A stretch of 64,000 nt of DNA. Origin: Cristatella mucedo. Taxonomy: Eukaryota; Bryozoa; Phylactolaemata; Cristatellidae. The notes below the pieces were generated by a model. The model worked only from the letters and a program-made list of their open reading frames with translations, made no database searches and had not been told where the DNA came from. Of the stretch, positions 1 through 64,000 are shown in pieces. How positions within the stretch are numbered: position 1 is the stretch's first letter; the number at the start of each line of letters is the position of its first letter. The position numbers were made by a program, and so were the translations under genes. The stretch covers positions 3,898,501-3,962,500 of the forward strand of contig WPIO01000014.1 in NCBI GenBank assembly GCA_009760855.2. Reading direction: 5' to 3'.

Positions 1-734
1 GGTTGTTGCTTTGCGAAGGGAGTCATGTGACTGCAACTCAAAAACGAAATGGTGGTGGAGTAACAAAAAACTCGATGGTGTTTAGGGGGCATAGCAACCA
101 AGTGTATAACGTTGAATTAATTCAGTTCTTGCCATATGATGTTATGGCTCACTGGCTGGGCTGTCTGTTGCTTGTGGCTGGGTTGGATCCCTGGTGTATC
201 AAGTGCTTCTTGTTGCAACAATGGACTCGGTGACATTTTATTGGACAAATTAAAAACGCATGCACGCACAGCATTAATATATTTATTTATGCTCTTATGT
301 ATTATCGTTGTGGCAGCTACCCATAATGTCCGAGCCTGATTCCGGTCATTTGACACCCAGCAAAGCCATTCTCAAAATGGCTGCTCCCTGGGATTAGAGT
401 GCTTTATACCAGCCTGCTAAATAGGTAAGCAATGTACTTTTTGTTGTATTGTTGTGAGTTGGGGACACGCAGAAGAATGGGCATGCTGGGCATGGGGTTC
501 TGTTCATATTTTCAAGGCATTTTTAGTGTGAAATAGAAATCATGTGCTGATAAATGTGCAGCTTCTCACCTCTCGGTAGCTACGCGTGTCGTCAGAGGCT
601 CAGGTGACTCAAATACTGCTAGCAGCTATGTACTTGTTGCAGTACTTGGTTAAGGTCGCACTGGCTTCCTTCCCACTCGGTTGGTTCCTAGCCAGTCCCT
701 AAAGACCAGTCACGCCCTATGGTGACCACCTTTA

Positions 735-1290
735 GTGATGTAAGAGACACGTAGTGTGTCTGTATCTTTGTCTATCACCCCACAAAGCCACAAAGACTAA
801 GTGGATGTTACACTAGAGAGTTTTCTTTTGCACACTCAAAGCCTAAGCAGCTTTCGGTGCACACACACAAGGTAGCCATCATACTCCATCTCTAGTTGCA
901 AAGAGAAAGTTAGCAGCATAACTAAGTCAAAAGGGGAGTCCTAAAAGGAGAGGCATACAAGTAGCAGCACAGGACGGCTGGAAAGGATGTGACAAAGTCA
1001 GCAGCAGGAGAGAAGAGGTCGTAGCTAAAGAATTGTGGAAATGAGTTCCACAGTCTAGGACCTGCTGAGCAAAAGCTTCTGTTGCCAACAATCTATAAGC
1101 AAAGAAACAGAAGCTAATTTTGGTTGTCCATAGAGGACCTTATGGCAAGAGGACCCTGATACTGGCACAGCAGTTCAGCCAGGTACGAGGGAGCCAAGCC
1201 ACGGTAGGCCTTGTGGGCTAGAGTAAAGAATTTTGCTCTGTGCCAAGTGATCTATCGGGAACCATCCAAGCAGCTCCTTCAGCAGAGGAG
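735..1290 (-). mobile_element. LINE family A, 3' end fragment
   Basis: It shares phrases with 48318-48610 and 51605-52230, for example the stretch around CCTAAGCAGCTTTCGGT and the later TTCCACAGTCTAGGA. It is 5'-truncated and contains no reverse transcriptase. Confidence 0.75.
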
Positions 1291-1299
1291 CCGCATTAC

Positions 1300-1462
1300 T
1301 TTGACCCTGGTCGTAGCCCAAGGGTAAAGTGCTCTCTCTTTACGACCCTGGTCGTGGGCTCGAGCCCATCAGTGGGCGATCTTTTATTCCCCACTGAAAG
1401 TGGTAGTGATAGCCGTTAAGGCCCCCCCCCTGCTATAAAAATGAGGCTGTTAAATCAGCCAA
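1300..1462 (+). mobile_element. tRNA-derived SINE, type II
   Basis: It has an A-box-like TAGCCCAAGGGTAAAG and a B-box-like GGGCTCGAGCCC, then a unique body and the end CTATAAAAATGAGGCTGTTA. The end is shared, inverted, with the copies at 3513 and 43345. Confidence 0.65.
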
Positions 1463-2392
1463 CTATTGTTATTGATGAATCGCACAGGCAGCATAACAAG
1501 TCATTTCTAGTGCGGGTTTTGTAGCACATTAGCAACTGCATTATTTTTTTAATTTGTAAGTTTAATATTTTTAGTTGATACTGTCTAAATGAGTTCTTCA
1601 TCACACCATAAACATGTTGCAATAAATGCCTTTCCCAGCATAAACGTATATATTCTGTTACTTTATAATGAGGTGTTGAAGACCTATTATCTATGCATAT
1701 ATATACCTATATATACATACGTAAAGAATAGCTCTTAAACTCTGTATGATCTGCATATACTCATACATACACTATAGTGTATATATATATATATATGTAC
1801 ATATTGTATGTAAGTGTGTGTGTGTGTTTCAAGTAGAAAAGCAACTGATCTCTGTGGTTATTGAGCATGTCTCACAATACAAGATGATAGCAGATTTTTT
1901 ATGTCCCAATGCTCTGCTAATAGAAACAAGAGGTAATGTCCGGAAAATAGCCACCAACTTCAAGCACATTGAATTCAGTTCTAAAGCCACCACTTCTTGT
2001 TAAAAAATATGCCGGCCGTGTGCCTGCAAAGGTTAACATTTAGCAGGTGCCTTTATGACACAGCAAGCAAAAAGTCGGTCACTCACATGCTTCTCTACAA
2101 TCCCTAGTCTCATCTTGCATCACAAGATGCAGCTCCCGCAGAGCAAAGTTGAGTAGTCTTCGTGTGTAAGGGGCTTCATGGAACGAAGATGAATTTTCAG
2201 CTCGAGCGAACAATCTTTTTTAGGGTGATCCAATGCTTGCCTTCTTCATAGATGCATGTTTTTCATTGCTGATCATTCTTGAAGGCTACCTCTTCCATGC
2301 TGTTGAGCAGCGCTACATGATATGGTCATAATCGACTCATTGTGATTACACGCAGTGAAAGTGAAGGCTATGATCTCATCAGGCACAAATAA

Positions 2393-2582
2393 TGATAATA
2401 AAAATGATAATAATAATAATTCACTTGATAAAGCGTCCTTAGAGAGCTCAATCTCTTTCTTGGCGCTTTACATTTGCTGCAAAGAAAACTCGATCGAATG
2501 GTGATTGGTATCATGCTTGATAAACAACATGAATAACATGGTTAGGGGTTACATGCACAGGGTCAGCATGCAAGTGTGGTTA
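2393..2582 (-). mobile_element. LINE family B, 3' UTR copy
   Basis: The AATAAT tail is followed by the antisense of the family-B 3' end (CAATCTCTTTCTTGGCGCTT). It is close to the copy at 14090-14283, including TGAATAACATGGTTAGGGGT. Confidence 0.8.
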
Positions 2583-3404
2583 GTGGCAGCATGCACAAAA
2601 TGCTGCTGAAAGGATAAAAGTAGATAGTGCTGACACTACCTACTGCCATCTGGCATCTTGGACGTCTCATCTCGAGTCCAATGCAGCTTGTCTGTTCGCT
2701 GCCAAATAATAATAAGACAACTGTATAGCATCCCAAGGGGAATATCTTTTCTAGGCGCTTTAAATGTTGTGGAAACAAGCATTTTTAACTGGTTAATGAA
2801 GTGACCTACGTGTTATGCGTGGATAGTACCCAGAAGCACTAGTGTGCACGATGCCGATGCAATTTAAGCAGGAAGTATATTTATGGATGCTTCAGTTGCT
2901 AGTGTTTGGCATTTGTTCACACCAGAAAATGTCTACGCCAGATTATCACCATTGTCTGCCACTGACTAGCTAACCTTGTCACCACCACCAACACCCTCTG
3001 AACAGTAGAGCTCTCTTTCCTGCCGTATATCCTCTGTTGCACTTTCAAATTATTCTTGATTCTACCTAAGAGGCATCACCATGCCCTAGCCACTTACCTA
3101 AGGACTTCTGGGTCTGCTAACTCAGGTTTGCTCTCATCCGAACATCAAATATTGCCACCTTCACTGACGTTTTAACTTGCCAATTCACTAACCCAAATCT
3201 CTGCCTCATGTTGCATTTTTCTTTAAGGCCCCCTGATATCCGTTGTATGTCCATGTATGGCGTTGTCACATTGCTTATCGTGCTCTTGTTATAAGTCAAC
3301 CCTTTGGCTGCTGACGGTAAGGACGTGCTATTACCTACCCGAATGTCAATGGGCTTGTATATCACAACAAGACTCAATTGGACTACTGAGCACTTTTACA
3401 ATAA

Positions 3405-3500
3405 TACTACTACTAATAAAAGAATACATTTTTATAGCACCCTCAAATAACTCAATCTCTTTCTAGGCACTTTGCGTTTTCTGCAAAGTAAGATAATCGC
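3405..3500 (-). mobile_element. LINE family B, short 3' tail
   Basis: AATAATACTACTACTAATAA then TAGCACCCTCAAATAACTCA and CTCTTTCTAGGCACTTTG, the antisense family-B tail. Confidence 0.65.
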
Positions 3501-3512
3501 GAGTAAAAAAAA

Positions 3513-3690
3513 ATACTAGTTGATTAACAGCCTCTTTTTGTATAGAGACAGGAGAGCCTTGACACCTATCACCACCGCTTGCAGTGGCGATAAATGATCG
3601 CCCACCACTGGATTCGAACCCACGACCTCGGGGCCGAGGTCGTGAAAAGCAGCCGCCTTACCTAGTGAGCCATTACGCATCACCATAATA
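3513..3690 (-). mobile_element. tRNA-derived SINE, type II
   Basis: It has an antisense B-box (GGATTCGAACCC), a palindromic CGACCTCGGGGCCGAGGTCG beside it, and the shared end AACAGCCTCTTTTTGTATAG. Confidence 0.7.
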
Positions 3691-3999
3691 TTGCCTTGTA
3701 ATAAGGAAGTTGGCAGCCAAAGCTTGTCCACATGCAACCTGAGGGCAAGCAGCTCATCTAAACCGCCAGAGCATGCACTGACAACTCGAGCATTCAACAA
3801 GTGCCCACTGAACTGCACCAGCAAGGATGTTAAAAAATTCGACAATACCCTGATAAGAATCTATCGTCTGTGTTGATACATAAAAAGTATACCCACTTAC
3901 GAATTCCTCCAGCAAAAACGTAGGTAGAATAGCTAGGGAGGAAGCAACTCCACGAAATGGGCCTCATCATACCCCCAACGACTTAGCACCGACCATGTA

Positions 4000-4152
4000 G
4001 CCGAGCTGGGTTGGTCCAGTGGTTAAGGTGCTCGCCCCGACAAAGGTCTGGCTGAGGTCGTGGGCTCGAGCCCTGAGGCATATGTGAAGCGCCTGAATAG
4101 AGATTTAGTTCTCTTGGGGCACTATACAAAAGAATTTTATTTATTTATTTAA
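4000..4152 (+). mobile_element. tRNA-derived SINE, type I
   Basis: A-box TGGTCCAGTGGTTAAGG and B-box GGGCTCGAGCCC are followed by GAAGCGCCTGAATAGAGATT, AGTTCTCTTGGGGCACTATA and an ATTT tail. The 3' part is like the LINE family B tail. Confidence 0.8.
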
Positions 4153-4593
4153 AGCCCAGTGGGTGGGCCAGCTTGCTTAAATGCATCAGCAACATTCTTT
4201 TAGTGTACCTTATACCTTATGGAGGTCGCAAATGTAATAAGTAGCTTGCCTTGGCTATGCTTGATGCAAACACGAGGGGCTTGTTTAAAATATCCTTTGC
4301 TCTGCCGGCAACCAGTGGACCCGTGACACGATGAATTTTGTGGGAAGGCATTCCCCTGGCTAAAGTCTCACCCAAGAGCCTTAAAGACATGCTGTGCCAC
4401 CCAAGTATTCTAGTATGGCATCTTGCCACCAGGATGACTCCAAAGTAAGACCACTTAGGCACAGAATCCCTGCTTCAAACCTTTGGGTAAACTGCTGGAT
4501 TCGGTAGACTAAAGTAATCTTGGCTGCCATCTACTTTTCTGTGCCTTCTTTTTCCTCAGGCCATGCCTTGGTCCACACCAGTTTGATGGCCGT

Positions 4594-4690
4594 CGTATAT
4601 AATTCATTTTTATAGCACCTCAAGAGAACTCAATCTCTATTCAGGCGTTTCACATATGCCACGAGGCTCAAGCCCACGACCATTATATAT
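4594..4690 (-). mobile_element. tRNA-derived SINE, type I (3' half)
   Basis: It is the antisense of the type-I 3' half: TATAATTCATTTTTATAGCA, CTCAATCTCTATTCAGGCG and GGCTCAAGCCCACGACC. Confidence 0.75.
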
Positions 4691-4865
4691 ACCATCATTA
4701 TATACATTCACCTTGACCTTGGTTCGAACCACTGGGATTTTATCAGACTGTCGAAGTACTGATGACATATTGATTTGGTGGTCATCAATACTTCCTCGAT
4801 TTCACTGCTGAATTCGTTATCTGTATCATTTGAGTACATAAATAAGCTCAAAATGTCTTCCCAGT

Positions 4866-5012
4866 AAAGTGCTGAACAAGTTTGGCCCAGGGGTTAAGGT
4901 GCTCGTCTTTGACAACCAAGGTCGTGGCTCGAGCCCTGCAGCATATGTGAAGTGCCAGGATTGATATCAAGTTTTGGTATGACACTATACAATATGAATT
5001 ATTTATATTTTC
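4866..5012 (+). mobile_element. tRNA-derived SINE, type I
   Basis: It has the A-box TTGGCCCAGGGGTTAAGG, the B-box GGCTCGAGCCC, and the tail CACTATACAATATGAATTAT. Confidence 0.78.
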
Positions 5013-5649
5013 TAATGTGTCTGAAGCTTGGACTTAGCCCACCAGCATTTGAAAAAAACATTCATTCAAATACTTAATTGTCTACCTCTCTTTACCCGTG
5101 TGATTAGGCCCTTGGCTATGGTTAACTGTGATCAGCTCATCGGATATTGCTGTAGCGATTTGGCTGAGGACTTAATGTGTACAGATATACACTAGTAGCT
5201 ACCCTATTGCACATCTTAATCACCGTGTACTAGCTTTTCATGTACTTGTTAAGCACAATCATATCTAGTATAGTTGATACATTTCTTATACCATTTAATC
5301 GCAGCTTGCATTTAATACTAGAAGTTATAGTGCTTCTACTTTCTTAGTACTTGTTTCGAGTCTTTCTCTAACACACCTCGCAAGTTTCAATTATGTCCAT
5401 CTTTTTTTGAAATGATTTGCTTATGGCCGTCCTTACTAAAGGCTGTCTGGTGCTGTACAATAAACTGGCTGCTTGTTTGGTTTTGAAAAACCGTGTCTGT
5501 GTGGGTTCCTAATACCAGATTCGGGCAAAGCTCTCTTCTGAATTGATATTAACTCACCTTTCACTTTCCATGAGTGTCTTTGTGTAGAAAGGCTATCAGT
5601 CTATGTTTACACCAGTCCTACATCGTCTACGTGTAAAGTTAAGCAGATA

Positions 5650-5920
5650 CTTTTGTTTTAGCTGCAAGCGTGGAACTCACTACCGAAGCATCCCCAGACT
5701 TGACGATATTTTAAAATAAGCTAAAACTCACCTGTTCTTCCCAATATTTGTTTGGTCCACGTGAATTGTCCTTTGTATGCTTATCTGTGCTGAAACTGTG
5801 CATGTTCTCACTAACCAATTGACATGCTTCCTTTCTAGCATATGCACAGTGCTTGTGAAAAAATTGAGTTCTCTTACAGTGCTATGCAAATGGTTTATTG
5901 TTATTATTATAAATATTATA
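5650..5920 (+). mobile_element. LINE family B, 3' end
   Basis: It contains AGCGTGGAACTCACTACCGA (the LWNSLP-type end of the ORF), then AATTGAGTTCTCTTACAGTG and an ATT tail, as in the copies at 10940 and 13325. Confidence 0.72.
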
Positions 5921-7571
5921 TTTCTATAGCTAATAAGGCATTGAATATTCATCAATTTAATAGCCAAGTGAACTTACCTTTATGGACACTGACAACCTAG
6001 CTACAATTGCCTCACTCATGCTATTGGTTTTCATTTAGCTTGGTGGTGTTATTACCGATCTTTTGTCGTGCGACTGGTCTTGCTACCGATCTACCTAGTC
6101 GAGCAAACACTGAACCACTTGTGAGATGGACAGAGTTTGGCAAACCATTTTTTTTTGGGGGGGGGAGCAGCTGCGAATGGCACATTGCCGGTACCTGGCT
6201 TGCCGGAGATCGTCTGAGTTTTATCTGAGCATAAATAAGCAGAGTAGTATCATTGGTCCCCTACTTCGAAACCGGCTGGCTGCTCCTCTCCTTTTTTTTA
6301 GGGTTATCCAAGTGAAGCATACACGGGATACGTGCAGGGGCATAGCAATGCTTTTGTAAAGGAGGGGGTGATCTGTAATCGGCCTACTTACTATTAGGGG
6401 GGCTGACGGGGGATGCTGCCAGGTACAACCGTTCGTGTAAGAAGACTGCTGTGTGATAGTCAGTCATTCATTGGCTATTTGAAAGCTGTGTTAGGCACAT
6501 GACTACAAGTTTACACTAAGTGTGAATCGCTTGCTCCACGGTGGATTGCTTGCTCCCCGTCAGACCTCTTACACGGTTTTGCTCCGGGCAGCAGAAGAGC
6601 AGTTGTGCAATCGTGTGCCAGTGGCTGGCCCTCGGTGCTGTCAGTGCCACCCGGGTAGATGCTTTATTGTCAAGTCTCTGCTTCATAGTCTAGTTTTTTC
6701 GGGCAGTCATCTATGCAGTACTGGTTGTTTACCTATTCACCCAGAGGGATTACATACATAGCAAAGCAGTTACTTGCCGATATGCTTTCCACGCCGGCAG
6801 ATGCAGGTGCTCCTTCGGCAGCCCAGGAACAGCAGCACGATTCTGCTCACTGTGCTTGTTTGGTGATGTTACTCGGAGTTTGATGAAACATTGATTTGTA
6901 GCATTCTTGGCTTGCTAATACTGTCTTGTCATCATGGAGCAGATGCTAACCTCCACCGGACCCGTTAGACACATGAAAGTACTGTGTTTGGTTTTGCATG
7001 TGTGTCATCGATCTCTTGCTTGTAGTCAGGTATGCATTTCAAGTGATGCCTTAGGCCATACTCATATGCACACCATACGAATGGAATGCCACACAAATCA
7101 GGTTTTTAACATATAAAGTAGAATTTTATTCCGCTGCCATGTCAGTTTATCATTCCCAAAGGTCACAGGCCTTTTTTTTATTATGCACTGGGGTATGTAA
7201 TGCATAGCTTACCCATTAAGGCTGAGGCAAAGAATGACTGCATTCAAATGAGCCTCTGATACTCCTGATTGAACAGTGAGGTCGGTCAGTCATTTGCTGA
7301 TAACGTCAATGGGCGTTGCTTGTCTCATTTCACCTTCTATTGGCTGGCTGCAGCCTGTGTCCCGGAAGATAAGAATTCTGGCCTGCTGCTGCTGCTGTCT
7401 CGATGCCACTGTCAGCTAGCGACTGGACCAGGCTGCCAGTAGCCAGTGTGACGATCCTTTGCTTGTTTTGTGGTAAATTTGGTGTCCGTGTTGCACGGGA
7501 CCTATCGATCGCTATGGATTGCAGGGGAGAGTGCCGCCCTGGCGAGCTTGCGGCGCTCACTACCTGTCCGG

Positions 7572-7786
7572 ATGAGGAGCCGAGAAGGACGCCAGTGGCC
7601 ACCACCTGCTCAACAGCTTGATCTGGGACCTAGGAACCCCACTGCTGAGGCTTACGTCACTGCCACCGTGTCTGGCGCGAGCAGAGCAGCCTACTACGGC
7701 ACTTCAATGGCTACTTCGGCTGGGAGCAGCACAGGAGCCGAGAGCACAGTGATTCTGCCCCTAACTGGTGCACCTCTGGCCGACAG
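7572..7786 (+). CDS. SVIL: Supervillin putative exon 1
   Basis: An open stretch ends at a donor (GACAG|GTATGT) in phase 2, which joins exon 2 in frame as ...[12 protein letters not shown]. The first ATG in frame is 7572 (MRSREGRQ). The frame stays open further upstream, so the exon may start earlier. The N-terminus does not visibly match vertebrate supervillin. If this exon is not used, translation could start at ATG 9129 in exon 2. Confidence 0.4.
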
Positions 7787-8780
7787 GTATGTATCACTTA
7801 CTTTCGGCAGCATTCAAGACTTCTCGGCAGTGTAGCAACAGTGGGATCGGGTTCGTTATCTGAAGAAAATGAATGCATAAGCAAACTCTTCCTGCGTTGA
7901 CTTTCGGAGTACGCTTGCCTGGTGTGCTGCTTTTAACACCCGAGAGATTACAGTATGCCTACTGCGGTTGTGTGCGTATTTGCGTGCTCATATGTGTGCA
8001 CCTGCAGGCTTATGTGAGCTCACACTGCTTGTCTCTTTACTCTCATGTTTGTGTGCATGCGTATGTGTGCTCATGTGTGGTTCCCCGGATCCCTGACAGA
8101 TGGGAAGGGAGAGATAGAGAGAGCGGAGGGAGAGGTGGGAGATAGAATTATTGATTAAGTTAATCAGAGAAATAAAGAAAGATAGGGATGTGGAGAGAGG
8201 CAGAGAGACAGAGAGTGAGGCAGAGAGACGGAGAGTGAGGCAGAGAGACGGAGAGTGAGGCAGAGAGACGGAGAGTGAGGCAGAGAGACGGAGAGTGAGG
8301 CAGAGAGACGGAGAGTGAGGCAGAGAGACGGAGAGACAGAGAGTGAGGCAGAGAGACGGAGAGTGAGGCAGAGAGACGGAGAGTGAGGCAGAGAGACGGA
8401 GAGTGAGGCAGAGAGACGGAGAGTGAGGCAGAGAGACGGAGAGTGAGGCAGAGAGACGGAGAGTGAGGCAGAGAGACGGAGAGTGAGGCAGAGAGACGGA
8501 GAGTGAGGCAGAGAGACGGAGAGTGAGGCAGAGAGACGGAGAGTGAGGCAGAGAGACGGAGCAATAGAGAGCTATAGTGAGAGAGAGAGAGAGAGCGCAA
8601 GAGAGAGAGAGAGATAGATAGAGAAATAGAGTGGCAGACAGACAGTGAGAGAGGGAGAGGGAGAACGATAGAGAGAGAGAGACAAATGCAGAGAGGGGTA
8701 GATGTAGAGGTAGAGACAGAGTAAAAGAGAGAGACAGTGGCAGAGACACAGTAGCAGAGGGACGCAGAGAGACAAGTGAC

Positions 8781-8852
<72 letters not shown>

Positions 8853-11800
8853 TGAGACAGACAGAGACATAGAAGGTGGCAGAAATATCCTCGCCATCCT
8901 ATATCCTGCCCCAGTACTTTTCAAAGTAAACTACTAATCCATTAAGAGGTGTTTGTAGCTGAATTGAAGTAGGATGGTTCTCAGGCACGAGGTAGCTTCT
9001 GTAAGTTTCTCTCTGCCGTTTTCTTGAGTCATTCAAGTGTAAATAAGAATCTCCCAGTTCCTACAATCCCCTGATTAAAACCCGGCTTGCTGCTGCTGTT
9101 TTGCAGACTTGGGCAGCAGTCGGCCAGGATGCAGGCCACTGCGATTCCCGAGGGCAGGGGCTTAAGCCTGCATGCAGCTGCTGCCTCCTCACCCGCTACG
9201 GAGGAGGAGACACGTGAGGAGCGGATCGCTCGCTACAAGGAGGAGCGCCGGCGGGCGCTGGCCGCACGCACTGCAGAGCAGCTGGCAGCCGGGTCCAGCC
9301 AGGTTGGCGAGGCGTTGCCGGCCAGGACGTTGAGGCAGGGTCACTGGCCCGTCGGCAAAACCATTTCCGATGGAGTAGAGAAATACCAGCAGGGTGCCAG
9401 ATCGAGGCCCGAGGCAGCCTACAATAGTGATGGTGAACAGCAGAGCATGCCTGAGCCACCCGGCGTCACAGCTCAGCCGTCTGATGCTGCCCACAGGGAT
9501 CGCAGCCCATCGTCGAGAGCAGCAGCTGCTGCTTTTGCCCTTGGCGGTGCTGCCTTCCTGCATGCAAACGATGTGCCACTCGCAAGGGAGCGTCCACCTC
9601 AGCAGCTTCAGCTGCCTCAGCAGCAGGAGCAGGAGCAGGAGCGTAGGCAGTCTCGACTGCTATTGGAGGAGGAGGGCGAGGAGCCGCCTGTAGTGCAGGC
9701 TTCCCGAGGCCTGGTGCAGCCTCCAGCCGCATCGGTGCCTGCTTCAAGCAGCAGTGTCAGCCAAAGTGGTGCTCATCCAGAGGGCGTAGCTCTTGCGGAG
9801 GCTGTGTTGGCAGCTCCCCATCCTATCGTCTCGAGAAAGCCTCATCAAACGGCTGACCTAGGCAGGGTCAATCATCGGTCTGGTGAGGCGAGCTGCCAGC
9901 CACCGCTGCCTGTCGGCCACCTCGGCCTCCCTGCAAACAAGGCGCCTCTGGCCCTGCCTCGGTTGCCGGCAGTGAGGCATGAGTGGCAACAGCTTTCGAG
10001 TGACTCGGAGGCTGTAGCAGCCCCAGTCGTAAGGCCTGAAGATGCCCCTGTCGAGAAGCTGGTGGCAGCCACTGGTCTTCTGTAAGTGTTCCTTCTCGCT
10101 GGCTGCCTCCGCATTGGCAAGAAGCCTCCAGCTGTGCACTCGTGCTTGTGCCATGCGGTGTCTGTGTCTACCTGTGCCCTGCTCTCTTTAAATTCCACTC
10201 TTGCCTCTCCCCTCTATGCACATCTATGCATTTCACTCTCACTCCTCGTGTTAATGATGCGTGAGCAGGCTCGTGAGCAGGCTTGCACAGCCTTTGAATG
10301 CAACCAGACTGCTAGTTGGGTTGCTGACATTGATTGCATCGTTTCGATAGGCAACATCATGCCTTGTTCACTGCTGCTACGAGTGTAGATTAGATTGTTT
10401 AGCATTGCTCTGGGCTTCAGAGCCGACAGGTCTCTGAAATTGAGTGGCCGAGATTGATGCTCACAAACGTGGTAGCTGGCTTGCACGCTTTTTGCTGAGC
10501 TCACTTGTTTCTCTCACCTTGAGCCTACGAGCTTGTCTTTGGCATTGGTCTGCTTTGGCCACTTGTCTGTCACGGGTCCGTGCTCGATGCTGCTGCCCAT
10601 CGGCAATGCCCCGGCCTCCTTGCTCATCGTTTTGCAAGGCAGGAAGAAGTCGTTTAGTCGCCGTGCTGCACTTAGATCCTGTGAGGCATCGATGAAGAAG
10701 CCAGCTATCCAGTGACTGGCTGCCAAAGAAGCATGCCCTTGACAGCATCCGGGGAGTTGCACTGCTCTCTTTGTGCCGGTAGTCGAATCTATGGGTGGTA
10801 GAAGCAGGGAATAGAGCTTCAACATGCATTAACAGCAAAGCTTCTTGACCCGGTCGGTGCAGAGCAAAGGCAGAGAGGTGCCTGCCCTTACCATGGACAT
10901 TGCAAAAATTCGGGCCTTCCCAGACGGATTCCACATCCTAACCGGTCCATGCAATTGTGACATCTCGTTCCGACTTGTGTAACATGCTACTCGCAGATCT
11001 TCCGACCAGTACAACAAGGCGCTTGCAGTTGATGCAAAACTTAGCAGCAATGCTTGACTGTCATGATCGTCTCAATTGTCATATTATACCTTTCTCACCG
11101 ACCTGCACTGGCTCCCTATAAAGCAGCGTATCACCTTCAAGGTTTTTTCCACTCACTTTTAGGTGCTTTCTCTCTCGTGCTCCAGCCTACGTATCCGAAC
11201 TACTTTCAATCAGGCTAGCCATCATGCAGCCCACTCTTTATTCAAGTCGTTTTACTTTGCCTCTAACCAGCCTCAAATCTTTTGGAGCCAGTGCCTTTAG
11301 TTTGTATGCTCACAAAGCTTGGAACTCACTCCCGACTTACGTCATGCTGTCCCGTGATTTGACTTTTAAAAAGTAGCTAAAATTCACCAGTTCCTCACAG
11401 CAGTCGCTGGGCCCGTGTGAATTTTCTTGTTGGGTGCTTATGCATGCTGACACTCTGCCTGTGCAGTAGAAAATATCATATCGGCAATTACTTTTCTGCC
11501 TGAGGATGGCCACTACTTTCAGCATGCTAAAGGCAGTGGAAGGTCTGCAGCTGATGTTTCTTCAGCAAGTGGTCCATCTGGTGGTTGTCCTACCTTCCCA
11601 CCGGATTGTGGTCGGGTTATCTACTGGCCTTCCCTAGCTCAGACCTGCTCAGCCTGGCTACTCACAAGTCAAACAATCTATCTGTGACACGGTGACTATT
11701 CATCCACATTGGCCAGTGTGGATAGAGGAAGGGTGCCCAAGCAGGCCAACAGTTTTGCCCGAGCTTGCCCGAGATAGCATGCCTGATGTATCAGCCCCGA

Positions 11801-14800
11801 TTCGGCATGTTAGCTGTGGCTGAACGACTGCCATGCTGGTCTTGGCTGTAAGCGCAGCTCTTGGGTAAGCACTACAGATATGGCTACTGGTGATATAGAC
11901 ACTAGTTTTGAGGCTAGGTATCTGTGACAGGTGCACGTGCGTTCGTGCTTGTGTGTGCACCCATGCATTTGCTCTCACGATTGTATGTTCTGAGCTAGCT
12001 TGATTGGTTGTTCTCGTTCGCCCCTCAGCTGGTAGGTTTGGAACTCGAATATGGTCAAGCTGAACCTTATTTTGGCTCTGTCCCTGCTACAGACCACTAG
12101 TCTTGAAGTAGCAAAACATATGCTTGCCGCCTGGATTATATGCCGTGAGCCTCTTTAAGTTGGGATGGTCTCAAGCAGCCGGTCTGCTGGGCTGTAAAGC
12201 CAGACTGGCTGGGATACAGGTCGTGGCCCTGTAGTTGGCCCCGGTCAGTCGAGAGGGTCGATAAATAGGCTGCTTGACCCATTTCACAGCGGTAGTCTGC
12301 CTTGCTCCCTGCCGTGACAGCTGATAGGGATGCGCACCGGAGCCTCGTGGCCCACATTCGTTGTGACTGCAGAGCAGATTCTAAAGCTATGAAGCAGCAG
12401 CCGCTGGCACGGTCTGGAGGTATGTCGATGTGAGCTTGAATGCAATACGGCTCGAAGCCGACGATCAGCTCTTGCTAGCTTGCATCGTAGCCGCAGTGCC
12501 AGCTACATGTTAGCTGAATGGAATACAAAAAATGAGGAAATGGCAAGCCAATTGGCAGCCTGCTGCTGCTGGAGATTTGTTGGCTTCTACTTGTTCTTCC
12601 CAGTGAAGGTATAAACAGATGCTGGGGAGTTGCTACGTATTGGAGTTAGTGCGAACTGAAACATTCTGTCCATCAGGGACATAACCCACGGGCTGCTCAC
12701 CTGGTTTGATTGCATTTGATTCATGTGAAGCTATGCCTTCTTCTCTAGGCTGGTGGCCAGTGTAGATTTTTTTTAATCGCTCGTGACCTATTTAATGTTG
12801 GTAACCATGCCAGCATTTGTAATGGAATTGAGAGCATGTAACTATGGAGCAATAGTGATTTACACTACTCAATTGACTCGATTAGATCGGTTAGAACTGT
12901 ATTAGTTGATGTATCGCAAGGTTTCGAGCTAATTTTGTTGATTCCATGCCCTTCTATAACCAGTAAATCAAGTGCATAATTTCCAATAATTACGCATATA
13001 GTGACCTAATAACTTAAAATTTGAAGAGGTAGCACAGCATTACAGTAGGGCAGTGGGACCAACCTGCTGCTATGCCAGTTGGTTTGTACTATGATGATGA
13101 GCTTTATTCAGAAAGATTTTTTGCCTGTCGTGGCTTTGCACCCTTCTTTATTCTGGCATAGGAAGGGGCTGTGCTACCATTGAATGTGTTAGTACATATC
13201 TTTCTTGCAGCAGGTCCAACACGAGCAGTGGTTCTATGGTGGCTGTGCATAGGCACCTGTCGTGCCGATAGGCACTCCATCTGTAGGGAGAGACATTTAA
13301 AGGTGCTTGCATTTTATGCGCTGATGTTGCAATGGACCTGCTTGATACTACTTGCAGTTTCAATAAGGTGCTTGGAGTTGGTGCAAAACTGTGCAGCCAG
13401 GTGTCACTGTCGTGAAAGTTGCAATTGCCATATTACACCATTTCTCACCTACCTGCTCTGCCTCCTCAAAAAGCAGTGTATAAACCTTAAGGTGTATCAC
13501 TACTTCGAGGTCCCTTCTCTCTCATGCTGCAGCCTACTTATCCGAACTACTTGCTAAACAGGCTAGGCATCGTACCACCCGAACTTATTACTCCAGTCGT
13601 GTAGCAGTGCCTCCTACAAACCTCAAATCCTTTAGAGCCCCTGCCTTTAATTTTTATGCTCCGAAATCCCGGAACTCCGACGCCCGACTAATGTTATTAC
13701 ACTCCTCCGACTCGATATATAAAAAGAAGCTTAAACCGCACTTGTTGCTAGCAGGATTTGCTGGGTCCGTGTGATTTGTCGGTCGGGAGCTTATGCATGC
13801 TGTCACTATGCTTGTTATCACTAACAAATTGTCATGAATCCTTTGCTGTGTATATAAAGTCCCTAGGAAAAACCTATTTCTCTTTGGGAACTATGCAAAT
13901 GTCTTATTATTAAATCCTTTTTCTTATTTGTTCAATCAAATATCCCGGGAATTACTAGTTAGACTAGTTTTGTTACCACTCCACTAGTCTTTGGCATGTA
14001 CCATTCTAATATTCGAAAGCCTAGTTCATTGTAGTAGCATTGGAATTGGCTGCACAATGCTGGTGGCTACATGTGATGAGGCATACATATACAATAATAA
14101 TAATAATAATAATAATAATGTACTTGATAAAGCACCCTCAGAGAACTCAATCTCTTTCTAGGTGCTTTACATTTGCTGCAAAGGGGAACACGATTGAATG
14201 GTGAGGAATATCATGCTTGATAAACAACATGAATAACATGGTTAGGGGTGACATGCACAGGGTCAGCATGCAAAGTGCATGCTGGCCGTGAGTAGTGTCA
14301 AATGCTGGAGCAGCCGGTTTGTGGATCGAATATCCTTACGAAATTTCTCCACATTTTGTGTTCCGAAGCATTTATGTAGAGATCTTAGGTAAATCTGTGC
14401 TCTGCTTGCAGTGCAGCAAGCATATGTTATAAAGGCTGCACAGCAGCCTTTGAGGCCCACATCGACAGTACAATTATATGGCACACCAAGGCAAATCAAA
14501 TGTGAACTAAAAATTAGTTCCTAACAGTAATATTTAAAATAGAAATGCTCTGAGCTTTCTAATATCGCAGTATTAACCCTCCTTGAGACCTTGTGGTACT
14601 TCACAGGCATGCTTTTGTTATTACTGTGGATGGGCACCATGCATTTGTAGATCGGAGTTTGAAGAAACCAATGGTGAGCCCATCACATCCTTCACCAATG
14701 AGGCTGCTAATGTTGGAGTAGGAAGCAAGGCATCCCAGTCACAGATTAGTTTCACATCTCAGTCAGCATCATTGAAAGGTTTGTTGAGCATGTAGCATTC

Positions 14801-14906
14801 AGTGTGTTTCGGCATTGCTAGGAACATCATAACATCGACTTAATATATTGCTGCCTCTTATGTCGATAATTCAGTGCTACTTGGACGCTTGAGTTGTTGT
14901 TGGAGG

Positions 14907-14989
<83 letters not shown>

Positions 14990-17900
14990 TCGTTAGCAAA
15001 CTAAATAGATTGATAGAAGATCAACAGAGGGATAACAAGATTCTGTTTTTGACCACGAGAAATCATTATATGGATATAAACTGATTTAAAAAGGCAGGAG
15101 AGGACGTGGTTGCTCCAGAAACACTGCATAGATTTTGTGTGCTATACTCTCAAAGGGAGTCAAGCCGCGTAGGTTTTAATGCTGATGAAACAATTGAGCA
15201 GAAGGGGAGATACATACGCAGGTGTTAGTGACAAAGGGCTGTCCAACTAATAAAGTGAGGTTTTCTTGGACATTCATGTCCGTAGACCATAGGGAACTAC
15301 GTTGTACTATCTGATCCTTGCAGCTTTTAGCAAGACCCTGCTTCTTGTTATGCCTACTGATGCATTTCATTTTAACTTTGTAATCGACAATATATTTTCA
15401 TAGTGCAATCGTAAAGGTTTCAGTATGTGCTGTTGCCTGCTCTATTGGTCACTCCATGGCTTGGCTAATTCTGTTGTACCTGCACCAACCTGTTGGCGTT
15501 TGAATAATAAGTGGCTTATGCTAAATTAAAGGTACCAAGGATATGCAGCCAAGTCCTGCTCTTAGAGATGGTCGTCGTGGGGCTGCTGCAGTAAGTTACT
15601 GCCTGCTGCTGCTGAGCTTCGTGTTCGGTACCTGCATGATTCAGGCCATGTAGAATTTTGTTAACTGCTGTCAGCCTTTTTTTAGAAGCTGTGTACATCA
15701 TGATGGATTGTGCCAATGGGGTTTTTTATGCATCGGCATCCATTGAAAAGCTTCACACACTTCGATGTGTTTGCCTTTGCATCTCATTCAGTAGCTGCTT
15801 CTACTGCACATGCCCTTGCGTTGTCTTCTTTGTAATCTTTGTAATTGTTTTAATATGTCACCTTTAGTTCTTTCAATGTGTTTCAAAGTACTATCCCCTG
15901 TGAAATTCAATTGTGTTGCAAAAATTATATTGGGAATACGATTCATGTGTGCAAAAAATTGGTTACTTTATCGTGCTGGTGCTAGTAGTGATTTGTGTAA
16001 CATCATTCTGGTCAAACTAGAAGGATATCATCAAAATGATTATACTTTTTTAATATCGCATGCTACTTTGCAAGTAGATTAAGGGGGCATTGTCCGATGC
16101 GATATCCACACCAATGCACAAAAGGATAATTGCAATAAATCCGCCAATGAGTAAATGCTTGATAATTCTTTGTCCTCATGGAAGTGATCAGCATCTTGGA
16201 TTGGAGCTATGGTGTTACAACTTTTCCTAAGTTTCCTTACCTTTAACTTTGAATTATCCTTATTTATGAAATGTACACGTAGTCTTAAAAGGGAAGTATC
16301 ATGTTTTCGTTCGGCTAACAAAAGATGCTGTGAATGGCTTCAAAAGTATCGTCCGAGACATTCGCAGCAGACTTGCTCCTCAGCTCATGAGCTGGCAGCT
16401 TCCCTCTATAATATAGTTCTCTGCCAGTCACGAGCCTGCACTCTGCTTATTACATGGTGTCAGACGAGCCACGTGCTTAGTGTGATGGCTCCACCTAGCT
16501 TTGAGCAACTAAGGCTAAACTGGTAGAGCCCCGAAGTAGTTACACAATTTCTTGTACTTCTACTACTTGACGGAATTTGTTTTGAGGGTCTATTGTCAGA
16601 GACCAGCGACAGTGCTCAGACTGGCTGGTTGAATTAGTGGATCAGTGGCCACGGCTAAGAAATCTCAAGTCATTACCTCTGATTGTCAAACAAAAGACGA
16701 AGCCCTCTATCGTTCTGGACGTATTAAGAGAGTATGTATGTAAGTAAGTATGCATGGCCACGGAAAGACGAGAGAAACTAGCTCGAAGCAACCGTTAGCA
16801 TCAATAGCTGCCTGGATAGCCGTTATAGGGCTTCATAAAGAACCCTCGGTTCATTTTAAGAGACTGCAACTACCGGGACAGTTGCGATAGTCTAGTAGAC
16901 TTTATAATCAAAAGTGCATCCCCATGACGAACATGCTGTCCAATTGTGACCTGAAGACTATGCTCGAAAGACCACCCCTTGCAGTTTGACAACTTGTTCT
17001 GGTGCTTACTTAATGTTTGACATGCATGCTTTCGTCAATCATTCTCGGGGACTTGATGACTTTGGAAGTTTAGTTAGCATGCTACCAATAACCATTCGAT
17101 CGTGCCTCCTTTGCAGCAAATTTAAAGCACCTAGAAAGAGATTGAGTTCTCTGAGGGTGCTAAATCAAGTGTATTATTATTATTATAAATTATAATCTGG
17201 ATCAGCAAAATCTTTCTTGCTGTCTGACTTACTGCTCTTTCCTGAAGACAGCTGATACGTCTTTGGAAGGGTTGGTACAGGGGGCTCAGGCCAGTTTGGT
17301 ACTAGGGGGATGGACAAATGAAAGTGTGGATACATAATGGGAGGCATGTTCTTGCCAGCTCAACGTTTACAAGAGTCCACCATACAGTGGTAGCAATTGT
17401 TTGTTGTAGCCCAGTTGGTTCCGGCACCATTCCAGGGATAGCAAACTTCATAGTTGTTTTCCCCCTGTACCAGCATCTAAACATACCAGAATTAGAAAAC
17501 ATGATATTGCACACATTACCTAATATTGTGCAAGAAATTCCATCTAGGGAGCAGCAATTGTTCATCTTCTCTTCAAGAGTTCTGTTGCCATGTGAAATGA
17601 GGTGCCCGGAGCTTGTCTTTATCCCTAGCAGGTATGCCAAAGTTTGCTTTGATAGTCTGGCACATCTTGTTGGTCTCACACATCACATACGCTTTCACCA
17701 AGTACTGTTTTGGTCTTCTCTTGAAAAATTGTTTACACAAGTAGCAAAATGCATCTGGTTGGTGCAAGCAACCTCTTGATATCATGTCAATCAAATATGG
17801 CTACTCACAAGTTTTTATAGAACAATAGATGTTTTATATTTGTTTTAGGCGTAAGGGATTGGGAAAATACACCATATAGCTAAGGACAAAAACTTGCAAT

Positions 17901-20900
17901 ATGTTACCAAATTTCATGTGATCGGGCTGCAGCCGGCAAAGCACTGACCCCTATCCAGTAAAGCAGTCCTGTTGAGCAGTGCCTGTCGGTTTCAGCTGAG
18001 AGAAGGCCAAGCACCTGCTTTTATTGACATTTTGAAAAGATTTGAGCCTTCGGAGACCTTGCTTGCTGCATTGAGCTTACCGGCATCTATTAATCCTCAG
18101 AAGGCCAAGACAACCAAGGTGAGGATTTTTCTCAGATCCTTGCTTTATTATTTGCCGCCCTCGGAGCTACCAGCCCACTGAAAAGATAAACTGCATGATC
18201 CACCTTTTGGTCTATATGCCAAGAGTGTATTGCTTATCATTTGTATTGGAATCGTGCCATAGTTTGTGACATGCTCCAATGCTCCACGGGGACACTAAAG
18301 TGCAAGATAGTGTGGTAAGTTGTTACTCTACCCACGGAAGTCCTTTCGGTTAGAGCACTGATACCTGTGTATTCATCTGTTTGGTCCAAGTAACTTTTTC
18401 CCTACTGCATTATACCAGCAGCTATCCCATGCACTGAACAGGCTTCCTAAAACGTGGCTACATCATATCACAAGCACCAGCTTTGTGGTATGGTTGAGAT
18501 ATACATGCTTATTTAGTCCAATGCCTATGTTATTGCTTGCTTGTTCCATGCTTAATCATTACCTATCCCTGCTTGCCAGTGGCTCACGTGGTGAGGTTGT
18601 TGGCTCCGGCTTCATGAGCAGTTTGACCTGACTCATCAGTCCTTGATGCTGCATCAGCATAGCCAATAGCTATTTCTGCAAGAGAAGCGTCTCACAGCCT
18701 TTTACCAGTGCCACAACTTAATGTAGTGCCCTGTATCCATGCAGGTTTTTGCAGCATTCTTCAACTCCATTTTCCTTATGTCTTGCAGTCTTCAGACCTG
18801 GTCACGGTCCCTGGTCAATCTGTTAGACATTGCTTCATCTGTTGTTCAGTGTTCCATCTTGCTGAATATTTGCAAGGCTACCTTTTCCCATAGAGCTGTA
18901 TTTAACGTTCACCCGTAGTACTGCTGGTTGATGTTGACGTCTGCTGTAGTCGGCCTGCTGAAGCTTCTGTGCTACGATTATGCTTACCGGACTACCGATG
19001 TTACTCTTACGTGTGCATGCCAAGAAATGGCTAATACATTGCTGGTCCGAGTTGATTAACCTGTTTGCTAATTTATAGCATATTCGTCGATGCAGGTGTG
19101 ATATGCCAACCACTTCGGCCACTTCCCATCGTGAATAGTAACTTTAGCTGAAAAGCCTAACTTTTGTGGTATTGTTTTCTTCTTGGGCTATTATTCTTCA
19201 TCGGTGAAATTATGTCGCTGTATTCTTCGGAGTTTAGTTTGAGGCCTTCTCCAGCCCACCATGAGAGCCAACGTGTTAATCATTCATGATTCGAAAGCTT
19301 GTTTGCGATCCAAGAGTATGCTCGTTGGTGGCTGATTTTCTTGCGGAATAGCAGAATTCGAGTGTTCAGATGGAGTTCATGTACCATTTAATGCCTCAGC
19401 AGTCAGCACTGGCTATACAGACTATATTCCTTGTATATGGTCGAAATTCCTTGAGGTGCTTCAGAGCCGGTAGGAATAGCTGTATCTTTGGGATTGGAAC
19501 TCATGCATTGGTCTCAATTGCTGGAAAGATGCACGCAGCTTAACTAATCAAAGGCTTGATCGACGAACAACTGGCTTACAGCAGCTAGGCTGCTGGATCA
19601 GGCTGAGTGTGGGCCGCAAAGTGTTTCAAGCAGCATGAGTGAGCCAGTGCTTGTTTGCTGTGCTCTTAATAAGAGTGTCGGGCTGCACACCCGCTGCCTT
19701 TTCTTTGGGTAAGAAACTAATAGTACCGAGCATTGTGGGACTTAAGCGAGCACTCGACTGTGTAGCTGACATGGTCATCTAGTGAAAGGTCACATTGGAA
19801 CAGGACACTCAGATTTCGTGCAGATGGTACAGACGATATGCTGGCCAAGCCCATTTTGTGGGTTTGGTTTACTGATTTCTGAGTGACCGTAATAATAATA
19901 ATAATAATAAATTTGATATAGCACCATCAGAGAACTCAATCTCTTTCTAGGCACCTTACATTTGCTGAAAAGGAAGCACGATCGAATGGTTAGTGGTTGC
20001 TTGCTCAATAACAGCAAGAATAACATTGTTAGGGTCGGCTTGCCCATTATTAGTAAGTTGGTTTAATCTTAATTCAATTTAAGAAAGTTTCTTGACATCC
20101 GAGTATGAATGTCAGCAATACATACAACAAGGGAGCTAAGGGGTCATACTGGGCATGGTCGAAAAACAGGTCAACAAGGAAATATTGAGTTTGACGTGCT
20201 GGAAGGCAGGGAAGGATCGAAGCACTAGTGCAGTTGTGTGACATCTGCAGAAAAAGGAAAGCTTAAGGTGTGCTTGGCGAATTATATCGGTAAGAGGTAG
20301 AGTATAAGTTATGAAAAGAGGTGGACCAAGCACAGTGCCCTGGGATACCCCATACTTTAGAGACTCTTCGGCTTACTGTTGCCTTTTAACATCAATACTC
20401 CGGTGTCTCTCTCCATCACTGAGATAATACCTAAGCTTTGCACTGTAGTGCCAGTGATGCCTGGGCAAGTTAGAGGTGCTCGAGAAGGCCTTGGTAATCA
20501 ATAGTTTCAACCGATGACAGTAGGCTGTCCTCCCCCTCCCCCATGCTATGCTCACAGAAGCTTTCCTCATGGTAGCTTAGCAGATCAGACAGTGTAGCAG
20601 AATGTAGTCTGCAGTTGCTGTGGGCATCACGGGTGGGGGGAGGGGGTGCCACAGTTAGGGTCCATGCCCAAGGCAGCATGGGCTGTACCGTCACTGGTCA
20701 CCGTCGGAGGTAATGTGTGCCATGGGAGCGACAATAGTGCAGCATCGACCAGGTGTGAATCAACTTTTCTCCTCTATTCGTGAGGGTAGAATGCTTAGAA
20801 AATATGCGTCCCGTCGTCTCGTTTAGAGAATGGGGGTTGATGAGTTTCTTGCAATTTTGGCCTCGAGCAGCAGCCCCTCTTATGGTTCAGCATCTGGACT

Positions 20901-23900
20901 CGTATGGTCTCGAGGCCACCAGTCCTTCCTTTTGAAAGAACAAGCCTTTCTGGCCGTTGTTCGGCACTTAAAAATGCGGGTCTCTGGCACCAGTAGAGGC
21001 AGCCGTCGCAAGCACCCCCTGGTGGGTGCACAATCAAGGGGGGTGAGAGGAGGCACCGGGGCCTTATGTATCTTGTCAACGGCTGCAATGTACTTAACCT
21101 ACAGTTCTGCTTGAAGCATTCAGCAGCTAGTACGTCAAAAAAACTAGGCCAGTGTGTGTGGACCTGGCATCTCTATGCTAGTGCTGTTTCTGCCCTCTAA
21201 ATGTATTGAGTTTTAGTTTGTATAATCACTTATTTTATAATCTGATCAGCTAGCCGACACGGAGGGAGACCTGTCTTTGTTGGTGCTGGCAAGGCGAGTC
21301 ACGTGAGCTGCTCGAGCACCAAGCAGAGCAGCAGCAGTGACTTGCCTGCTTCCCAACCTTCCTTCCTCTTTTATGGCCTTTGTTGCTTGACCCCACGAAG
21401 ACTTGGGTGAGAGAAAGTTTCTCATGGTGAGTGGTGGGCTGCAGCAGGCACCGGCTGCCACAGCAAGAGGGTGCCTGTGATTTATCTGCCTCAGCATTTT
21501 CTTTTCAGGTTAACAGTGCCAGTCACATCAACCCTGCCGACAGATCGCATGACCAGGGCGATCGCGAGACAAGTAGGCTGCCTACTACAGAGCAGTCGGT
21601 TGCAGGTGCTGTAATGGCAGATGCTTCTGTTTCTGTTGCTGCTATCCGAGGCACCGCGTTTGTGGCAGCGGCCGGCGTAGAGCCAGAGCAAGCTGTCTAT
21701 GCTGCTGCAACAGCTGCAGGCGCAGCTACATCGCCGTGGATGGCAACTGCCATTCGAGGTGAGAGCTTCACTACACAATCACCCCGCCCGCCACCTGTCG
21801 GCTGAACGATAATTTACAATGGCAGATGCTAGATACAAAATGTCAAGCTCATTTTCAACTCAATTTCCTGCTATGCTTCTGAGCTGATTGCACATTTCCG
21901 AAAGCCATTTCTTGCCGATTCTCACAGTCAGAGGAGAGATCACCTTTCCTGAGCAAGTGCGTGAGTGGCCAGCACGCTGCACTTGTGGTGATCTCTGTGG
22001 TCGTTGGCATTCAGCTGTGCTGCTGAGGCACCGAGTGCACACCCAGCGACATTTTAGGTGCCCTGCAGGCTAGCCAAACTTGCTAGCCACTGCTCGGTAG
22101 CGTGCTTGGCTGCCTGGGCAGCAATGACCTCTGTGTGTGAGAGCTGCACTACGGTTCGATTGCTCTGCAACCTCTTGCAAAGCAGGCTACTTGCAAAGTC
22201 ACACACCCTGAGCTGACATTGAGAGGCTGTAGAGCTTCATGCTGTAGTGCTTTTTTGCCTCTTGCCTCGGCTTCTGCTCGCAAGACGATCTTGCCAGCAG
22301 CGCCGGCTCTCATCGGCCACGAGGCCTGTGCACCGAGTCTGAGGCACCGAGTCCAATATATAATTCATTTGTATAGTGCTATAAGAGAACTTAATCTCTA
22401 TCCAGGCACTTCACATATACCTCTGGGCTCGAGCTCACGACCCCTGTCGTCAGAGACGAGCACCTTGACCCCCCATGCAACCAGCAAGCCATGCTAGTGC
22501 GCTAGATGCTTCTTCTCTTGTTTATTACCACCGGCCGTCTTCTGTTTCTTCATCCTGTTTGGTTTTCTCGACGTTTACCAGTGAACAAGGCTATGTTTCC
22601 AGAGACTTGATCATCCTGTCACTGCGCAGGGCAGTCAAGTTGCCGCGACTAGCTTTTCCGAAAAAATTGCAACCTTCCTAGGCAATCGTTTATCTCTGCA
22701 GTGTATTTAAAGGATTGTGGAAGTTTTTTTATTGGCAATTGTGTAGGTACAGGGCTTATTTTTCTATCAGCATATTCTGGTTGCTGGATGGTGCTAGCTC
22801 CATTGACCCTGATATCCACCCTGCCATTCAGTCGCGTGACCTGCCACAGCCATCGAGCATATTTACTTCTTGCAGGAGAGTCACAGCAGAGCCGAGACCC
22901 CGAGGCAACAGCCTTGCCCCTGGCTTCTCTTCCATTCTCGGCTAGCGAAAGCCAGAAGCTGAGCGACTCCGAGAGGGTAAGTGGGATTGCTGGACGGTTT
23001 CAATGGAGGCAGCCGAGCATATATCTATGCGGCACCCGAGGCCGCTGCCCATTGAGCCGATCCCTCCATTCGTCGTGGCTCTCTTTCTGTGGCCCGTGAC
23101 TAATGACGACGCTGCTGCCTCTTATTTTTAAATCCTTTTGAGGCTCGGAGTTTTTACGAACCCTATCCGAAAACGGGTCCAATCATGTAGGCTTAGGCTT
23201 GTGCCGACGAACAGCAAAGAGTGGCCAGTGTACCTCCCAGCAGAGGTTGCTAACTGCACGCCCACCGAGGGGGCCAGCTACCGAAAGCTGCTGCTGCCCC
23301 CCTCCCCCCCAGCACCTGCACCAGCAGTGGGCTCATCAACCTACCGCTAAGCGCCGTCCTGAGGGTCAGATGGACGGCCCGGCTCTGCAGCCCCGAACGA
23401 GCCCAGCATTGTCTGAATTGGCTGCAGCCAGTGCAGGCCGTGGCATGGGTCACCAGGCGGCCACCAGCAGCCGCGAGACCAGTGCATCGGCAGAGGTCTT
23501 TGGCCAGTCCGGTTCACTCTGTGCATAGGCTCAGCCTCGGCACTGCCCATAGCTAGCTCGAGTGCCCTTGAGGGGAGTTGGTGCCCAGGGAGTGCCACTG
23601 CATCCACTACAACTGTACCGTAGTGGGATAGATGCACCTAGCATCGGAAAGTGACCATCCCTAGGTTTGGCATTGTTGCAGCAGACAAGTGCCCCGGGTA
23701 AACACACGTGTTGTTGATGTGTAGTCTGAATTATCGTCGCAAGCGGCACAGCACGCCAGCCGACGAGGAACACCACCAGTTTATTTCATCTACACACTCA
23801 GCCGGCGGAAGCGCTACTCCCTGCCCAGACGTTCGCTGGCTTCTCTCGTCTGCGGTACCGGAACGCTGCGCTCTCATTCGTTGGCGTCGGTACCAACGCC

Positions 23901-24483
23901 TAGCTGCGCTCCGATTGGCTAGCCGGTGGTCGGGAGGGCCACCCAGCCTAGTACTAGCAGGTAACAACATTTAGGTGCTTTCACAGACTGCGGTATACAT
24001 AAACAAAACCTCATGATGTGCACATGGCCTCTCGTGTGTGCGTGCACGCGCACACACGAATGCACGGCATTGTTGTGGATCAGTGGTGTTGCCTGTGCAG
24101 GGGCGGCCTCTGCTGTCTACTCGTGGTGCTGGCAGTGAGCTGCGGAAGTGAGACACCAGCTCTTGGTGGAGCTTCGTTGGTAAAGAGCTTGCTTTGCAAG
24201 CTCTGCGGCTTCAAATACTAATGCTACTGCTGCTGATGGCTGTGTCCTTCTATTTTCACACCCTGTTCATTGTTTCTTCCTCTTCATTGTTTACATTTGT
24301 TCTTCTGTTTTCACCATGTTCATTGTTTCATCTCTTCGAGTGTTGTCCGAACTTAAGAAGCACTGTCTGTAGATCGTCTGAGGTTTGCCACTGGCTGTAA
24401 CAAAATATTGATGCATTCATTATTGCAAGAGTTGTCTTGTCGTTGGCACCATTGCATCGTCCTGTGTGCCGGCGTTGTCCGTT

Positions 24484-24547
<64 letters not shown>

Positions 24548-24572
24548 CATGCATTTTGCATTTGTGTATCTG

Positions 24573-24640
<68 letters not shown>

Positions 24641-27600
24641 ATGCTAAGGTATGTCAAGGTGCACACATTTTGCCATGGTGCTCACTCTTTGTCTGCCGTT
24701 TCTACAGCAGCTGCTGCTGCAACTGTGCAGGGTACTTGGAGTCGTGTGGCATATTATTTAACGTTGTTGCTTTTTAAGGCCCATGACTTCGGGTCGTGTC
24801 CTGTAGTAAGTTCTTTATTGCATGCCGTGTGCGAACTGTAAGCCACCGAGTCTCTCCTGTCGTTAAATGCATGAGGTGGTTAAATTGGTGGTTTATGCCT
24901 TTATTTTTTATTTTACATGCTTCCCATCTCTTGCAGTCCTCACTTCTAACCGACGACGATCGGCAGTCGGAACAGAGCAGTCTCGGCAGTACACTGTGCG
25001 TGCAGTCGACTGCGACCAGCTCGAGCAATGCAGCAGCAGCTGCAGCTGTGGTTCCTTCTGCTGTTGTCTTCACTGCTGCAAAAGCTCCGGCCACTGCTGC
25101 TGATGCTGCAGCAGAACAAGGTAAGCACTGCCGCGGCCACGGCCAGTCGTGCATGCCTAATCAGTACGCTTCATCCTACCTCATGGTCAAGCTGCAGGAC
25201 CCACTGTGTGGAAGTTGCCTCCTCGAAGCCGTTCCTGCAGGAGGTACGGTTATTAAGTTGCTCTCATTCCGATTCGGGCTGTCCCGATGCTATGAGTCGC
25301 TGCCGCCAGAACTGAACCTCGCAGCCGTGCCAGCCCTGAATTCAAGAAATGAGTCAGCACCCTGGCAATTGCTAAGGCGCGCCAAAGTTGACTTAGGGGT
25401 GACTATTGGTAAGACGACCGGCAGTGTGCCCATTTTAGGCTACCCTTTGGCTCACTCTGCCTTTGTCATCCAAGTTGGCTGTCCTCTATACAATAGAGCA
25501 AGCTTACCTTTGAGGGCAGCAACAGGCAAGGGGGAGGGTGCGGTGGCCCTTTGCTGGTGTCTCCTTGCTGTTTGTAAATCACACGATTTAAGCTAGTCGC
25601 CTGCCACTTGCCTGCATCTCGTCTTGCAAATGCTGCTGCATGTTCGCCGAGGCGTGCCTAAAATTCTTTTGCTCCGTGTTGCCTGTTTCGTGTCAGTGGT
25701 GAAGATAGCCTTTCGACTGGCTAGCTGTGATTTCTTGAAGCATCCCACAAGCTTTCTCTTTTCTTTATATCTGCTTCTAGCCAGATTTCTGTGTCAAGAG
25801 GTCGTGTCAAGGTGTCGACACAGTCAACTGCCCCTTTCTCTTTTTAATAGTTATTCCTTGCAGCGCAGCACTGCCATCTCAAATCTTGTCGTTTTTCAAA
25901 CTTTTGCACTTCACTTCCAATTTGTTCTATTCGATTGTATATATTGTCACTGTTGTATAAAATACCACGAGGCTGCAACGTACGGCCCCTGAGATTGTGG
26001 CACCCGGGATAGTACGAATGTGCACGTGAGAGCCAGTCGTTGTGCTGTGTAAATGCTAGTGCTGCCACAGGGAAGCAAACACCACATAGTTTCAGTTCTC
26101 GATGAAGCATTTGAGTGCTGGTGGGCCAAAAGGGGGGAGAAAAAAGCCCAATCACTCCCTGATCGTTGACTTATTTTGGTGACAGCTCGATTAATAAACC
26201 CTCTGGTGCCTCTTCCGCTGACCAGCCAACAGGAAGCGGATGGTGTGGACCAGCTGGTGCAAAGCAGCCAATCGCCTTTCGTAGGCAGTGTGCGGCGGCA
26301 AGAGCACGAGCGCCTGCCGTTTGAGTTCTCGAGCTTGCAGCAGCCGTTGAATTTGAAGGAGCTCGTGTACCGCGCATTCAGCGCTGCGCGTGTGCTCAAC
26401 CTTTCGCTCGATGTTTGGCTGTGTCGATGCCGGCGTAGTCCTTAGCCTCTAAGCAGCTTTGTTAAAGCGTCGTTTCGGCGTGCTTTTGATTCCATTCTGC
26501 AGACGCGGCTGTCACAGCATCGCTGAGCGTGGAGGCTCGCCCCACTGCCATCGACATCGCCACACCATGTCAGCTTGCCGCGGCTCCGAGCCGGCCCCTG
26601 TCCGGCTTGTCCGAGTGGCAACATCCAGCGGTGGAGGTGGCGCAGACCGAGCCCGGAGTTGCGCAGGCATCGGCTTGCGAGGCTTCTCCAAAGGTTCAGC
26701 TCAGGAGTGCTGCTGCTCAGGCCAGGCAGTGCAAGGCTCATGCTGCAGCAACTGCCAAGGACGACTCGCTGCTCGATCCACAGCTGGCCTACCTGCTGCA
26801 GGCGCGCCTGAAGCGCGTCAGCGATGCCGAACAGCTGCAGCTGCCGCCACCGGATGCCGTCGATGGTTTGGCTGCCGCGCAGTCGCTCGAAGCGGCACTC
26901 GGAGGTCCAACCAGCTCGTCGGAGGTCGGCAGGCAGCCTTTCGAAGGGCCCATTGTCGCCAGAGCCGAAGCCACTGCCGTTGCCGCTCCTGAAGCAGCTG
27001 CATTGCCGTCGGAGGCGGACAGATCGTCGTGCTCCGTCGCGGACAAAGTGTCGTATTTCCTGCGAGAGCAGCTTCGACAGTCGGGCCGAGGCGATCAGCA
27101 GCAGCCTCCGCGAGAGGCCGCCGACTCGAGAGCCACTGGCAGCCTCGGGCAACATGCCGACGAGGCTGCGCGAGGCTCTGGGACTGCTAGCCCAGGCACT
27201 GCTGCCATGGCTTCCGCCACGGCCCACGCAGGCAGCGCCAGCCGGGCGACTGCAGCAGCATGCATTCGACGACGGGACAGGCCGAGCAAGCGCGAGCGAT
27301 CTCAGACGCAGCCCGTCACGTGCAATGAGGTGCTCGCCGCTCAGTGCCTGGGAGGCGAGGCTACCGGAGGCGGCGCCGGTGCTAACCCGGCCACCACCAT
27401 CAATGATGGCATCTGCAAGGTGGCTTCCATCGACGTAGTCGGAGGCAGCGGCCTGGATGCCGTCACCGTCAACAGTCTGGCGGTCATGACGCTCGATGAG
27501 AAGATTCGCCTCTTCATCGAGCGCTCCGTGGTGATGACGACGATGACACTGTCTGCTCGCGAGTCGCCTCAGCCGGCGATACCGGAAGCCGCTCCTGCTG

Positions 27601-30600
27601 GTGGCAGCACCTTTGCTCGCCAGAAGCCGGGCCGGCCAGGCCTGACTCACAAGATGCGTCAGCAGCGCTGCCTCACGCTGCCGTTCACAAGCAGCGACGT
27701 GCGAGAGGCACTGAGCCTGAGAGGCTTGCAGCTGTCCTTGCCTGCCTCGGCAGCAGCGGCTGCAGCAGTTGGGGCAACCACTTCATCGGGCATCAGGTCG
27801 CCGGATCCTGCTGGAACGCTGACCAGCGGTGCCGCTTCTCCAGCAGCCGCCATGCCACCGGCAGAATCGCCTGCTGCAGCGGTGGCACTTGCTTGCCTCG
27901 TCGCGGCTGACGAAGCAGCCGCCGCGGTCCCCTTTGCTAGCATTCCTAATGCGCAGCCGCACGTTCGAGCCGATGCTGCTGCCTCGGCGACGACATCCGG
28001 TGCAGAGCGGCACGCTTCCAGCGGGCATGCAGAGTCGACCAGATCCGGAAAAGGTAGCACCAAGCCCCGCGACGTGAACTCCGGTGGAGGTCACGGTGGT
28101 GCCTACGGCAATCATCGCGAGCCTGTGGCGGCTAGCCGGCCGCCGAGGCGGGATAAGGTCGCCGTGCCACTGCTGCATGCCTCTGATGAGACCGACGCAA
28201 ATGCTCACCCTAGGGACGTCGGCAGCAATCGCACGCAGCCGTCTGCTGTGTCGTTAGCCGGATCGTCTGCTCAACCGAAGCTTGAACAATCGTCGAAGGC
28301 GAAGCCGGACGCCACCCATTCGGCCGCGACGAAGCAGGCGCACAGAACTTCATCGGTGGCTTCTGCCCTGGAGGCAGCCAGTCAAGTGACACCCGATCGA
28401 GCAGACAAGGAAAAGCCAGCGGTGACAACACGAGCGATCGGCAAGCTGTCGTCGTCACCGCTCCGCGATGCAAGCGATCTGCCGTCTGTCGGAGGCGACC
28501 GTCGAAAGGACGAGAGAGGCAGCAATCGTGTTGCCGATATCGACGACGATGCCACGAACGAAAACATGCCTTCGCTCGACAGGGCTCGTCGACCGGCAAG
28601 AGTGCCGAGAGACTCCCGTGACGGTACTCACCATGGCGATGGGCCACCTGCTGCCAATGGCTCGACGGTAGTGCCGGACGTGCCGTCGTACATGCGAGCT
28701 ACGCACAGCCACCTGTCCTACCGAGAGGCAGCAGCCAAGAACGGCGTCGCCACTGCGGAGCCGGCGATGTCGGCTGACAGTGCAGCTGTGACTGCTTCGG
28801 CAGCAACATCTGCAAACCAGCAATGCGGCGTCCGCTCCGAGCCAGCTCTGAGCCATCACGACAGTACAAAGAAGCCCTCGGCAAGGCCATCGGCTTTGGC
28901 AGCAGTCCGAGACGATGGCGACGAGCTGCCTTCATACATGCGAGCCACTAGTAGCTTCGCCCACAAGGTCGAGCATCTGTTCGCCGAGCCGTCGAGTGAC
29001 GAGGACCGAAGTGACGACGATGATGCTCGAAGTGACCGCCGTGTAGCACCGAGCGGGAGAGGCGAACGCGGGACCGGCAGCGGTGGTGGCACGGCTCCCG
29101 AGCGGCCGTTCCCGGTGCGCAGGCAATCGTCGACTGCCACTCGCGGTTTGCAGCAGCAGCAGCAGCGGAACGAGCCGGTGCACTCGAGGACCCCAGCCGC
29201 TGCTCCGAGGGCCTCCTCCAGAGCTGCTGCCGCTTCTGGCGACGATCCGTCAGAGTTAGGAGAGATCAAGATCGAGAGGTCGAGGTCGGTCTGCGCCGAC
29301 GGTGAAGGTGTGCCGTCCTATATGAGAGTGACGGCTAGCTACGCGTCGCGAGTCGAGCCGAAGAGCGAAATCAATGAAGCCGCCACCGCTGAGGTCGGCA
29401 GTGGTGCGACTCACAGCGACGGCTGCAGCGGCGCTCGTGCCACTGCAGCCGTCGTGGCTGCCGCAGGAAAGGAGAAGCGGTCGTCACGTGCAGGCCAAGC
29501 GGCAGCAGCCTCAGCCGAGATCCGGGCCCTCTCGCCGGCTCCGCCAGTGGCTTCGCCCGGTCCGGCTGCCACTGTGGCGACGGCGGCATCGCGGTCTGGT
29601 GCCACGCCGTCGTTCATGCGGCCCACGGCCAGCTACGTTCAGCACGCAGCAGCAGCAGCGCCCAAGGGCGCTCACGACAGAGCCAGCGAGGCTGTTGCCG
29701 TAAGGTCGCCTCTAGCGGAGCCGGCAGGACTTGCGGCCGGCCCATCGATCGCCCGCGCGCACAGCATGAGGGAGGCCGGCGCCACTGCTGCTGCTGGTGC
29801 AAAGCATGGTGCCACCGGTGGTCGCGCCACGGCGGCCGTCAGGCGGCGCTCTTCTGCGGCCAGTGCTGCTTCTGGAGCATCGGCTGCTGAGCACGCTTCT
29901 GGCCACCTGAGCGAAGCCTTGCCTGAGCAGCAGACCGCAGCCGGCAGTAGCGTGGGAGCCGTGTGGGAAGCCTCGGCAGCCGAACTGCCTGAGCTGCCAG
30001 GCCGGGTAGCAACAGCGGCCGAGCCCACAAGTCCCGAGCAGAGCTTAAAGAGCCGCCACGATGAGTCTGAGGCAGCAGCAGCTTCTGCTGCTGCTGCTGC
30101 CTCTGCCGCCTTCATCCTCGGCGGCCAAGCAAAGCCGGTGCTGCAGCCAGACGTCACGGCTGCTGCTACCAGCGCTGCCTCCAGCCGACCCGAGGCCACG
30201 ACCGAGTTCGAAGTGCAAACCGAAGCAGCTGCAGCTGCTGCTTGTGCTGTCTCCCCCAGCACCGCCGAGGGCGAAGAGCGCTCTGCGGCGGCAGTGGCGT
30301 CGAGCCGGCAGCCGACCTTGGGTGCCCTGTGCATAGATACTGGCAGTGGCAGCGTGACCAGCAGCAGCATCCTCAGTCCGGCTGCAGCCGGGACTGCCAC
30401 GTCGGCCGGCTCTCCGTGCCTGCAGCTGTCTCCCACGCCTTCGGCTGCATCCACGGTCGACATGGGTGCCAAGCTGCGGAAGCGTAGCAGCTTGGGCAGC
30501 AGCGACGGAGCCGGTGTTCAGCCATCGTTCATGCGTTCGACGTCGAGCTCGGCGAGGAAGGACCGACACTTGCAAGAGGTCAGCGAGCAGCAGCTGCTGC

Positions 30601-32872
30601 TGGCCGCCGGCGCAGCCAGCAGCAGCTGCAGGAGCAAGGAGAACGGCAGTAGCGGCGGCCATCGTGCTGCTGCCTGTGGCATGCATGCCAGCGCCAAGCA
30701 GCGTCCGACTGGGGCGAAGAAGCAGAAATCGGTCAAAGGTGAGGCGGCAGATGATGACGACCAGCAGCTGTCGCTGCTGCTCGAGCTCGCTCTGTCGGGT
30801 GCACGAGCGAGTGCCACCGTGAGTGTGGTGTGTGACGCTTTCTGTGGCTGCCTGTAGCCACCACTGCTGGTGGACTTGCAGGCCCTGCCCCGAGGCCGGT
30901 GGGGCCCAGTCGAGCGAGAGGTTCAGCCCAGCCAGCTAAGCACCGATTTATTGCTCACTGATCTGCCCAGGCACCGATGCCTTATGTAATGAGGTATGCT
31001 GCCCTTGCTCCTGCTTCCAGCTCCTTCTCAGCACCGAGTAAGAGGATGTGGTGGAGGAGGCTCGAACGAATCACTGGACTCGACGGCCTCGAGCACCAAG
31101 CGCGAGGGCAGACGTTCGTCTGCCAGCACTAGCGCGGCCACTGCAGCAGCAACAGAGCAGCCGCCAGCGCCGCCCGCAGCCTACAAGTGGCAGGCATCGA
31201 GCTCCTCCAGGTGAGAGCAGCAAGGCAGCGCCGAAGTGCCGGCTTCTTGCCGCCCGGCGGTACTGCCGTGCGTCACTGGCAGGCAGCAGCTTGTGCTGGC
31301 GCAGCCTTCCCTGCGAGCAGAGCTATGGCGTGCGCTCTTGCATTCAGCTGTGTCGCTGCTGAATGCAGCGAGTGCAGTCACTCATGCCGTGAAAAACCCC
31401 GGACACAATACTCTGGTGCTCTGCCTTTAATGGGCTTGTTGGCTCAGCCGGGTGGCCTTTCTCTTCCCCCTTTTTCCTTTTGCGATCCGTCAGCTGCTCG
31501 CTGCAATACACGACTGGGGGCCGCCATCGCCGGCAGTGGTCCTCTGTCCCTCGCGATTGCTCGTGCCTGACCACTTCTGTGCCTCCCAACCCGAGGGACT
31601 CGCCGGTGTGTGGCATTTCCCATGGCTAGCCGGCACCCTTTTATGGATAGGTACTTAATATGTGTCCGCGGGCCGGGCGAACGAGACAGGGACAGGCTAT
31701 TGATCGGGTGTAATGTTTGCCGCCTCCCTCTTATAGTGCTGCGCCTGCATCAGTCATTCTGCTGAATGCCTCTGTGTGTGTGTGTGTTGCTAGGGGCCAG
31801 GGAATCGGCTTGCTCATTCTCTGCAGATGGTAAGTTCAACGGTCCTGTTTTAGTTTTTCTCTTTTTGATTTCCGTTGTTTCTCTAAATGTGCCAATGTGC
31901 ACGGGCTTATGCTGCGGTACAGTGTTTCGGCTGCAGTGCTTTGCTGCCCCTGTTTCATAATTAGAGGTGTCATTCACTGAAAGGAAGCACCCCCCCTTCG
32001 ACCCCACCCACTAGGGAGGACCAGCTGCCTCTGCACCTTCTCAAAGGCTGCTATCTGCAGTTAGCTCTTTGCAACTTGGGTGCAAATGCAATTGGCCTTC
32101 CTTTTCGTCAAGTCGTGTGTGGCGATGTTGTGCTGCTCTCTCTGCAAGTGGCCATCTCTCCTCCCGTCCATTCTCTCTGTCTCTCCCTCACTCTCATAAG
32201 CCCTCCCACATTGTGATGTACCTTTACCTCTTTGATGCAGCCAAGTCCCACTCCTCAGGCAGGGGCAGGGCGTGTCTGTCCGCTATTGTGTAGCCGTCTG
32301 CTACATTTGTTTATGTCAGCAGTTAGTCGAGTCAGTACAGCCAGATGATGCTGCTCATATGTCAACTGTAGCTGGCTTGAGGATGTTATTTTACGAGCAC
32401 CAAGGATTTTACTTGCTTTGTCGAGCAAGCTCTCGCTTTAGCTGCTGCTGTTGCAGTGGCTGCAAGCATAGTATGCAGCAACTGACAGCTACTTCTCCCT
32501 GGTACTTGCTCTGATGGGAAACTGTGCATATCAGCAGTCTATTGCTGATAGCATTCTATGCTTTCTGGTACACTCTACCTACTTATGTGTACCGTGCACC
32601 ATCTCTACTGGAAAGAAGCCTATCTAACCCGCTATGCAATGGGAGCTCGACTTAGCATGATCTCCGTGTTTCATATGTCGTCTGGTTGCTATGCTTTAAC
32701 ACACAGACATATACTCCCAGACAGACCCAATTTTTGCTGTACACTGTTTAACTAGCTCGAGGATGCTGGAGCTGGCTGCAATAGCACTTGCAATTGTCCC
32801 TGTCGCTGGTTCACCTAACCGGCCGCTGTTAAAGCATGTACAATCGGCCGTTGTTTAAGTATGCCCTCTCAT

Positions 32873-32933
<61 letters not shown>

Positions 32934-32938
32934 CCCCT

Positions 32939-32991
<53 letters not shown>

Positions 32992-35900
32992 CATGTATGC
33001 ACGTGTCTATGCATGCGTGCTTGCTCGAACTCCCTGTACTGTCTAGTCCATTTTTCTTTCCATTCTCCATGCTTAGTCAAGTCGGTGTTCGTCTCGACTG
33101 GCTTTGTTGAGGTGATAACAGTGTGGCAAATCACCACATGCAGCACATTTATAGCTATCTATTGTTTAATTCCACACTTAGCTAAATTGCAGGCTTAGGC
33201 AGGCTGTGGACCCACACTTCTTCTATCGGCTTTTCATGGTAACTTGCTGCAATTGAAACTTCGGTGAACCTTCCAGATCGGCATGTGGGCTGAAGGTTTG
33301 GGTGAAGTGCACGCTGTGTCCACTTTTATTCTCAGCGAGGCAGCAACAAAGCACGCGGAAGTCTCCTCAATGCACCCGACCGCTAAGAAAAGCAAGGGGC
33401 AAAACCTTAGCCTGCAGAGCGTTTTGATCGGGGCACTTCTGCCTCACGTTGGCGGCAGCCCGTGCGAGTAGTTGACGTCGAACGTCAAGTCGCACACGTA
33501 TGCAACAATCCTGACGAAGACCACGGTGCTTAGGGCGGTTGCAAGCGTCAGCACCGCTGTGCCAGCTGCCCTCTTCGCGAGCCAGCTCGTGCTGCAGGCC
33601 AAATTCGCGTACCTCAGCGACACCCAGCCACGCCCACACCAGCGTAAGCTGGTTGCCACAGTTGACTCGTGTCCGCTTCTGCCGCGGCCGTGGCCTGTGT
33701 TGCTGACTGCCCCTACCCCACATGCCTCGCTAATGGGGGCAGCATTGCTGCCTTTCGGCACTTTCGGGCAGGCTGCAGCTGGAGTGTCTGCAGCCGGAGG
33801 AGCATTAGCATTAGTGATCGCTCTTGCCGGCGAGCTCTGCTTGCTGCGCCGACCGCTACTGTCTGTTGCTTTTTGGCCTCGATTCTTGCTCACGTCAGCG
33901 TTTGCACCTTCCTCTTGGTGAACTGCTGCCGACTCTCCTCGGGCCGTCCTGTGTCTGCTGCTGCGGCTGCACCGGCCAGTGGACGCAGAGCGGCCTGGAC
34001 TGCCCCGGGGGCGCGAGCAGCCGATGTGGCCGGCTCGCAAACTGCATGCAGCGGCTGGCTGAAGCGCGGCGCCATGAGGCGACCGCGGTTCGTCCGACGC
34101 GATCTCGGTTCGAATGCTGCTGGCTCCATCGGGTGCGCCGTTGCTGGCTGCTAATCTCTTTTCGACCTGAGCTTCGGCGCAGCCAGGCGCACCGGCGCAG
34201 CCAGGCGCACCGCCACAGCCGTCGTTCGTGGTGGCTGCGGAGGGGTCTGACAGCCGAGGTTGGGCTTTTGGCGATCGGTGGCCGTGGACTGCACTCTTCG
34301 TCGCGATAGGCGTTCTCATACGCACAGAGTCCGAACTTGTTGCTCTCGGCTGACCGACCCGCTGCCCGCCGCAACTGCCACCGACCGGGCTGCTGGCTGC
34401 AGCACGCAGCGGCAGCCGGGGCGATGGCTGTGATGAGAGCGGCAAGACGGGAGCCGGCGGCTGGCATTGCATGGCTATAGCTACGTTCTGCGCCGAAGCA
34501 GTGGCGACTGCTTTCCCGCTGCCGCTGATCCTCGGTTTTGCCGCTGCTGGGTGGGCGTCAGGCGTCGCACCTGCTGCCACTCGGGAGGCTGCTGCTCCGA
34601 TGAGTGCAGCTGGTGAGGCCGCTTCGTGGCTCCCAGGCGGCTGCTTTTCGCCAAAGCGCACACCCTTGGGGGGTGAAGCGCAGCTTCCACCACTGCCACA
34701 GCCACGCTCGGATGACTGCCACTTAGGTGCTCCGCTCCTGTTGCGGCAGTTGCCTCCCGTGTCTGCTGCTGCTGCCACTGCCATTGCCTCGGCCTCTGTA
34801 TTTCCTGCCATGGAGGCGCCCATCACTGAAGCAGCAGCAGCAGCTGCCGCAGTTGCTGGCCGGTGGGCCACGCCCAACAAGTAGTCGGACTGCGCTGCTC
34901 GGTCGCTCACTGTCGCAGTGGCAACATATGGAGGGCATTTTGTGTCCATACCACCAGCAGATGACCCGAAGGGGCTGCCGGTTAAACCACACCGTGCCAT
35001 CGCTCCCCTGCCTCGGCCGCATCCAACAGAGGCTTGATCGCCTGGCTCTGCTGGTAGCTGCTCAGTGCAGCCGGAGCTGCTTTCAGCGGCCCCGCCTGAC
35101 GGCCGAGTGGCAGCAGCTTGCCTCGTTGTCCTGCAGCTTCCGCCAGCCAGCCCGGCAGGCCCTGCATCAGCAGTTGCTGTGGCGCTTTGCTCTTTGGTGG
35201 CCCTGCGTTCGTCTTTAGCAGACGGCAGGATAAGGGCTGCTGCTGTCGGAGGGCTGCTGCGCTTCACAGCCGGCCGGGCCGATTTTGAGTGCTCTGGCAG
35301 ACAGCTTGCTGAGGGCTCGCGGCTCCTGCTTGATCGGCCCTGACTGACCTGCATCGCCGAAGCCGTTGCCACCTTTGCCTCGGTGGCAGCGCGCTCGCCT
35401 TGCATTTTGCCACGGCGCCAGCCTGGTGAACGAGTCCCGGCCGACTGCTGCCTTTGGCCATGCGCCGAGCGACTGCGCCGAGGAGCTCCACTTGCCTTCC
35501 TGCTCGGCCGACTCCTTCCGGCTTTGCTGCCCGACCGAGCCCTTGCCGATCGCCGCCTGCTCCTTCTTCTGCTGCTCGAGCAGCTGCGGCTGCTCGAGCG
35601 CCCAGAGCTGTGATGGCGACTCGTCCGCGACGAGGCGCTCATCCTGTGCCGCCCCCGCAGACGGCTCGAGTCGCACCGCTTACCGCTGCTTGCCGACCGG
35701 CGGTGCGGTGATAGCTGGCGCCCGCGCGACTTCTTTTGTCGCCTGCCCGATTTGGCCGGCGAAACGTCCGCCGTGCCGGCAGTGGCGGGAGCGGCGGCAG
35801 CAACAGCACCAGCGCCGGCAGACTCAGCGGTGCCGCGCTGCTGCCGCTGAGTCTGCCGGTGCTGGTGCTTGTCGTCGAGACGCCGGCGCTGCCGCAGGTC

Positions 35901-38900
35901 CACCTCTTTCTTCAGCGAGCCCAGGTGCTCGGACACGCGCACGAGCTCGGCAATGAGCTTCTTCAGCGGCGCCACGTCGTCGCGCAGGTGCCTCAGCAGC
36001 TGCGCGAGACCGGGGGCGCAGCCACTCCCGCTTGCCTCATCCGAGCAAGGCGGCAAGAGCGGGCCGTTGCACAGTTGTGGCCATTGCTGTTGCTGCTGGA
36101 GCACGCCCTCGGCCTCACCGACACCGGCCAGCAGCTGGTCGAGCGCTTTCGACACGAACAGGCAGGCGTCCTGCTGCAGTGCCTCGCGCTCCTCGATGGC
36201 CAGCAGCTGCAGCACGTGCTTGTCGTGACTGGTCGTCGACGGTGTGGCAGGGGCGGCGGCAGCGTCGTCGGGCGAGGCGCAGCCGGATGCTGCTGCGGAA
36301 GTGGCAGCTACCGGAAGCGTCCGCAGCAAGCGGGCCTCTTCTTGCCGCCGTGGCATCAGTCTAGCGCCAGCCAGAGCGCTAACGACGGCAGCCAGAGTGC
36401 CGGCTTGTCGCTTGCTGGCTCCGGGGTGGGGCTGGCGGTCCTGGCTGTGTGTGCTACCTGGAAATGTGCGAGCAAACAATTTTGCAAAATGTGCTGGCAG
36501 TGCGGCCCGGGACCCCACCAAAGACCTAGCCGGAAACTCCTGTTAAACGGACGAGTGCCTTCGTGCACGTCGGTTTGGGGCTATGATGCTACTCACCCGG
36601 TAGTGGCAGCAGCTGGCAAAGCGCACCAGCAGCAGCGCTCGAGAGTAGCTGAGAGTCAGCAGTAGCCAAGTGTCTGCAGCCAAGGACCACTTTATGTTGC
36701 CTGTGCGTTCATCGGCTGCAGCAGCGGCCTTGCTGCCGATCTTGTAGGCCTTTCGGTAAGTTGGGGCATCAGAGCATTGCTTCGACGAGGGCGTTCGTTG
36801 TAGTTGTAGCGGATGCGGGTCCACGCTTGAATTGCTGTCAGCATGCACGAGCGAGTGCTGTCCTCGAATGCCCGGGCAGCTAGCTCTGTCGGCTCAAGTC
36901 CGTTTCGCTCGGCGAGCAGTTCTCGTCACCAGAGCTCTTTGCTGCTGACTCTGGTGACGCCCGGGCCGGGTGTCTTAGGGCAGCCTCCAAGCCACACCCC
37001 CTGCTACTTAGAGCTACCACTCAGCCACCCCTGCCACCCCTTGTCGTGGCACTGTCGGGCTCCGCCCTCACTGCGTGCCAAGCCAAGCCAGGTGCAGGTG
37101 CTGCCGTACGTTTTCTTACCTTCCACGACGAACCGGCTGGGCGAGGGCGTTTTCCTGCCTCCGTGAAAGTGCGTCAAGTTGCCTGCCGATTGTGATGTCA
37201 CACCGGTAGCCAATTGAAGCAGCTCTTCGACGCGCTGCCACCAAACCTGTCAGCTTTGCTTGGTGTCGGCACAAGTATTGGCATTGCAGCTGATGGGTAG
37301 CTGCTGGCTGCCCTGGCGCAGATCTGCTTGGCCCCGTGCTACAGGGGAGAGAGAGGGGAGCAGATGGAGCCGTGCCTTGCCATGCAGTACGCTGCAGCAT
37401 TTGGCTAACCATGCTGCCCGACCGCTTCGAGGCTCTATAGCTGGTGGCGCTCGCATTTCCGTGCAGTGGAACCACGGCTGGCAGATTCGATCCTCGTGAG
37501 GCTGTCTGCTCCGGCAGCGGCATGGCGGGCGACTCGAGGCACGTTGTGCTTGAAGCCAGGCAGCTAGGAGCTAAGGAGAGCGCGACTACGGCAGCCAAGC
37601 TGAACGGCCTCGACGGCTCGTCTGATGAAACCATTGCTGCGCCCATTGAATCACCGCAAGACTTGGGCTGTAAGCTTTCTGTTTCAGAGAGGTAAGATGC
37701 CGGCCGCATCGATGACTTCAAGCCGTAGCTGCTTTCCCTGTGCGAGAGCTCTTTGCTACCGACGTTATGTAGTCTCACTGTTTCACTACCTGAGTGGTTC
37801 TATACCCAGACCTAGGGGTGGGGTGTGCTGCTTGCTAATCGTTCTTGCATGCAGCTAGCTTGATATGTCGCTAGTGATGGATGTGACGTGCCAACGGTTA
37901 ATGGATTTATCTTGAGGAGCGGGAGGGGCAAGGTGAGAAAAGGGATTGGGTCGCAGGACGCCGGCCTCCCGTGTCCATCGCCGTGAGGGTGCCGCTGAAA
38001 ATAACATGAGGTATTTGACATCGCAAACGCAACATTTTACTTTGCTATAAACTAAGCCTTAGGCCAGAGCGTTTGTGTATGCACGCACATTCTCGTATGA
38101 TCAGGTGCTCGCCCACTGGCTTGCTTGCAAATGCACCCCAAAATTCTAAAGTTTCGTTTGCTGAAAGGGACTGTGCCCACCGTGACGTGTAAAGAGTTCG
38201 TCAATGTCGTTTTGCTCTCTTTTGGCTCCACCGCAAGTTATATTCGCAAAACGCTTGACAACCCGAAGGGATATCTACACCTGCCAGAGAGAAAGAGTAT
38301 GTCATGTAATGAGTCATCGTGAGTTAAATCCCACGACCTCCGGAAACAGAGGCCCATTTGCCAGTTGCCAGCAGGCAACTGTTGTAAGCTTGACCTGATC
38401 TGGCAATACTTTGTGTTTGTTTACTTTGATCTCCTCTACCAGTCCTCGGCCGAATGAATGCGAGCGGCTGGCTAGCGATCACGAAAAAGCCAACGAATCG
38501 AACATAAACCACACTATTCCGGTAGGTCGACCCGTGCAGGCAAAGCAGTAAGCTACTCTTCGAATGCAGCTAGCTCGTGTCCCCGATGGACCGACTTTCA
38601 CTCAGCTGGTTGCTGCATAAGCACCTTATGCTCGAGAAGGGTCGGCTGCCTTGCCAGTCACGTGTGTGCTTGCATCCGATCTTGCTGGCCGTGCCACCGA
38701 CGCAAATAAGCTCCAGCATAGCCAACCGGCGAGTCACCGCACGTCTCCTTTCCAGGAACTTGCTCTTCTGCACTCTGCTGCTGCCACCTGTGCTGTGGCG
38801 CTTGCATGACGCGGCTGCATTGCAGTTATCGTTGTGCCTCTCCCTGCTTGCTCACCAGTCCTGGTTTCAGGGAAGAGTCGGGGGGTGGTGGTGGTGCCTG

Positions 38901-38955
38901 CAATCTCTGTTTGTCTGTCTGTCTGTCACTCCCTCTCTGTCTGTCTGTCTGTCTA

Positions 38956-38987
<32 letters not shown>

Positions 38988-38992
38988 CCTGC

Positions 38993-39039
<47 letters not shown>

Positions 39040-42000
39040 ACCCACCCACCACCATGCTATGCCAGCAGCAGTCGGCAGTCCGGCTGCTGGCCGCAGGCAG
39101 CCTGTTTCAGCCGTTTCTCTTTCCGCCGCTGCATTGTTTGGCATGCTGCACGTCGTCTTGATTCAAAGGTCGCCACAGCAGGAAGCTTGCACGCAGAAGT
39201 AAGTGCAGCGCAGTTCGTCTTGCCCCCACGTAACGTACGATCCTAAAAAAAGACAATCTAGTGGGTCCGTCCAGGCACGGCAGCTGCGCTTCGGGAGCCG
39301 TTGCCAGAGACTAAGGCATGCGTCCGGCCGCATGCAGGCTCATTGTGTGCCGTCTGCCCTGGGTCGTCTGCGCACACTAAACCGCAGATTTGTGGCGCTA
39401 CGCTGCTTTTGTAATGGCACGGCGTGTGCACTATCGCACCAGCAGTGCATAGACTCACTGCAAAAGCGTCGGTCTCTGCTGCAAGAAATCCGCCGTGCAG
39501 GGAGAGCCGAGGAGCTGCCCTGCATCGGCCGCTGTAGCTGCCAAGCACGAACTCTGCGTAGCCAGCTGCTACCGTCCCTCAGTTCGTTGCGCGTGCTTGG
39601 CACAGGCTTTTTGCTAACCCCACGTGTTGTCGCAGCTCTCACCAATAACTCAACACTGTCTGGAGTGTTACTAAGTGAGCAGCCCTGCACACATTTTGCT
39701 GCTGCAGGTGGCCTCAGAGGCAACGCTGTCTACACTTGCTGTCTGCAGTGCAGCCGTAAGTGCAGTGTGTCCCGCATCAGCCGTACGTACTGGTGCGGGA
39801 GAGCTGGGGAAACCAGAGACGTAGCAACCTCCTCTTACCCTGCCTCCATGCATTCTCACTGGTTCGAGTCAGTGCAGGCATAGCTCGAAACCCTCTTTTT
39901 GAAGACTGTCCTATGGCTGTGTGTGTGTGTGTGTGTGTGTGTGTATAAATATATATGTATGCATGTATGTATGTGCATGCATGCACACATGCATGTATGT
40001 ATGTATGTATACTCCGCCATGTCTAAATGGCCGAATCGCTTCGAATGGATCGGTCAGCGGTGAAGCAAACCGCCGTCGTGGTCATGGCTGGTGCCAATTT
40101 GTGTGCCTCATCACCACCCCAGCCGACATCTGCGAGTGGCCATTGTTTTCCTGAGGCTGGCCACGGCGCTTGCCCAGAGGCAGCAGCCAGCGCAGCTCAA
40201 TCGAGCGCTTGCAGCGGCCGAGCTGACAGATCTTTTCTCCTGTAACCGGCCGCTCGGCCACCGGTGCTCGCTTTCACCGCTGGACGGTGTTGCCTGCCAC
40301 CTGGTTCCCGTGGCCTCGGCAGGTCGGCCGATGACCCCTCCCCAGCTTGCTCTGACGACTGCCAGCCCTCTCATGGCGCCATGACCAAGGTCGCATCGTT
40401 CCCGCTGCAGGTTGGCCTTGCTTAAAAAGAGCGGCAGCGAAGAGTGGAAGAAGCGTCTCAGCAAGGCTGGCGACCTCGATGAGGCGCCCGTCGCTAGCGC
40501 TGGCAGTGGTGGCAGAAGTGGCGGCGGCGCCGTGAGCATCGCCGACCGGCTGAGCAAGATGCAGGAGCACTCGCAGCGCTGGCAACAGAAGAAGGGCGTC
40601 GAGAATGATGCCGTACAGTTCACGGCTGAGGCTAAGCTAGCGTCGAGCAGTGCTTCGGAGGAGGCCATGGAAGAGGCAACGGCAGGCGGCAGGCAGATGC
40701 ATGTGAGCAGCCCGCTGATAGCCTTGAAGCAGAAAGCGGTCAAGCGTGCCTCGTCGCTGAAGCTCAAGTCAGCAGCCGGTGAGTGGCCAGGACATATGCG
40801 CGCACCCCTGCCAGCAGCAGCATGGCACGTTGCCTCGCTGGTGGTGCCTTCTGTTACTCCGAGGTGCAAATGGCAGTCAAGAGTCGGCGGGAGAGCAGGT
40901 GTGGGTTGGGTGCTCTTTATCGTGTGCAGCTCTTTAGCTGCTCCATTTGTGGACAGTTTGATCTTTAATGGCGATGCTTTGTTTTGTGGCACGGCATTGC
41001 CCGGTCAGTTGTGGCACTGCTGCCTGGATCAACCACGGTGGGTGTTACATGTTCAGCAATCACAAGCAGCCCTCCCCCCCCCTACATCCAGTGTGTACAC
41101 TCTTTCTGATGAGGGCTCTACTGCTTTGCTGGCTGGCTGGCTGCTAAGGTCAGACGTAATTTTCTCCTGTGCCCCCCCCCCAGCCCTCAACTGGTGTCTG
41201 TAGAGCACTTGCTCGTGCACTGCTGCAGGCGTTAGTTAGCAGGGATGAAATCAGCATGCCCACTACTGGCCCCCACACACCTTGCTCCATCAGCCAACAC
41301 CAGACCCGACGAGCAGAATGTGCAATCATTTACATGCTTGGTAGGCACCGAGAATGGTATTGCAAGTGGCAGCATTGTGAGGCCCAAGTCGATGTTGCTG
41401 GGTCACTCACCGGCCTCCTCCACTAAGGCAAGCCAGGTCGCCAAGGAGGTCAAGGTACCTAGCATGGAAGACTTGTCTGCCTTTTTTGCACCAGCGTCGT
41501 CAACTGACGATTCAGACCTTCTTACCGATGTGGATCTGTCTCGGATCACCGCTGCTCCAAATGTGTAAGCATGTCGATTGCTTTTCATTCGGCTTTGCAG
41601 AGGGGCAGCAGCAGCAGTGGGGCATATGAGTGTCTGTGTTCTCTTTCGAAGGCTGTCATCTGTCGTGCGCATTAAGCCGAAGAGGAAAAATCATGGAGTG
41701 GCCAAGAACCCTGTCAAGGCCCTGCTGAACAGGGACGACCTTCGCACGGCATACACTGAAGTCATTACCACCGGTCCTACAGCTGAACTACACCCTGCCA
41801 GTCTGGTCAAGTCAGTATGTAAGTGTTTCATTCATTTTCATTCTATTCAACGGCGTTTGTATGCATGCTTAGCTAGTTAAAGCAGTTTGCGGAATTTATC
41901 TTTTAATTGTTATCATGCTCATGAACTTGTCTAACTAAAAAGTTCTGAACTGTGAGGCTGGCACATACAGATTTCTAAACTCAGTGGCTCCCAGTGATAT

Positions 42001-45000
42001 TCCTAGGATATTGTGCGCCCAGGGACGATTTGCACAGATGCCCCCCCCCAGTATTAGGCGCCCATTTTGTCGTCCCCTGAGCCAGCGCCCCTAATCCAGT
42101 GCCTGGGGACATATGCTCTCCACCTCCGCCCCCTTTGCTATACAAGTGCTGGCTTCAACTTGTCTGCTGCTGGTAGACTGCACACCTTCTATGTCCCTCT
42201 TACACATGCTGTTTGCAGTTTGTCACCCTACAATCATTAAGATCTTAACCTCTATTTGCTACTCAGGTGTTTTTGCTAGTAATGAACTTATGCAGAATTA
42301 AAGAGATGCGAGGTGTTAGAGTTGGCTTGGACCATGGATTAGTCGCTCACACCATGCAGAAGTGGCCTGGTGGGGTTACTGGCTGGTAAGGCAGCTAAGT
42401 CATGATGTGGCCATCGAAGTCCATCTACCGACGTTTTAGCTCCAAAGCTTAGGAAATCCACAATGAAACTGGCAGCTTTAGATTCGATCTCAGAGTCGGT
42501 CTGACCAAGTCAGGTCTAGATACAGCTCGTAAATAAATCGCTTGGTAGACCTCTGGTATATGGCTGTCCAGTGGGTTTTGTGGTCATTATTACTAACTAG
42601 CACTAGATATCGAAGGCCAACAGCAAGATGTCGTTTTAGCTGAGTACTGCAGTCAGAGAAAATGTGGGCTTTGTCAAGAGCCAATAATCTAACACCCAGA
42701 CACCAAAACTTGTTTTGTTTTAGGTTTTTTTGATCTCATTTTGATTCTTTGTTCCAGATATTATACTAAGTGATTTTATCATTCACTTTGATGTTCAACA
42801 GATTCTGCTTAGTGCCGATTTTCCTGCATAGGTCGAATGATTTTCTCTTGTGGCAAATGTGCACGGCCCCAGTCACAAAAAAGGTCACGTTGTCGATCCA
42901 ATATTCTCCCTCGATTGCACGGTGTCAGCTTCTGTTATCACCAAATTATTATCTGACCGCACGTGGTTCTCGGTCTCTTTGCACCTGTGTTCCGATTGGT
43001 ATCTTAATCTGTCCGTGAATCCAAAGTCTAAAGAACCTTGTCGTTTATTGCAGGTCACTAATGAATAGCACCTGATGCTAGGCATGGCCATTGAGTGAAC
43101 CAGGCGAATTATTACTGCCAGAATGTTTGCATGCAATGCAGCCTGTCGTACTCCGGGCTAGGAATTTCAACCTGCATGTCTGAAAGACGAGTGTCAGAAT
43201 GATTCTTCCATGGCCAGCCTACGGTGGCAGCTGCTTAACTGCTTGCAGCTGGGCTGGGTCTTTGGCTCACCGAGTGTGCCGCAGGCGGTGTATCCCGCTC
43301 TTTCCCTCTCTCTCTCTCTCTATTTAAAAGAAATTAAAAAAGTAAAGGCAAGCTAATTCAACAGCCTCACTCATATGGCAGCAGAAGAGAGCTAGGAGAT
43401 ATCCTTCTGCTTGCTTGCTGCCAGCAATAAAGGATTGCTTGCTCCAGGTCTCGAACCCACGATCTGAGTCGTGCAGAACGAGCACCTTAACTCTTATCGT
43501 TTTTGGCTGGCGGCAGCATTTGCATGATGCCTTGGTCGTCTGGTGCATCCAAATCGCTTACGAAAGCATGTTTACTCGTATCATTCATTCTTTTGCCCAT
43601 TCAGCTTTGCGCAGCCATCACTTGGCCAAGGAAGCTCTCGCTGGTCTCGCTAGCAAGGAGAACTTCAAGAAGGTTGCCCTCAAAAAGATGGACATCCACG
43701 AAGCCGGCTCTCTCCTGGGCGGAAAGGAGATGCTTCCATACAAGGAAATCATGCTGCTCCAGATCAAGGGCCGCAGGCACGTCCAGACTCGCCTCGTCGA
43801 GCCTCACGCTGCATCTGTCAATAGTGGCGACTGCTTTCTGCTCGTTCTCAAGGACAGTATCTATGTCTGGTACGGTGAATTCGCCAACGTTGTCGAAAAG
43901 AGCAAGGTGAGGGGCCATATAGCTGGATGGCCACATCCATCTGGCCAAGCTGCACACAGCCGCTCGGCTCTCTTTCTGCGGCTGCCTTCTTGGAAATCAG
44001 TGCAGGATGGTTCTGTATAAGTTCCTTAATGGTTGCAATAGCTTTCCTTTCCTCATGCTGCCTGGTCTGGTGAATGTAATAAATCCACTCTGGTCTGGTG
44101 AATGTAATACATGGGCACGCATGCTGATGAAAGATTTGGTATTTTTTCACTAGAAGCTACAGTGACTGTTTTGCGCTGCGTCACCACATTACCGTGCATT
44201 TGTGTGCAAGCGCCGATCCTGCATGTCTCCATTTCCTGGTTCATTGGACCAGCTTCCTGTTGCATCCACTGCAGGCATCCGAACTAGCGACGTTCATACA
44301 AGCAACTAAGGATCTGGGCTGCAAATCGGCTCAGCATGTTATTGAGATCGACGAAAGAAAATCGCCGAGCCTCATGTCCATCAAGCAGTTCTGGAACCAC
44401 CTGGGCGGCAGGAGAAACTACGCAAGTATGCACCACGTGTGTCAGTCGGCGTGGGAGCACGCTTGCAGCCGTGAGCTGCCTTGGTCGTGTGCTGGTTGCC
44501 TCGCAGTCTTGGCAGCCTGTGTCGTGCTCTATGCTGAGCACCTTCATGAGCTGTCTCATCACACCGAGCCACTGGCTGGACGTGATGAGATCTATGTCAC
44601 AGCGAGGAGGACTCGAGCCCAGCTCGAGCCAGCTGGTGCTCAGATTTGCAGCCTCCACCGACAAAAACATAAGCCCGGTGTCCTGCACTTGCAGCTTCAC
44701 ACGTGGCTGCAGCTATTCACTCGTGCAATTAGACCCGCTGGCCTAGCCCGACGTTGCGGGATATGCTTCAGCTCGTTTTTGCTAGTTTCTGCATCTCCAG
44801 CCCTATCCTTGTCTTTGACAGAGGCTGGTTCATCAGAAGAAGACGAGCTTTACGAAGAATACATCACACAGACGAACCTGGTGTACGTCGTCAGGGACGA
44901 AGAGCTCGTGCCGCTGGAGCAGTACTGCGGCACGCTGCCCAAGTTCGAGATGCTGAACGAACGCGAGGCTAGTACCGAAGGCCACCTCCTCCCCACTGCT

Positions 45001-47941
45001 GCTGCTGCTGCCATTCACCACCGCCACAGCTAGCTCGAGATCGCACGCTGCTGCTACCGTCATCTTCTCCTTGTCATGCGATGCTCTCATGGCCTCGGTC
45101 TTGATAACGATGGGCTCATGCTCATGCTCGCGCGCTGAGTCGACACTTACCTGCAAATGTTCCGTCCGTCTGTGTTTGCTCGCACGCACGTTTGTCGTAG
45201 CTTCACGTTGCGCGTGCCTAGCCGACGGTCTTTTGCTGTCGCGCTTGAGGCGCGAGGGCCGAGCCGGCACACACTGAACGTGCGCAGCACCGAGGCCCGG
45301 CCGGCCGGCTGGCCGGTGGAGGCGCCAGCACTCTTGCCGAGCTGCTCACTTGCTTCGCGCTCCACCGCAGATGCTCGTGTTCGACTTTGGCACCGAGCTG
45401 TACGTCTGGTATGGCCGAGAGGTGCCGCTTGACAGGCGAGCCGTGGCGCTGGAGCTGGCCAGGCAACTGTTCGATCAGGGCTACGACTACGCCGAGTGCA
45501 ACATCAACCCGATGTCGCCCTTGCTCGGTGCGTGGCTGCCTGCAATTCGCCTCACCCCACTGCAGCAGGCCGACTGCTGCAGTGGGGCGTGGCACTTAGT
45601 TGACACACCGGATTATACCGGATTCATCGCATGCACCTTGTCTCTGTGGGCCCGTGGCCGAGCGTCTGCCGCGTGGCATGCGTTGCAGCTCACGACAAGG
45701 GCGGCATGCCTCTGAAGAGCAAGCAGCGGCCCAAGTGGTGCCTGCTGGCTAAGGTCAACCAGAACATGGAGACGGCTCTGTTCAAGGAGAAGTTTCAGGA
45801 CTGGCCTCCAGAGCCTGTCCGCGCAGCGACCATCGCAGCCAACAGCACGACTGGCGACAAGGAGAAAGACTCGGCACACAGCGGTGGCAAGGCGAGCTCG
45901 TCCAGCAACATCGCTGCCACCTCGGCGGCGGAGGAGCTCAGGCCGTGCGACGTTGGGCCGATGCTGGAGCCGACCGGCGGCCGATCGCCGGTCACGCTGC
46001 TGCTCGAGAACACCAACGTGGGCCGTGGCAGCTACTGGCAAGTGACCGCCGGAGCTTCGAAGACAGCCGCAGCAGCTCTTCGCGACTCGTGCACGGCGGC
46101 CGCTGCCCCTCGTCGGTGCGCGCCCGGTGCCCGTGATTTGAGTGGCTAGCATGAAATTCATGCTAGCTGCGGCCATTTTATGATACTCGTCACCGCCTCA
46201 GCCGTTGCCCTCGGAAGTAAGGACCGCTGATGGCGAATGAGCACTCCAGTCAGTCACCTGCAGCCACCAGGGCCTGCCAGCTTGAGGATAGATAGGCGGT
46301 GAAGTGCTGAGGGGGCTGTCTACTTGCAGGCCCCTAGCACTAGGGGCGCCCAGGCCAGTGCTACACACAACAGGGAACGCCCACTAGCTGGTTTCCCAGG
46401 TCATACAACTGCTGGTCGGTATATCTTGTTCGACTGAGCAATTAAACCAGGCACCTATTTGCCAGCAGCTAGGTGCCAAAAATATGAGTACGTGTGGTCT
46501 TTTGAAGGCCGAATCTTAAGCCGAGTTTAATGGCTCGCTCGGCAACAGGTGCCGGTAGCATTCCCATCTATTCACTTGACTGTAATCCTGCTTCCACAGT
46601 GGAGGGGAGGGAGCTCCCCTTTCCCGGCGCATAGGGGCGATGCTCCAGCCATTGGGGGGGGAGAGAAAATGGGGCTTCTGTATGTGTGTCATCATGCTCG
46701 AATGCCCACCCATGGTTGGGTTTGCCTGGCACGTTTGTGTGTGCATGCACACACGACCAGCAGCTGTACTAACTGATGCCTTGATTCTGGGTTCAAAGTA
46801 CTCGTTTTAGTGGAAGTGCGTGCAATACTCCATTGAATGCTCGCAAGAAACACGTTAAGACTGCTGAGATGTGAAAGATTTTGGGTGGCACCGTGGGAGG
46901 GCTGGGGAAGGGGAAGCCCGCGCAGCATGCGAGGCTACATCGGATGCACCACCACCGGGGGGGGGGGGGGGTGGGTGGGTCGATGAAGAGCAGCTGCTCT
47001 CACTGTTCGCCTAGCGCCGGTGCCGTGACATAGAGTTTCAAGCCAAACGCTTCGATCCTCTCGTCCGTCGATCACAAATCCTTCTCTGTCGAGTGGGGGG
47101 TGGGTGGGGTGGGGAGGCATTGGAGGCGGTGAGGGCAGTGCTAAAGGGCCCTCTGCCGCTGCCATGCAGACCGCACATTCAAGTTCTATGTAGCTGCTCG
47201 TGCTGCAGGTGTGAGTTCGAGGACGGCCTGAAGAGGGAGTACCGCATAGAGACGACAGACGTGCGCGTGTGGCACGTGCTGGACTATGAGCACCGCGAGG
47301 TGACGTCGCCATCAAGTTTTGGCCAGTTTTTCTCGGCCGAGACGTACATCGTTCGGTGGCAGTACGTCGTTCAGCAGCTTGGTGAGTGGCAGCAGAAGCA
47401 GCCGCAGTGGCGCACATCCTGGGCCGCACCCCCATGGAGGCGGCCACAGCATGGCAGACTTGTCCTTCAACCAGCTGGCAACTTCAACGCTGTCCTTCAA
47501 CCAGCAGGCACGGCTGCTGCGTAGCATTGGCGCAGCTATGCGTAATTCGCTGCCATCTTTTTCTCACTCGATTTCTTTGGCTTTCTAGGTGTGCGTGACC
47601 TGCGAGGCAACACGAGCAAGCATCAGCTGGCGACCCTGGGTCGCGAGAGGCACGCCTACTTCTTCTGGCGAGGCGAAGACGCTTCGGTGAATCAGAAGGG
47701 AGCTCTGGCTCTGACGACCGTGGAACTCGATAAGGGAGCCGGGCCGCAGGTGAGCAAGAGGCGCCGTCAGAGGGGAGGGGCAGTGGTGTTAGGGCCCGTA
47801 GTAGCTGCAGCAGGCGCTCACGAGGTGCAGCGAGGCTCAAGCCTGTAGGTAGCCATCGTGCGCCCGTGACGTCCAACCTGTCGCTGGCTTGCTATGTGCT
47901 CGACCTCCGCATGGACAGACGAGGGGATTTGATCACCCACT

Positions 47942-47973
<32 letters not shown>

Positions 47974-50900
47974 ATTCATTTGTATAGCGCCCTAAGCGAA
48001 CTTAATCACTATTCAGGCAACTTAATCACTATTCAGGCGCTTCACATATGCCTCGGGGCTCGAGCCCGCGACCTCAGCCAGACCTTGGTCGGGGCGAGCA
48101 CCTTAACCGGTGCACCAAACCAGCTCGTCATCAGCTGCGGGTGTCTTGGGTCGGTATACTCGACCTTCAGCAAAATTCGGGTGGGGCAGGCCAGTGCGAG
48201 GCAGGCTGCTACAGTGGCAGGCTTCTCGCCGGAGGCATTTTCCTCATCACTATCACGACCGAGGCTGCGCTGGTCGAGTGGGGGGGGGGAAGAGAGGCTC
48301 CGCAGCAGCTCCAGATGTAATGTAAAATGTAACTCTCTTCGTCTGCAACTCGACAAAGCCACGAAGGCCGTGTGGGTGTCACGCAGGATAGTTTTGTGTA
48401 GCATACTCATAGCCTAAGCAGCTTTCGGTACTCATTCGGTAGCCAACAGACTTCATCTCGTGCAACAAAGAAAAAGTGAGAAGCATGGCCGAGTCAGGAG
48501 AGCATTTGAGGTAGTGAGTAGCATGGAAGTAGCAGCTCAGCATGGCTGGAAAGAATGTGCCAAAGTCGGCAGTGGGAGAGTAGTTGTCGTTGAGTGGGGT
48601 CGGGAAACACGGGTTCGGTCCATGGCAGCAAGCGGTGTATTCCAATTGGCCAGCAGGTGCGGCCCATCGCAAGCACTGCCGCAGGACAAGGCTGTGCTCA
48701 CTCGCTAGTGCCAGGCGTGATTGCTGCAGGCCTGGCACTTTCGCTGCCAAGTGCCTATAGCCTGCGTGTTGGGTGCTGAGTGCACTGCATGGCTAGAAGC
48801 CCGGCGGACGGCAGCCAGCAGTGTGTAGCGTTGTTAAGCTAGCTGGTGAGCCAGCTGGCTGGCTAACCGCACCCCGTCGTCTCCCCGCAGATACCCGTTG
48901 AGCAAGGTCAGGAGCCGGCCTGCTTCATGCGCCTCTTCAGTGGGAAGATGGCCGTTCACCGTGGAAAGCGCCCGGGCAGCGGTGGGCCACAGCCAGGCCA
49001 GCAGCCGCCGAGCCAGCTGTCCGAGACACCGGCAGCAGAAGCCGCCGCCACTTCCGAGGAGGCCGGCCGTGTCGCTGCCGCAATGCTCAAGCTCTACGTG
49101 GTCAGACACGACGTCGAGAGCGAGGCTTGCATGCTCGAGGTGGCGCCCGAGCCGGCGAGCCTGCGCAGCCGCGGCTGCTTCGTGCTCATCTCGCCCAGCG
49201 GCTGCGGCCACCGCCGCGTGCACGTCTGGCTGGGCAGCCGCGCCGGCGAGGCCTCGAAGCGCTGCGCTCTCGGCGTGGCACGTCACGTGGCCGCCAGTCG
49301 GCCCAGCGAGTTCGGCTTTGCGGAAAGCGACGACGCCGCCTCCACCACCGGTCCCGCGGAGCCGGAGGAGTGCGCGCAGGGGCGCGACGACGAGGAGTTC
49401 GTGAAGCTGCTGCTCGCGCAGCCCGCTGCGTCGCACGACTCTCAAGCCGCCGGCCCGCAGCCGCTGAGTATGACTCGCGCGCGAGCACATGCTGCTGCTT
49501 CCCTGTCGTCACGCCCCCTTAGGCGGCATTGTGCCACCCTCCCCCGGCGCGCAGCTTGCCGCTCGCGTAGCAGGAGGCACTTGGGCCCCTTTGCAGGGCC
49601 ACCGGGGCACGAGGAAGCTGCGACGACGCTGCAACGCCTGTTTCACATGTCCTCTGCTAGCGGCAAGTTCGTCGCCCAGGAATTGCTCTCCGCCGCCAGG
49701 CCAAACCCGGCCGACTTCCCGGAAGATGGCGGCAGAGGAACATCAGCCGCTTGCACGAACGGAGGCTCCTCTAAGCACCTCGCCGACGCCGGCACGCCGC
49801 CGTCGGCGACAGTGCAGCCTTTCCCGTTCGTGCAGAGCCAGCTGTACGGAGTGCAGCTGCACCAGCAGCAGCCCGCGCTGTTTCTGGCGGACGCCGGAAG
49901 TAGCATCTACCTGTGGCAAGGCTGGTGGCCGGCCGGCGACGAGGAGCCGGAGAGCGACGGCGGCAGCAGCAGCGCTAGGACCGAGTCGGCCCTGATGCGC
50001 TTTGCCGTCGAGCGCCGCCTGGCGGCGCATACGGTGCTCTCGTACGCCAGAGGTTCGTTTCCCTCGAGCTTCGTGAGAACCCGCACGCCTTGCATTTGGC
50101 AGCGCGCCGAGCCTTGGCGAGCGGCCGGCGACTTTCAGCCTGAGGCCGGCCATTTGCAGAGAGACGCACTCGAGACGAGTCGAGGTTTGGAGCTGGGAGC
50201 TCTGCTCTGCTGGTGTATGCCGGCCACGAGCCGGCCTCGTTCGTGCAGCTCTTCCCGTCGTGGACGACGTGTCCCGCCGCATTGCATAGCAATGCCCAGG
50301 TGAGCTGCACTCGTTGGTGCACGCCCTCCTTCCTCCGTCACACTTGTCGTCTGCAGCTTGCTGCCTCGGACGGACAGAGGCTCCAAGCGTCACAGACAGG
50401 CCAGTATAAAGTAGTCATAAAACCCCCGAGGATCGAGGTGAGCATTCAATTTTTTTTGGTGTTTTACTAACTCGTAGGAGCCACAAGTCGGCACCAAACG
50501 GTAGTATTCATGCATCTGAACGTTGACGGCAAATGGCACCAGTGGATGCCACTTGGTTTGCATCCCAGAAATGAAGACATGCAAAATAAGCTTGTTTTGG
50601 GGGCTCCAGATGCAAATTCTGGCTTCCGGTATAGTCAGCAATTTCGAAGGATAAACGTCACCACCAATGTGCTTATTTACTCGGCAATGGCCAACTCTTG
50701 AAGCATGCAATTTCATGCATGAGCAGCCATGAGCCACAATAGAAAGTGGTAGAAATGAAATTCAACCAAGAGCAATTTCTTATTAGCCATTAATTAAATG
50801 TTTCGGTCCAATTCCAACCTGCTTTGCCAACTTCGTGCACAAAGTTGAGCTGCTTAATTGTAGTCTCAATTATCATGTGCCGATTATGGTTGTGGTTCCT

Positions 50901-53900
50901 CTAGGCCAGCTACTGCCCAAAGTATGGCTTGGAATGTTTCAACCCAACAATCTCATTTAGTGTTCCTAGTAGGCACACAGAAAGCACCATGCATTTATTA
51001 CTTGCCACAAATATTGCTTGCTCATACCCTGTGAAGCAGCTCGGGGTACAACTGGTTTTGCAGGCAGTCACAGCAGCATGTATGTACACAGGTTAAGATT
51101 TCCCATATATGTATGACAACTCTTGATATCAAGACAACTTGCAACAGTTGATTATTAGTTAGTTTGTCAAACCTCAATAGCCGTGTCACTCACATTTCCC
51201 CGGCTGGTTTGGAAAATTTGCGATGCACCGACCTGCTAGCCAAACAGCCGGTTTTTCGAATGCTGCCTGCCACAGGCATACGACCCAATTTCACCTTCGA
51301 CTGTTTTCAGCTTCCGCAACGGCTGTTGTCAGCGCTAGTTATACGCGAAAGTTAAACCCTGTTAGTTTCTAGCAACACTTGACAGTGGCTGCACGATGAG
51401 GTAAACAGATTTTCTGCCTTTGCAAAGACTGTAAAAGGACTGGGGTCAGCAGATGGTTCCATCATGTGACACCTGCCTAGGTTCTCGTAGGCCAACTGCT
51501 TGATGTAGCGTTGGACTTTATGTGAGTCACTGCTAGACTCCAAATTCATGACTGCGTCAAGCAAGTTACTCACACCACCAATCGCTGGGAGCAGGATGTC
51601 CTAGTGCTTGAATGTAATGTATCTCTGTCTGCAACTCCACAAAGACTGTGGGTGTTACGCAGGAGAGTTTTTTATAGCCCACTCACAGCCTAAGCTGCTT
51701 TCGGTACGCATTCGGTAGCCAACAGACTTCGTCTCACGCAGCAAAGAGAAAGTGGGAAGCATAGCAGAGTCAGAAGAGTAGTTGAGGTAGTGGGTGGCTT
51801 GGAAGTAGCAGCTCATGACCGCTGAAAACGATGAACTATAGTCGGCAGCAGGAGAGTATTTTTCGTTGCGTAAGAATTGTGGAAGCAAGTTCCACAGTCT
51901 AGGATCTGCAGAGCTAAAGCTTCTGTCGCCAACTGTCTTTAAGCGGAGGAATGGGATAGCTAATTTATTGTCCACACAGGACCTGAGGGCGCGAAAAGGC
52001 TGAAACTGGTGCAGCAGTTCAGGTAGGTACAAAGGAGCCAAGCCGTGGCAGACGTTGTGGGTCAGGGTAAGAACTTTGCTCTGTATCCGTGGCTCAACCG
52101 GCAGCCATCCTAGCTCTTTTTGCAAAGACACGTGCTCAAACCTCTGGGACTTGAAAACTAGCCTTGCAGCCATATTCATAGCCATTTGCTTTTTTGGTAG
52201 CCCAGCCAAAAGGGAATTGCAATAATCAAGCTAAGACAAGAACTAGGGAGCTAGTTAACATTTTTTTGCAAGCCATCGTGGAAGACAGCTCCTTATCTTT
52301 GATAGAGATCGGACGTGATTGCTAGCTGTAGTCTTCTGATTGAAACTCTTAAAATGTAGGCAGCTGTCGAAAAACTCGTGGTGATGGTCGCACAAGAGCA
52401 TCACCTATGAGAAGAGCAAAGCCTTCAAAATCCAGCCACGCACTTAGGGTGTCCTATGTGCAGTTCATTTTTATTTTAATTTATTTTTATTTGATTTTAT
52501 TTATTTTATAAGGAAATTTCCGACATCCAGGATCGAATGTCGGCAAGGCAAGCATTCAGTTTATCAATTGCAGCTGATTCCGACGGTTTGGAAAACAAAT
52601 ACAGCTGAGTATCGTCAGCATAAAAGTGATATCCAATTCCATGGGCCCTAATCACTCTTCCCAGAGGTTGAGTATAAATGGAGAACAGCAAGGGACCGAG
52701 GACGGACCCTTGAGGGACTCTACAGGTGACCGGTCTCGTTGGTGAGACATGACCCACAAACGACACGGATTGAACAAGATCAGACGGGTACAATTTAAAA
52801 CGTGCCAGTGCCTCGTCTGCCAGGCCGATCGTTGTTCTCAATCGTCCAAGTAGAACATCGTGATCAATGGTGTCGAAGGCAGCTGACAATCTAGCAGAGC
52901 TAAAGGCAATGCCATTCCCGTCATCGTTGCCATGTAGAATGTCATTGTTAACACGGAGGAGAGCAGTTTCAGTGGAGTGCTGCCTCTTGAACCCCAATTG
53001 AAATGTTTCTGACATTTCATACTTATCAATATGTGTTACCAGCTGTTTAGTGACAATTTTTCTACAAATCTGACAAAAAAGAAGTGAAACTGGGCAAAAG
53101 TTTGCAAGGATCTCTGTATCTAATCCTGGCTTTTCAAGTATCGGTCTAACAATGGCCCATTTGAAGGACTGGGGTACGACCTTTTTCCAAAGATGCATTA
53201 AAAATCTCGTTTATGGCAGGGCTAAGGTGGTCTGCCAGAAGACCACAGAGATGATGGTATAGGGCCTTCAGGAGAATTTTTAAAGAAAAAGCTCTTTTGA
53301 CTAGACCTTATTAAGGTTGACACATCGCAGGCAGAAACCTCGTAAAACCTTAAAGGAAGGTCACATGTTGTGATTCCGCAATTGCTTTACTCGGAGGGGG
53401 CTTTATGGAGGCACGAATGTGCACAATTTTTCAGTAAAGGATGAACACTTTTCTGCTGAGACGTTATTATCTGGGCAGTCAGACCTCTCAGCATTGGCCA
53501 GTAAATGGCCAGTACTGTCTTTTAAATCTGTTTAGGGTCCGACTGGCAGGAATTCGGTTTTTGAGTGAAAAAAGAAGCCCTGGCCTTTTTAAGCTTCCGG
53601 GTGTAAACTCGAAGTCTTTGAAATTGACTAGATCTGCACCAGACCCCGAATTCTTAAAACGACGTTCAAGCCTGCTTTTAACACGGCGCATCTTTTGGAG
53701 TATTTTTTGTAATTTGATAGGAATCTGTACGACTCTGTACACGGATAGAATGAACGAGAGCATGCTTGTCAAGGGCACTCCTAAGTGTCATGTTCACTGC
53801 ATCAGCGAGGGTATCTAGGCTGTCGGTTGAGTCTGGGGGCCGATCAAGAATACCTGCATCATGAATATATTTCAAAAATTTGTCTTACGCTGCTGGACAA

Positions 53901-54337
53901 GTTTGACGTTACCCCGTACGTCCAAGGGAGCAGGAACAGTAAATGAAACCGAACAATGATCGGAGGGTCAGCATGCACACCACTGAATACCCTAGGTAAG
54001 TAACAATAGCAACAATCCGGTACAATCAAGATAATAAAAAGAATTTGTTGGCAGCCAATGTTGGCAATGCCTATCTAGCCAGCACTGCCCATACCAAGAA
54101 AGAAGAATGTGCATGTGCTATATGCCAGGAAGTGCTGGGCCACCCATTCCTGGTTCAACCTATATGCAAGCACTACCTGCCCATAACATTTGCCACTTGG
54201 GGTTGGGGCAGTCCTTTGGTTGGTGCTATGGAAAATTGGTTAGATGTGCATATGCATGTAGTGTATTTATAATGTACATAAAAATAATGTGTATACATAC
54301 AGGTATGTAATATTATGGAATGTATTATTATGCAAAA

Positions 54338-54372
<35 letters not shown>

Positions 54373-54853
54373 CGATTTCCATCCTTGCATGCACGTCCAC
54401 CTATATTGGCCACACCAAGACCTTATGTAACGTCAGCATGGAAATTTTTGTCACTTGCTATTTTTAGGACAACAGAACCGAGGTCGAGAACATTGATGAC
54501 GTTGTCAGCTGCTGGACCAAGTGCCAATATTCTTTTGCCGATTTGAAATCCAGACCGCTGCCGGATGGTGTAGATTCTCAGAAGCTTGAGGCATACCTCT
54601 CGGACATTGAATTCCAAGTAAGCAGCTCACTACAGTGTTGCCTAGGATTTAGGCAAAGGCTTTGTTTGCAACATGCATCGAAGGGGGTGCCTGACTGCAT
54701 ACCACTCTTATGTTTTGCACATGACTGTTAGTTGACGTAGTTGCTGCTGCTCTTTTTGCCCGACAGGAGGTCATGAAGATGAGTCGAGATGAATACACGA
54801 ACCTTCCGTACTGGAAACAGATCAACCTCAAGAAAGAAGTCGGACTCTTTTGA
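7572..54853 (+). CDS. SVIL: Supervillin homologue (gelsolin/villin superfamily), 27 chained exons
   Basis: In animals supervillin is a peripheral membrane and cytoskeletal scaffold. It binds F-actin through its C-terminal half and myosin II through its N-terminus, and works in membrane-actin linkage, cell spreading and cytokinesis. Here 27 exons join with matching phases and no internal stop, summing to 10518 nt (about 3505 residues; human archvillin is about 2214). Recognised parts in order: [15 protein letters not shown] (exon 2), five PS[YF]MR motifs (exon 9), [11 protein letters not shown] and VQFT (exon 12), [10 protein letters not shown] and [17 protein letters not shown] (exon 15), [15 protein letters not shown] (exon 18), YFFWRGED and TVELD (exon 21), IYLWQGWWP (exon 23), [16 protein letters not shown] (exon 24), and a villin headpiece (exons 26-27). 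The extra length is mostly Ala/Ser-rich disorder in exon 9. Exons 12-27 are secure, exons 3-8 are chained by phase and splice sites only, and exon 1 is tentative. A nested antisense gene sits in the intron 31211-37517. Confidence 0.93.
8201..8561. repeat. 20-bp minisatellite, about 17.5 units
   Basis: The unit CAGAGAGACGGAGAGTGAGG repeats almost perfectly, with one 28-nt unit at 8321-8348. It sits in supervillin intron 1. The Leu/Ser-rich ORFs of about 250 codons on the other strand are translations of this repeat. Confidence 0.97.
8562..8851. repeat. Purine (GA)n tract
   Basis: It is almost pure A/G on the + strand, with a perfect (AG)n run at about 8790-8851. It continues the minisatellite. 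Confidence 0.95.
9107..10081 (+). CDS. SVIL: Supervillin exon 2, with ERIARYK motif
   Basis: The acceptor is TTTTGCAG before 9107 and the donor is CTTCT|GTAAGT; phase is 2 in, 2 out. It encodes about 325 residues. [16 protein letters not shown] at about 9216-9263 corresponds to ERIARYKAERRRQLA of vertebrate supervillin, in the N-terminal myosin-II-binding part. The rest is Ala/Gln/Pro-rich and looks disordered, with a short poly-Gln/Glu stretch near 9610-9680. ATG 9129 is an alternative start. Confidence 0.85.
10935..11510 (+). mobile_element. LINE family B, ORF2 3' part
   Basis: It begins with GGTCCATGCAATTGTGACAT, almost as at 61997. Decayed frames spell the thumb region of an L2/CR1-like reverse transcriptase ([18 protein letters not shown]). 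Confidence 0.72.
13325..13915 (+). mobile_element. LINE family B, ORF2 end and 3' UTR
   Basis: It has the same thumb region ([18 protein letters not shown]) in broken frames, then GGGAACTATGCAAATGTCTT and an ATT tail. Confidence 0.75.
14090..14283 (-). mobile_element. LINE family B, 3' UTR copy
   Basis: A run of nine AAT units is followed by the antisense family-B 3' UTR. It is the nearest relative of the copy at 2393-2582. Confidence 0.82.
14651..14778 (+). CDS. SVIL: Supervillin probable exon 3
   Basis: The acceptor is TTTGTAG and the donor is AAAG|GTTTGT; phase is 2 in, 1 out. Only the frame fitting exon 2 is open ([14 protein letters not shown]...SQSASLK). It is Ser/Thr-rich with no family motif. 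A stronger internal donor (AATG|GTGAGC, also phase 1) could shorten it. Confidence 0.58.
14908..14987. repeat. (GA)n microsatellite
   Basis: It is about 80 bp of AG repeat in supervillin intron 3, 130 bp after exon 3. Confidence 0.97.
15532..15590 (+). CDS. SVIL: Supervillin possible 59-nt exon 4
   Basis: This is the one stretch I found that turns the phase-1 end of exon 3 into the phase-0 start of exon 5 ([20 protein letters not shown]). Its donor GCTGCA|GTAAGT is strong. Its acceptor (AAATTAAAG) is poor in pyrimidines. It is tentative. Confidence 0.35.
17085..17197 (+). mobile_element. LINE family B, 3' tail
   Basis: CATTCGATCGTGCCTCCTTT, then AAAGAGATTGAGTTCTCTGA and TATTATTATTATTAT. It abuts the fossil Cys-rich ORF. 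Confidence 0.8.
17170..17790 (-). mobile_element. Fossil copy of a multicopy invertebrate Cys-rich ORF
   Basis: Decayed frames carry [24 protein letters not shown] and MKFAIPGM, which resemble an unnamed Cys-rich protein found in many copies in arthropod and cnidarian genomes and thought to be element-borne. The copy is broken, with several breaks, and is clearly old. The parent element and its family are not established here. Confidence 0.5.
17996..18118 (+). CDS. SVIL: Supervillin probable exon 5
   Basis: The acceptor is CGGTTTCAG and the donor is ACCAAG|GTGAGG; phase is 0/0, 41 codons ([16 protein letters not shown]...KTTK). The other entry frame with a usable end hits a stop. It has no family motif that I recognise. 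Confidence 0.6.
18119..21508 (+). other. Supervillin intron 5
   Basis: It contains a family-B LINE piece at 19888-20520. I see no named feature in 18119-19880 or 20520-21508. Confidence 0.6.
19888..20520 (-). mobile_element. LINE family B, 3' UTR joined to an RT piece
   Basis: An AAT tail and antisense 3' UTR (19888-20045) run into decayed reverse-transcriptase frames ([19 protein letters not shown], then FFCR where FYADD is expected). The ORF end between them is missing, so it carries an internal deletion. Confidence 0.72.
21509..21758 (+). CDS. SVIL: Supervillin probable exon 6
   Basis: The acceptor is TTTTCTTTTCAG and the donor is TTCGAG|GTGAGA; phase is 0 in, 1 out. It encodes about 83 Ala/Ser-rich residues ([15 protein letters not shown]...), with the same composition as exons 2 and 9. 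Confidence 0.7.
22352..22490 (-). mobile_element. tRNA-derived SINE, type I
   Basis: ATAATTCATTTGTATAGTGC, then ATCTCTATCCAGGCACTTCA, the antisense B-box GGGCTCGAGCTC, and GAGCACCTTGACC. Confidence 0.8.
22876..22976 (+). CDS. SVIL: Supervillin probable exon 7
   Basis: The acceptor is CTTCTTGCAG and the donor is GAGAGG|GTAAGT; phase is 1 in, 0 out. It encodes [15 protein letters not shown]...SDSER. The phases fit both neighbours exactly. Confidence 0.65.
24486..24639. repeat. Paired (GT)n microsatellites
   Basis: Two GT runs of about 60 bp (24486-24545 and 24574-24639) flank a 28-bp spacer, in supervillin intron 7. Confidence 0.97.
24937..25120 (+). CDS. SVIL: Supervillin probable exon 8
   Basis: The acceptor is CATCTCTTGCAG and the donor is GAACAAG|GTAAGC; phase is 0 in, 1 out. 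It encodes [15 protein letters not shown] followed by Ala/Ser-rich sequence. The same frame stays open to 25596 past the donor, but that extension looks like intron. Confidence 0.7.
25121..26502 (+). other. Supervillin intron 8
   Basis: An open stretch at 26230-26440 follows an acceptor-like CGCTGACCAG but does not fit the flanking phases. Otherwise I see nothing. Confidence 0.5.
26503..30818 (+). CDS. SVIL: Supervillin giant exon 9 (4316 nt), with five PS[YF]MR motifs
   Basis: The acceptor is CATTCTGCAG and the donor is GCCACC|GTGAGT; phase is 1 in, 0 out. It encodes about 1438 residues without a stop, GC-rich, dominated by Ala, Ser, Glu and Arg, and almost surely disordered. Five motifs PSYMR or PSFMR, most followed by x-T-x-S, lie at 28683, 28929, 29313, 29607 and 30522. 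Vertebrate supervillin has a single related motif (TPRYMRASD) near its N-terminus. The exon explains most of the size difference from the human protein. Long ORFs on its opposite strand are shadows. Confidence 0.9.
31032..31210 (+). CDS. SVIL: Supervillin exon 10
   Basis: The acceptor is CCTTCTCAG and the donor is CTCCAG|GTGAGA; phase is 0 in, 2 out. It encodes [17 protein letters not shown]... ending [10 protein letters not shown]. The intron that follows holds the antisense KASH-like gene. Confidence 0.8.
32879..32988. repeat. (CT)n microsatellite
   Basis: It is about 110 bp of CT with a CCCTCC interruption in the middle, within the intron that hosts the KASH-like gene. Confidence 0.97.
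33444..36356 (-). CDS. KASH-like tail-anchored protein, nested antisense in a supervillin intron
   Basis: This is a single uninterrupted ORF of about 970 codons from ATG 36356; the frame is open to 36521, so a spliced 5' part is possible. Residues about 45-170 form Leu/Glu/Lys-rich amphipathic stretches ([32 protein letters not shown]), likely coiled coil. Residues about 200-300 are RS-rich. A long Ala/Ser/Pro-rich region follows, with a small peptide duplication (GCAGAP). The C-terminus has one hydrophobic segment of about 24 residues ([18 protein letters not shown] and on), then a 15-residue tail [15 protein letters not shown]. The end YSHGLPPT resembles the SUN-binding end of nesprin-2 (YTNGPPPT). 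KASH proteins sit in the outer nuclear membrane, face the cytosol, and link cytoskeleton or chromosomes to SUN proteins. I infer this role; no family beyond the tail is recognised. A generic tail-anchored protein is the alternative. Confidence 0.68.
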   Translation of the reverse strand: MPRRQEEARLLRTLPVAATSAAASGCASPDDAAAAPATPSTTSHDKHVLQLLAIEEREALQQDACLFVSKALDQLLAGVGEAEGVLQQQQQWPQLCNGPLLPPCSDEASGSGCAPGLAQLLRHLRDDVAPLKKLIAELVRVSEHLGSLKKEVDLRQRRRLDDKHQHRQTQRQQRGTAESAGAGAVAAAAPATAGTADVSPAKSGRRQKKSRGRQLSPHRRSASSGKRCDSSRLRGRHRMSASSRTSRHHSSGRSSSRSCSSSRRRSRRRSARARSGSKAGRSRPSRKASGAPRRSRSAHGQRQQSAGTRSPGWRRGKMQGERAATEAKVATASAMQVSQGRSSRSREPSASCLPEHSKSARPAVKRSSPPTAAALILPSAKDERRATKEQSATATADAGPAGLAGGSCRTTRQAAATRPSGGAAESSSGCTEQLPAEPGDQASVGCGRGRGAMARCGLTGSPFGSSAGGMDTKCPPYVATATVSDRAAQSDYLLGVAHRPATAAAAAAASVMGASMAGNTEAEAMAVAAAADTGGNCRNRSGAPKWQSSERGCGSGGSCASPPKGVRFGEKQPPGSHEAASPAALIGAAASRVAAGATPDAHPAAAKPRISGSGKAVATASAQNVAIAMQCQPPAPVLPLSSQPSPRLPLRAAASSPVGGSCGGQRVGQPRATSSDSVRMRTPIATKSAVHGHRSPKAQPRLSDPSAATTNDGCGGAPGCAGAPGCAEAQVEKRLAASNGAPDGASSIRTEIASDEPRSPHGAALQPAAACSLRAGHIGCSRPRGSPGRSASTGRCSRSSRHRTARGESAAVHQEEGANADVSKNRGQKATDSSGRRSKQSSPARAITNANAPPAADTPAAACPKVPKGSNAAPISEACGVGAVSNTGHGRGRSGHESTVATSLRWCGRGWVSLRYANLACSTSWLAKRAAGTAVLTLATALSTVVFVRIVAYVCDLTFDVNYSHGLPPT
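37518..37691 (+). CDS. SVIL: Supervillin exon 11
   Basis: The acceptor is GCTCCGGCAG and the donor is TCAGAGAG|GTAAGA; phase is 2/2. It encodes [15 protein letters not shown]... ending CKLSVSE. Spliced to exon 12 it gives [13 protein letters not shown], the continuous motif expected of the family, which supports direct joining. Confidence 0.78.
38443..38547 (+). CDS. SVIL: Possible supervillin cassette exon (phase 2/2)
   Basis: The acceptor is CTCCTCTACCAG and the donor is AAAGCA|GTAAGC. It is 105 nt, open only in the frame that fits between exons 11 and 12 ([17 protein letters not shown]...PVQAKQ). Inclusion would add 35 residues and split the SVSERLALLKK motif, so it would be an alternative exon. 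It could be chance. Confidence 0.38.
38906..39040. repeat. (GTCT)n plus (CT)n tract
   Basis: GTCT repeats run to about 39018 and pass into CT, in the intron between exons 11 and 12. Confidence 0.95.
39919..40018. repeat. (GT)n and (ATGT)n patch
   Basis: A GT run is followed by TATATGTATGCATGTATGTA-type repeats. Confidence 0.85.
40411..40778 (+). CDS. SVIL: Supervillin exon 12
   Basis: The acceptor is CCCGCTGCAG and the donor is GCAGCCG|GTGAGT; phase is 2 in, 1 out. [34 protein letters not shown] and [12 protein letters not shown] match the conserved linker of supervillin (SIAERL...W...QFTVAGK). The 293-codon ORF on the other strand here is its shadow. Confidence 0.93.
41294..41564 (+). CDS. 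SVIL: Supervillin exon 13
   Basis: The donor is CCAAATGT|GTAAGC; phase is 1 in, 2 out. I chose the acceptor CTTGCTCCATCAG for its pyrimidine tract; GATGAAATCAG at 41257 is in the same phase. It encodes [16 protein letters not shown] and [13 protein letters not shown], an acidic linker. Confidence 0.8.
41652..41818 (+). CDS. SVIL: Supervillin exon 14
   Basis: The acceptor is CTTTCGAAG and the donor is TCAGTAT|GTAAGT; phase is 2 in, 1 out. [25 protein letters not shown] corresponds in part to the vertebrate stretch RPKRRVQASKNPLKMLAAR before the gelsolin repeats. Confidence 0.9.
41819..43604 (+). other. Supervillin intron 14
   Basis: It contains a poly-C patch near 42040, a CT run near 43300 and a type-II SINE copy (43345-43505, - strand). 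I see nothing else in it. Confidence 0.6.
43345..43505 (-). mobile_element. tRNA-derived SINE, type II
   Basis: It has the antisense B-box TCTCGAACCC, GAGCACCTTAACTC in the A-box position, and the end TTCAACAGCCTCACTCATAT as in the 3513 copy. The body is diverged. Confidence 0.55.
43605..43906 (+). CDS. SVIL: Supervillin exon 15, first gelsolin-like repeat
   Basis: The acceptor is CCCATTCAG and the donor is AGCAAG|GTGAGG; phase is 1 in, 0 out. [27 protein letters not shown] and [10 protein letters not shown] are nearly identical to vertebrate supervillin. [15 protein letters not shown] is the gelsolin-fold core strand and helix. Confidence 0.97.
44275..44425 (+). CDS. SVIL: Supervillin exon 16
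   Basis: The acceptor is CCACTGCAG and the donor is ACGCAA|GTATGC; phase is 0 in, 1 out. [18 protein letters not shown] continues the helix of the first repeat, and FWNHLGG is its typical end. Confidence 0.96.
44822..44967 (+). CDS. SVIL: Supervillin exon 17, with GC donor
   Basis: The acceptor is GTCTTTGACAG; phase is 1 in, 0 out. [18 protein letters not shown] starts the second gelsolin-like repeat. To stay in frame with exon 18 (LNERE-MLVFDFG) the donor must be CGCGAG|GCTAGT, a GC-AG intron. The nearest GT, 4 nt on, shifts the frame. Confidence 0.9.
45371..45527 (+). CDS. SVIL: Supervillin exon 18
   Basis: The acceptor is CTCCACCGCAG and the donor is TTGCTCG|GTGCGT; phase is 0 in, 1 out. 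[18 protein letters not shown] is the hallmark core of the second repeat. [15 protein letters not shown] matches the conserved end DYENCDINPLDP. Confidence 0.97.
45689..46115 (+). CDS. SVIL: Supervillin exon 19
   Basis: The acceptor is GCGTTGCAG; phase is 1 in, 2 out. [28 protein letters not shown] fits the family. A Ser/Ala-rich insert follows, then [13 protein letters not shown] (vertebrate DGVNVGRG). I placed the donor at CGTCG|GTGCGC because only it fits the phase of exon 20. Confidence 0.85.
46116..47208 (+). other. Supervillin intron 19
   Basis: It is simple-sequence rich, with a run of about 15 G at 46957-46971. I see no exon or recognisable repeat in it. Confidence 0.6.
47209..47381 (+). 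CDS. SVIL: Supervillin exon 20, third gelsolin-like repeat
   Basis: The acceptor is CGTGCTGCAG and the donor is CAGCTTG|GTGAGT; phase is 2 in, 1 out. [16 protein letters not shown] and [18 protein letters not shown] match the family (VDVWHILEFD, IGQFHEGDAYVVKWKF). Confidence 0.95.
47589..47749 (+). CDS. SVIL: Supervillin exon 21
   Basis: The acceptor is TTTGGCTTTCTAG and the donor is CCGCAG|GTGAGC; phase is 1 in, 0 out. [20 protein letters not shown] and [12 protein letters not shown] are gelsolin-fold signatures. Confidence 0.96.
47943..48128 (-). mobile_element. tRNA-derived SINE, type I, with a (GT)n tract at its tail
   Basis: A (GT)n run at 47943-47971 is followed by TATAATTCATTTGTATAGCG, the antisense B-box GGGCTCGAGCCCGCGAC, and GAGCACCTTAACCGGTGCAC. 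A 20-bp block (AACTTAATCACTATTCAGGC) is duplicated in tandem inside it, at about 47999-48038. Confidence 0.85.
48318..48610 (-). mobile_element. LINE family A, 3' end
   Basis: CCTAAGCAGCTTTCGGTACT and GTAGCCAACAGACTTCAT are shared with 51605-51740. It is cut off before the ORF thumb region. Confidence 0.82.
48891..49467 (+). CDS. SVIL: Supervillin exon 22, fourth gelsolin-like repeat
   Basis: The acceptor is TCCCCGCAG and the donor is CCGCTGA|GTATGA; phase is 0 in, 1 out. [18 protein letters not shown] and [14 protein letters not shown] are repeat cores. Ser/Ala/Gln-rich loops between them are longer than in vertebrates. Confidence 0.93.
49597..50052 (+). CDS. SVIL: Supervillin exon 23, fifth gelsolin-like repeat
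   Basis: The acceptor is CCTTTGCAG and the donor is GCCAGAG|GTTCGT; phase is 1/1. [37 protein letters not shown] and HTVLSYARG match the vertebrate order. An insert of about 30 residues lies between them. Confidence 0.94.
50160..50299 (+). CDS. SVIL: Supervillin exon 24
   Basis: The acceptor is CATTTGCAG and the donor is GCCCAG|GTGAGC; phase is 1 in, 0 out. [21 protein letters not shown] ends the last gelsolin fold (vertebrate HAGLEPLTFTNMFPSW). Confidence 0.94.
50357..50437 (+). CDS. SVIL: Supervillin exon 25
   Basis: The acceptor is CGTCTGCAG and the donor is ATCGAG|GTGAGC; phase is 0/0, 27 codons ([13 protein letters not shown]...PPRIE). It is a linker between the last repeat and the headpiece, poorly conserved. 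Confidence 0.72.
51605..53950 (-). mobile_element. LINE family A (L2/CR1-like), longest copy
   Basis: Antisense to supervillin. Reading on -, linker sequence ([11 protein letters not shown]) at about 53700 is followed by an RT of about 230 codons at 53198-52506: [47 protein letters not shown] and the catalytic [12 protein letters not shown] thumb/end block of 184 codons (52209-51655) and the 3' UTR follow. The endonuclease is missing and frames are interrupted, so the copy is dead. Confidence 0.9.
54340..54371. repeat. (CA)n microsatellite
   Basis: It is about 32 bp of CA, 100 bp before exon 26. Confidence 0.95.
54468..54617 (+). CDS. SVIL: Supervillin exon 26, headpiece N-subdomain
   Basis: The acceptor is GCTATTTTTAG and the donor is TTCCAA|GTAAGC; phase is 0/0. 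[21 protein letters not shown] and YLSDIEFQ are classic villin-headpiece N-terminal sequence. Confidence 0.97.
54767..54853 (+). CDS. SVIL: Supervillin exon 27, headpiece core and stop
   Basis: The acceptor is [31 protein letters not shown] then EVGLF and TGA. The Trp of the hydrophobic cap, the KK pair and the terminal GLF of the F-actin-binding headpiece are all present. Confidence 0.98.
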   Translation, partial: EVMKMSRDEYTNLPYWKQINLKKEVGLF

Positions 54854-55057
54854 TGCCACGAGTTTGACTTGTATGTCGTGTTGCTGGTCCAAACAACCCC
54901 GAAATGCCAAAGCTCTACTGGCAACATGGCAGAGAGCCAGTTGTACATACAAGCAAATGTAAAAAGTGGAAATGAAGCGGACACAAGTGCAGTGGGCTCA
55001 GTCTTGCTAAACGACTATTGCAGCACAAGTTAACATTTCTGAGTGATATACAAGATT

Positions 55058-55063
55058 TTTATT
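55058..55063 (-). terminator. Poly(A) signal AATAAA of topoisomerase II
   Basis: TTTATT on + reads AATAAA on -, about 320 nt past the topoisomerase stop. It lies upstream (on +) of the supervillin signal, so the two transcripts should overlap. Confidence 0.55.
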
Positions 55064-55116
55064 CATGTTGAATAATTGGAAAGTTTAAGATACACATTTA
55101 CTACATATTTTATACA

Positions 55117-55122
55117 AATAAA
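55117..55122 (+). terminator. Poly(A) signal AATAAA of supervillin
   Basis: AATAAA lies 264 nt after the stop, followed by an overlapping AATAAT, in AT-rich sequence. Confidence 0.65.
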
Positions 55123-55381
55123 ATAATCATATTGCACAGGACTTGCAAGTGCAGCTCCTGCAAACAGCATTGTTACCCTCCGCCGGTAGTGCAGCGTATG
55201 CTGCCCGACCGAAACAGTTGCTTAGTAACAAAAGCTGATACTACTGTCGGTGCGGTTATGTGCACGTGCAAAATACTCACACTCACTGGAACGAAAGCAC
55301 AATTCGGCTAGCTATGCAGTCCAGTCGAGGCGCTAATGCTGTGGCATCTATACACAGATTCACTTTCTCTCCGAACGCCAC

Positions 55382-55462
55382 TCAAAAGTCACTGTCACTG
55401 CTGATGCAGTACTTGATGTCTTTCCTCTGTCTTCCGAGGGTTCGTGTCGGTTCAGCACGCTT
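55382..55462 (-). CDS. TOP2: TOP2 last coding exon (26 residues)
   Basis: The acceptor is GCTTGGTTTTGCAG, phase 0. KRAEPTRTLGRQRKDIKY then CISSDSDF and TGA. It matches in place and character the chromatin-tether end of vertebrate TOP2A (RAKKPIKYLEESDEDDLF). Confidence 0.85.
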   Translation of the reverse strand, partial: KRAEPTRTLGRQRKDIKYCISSDSDF

Positions 55463-58400
55463 CTGCAAAACCAAGCATTTGTGCGGGACCGCTGAGGCAA
55501 AGCTGATAAGCAGCGAGGATAAATGCAGCCCTATATGAGGATACAACAGCACCTTCCTACAGTTGATGCTCGCGGTGGCCTTGAAGAAATGCAAGAACGT
55601 GCTGGGATACATAAGTATTGTGATGGGGTCGCCGCCTAGAAAGCAAAACCGTATCCACTTGGTACTGCCTAAATGTACATTACTCGTGGCCGAGAAATCG
55701 ACCAATTTGGACAGAATAAACAAGAACAGCAAAACTTGCAGGCACATGACTAGTACCTATTTCCAAAACAAGATGCTACCGTTTTGGAACTGAATGTAGG
55801 AATGAGCTGCTTCGGACTTGTTCCTTTGACTCGGCCACCAGCCTCAAACATAGTTTCAGAGTGGTGCTAACAAAAACTTTGGATGCCCTGAGTATCATGA
55901 TACTATTATTGCCGCTGATGGCAGCACGGGTTATCTTCCACGAATGGGATTCCACGCACCATTGCCAAAATCAGAAATAGTTTAACCTGATTCTCAGAGT
56001 GACACCGTTTTGTGCCAGCACTGCAAGACACCTGTGTTTTATAGGAACGTGCAATAATCACGGATGCTACTCACCTCTTCGGAATCACCAGACGCACATG
56101 AAAGATGTCGACTTTAAAATGGATTTTCTACATGCATAACAGTAGTCAAACTAATGCTTTACGGAACAGCGTGAAAAAGTTGTATAGTTATACACGAGGG
56201 AGGGAGTTGGTACTCATTCAACTATTTTCTGGAATTAGGGTCAAATGTGCATTTAGACAATACCAACCGGACTAGCTTCCTGACACGTGGAAGAAGTAGC
56301 TGGTACATTCCAATGCATATTTCCCCTTTCCCATGCACGATATCTGGAGGGTTTACTGTATGGACTCAGCCAAAGCAAAAGGTGCAAAAAGCCACTAGTT
56401 TTGTTTGGAGTCGTCAAGCTTATTTGGAATATACCTTGCGGTATTGTGAGAGGCGTCTCTTCAAAACTTTGCAAATAGCATACATATCCATAGCTTGTAG
56501 AATTAGTTTGGGAAAAGTAAGGATTTAAGATCGAAAAGCTCGAAGGGATTAGGCAGTATACTCCTAAAACACACACACATGTGCAGTTACAATTAGGGTG
56601 CATCTCACGAACTCGAAAAGGCAACACAAGCAAGCAAGTATTGTATCATGCTTAGGGCTAGAATGTTAATGCAAATGCAATGCTAATGACACTTATGGCA
56701 ACCGGTTAGTAATACCACTGGCCAGCAACATGCATTGGATCATATACAGGAATGCAGGCAAACCACATCGGAATAATAAAAAAGTCCACTGCGGTGAACG
56801 GAAAGCTGACTGGAACAGACGGGTCCGTAGCCAAATTTTAAGGCGCGTGGTCATCGAAGGTAGTGACCGTAGCCGGAAGTGAGGTCCGGACTCTCGGTGC
56901 ACAGGAGCTGAAGGCTCGATCACCAAAAGATTTCATTGAAGTGGGAAGGACGGCGAGTTGAGTAGATGCTGAGGAGCTAGTGATGCAAGAGCACAATGGA
57001 GGAGCAAATGGTTGGATAGGCAGGCTGGCTATTTCGGCTATTACACAAGAATTACAAAGCACCACACACACAAATTTAGTTTACCTTATCATTATCAATA
57101 GCCGTGTCAAACTCGACGTCTGAACCGCTGTCAGAGCCCTTCATTTTCCGTTTAGCAGGAGACGAATGTTTTGATTCATCCTCGCTGCTAGACAGCATCT
57201 TCCTTTTTGCGGGCTGCTTAGCTGCAGGCTTCCTGGGCTGGCCACCAGCAGCTGCCGACTTAGCAGCTGGCTTTCTAGCTGCTACTGGCTTCCTTGCGGC
57301 TACTGGCTTCTTTGATACTGGCTTCGTCACCTTACCATCACCATCGGAAACCGCGCTCGTACCTGGAGCAGTACATCAGCTTGTACAAGCGGAATTTCTT
57401 TGCTTAATTGCATGTTCCACTATCATTACGATCACTTACACCCAAGCAGTGCATTAGATCAAACATTCGTTGCTGCTTACACACGATACAGGCAAAACAC
57501 CTGCGACACAAACATGCATGCACTAGTAGTGGTGCCTTCATCATATTGATCGCCGCGACAAACTATGCAAAGGCCCAAGTCAATGTCAATACTACAGTGT
57601 CTTTGGTGGCTGCACAAATGAGCAGTTTAAAGAGGCAGCCCAACGTTTACAGCATATCGAAGAGCAGTTATGCAGCTGTTCAACAATTAAGCATGGCACA
57701 TTAGCTCACTTTACTTTAAATAAATTACAACAAAAACCAAGTTGATGCAAGGAACAGCAATCTGAGGTTTCAAATTTAAAGTAGTAGATCTGACTATTTG
57801 CAAATTCATTTTCATTGGCATTTGAGGCACCACAACTCACCGCTGGGATCACTAACGGAGCTAATTGCAAATGAGATTAGGGCTATCGAAGAATTCCCTA
57901 TGCAGACAAGTTAAGCCCGGAATGCCATGGGACAAATTGGATGCCTAGCAGTGCTGACACTACATTCACGTTTCCTGCAAAGAAGGTATGTTTTTTATAT
58001 TATAGGCCATATTAGCTTTATAAACTGCACGACTACGATGTAGATGCATCCAAGAGAGTCACGTGAGGTGACATAGCCAGCCCACAGCAAATACATACAG
58101 CCCTTCAAAATGGGAGCACTGATTTGACTCTCGTTTGTGGTTTTGGGTTTAACTCCAATGGCATTCTCGTCTCTTATTGACATGACATTTGTGTCTCTCA
58201 TTTCTAGCGATGTCTCCTTTGAAATATTATCTATTTATAAATCCGCCTGATATTCAGCTACACATTCAGACAGCTAAAAATTGAATTGTCTCCAGTTAAT
58301 GGACGGCCTTATCTCCAAACGTCTGCCGAAAAAAGCGACAACTGCAGAACTCTGAAGGCAGTGTGAATAAGCAGAAAAAGCACGTGGCGATTAAGTGATA

Positions 58401-61400
58401 ATCTTCAGCTCTATGCTTCACCAGCCCTATAGAAAGCAATATTCTTATAAGGTAGCAATGTAGTTTGGTGAGTAACGTTATTGGCTACGTTCCCGGCAGC
58501 CTGGGCTGATCAACACAGTAAGATCACGAAGGCTTGCATAGAAGGACGGTTTTAAAATTGGGTTAGGACGCCCCTTATCTTTTCAAGTCATTGACTGGTG
58601 TTTAGGATGTTTAATTTTCGTTAGACATATTTGAACAAATCTTACTTCTGTGAGCCGGAAGGTGCAGTCTTGCATGCTGCTCGTTTGCAGCTTCAGCATA
58701 CACGACGGGCTACGCTGCTAACAGCTATGCCGCCTTTCTCTTTTTGACCATAACACCTCTGCAAAGGAACTCCGAAGGTAAAAGGCAAGTGGGATTGAAG
58801 TTAACGAATGCAAGAATTATTACTGTATAATTGTAGTCTTACTACTGCCACAGGTGGACAGATCCAGCCACCCTCGGTGAGCAGCACAAAATAGCCCAAT
58901 AATGTCGGTGAGCCACGGGTTCGAGTCAAACATCGGCTCGGCAAGCGGCATTGTTCTCTCGCTGAAGCGGCTGTCGGCGAGCGCACACGGTCGCAGCAGC
59001 ACAGCCGAGGCTTACTGCCAGCATCGTCCTCCTCAGCAGCAGCGGTGCCGGTCATCGGATCTTTGGATGGTTTCGATGAAACACTGGCGACAGCAGATTT
59101 AGCACCAGGAGCCGATTTCGTCGGCTTCAGTGTCATCTGGATGGCATCTGTGACATAGCAGTCAAAAGCAGCTGCTACCCTGCCGAGCCTAGCGCCTGTG
59201 CATGAAGCTGTGCACACGGGCAAGGAGCATCGGCATGCGCAGACATGCTAGGCGCATACCTGTCTTGGTGGTCACAACTACAGCTTTCTTCATGAGCGGT
59301 CTCTTTTTAGCAGGCGGTGCTTTGTCTGCAGCTGACTTGGGGAACAATGCGCTGGCATCTCCACCAGCACCGTGCGCTGCTGATGCAACCACTTTTGCTG
59401 CCATCGTATCTGCATTCGACAGGAAATGGTAGGTCACACCGGATTTTGCTGGCATGCGTGCATAAGCAGCAGAGGATTGAAAATAAGAGCAGACAGTGGG
59501 TGGTCTAAGGCAGGCTAACACACCCTCAATCCAATCATCTGCAACACTAATCTGATCTGATTGCGAGGCTGAGCCACCTTCTCTCTTACCGTCCTCTTCA
59601 TCGCTCGAAAGTTCAACAGCATTGGTGGACGCCGTGGCCGGCTTGCTGGCTGTCTTAACAGGACTTTGAGCAGCTGCAGGCTTGTGTTTAATAGGGCTTT
59701 TTTTCCTAGAAAAAATGTGACGACTTTACAACATTTGGATGTGCTACACGGAGAAACCGTTAAGGGTAGCACAGCTCTTTCTACTTACGGTGCCACCTTT
59801 TTGGGTTTAAAGCTGCCGTCAGAATCCTCAGGATCTACCGATGTGTCTGCATCCTCATCACTAGCATCAGACTTATCGCCCTTTTTCACTGTTTCATCAT
59901 CGTCGCTTTCACTTTCAAACTTGTAATTGACCTTGGCCGCTGCAAAAGATATTCCATTTCACAATTACAAGGGTGGACAGGAACAGTTCCATTAGGACCT
60001 CTTTAAATACTGCTCAAACATAAAAAATTAGCATCTCACGTGCGCTGTGAAACTAATACAATGAGTGCAAGGCAGAGGTCGGATTCTGTTTGCCAATTAC
60101 AGTCACTTTTGCCAGACAGCTCAGAACTGCTTGGAAAAAAGTCTCTCCTAAATATTTGGTATGGCTTTTAATATTCCCTTTCGGTTGAATCTGCTCCCCC
60201 AAGTAAAAAGGGCATTCCCGAGTAGCAACATCAGGGATGCTACTGCATTGGTCCTCATACACCTGTCGGCAGTATTAGACAAAGTAGTCCACGAAATCAT
60301 GGGCACAGACCATTATTCGCCTGGTCTGATGGTTTCGGCCTCACCTAAATAAGCTTTCTGCATGGTCCTAGCAGCATCTTATGACTGACATTGTCTGCCA
60401 AAGCAAACGACTCTATAAGACTTTACCGGCCATCTTTTAGCACTAAAATTTCCCTTAGAGACATAAGTATGCTAAACAAATGTGATGATGATTCAGCCAC
60501 TTATAACTCTTCTATGAGGATAGGATCACTAAACATGTACTTCTACAAGAATGTGTCCTAGCTCTGCAGTCTTCCATCTATATTTCACAGCAGTTATGAC
60601 CCCATACTTCTGCTTCACTTTCAGCAGTCCAGGTCCCAAGAGAGAGCTTCTAATGGAAGCACTGCAGACAGTATATCCTGCCTCAACCGACATTCTCGAA
60701 TTTTAATGACGACAAAGCTGAGCTTCTACTTGTAGTGAATGCTTAACGTTCTGCAGTCATAAGTGGATTTCCTTTGGTGATTACTGATGAAGCAACTCAT
60801 GGAATGCTCGAACCAGTCATCCTCATCAACAAACATTTGGTTTTTATCCAAAATGTATTCAGCAGGTCATTGCAATGCAATTCCTTTGTCGATCTCATGA
60901 TCCAAAGCAAATGTAGCAAGTGCTGATGAAGTTAGCTTAAGGTGAGAAGAGTGACAAAGAACGAATGGAGAACGTGCTTTAGGATAGCTAAGGACATATA
61001 AGGCTACCGGTATTTGTCGGATGCAAATGCCAAGTTGTATTTGTTGTACCTGGTTGATAACAGGCTTCTGGCAACATGCTTGGTGTAAAAATTACACGAG
61101 TTGTTTAAAACTGGCCATGCTGTCGAAGACCAATATTTACTGGGCACTATGATGCGCTAAATAACCATAACCAAATGCAAGGCCTGCTTAAAGAAGCGAT
61201 GCATAGATCTGCTGCTGTCATGCATGACTAACATCGTACATGTCATTAGCCTCAGGTCACGACTCAGCACCTTTCAAAAAGGCTGCAGTCACGCCATTAT
61301 CCAAGAAAGCAACACTAGACCAAAAGAACTTGAGCAACTTCCGCCCAGTCTCCTTTCTACCGGTCCTATCAAAGACACCGGAACTAGCCGCGGCAGACCT

Positions 61401-63461
61401 TGTATATAGAAACTTCAAACCTTGTCAATAAGTTCTAGACTGGTTTACAGCTAATCACTCCATAGAGTCAGGATTGCTTCGGGTGCATAACGACCTACTT
61501 AAAAATCACACTTAGGTAGAATATCTCTGCTTGTTTTTCCCGATCTTTCGGCAGCTTTTAATACTATCGATCACCAAGTCCTTCCTGAGCGCCTCTCATC
61601 TGGCCTGGGCATCACTCACACTGCACTGCAATGGTTCAGGTCCAATCTCAGTGGGAGACCAGAGTATTGATGTGAATAGACACAGATCATCCAAGGAACC
61701 TCAAGTATGGGGTAGCTTAGGGCTCTGTGCTCGGTCCTGTTCTTTTTTCACGGTTTATACTCTCCCTCTAGCCGATTAATTGCCCGGCACAATCTAGGCT
61801 TTCACTTCTATGCATATGACACTCAGTTGTACCTCTGGTTTGACCCCAATGATGATAAAACCAACTTACTAGTTATGGGCAAACCAAGTGTGATTCATCA
61901 ATTAAAAAGGTTAATGCTCACAATCGGCTCTGCCAGCATATGGCCTGTTGAATCAGCCGAAATATGGGTGTCATTTGGGGACATTACATCCAAATTGGTC
62001 CATGCATTTGTGACATCTCGTCTCGACTTCTGTAACTCTCTGCTTCCTGGTCTACTGGCCTGTGCAATCAGGCGCTTACAGCCTGGGCAAAACTCTACAG
62101 CTAGGCTTGTTTGTCGTGAGGAGCGCAGTTGCCACATCATACCACTTCTTACCAACCTGCACTGGCTCCCAGTCAAGCAACGCATCGACTTAAGGGTTCT
62201 GTCACTCACTTTTAGGTCTCTTCATTCTTTGGCTCCAGCATACCTATCATATCTACTGCCCCATCAGGCTATGAATCGAACCACTCGCTTTTCTGAATCT
62301 AATCGTTTAGCTATCACACCGTACATATCTCAAATACTTTTAAGACCGTGCCTTTAGTTCGTATGCACCCAAAGCCTGGAACTTACTCCAGACTTGCATC
62401 ATCCCCTGAATTGACCACATTTAAAAAGAAACTAAAAAAGCATCCATTTAGTGGGTACAGGTGATTCGTCCTTTACATGGTCATGCGTTCTGGCACTGTA
62501 CATGCTGCCCACTAACCATATTTGCTGACCGTGTGCATGTCACCCCTAACAATTCGATCGTGCTTCCTTTGCAGCAAATTGAAGTGTCTAGAAAGAGATT
62601 GGGTTCTCTGGTGGCGATATATCAAATGTATTATTATTATTATTATTATCATTAAGAGTCCGACAGCCAGCCAAATTCAGGGTCTGCTTAGAGAAGAGTA
62701 CGACAGCCAAACTAGTTCACATGTTTGTGATATCACAGCTAGATTATTGCAATTCCCTTTATCCAAGAAAAGTCTAGAGCTTGCTACCGGTTACGGTCAT
62801 TACCTTCGATCACATTTGCATTTTTTAAAGTCTCAACTAAAGACCCACCTATTTAGGTCTGTTTTCCGTTCGCCCTGGTGAAATTCTCTGCTTTGCTGTT
62901 CTGGCATGCTTTTCGTGCATGATTCAGTGCAAGTTACTAGCCAGTGGACGAGTGTCATCGAGTTTGGTTTTTAGCATGCTAGCCCAAGTATGCTTGCTTT
63001 TGCATGCTTGATGCACTGCAAGTCACTAACACCATGGGTGTTGATTCTCTTCCATCGGGTTTCAAAGCGCCTGGGTAGATGACACTCTCTCTCCGTGCTA
63101 TACAAACCTATTAGTATTGTTATTAACCATGTGACTACACTTAGAGAGGTATATAATTTTAAGACCCCACGAAACAGTAAAGAAAACGTCTTCGAGTAAT
63201 GACCCCACACAAGCAAGGCAAGTTTGCATAAACTAGTTAGGTTAATTTCATAGCACTCCATCCCCTTACCAGCTCTTCTTGTTGGTGCTTTCTCCCGAGG
63301 TGCAAGGTCAACGTCGTCGTCACTAGCAGCTGATGATACGACTTTGCCATTGTCGTCACTGTCGTCTGACCAAGGATTCTTCTTCTTTGGTTTGAACGCT
63401 GTCAGCTTTGTCTGCGTAGTCGACTTGGCTGAAGATGGTTCCGGCTTCTTTCTGGTCTTGA
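55382..63461 (-). CDS. TOP2: DNA topoisomerase II, C-terminal domain (last seven exons, 5' part outside window)
   Basis: Type II topoisomerase passes one duplex through another with ATP, in the nucleus. Its poorly conserved C-terminal domain steers localisation and regulation. Seven exons (63461-63270, 59939-59789, 59705-59590, 59409-59260, 59147-59016, 57362-57085, 55462-55382) join in phase to give about 365 residues and a stop. LTAFKPKKKNPWSDDSDD and VDLAPREKAPTRRAAAKV match the order in human TOP2A (LAFKPIKKGKKRNPWSD, DVPPRETEPRRAATKTKF). Lys/Pro/Ala and acidic Ser/Asp stretches follow, as in the family, and the end RKDIKYCISSDSDF resembles KKPIKYLEESDEDDLF. The catalytic core lies upstream, beyond 64000. 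Introns hold LINE copies in both orientations. Confidence 0.9.
56690..57065 (-). mobile_element. LINE fragment (L2/CR1-like, family C), 3' end
   Basis: FGDRAFSSCAPRV, SLPATVTTFDDHA and RLFQSAFRSPQWTFLLFRCG are the end of an L2/CR1-like ORF. The fragment at 62660-63130 shares SVFRSPW and its surroundings. Confidence 0.75.
57085..57362 (-). CDS. TOP2: TOP2 penultimate exon, Lys/Ala/Pro-rich
   Basis: The acceptor is GTACTGCTCCAG and the donor is GATAAG|GTAAAC. It holds the repeat KKPVAARKPVAARKPAAK, histone-H1-like, then KRKMLSSSEDESK and SGSDVEFDTAIDNDK. Reading through the donor gives a stop two codons on, which could mislead gene prediction into ending here. Confidence 0.88.
59016..59147 (-). 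CDS. TOP2: TOP2 exon
   Basis: The acceptor is TATGTCACAG and the donor is GCTGGCA|GTAAGC. It encodes AIQMTLKPTKSAPGAKSAVA then SKDPMTGTAAAEEDDAG. The frame stays open past the donor, but only this donor fits the next exon. Confidence 0.8.
59260..59409 (-). CDS. TOP2: TOP2 exon
   Basis: The acceptor is TCGAATGCAG and the donor is AAGACAG|GTATGC. It encodes an Ala/Lys-rich segment ending KAPPAKKRPLMKKAVVVTTK, with a basic, NLS-like cluster. Confidence 0.83.
59590..59705 (-). CDS. TOP2: TOP2 exon
   Basis: The acceptor is TTTTTTCTAG and the donor is GAGGACG|GTAAGA. It encodes KKSPIKHKPAAAQSPVKTAS, with SP/TP-like sites, and ELSSDEED. Confidence 0.85.
59789..59939 (-). CDS. TOP2: TOP2 exon
   Basis: The acceptor is ATCTTTTGCAG and the donor is GGCACC|GTAAGT. 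AKVNYKFESESDDDETVKKG and ADTSVDPEDSDGSFKPKK continue the acidic part of the domain, aligned with TKFTMDLDSDEDF of TOP2A. Confidence 0.9.
61230..62656 (+). mobile_element. LINE family B (L2/CR1-like), longest copy
   Basis: In broken frames: FKKAAVTPLSKKATLDQKNL, LSNFRPVSFLPVLSK, GSVLGPV, FYAYDTQLYLWF (catalytic YADD changed to YAYD), HAFVTSRLDFCNSLLPGL and LHWLPVKQRI. The 3' UTR follows with CAATTCGATCGTGCTTCCTT and a TATTAT tail. It is antisense to TOP2. Confidence 0.88.
62660..63130 (+). mobile_element. LINE family C, 3' end, abutting the family-B tail
   Basis: It begins right after the TATTAT tail of the preceding LINE. SQLKTHLFRSVFRSPW, then GTGCTATACAAACCTATTAG and an ATT-like tail. Confidence 0.75.
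63270..63461 (-). CDS. TOP2: TOP2 C-terminal domain exon (first in window)
   Basis: The acceptor is TTTCTACCAG and the donor is AGAGCTG|GTAAGG; it enters with two bases and leaves with one. It holds QTKLTAFKPKKKNPWSDD and DDDVDLAPREKAPTRRA, the most diagnostic topoisomerase II segment here. Confidence 0.92.
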
Positions 63462-64000
63462 CTGGTAGAAATTTAATAGAAGTACTAAGTAAAGCTCACA
63501 TCGCCAAACAATCTATCGTGAGTATGCTCGAGCGAGGTAGAACATAGACATGCCCCCTCCCCACCCCGCCAGCAGACAACCACAAGCTTCCACATAATAT
63601 GCCACACCCGGGGGCCACGACTGGACACCTTCCTTCCCATATCATACGGCAGCTGAAATCCAGCACCACAGCAAGCAAGCCAATCTACTATGTAGAATAG
63701 GTGGACTGCATACGTAGTGTAGTTGGTTGGGCAAAATGATGCAAATCAGATGTATTTTGTTAAGATCTGGGCAACACAATCAAGAACAGCTTAGGTGGTA
63801 CCATCGAAATATAGTAGGATCACAGGTCAAGAACATGATCCTTTCCTGGACTGGGTTTGCAACCAAGTTATTCGTAACCCGGGTCATTCGCCAGTCGAGT
63901 CTTTCGTAACCCGGGTCGTGATTTCCCATAGGCTACTCTAGGAAGAATTTTAATCTGCTCCCAAGCATAGTGAAAACAGGCGGAAAATCGTGCCAGCATT
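63462..64000 (-). other. TOP2 intron, partial
   Basis: I found no further exon with fitting splice sites up to the window end. A short direct repeat containing TCGTAACCCGGGTC occurs twice at about 63869-63918. Confidence 0.5.

Follow-up and report, generated by a model that had tools for sequence, protein, structure and literature searches.

What does a long open reading frame (ORF) encode that lies on the minus strand within an intron of another gene? Which cytoskeletal machine exerts force on the nucleus is determined by KASH proteins. Six KASH genes are known in humans (PMC5371868). In the 64,000-nucleotide stretch of Cristatella mucedo DNA analysed here (the window), a 970-codon ORF ends in a membrane segment and a nesprin-like tail, and we argue that it is likely to be a nested antisense gene whose product would be a KASH-type protein, tail-anchored in the outer nuclear membrane.

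The ORF sits antisense between plus-strand exons of a gene that we identify as supervillin, a regulator of actin and myosin, by its in-frame gelsolin repeat and headpiece-like end. The large exon upstream of the host intron (26490..30738, 26490 being the start of the open frame and not a defined exon start) ends at the donor CAAAG/GTGAGG. The host intron begins at 30739 and ends before the exon at 37600..37691 (start approximate), which closes with ...KLSVSE(R) at the donor AG/GTAAGA. Joined to the acceptor before 40411, at the exon that begins with (R) (40411..40720, end approximate), it yields a junction peptide that we take to resemble human supervillin. Further downstream on the plus strand, an open frame at 43346..44017 contains the gelsolin-repeat exon (Pfam E 3.8e-5; gelsolin chains to 1.6e-15), and 54767..54853, stop included, presumably encodes a headpiece-like C-terminus. 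The flanking exons, the gelsolin repeat and the intron from 30739 bear out the antisense nesting in a supervillin intron that the preliminary description had proposed.

On the minus strand the frame runs from one stop to the next over 33444..36542, and its first ATG at 36356 gives 970 residues (33444..36356, stop codon included), the same uninterrupted ORF that had been described before. Its length was reached in none of 4000 randomised sequences: the longest ORF was 590 codons in 1000 dinucleotide shuffles and 735, 863 and 785 codons in Markov sequences of order 2, 3 and 4 (1000 each), with a Gumbel p of about 4-7e-5 for 970 codons (Markov sets; uncorrected for the rest of the window). Three-base periodicity is 7.8 over the ORF, compared to 49 for the large supervillin exon and 0.9-1.6 for four further stretches (the one at 36.6-38.6 kb contains a small supervillin exon), and 7.8 was reached by 0, 1 and 1 of 1000 Markov sequences of the three orders. 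The signal is uneven, as 351-base windows inside the ORF mostly give 2-10 with dips to 1.6-2.0, and single windows outside it reach 2.7 and 5.1. ORF length and periodicity favour real coding. Codon usage adds hardly any support and is unfavourable at the tail: when trained on supervillin, the ORF frame ranks first among the six frames across the entire ORF (0.126 vs 0.073), is best in only 3/9 sub-windows wholly inside the ORF (4/11 overlapping it) and drops to fifth place in the sub-window that covers the tail, while its synonymous usage correlates with that of supervillin no better than two other frames (0.871, 0.860, 0.859). At the 3' end, a minus-strand AATAAA polyadenylation signal (33325..33330) begins 114 bases past the ORF stop and is one of three in all between 26 and 50 kb. 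At the 5' end, consensus donor and acceptor sequences (CCGG/GTGAGT ... CACATTTCCAG/GTAGC) predict a candidate 139-base 5' UTR intron at 36458..36596 on the minus strand. Within the region examined, the likely gene would have its coding sequence in a single exon.

At the C-terminus, Kyte-Doolittle analysis revealed a single strong hydrophobic segment (residues 934-955; 33492..33557, minus strand) with a best 19-residue mean of 2.08 at residue 934, the next best in the protein being 1.16; AKRAAGT precedes this segment and Arg949 falls inside it. The putative lumenal tail (residues 956-970 plus stop; 33444..33491, minus strand) ends NYSHGLPPT and is identical to the nesprin-2 end YTNGPPPT at Tyr-7, Gly-4, Pro-2, Pro-1 and Thr0 (last residue = 0). 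PPPX is the typical terminal motif of animal KASH proteins, and in the LPPT terminus of the ORF PPT is present and Leu replaces the first Pro. The predicted lumenal part comprises the 15 residues beyond C955, or 22 should the segment stop before Arg949, and fits the KASH domain length of 8-32 residues (PMC13200780). Tyr963 at -7 occupies the hinge Tyr place of nesprin-1/2; apart from JAW1, KASH sequences have a conserved Tyr at this hinge, which lies between the KASH-lid and the inserted C-terminus (PMC10827754). No Cys stands at the nesprin-2 disulfide position (-23), the nearest being C955 at -15. A lone C-terminal hydrophobic segment followed by 15 residues, a nesprin-2-like last octet, a short, putatively lumenal tail of KASH5 type and the missing disulfide Cys had all been claimed in the preliminary description, and each of these claims stands.

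Among 457 window ORFs of at least 60 residues, the 970-codon ORF is the only one ending in PP plus one of TLVIAF, and its last eight residues score 31 (BLOSUM62) against nesprin-2, a value reached by 2 of 200000 random tails of ORF composition, versus a maximum of 11 among the 456 other window ORF tails. Over 17 residues the likeness weakens, the score being reached by 38 (nesprin-2) and 288 (nesprin-1) of 200000 random tails. The profile check of the tail against KASH went the other way: Pfam searches with the last 40, 59 or 99 residues gave no match at E up to 10, PF10541 included, and a PDB search with the last 59 residues gave none at E up to 10. Control peptides from nesprin-2 and nesprin-3 matched PF10541 at 2.1e-16 and 8.6e-15, and a KASH5 peptide (20 letters, one letter added) was missed, so that a KASH protein of another type could escape this profile as the ORF does.

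We then scanned the 572-Mb assembly with a DNA pattern for Y-x-x-G-x-P-P-T-stop and with the backward pattern as control. Both occurred at 12 places, and a partly overlapping pattern, [HNDY]-G-[LF]-P-P-T-stop, matched 10 times (backward control 11), which puts the motif alone at chance level. In only two of the 12 matches, the ORF and a second locus (C687:2525742), does the frame stay open for >100 codons and encode a membrane segment ahead of the motif, and the same two of the 10 have a 19-residue hydrophobicity of 1.6 or more. The C687 locus ends ALVGLLLALYLQPVCCDYSGGGGGIWGLSKDYVNGLPPT, with the terminal YVNGLPPT behind its membrane segment, and both tails end GLPPT. Its frame has 108 codons, including a long Ala run from a GCT repeat, and the best BLASTP match of this tail exon frame to the ORF is confined to the last nine residues (67% identity, E 0.027). 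With no match to Pfam KASH and no KASH chain in the PDB (best E 0.38, cortactin), it is likewise just a candidate KASH tail. A junction of the C687 tail exon with the closest open frame upstream, via the donor GTGAAG, was rejected as out of frame; a GTGCGT donor at C687:2525200 would, by arithmetic, be in phase. Three upstream C687 frames had no Pfam match, and one of them also no PDB match.

The same genome encodes a canonical SUN domain (C11 exons, E 5.9e-11 and 5.8e-7). Searching the genome with Pfam KASH at E up to 10 gave 25 matches (best E 0.0036), none of which reaches the model end; the 12 whose frames were read are mostly leucine-rich or poly-Leu hydrophobic stretches, not one of the 12 has a KASH-like end, and they were rejected; no canonical nesprin tail was seen among these 25 matches, 12 of them read. 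The single match to Y-x-N-G-P-P-P-x-stop (C665), in a frame open for about two dozen residues and without a membrane segment, was also rejected. Taken together, the tail, the membrane segment, the second tail at C687 and the SUN domain in the genome support the earlier KASH reading as a candidate.

The candidate cytoplasmic part, composed of a helical coil, an Arg/Ser-rich stretch and a long Ala/Ser-rich linker, would be new for a KASH protein. Alignment-free structure prediction of the N-terminal helical region (residues 37-169; 35850..36248, minus strand) gave two long helices with a mean pLDDT of 67 and a pTM of 0.35, the pLDDT being 85-90 across model residues 101-130. An Arg/Ser/Lys-rich stretch follows at residues 203-315 (35412..35750, minus strand; 62% R, S or K, boundaries set by eye). 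The whole ORF matched no Pfam family at E up to 10, and hence no spectrin repeats or EF-hand. Searches with ORF pieces returned Cep57_MT_bd (PF06657) as the sole match, at residues 113-163 with E 0.024-0.026 and a score of 15.4 bits, below the curated cut-off of 31.3; we treat this microtubule-binding match only as a weak lead. A PDB search with the N-terminal coil gave four matches, none to Cep57 (best E 0.42, a NEMO coil). No second copy of the N-terminal region was found in its own genome, where the other matches (E 0.11 and 0.28) both contain stops, and no relatives were found in viral contigs. That the remainder of the protein resembles no familiar KASH protein, as had been noted, agrees with profile searches giving only the weak Cep57 match.

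Could the ORF be open by chance alone in a GC-rich intron, with no gene at all? The region has 66% GC, randomised longest frames average about 275-347 codons, the composition is rich in Ala, Ser and Arg, and the codon-usage ranking is weak. Against these points stand a length that no randomised sequence attained, the raised periodicity, a polyadenylation signal at one end and splice-like signals at the other, and 12-21 stops in each of the other five frames, and we regard a chance frame as very unlikely. A gene that extends further is easier to envisage, the ORF being the final coding exon of a minus-strand gene with further coding exons upstream, beyond 36.5 kb: a good acceptor stands before 36457, and the frame is open to 36542 if unspliced, whereas splicing to the donor at 36596 keeps it open for 37 codons past the junction. 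A stop closes these 37 codons and there is no ATG among them, so that the start stays at 36356 (its context looks poor by eye, which counts against the favoured reading); periodicity just upstream falls to 0.3-0.4 (351-base windows starting at 36.35-36.65 kb). Such an extension is unlikely in our estimation; it is compatible with the KASH reading and alters the N-terminus only.

Unlikely, too, is a real gene for an ordinary tail-anchored protein of the ER or the mitochondrial outer membrane, with a coincidental PPT end and no SUN binding. Ends resembling tail anchors are indeed common (41-43 of 457 window ORF tails, 43 having a hydrophobic segment of 1.6 or more), Pfam KASH does not match the ORF and Leu stands at the first proline of PPP. 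Set against this, Tyr, Gly, Pro, Pro and Thr in register have a probability of about 1.4e-7 under ORF composition, albeit for a motif noticed after the fact, and the GLPPT end recurs behind a second membrane segment in the same genome. A retrocopy of a known KASH gene was rejected, as no poly-A run follows the polyadenylation signal (by eye).

In the favoured reading of the ORF as a nested gene for a KASH-type protein, the single C-terminal segment would insert into the membrane post-translationally, with residues 1 to ~930 staying cytoplasmic and 15-22 residues reaching the perinuclear space. The tail would hook a SUN trimer, GLPPT entering the pocket between SUN protomers and Tyr963 forming the hinge that leads to the SUN KASH-lid. 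The N-terminal helices might serve for dimerisation or for contact with a cytoskeletal partner, and the part rich in Arg/Ser and Ala/Ser might form a flexible, perhaps phosphorylated arm. The product would probably be a new nucleus-cytoskeleton linker. A bolder and rather improbable extrapolation from the sequence is an animal KASH protein that belongs to none of the nesprin, KASH5 and JAW1 types. Its N-terminal, Cep57-like microtubule-binding coil and its Arg/Ser-rich arm would tie SUN directly, with no motor adaptor in between, to the centrosome or to microtubules, and the KASH tails of its lineage would have changed from PPPT to LPPT. A new KASH type, if true, would widen the list of nuclear linkers. 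Short non-nesprin KASH tails can escape family profiles, and if LPPT tails are real, some animals have KASH proteins that go unnoticed in searches built on PPPX or PF10541; scanning by pattern plus membrane segment is an inexpensive means of finding them. The ORF and supervillin, nested in antisense, also offer a test case for coupled expression.

How does the ORF compare with known KASH systems? Like nesprin-1/2/3 (PF10541), it has a C-terminal membrane segment and then a tail with Tyr, Gly and Pro-Pro, sharing its terminal Thr with nesprin-2 and -3 and its Tyr/Gly spacing with nesprin-1/2; unlike nesprins, it has no Pfam spectrin repeats, a shorter tail, no disulfide Cys, Leu for the first Pro and no PF10541 match. 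The likeness to Cep57 (PF06657) is confined to the weak, sub-threshold profile match, and a literature search for a KASH protein together with Cep57 found no report; another for KASH together with LPPT found none about KASH tails among the titles listed. KASH5, a meiotic dynein adaptor whose cytoplasmic part is a coiled coil, resembles the ORF in its short lumenal tail and in being missed by PF10541, and the ORF is likewise predicted to have a coiled-coil cytoplasmic part. The KASH5 tail (...PPPTWPHLQLCYLQPPPV) differs in having Tyr one residue nearer the end, no Gly and a full PPPV, and the ORF, unlike KASH5, matched no EF-hand family. Plant WIP and SINE share with the ORF a short tail, the lack of the nesprin Cys and an x-P-T end, but belong to plants, whose KASH tails end (V/I)PT (PMC13200780). 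Finally, JAW1/LRMP (KASH6) parallels the ORF as a non-canonical tail on a protein outside the nesprin family, with His at the hinge place (PMC10827754) where the ORF keeps Tyr.

The 970-codon uninterrupted ORF on the minus strand (33444-36356) holds up as described: its length was not reached in 4000 randomisations of the region (1000 shuffles and 3000 Markov sequences), and its period-three signal is 7.8, compared to 49 for the large supervillin exon and 0.9-1.6 for four other stretches. Sliding windows revealed an uneven signal within the ORF (dips to 1.6-2.0) that falls to 0.3-0.4 upstream of the ATG, and single windows outside the ORF peak at 2.7 and 5.1. Supervillin-trained codon usage slightly favors the ORF frame over the whole ORF (0.126 vs 0.073); the frame ranks first in three of the nine sub-windows inside the ORF, and in the one at the tail it is fifth of six. 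We read the ORF as a real coding exon with biased composition. On the same strand, a 139-base candidate intron lies upstream, bounded by a consensus donor and acceptor that would start the intron at 36596 and the following exon at 36457. Splicing would keep the ORF frame open for another 37 codons before a stop, and because there is no ATG among them, the first usable start remains at 36356, so that the candidate intron would fall in the 5' untranslated region of the presumed transcript. An AATAAA, a putative polyadenylation signal, begins 114 bases beyond the ORF stop at 33330-33325 (minus strand).

Plus-strand supervillin exons flank the ORF on both sides, placing it antisense within a supervillin intron, in agreement with the preliminary description: the preceding exon ends at 30738, and a small exon that ends at 37691 can be joined in frame to an exon starting at 40411. 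No acceptor matching the phase of the 30738 donor was found for the small exon, and therefore one more small supervillin exon may exist. The identification as supervillin draws on a gelsolin repeat within 43346-44017, matched by Pfam (E 3.8e-5) and by gelsolin chains (down to 1.6e-15), with sub-threshold repeats at 48867-50303 (E 0.0034) and 47546-47845 (E 0.038). We take 54767-54853 to be the headpiece-like end of supervillin and further stretches in the window to be supervillin-like. The large supervillin exon (26490-30738; ~1400 codons) is Ala/Ser-rich and harbors five PS(Y/F)MR-x-T-x-S copies. A large imperfect GA-rich tandem array (8193-8867; 20-base unit GAGTGAGGCAGAGAGACGGA) sits just upstream of what looks like the first coding exon of supervillin, a frame at 9075-10085. 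A reverse transcriptase fragment (52506-53210, minus strand; Pfam RVT_1, E 6.4e-19) lies past the supervillin frame at 48.9-50.3 kb and ahead of the headpiece-like end, and another stretch (61716-62357, plus strand) is reverse transcriptase-like by eye, without a Pfam match.

The only strong hydrophobic segment of the ORF protein spans residues 934-955, just after AKRAAGT and ahead of a 15-residue tail (residues 956-970, ending NYSHGLPPT) that would be lumenal; the single C-terminal segment and short tail are as first proposed. The reported likeness of this tail to nesprin-2 (sequence from PDB 4dxs) was also borne out, as Tyr-7, Gly-4, Pro-2, Pro-1 and Thr0 (counted back from the last residue) coincide and the last eight residues give a BLOSUM62 score of 31, versus 11 for the best of 456 other ORF tails in the window. 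Only 2 of 200000 random tails of ORF composition score at least 31, and the comparison over 17 residues is weaker (20 vs 14; 38 of 200000). In a profile search the Pfam KASH model failed to match the ORF, but among control sequences it recognised nesprin-2 and nesprin-3 and likewise missed a KASH5 peptide (20 letters, one of them added). At the other end of the protein, residues 37-169 are predicted to form two long helices (structure prediction without alignment, mean pLDDT 67), the second of which matches the Cep57 microtubule-binding domain of Pfam below threshold (E 0.024-0.026). A PDB search of the N-terminal helical region returned four weak matches, Cep57 not among them. Should the weak Cep57 match be real, it would imply a direct microtubule link, which would be surprising. 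Residues 203-315 are rich in Arg/Ser/Lys and precede a long Ala/Ser-rich region.

As the tail motif had been chosen after the fact, an independent test was sought in the same genome (572,011,866 bases, 688 contigs), which is that of an animal to judge by its supervillin and SUN genes. The Y-x-x-G-x-P-P-T-stop DNA pattern matched 12 times in 572 Mb, as did its reversed (backward) control, and the motif by itself is at chance level. When all 12 matches were read in frame, a membrane segment preceded the tail in a frame open for >100 codons at two of them: the ORF and a frame on another contig, C687:2525742. The frames of the remaining ten were 5-77 residues long, two being reverse-transcriptase-like by eye and two continuing into TGG instead of a stop. 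A second pattern, [HNDY]-G-[LF]-P-P-T-stop, overlaps in part with the first and gave 10 matches (backward control, 11), and hydrophobicity of at least 1.6 over 19 residues again singled out the ORF and C687 (2.08 and 2.19; next 1.12), two of the ten frames being too short for scoring.

The C687 frame ends RRRRVALRATVAAIWSFALVGLLLALYLQPVCCDYSGGGGGIWGLSKDYVNGLPPT, with a strong membrane segment followed by QPVCCDYSGGGGGIWGLSKDYVNGLPPT and a stop (C687:2525742-2525768). With Asn-5 and a Cys-Cys after the membrane segment, this tail looks like an animal KASH domain, and it was recognised neither by Pfam PF10541 nor by PDB KASH chains. The best BLASTP match between this frame, part of which is poly-Ala encoded by a GCT repeat, and the ORF is the last nine residues (E 0.027), all other matches being chance-level. 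Because the two tails end in the same GLPPT, we suggest that this lineage has LPPT in place of PPPT. In the genome, the canonical Y-x-N-G-P-P-P-x-stop pattern matched once, in a short frame without a membrane segment that we rejected, and a six-frame Pfam KASH search of the whole genome yielded no convincing canonical nesprin tail among the 12 of 25 matches read. An intron may interrupt such a tail, or the tail may have diverged as at C687.

Canonical SUN-domain exons are present at C11:6255734-6259682 (E 5.9e-11 and 5.8e-7; one reads GQCWAFRGSEGYLVVRLAL...), and their product is the likely partner of KASH tails. Weak SUN-domain matches at C77:1747674-1758641 (E 0.001 and 0.012) resemble SUN proteins of the SUCO type. 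The simplest account of the sequence is that the ORF encodes a tail-anchored protein of the KASH type. What is observed is the ORF with its coding signal, position, hydrophobic segment and tail, together with the second tail and the SUN domain elsewhere in the genome; that it is transcribed, spans the membrane as proposed, binds SUN and has a cytoplasmic partner is inferred. The tail is the one feature common to KASH proteins, whose cytoplasmic regions are known to be diverse (PMC13200780). If confirmed, the LPPT tails would be a surprise. Tyr-7 of the ORF corresponds to the hinge residue described between inserted C-terminus and KASH-lid, a Tyr that is conserved in KASH sequences except JAW1 (PMC10827754). 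As the LPPT ending lacks one proline of the animal consensus PPPX and differs by one step from the plant consensus (V/I)PT (PMC13200780), we call the ORF product a candidate KASH protein, which most likely functions as one.
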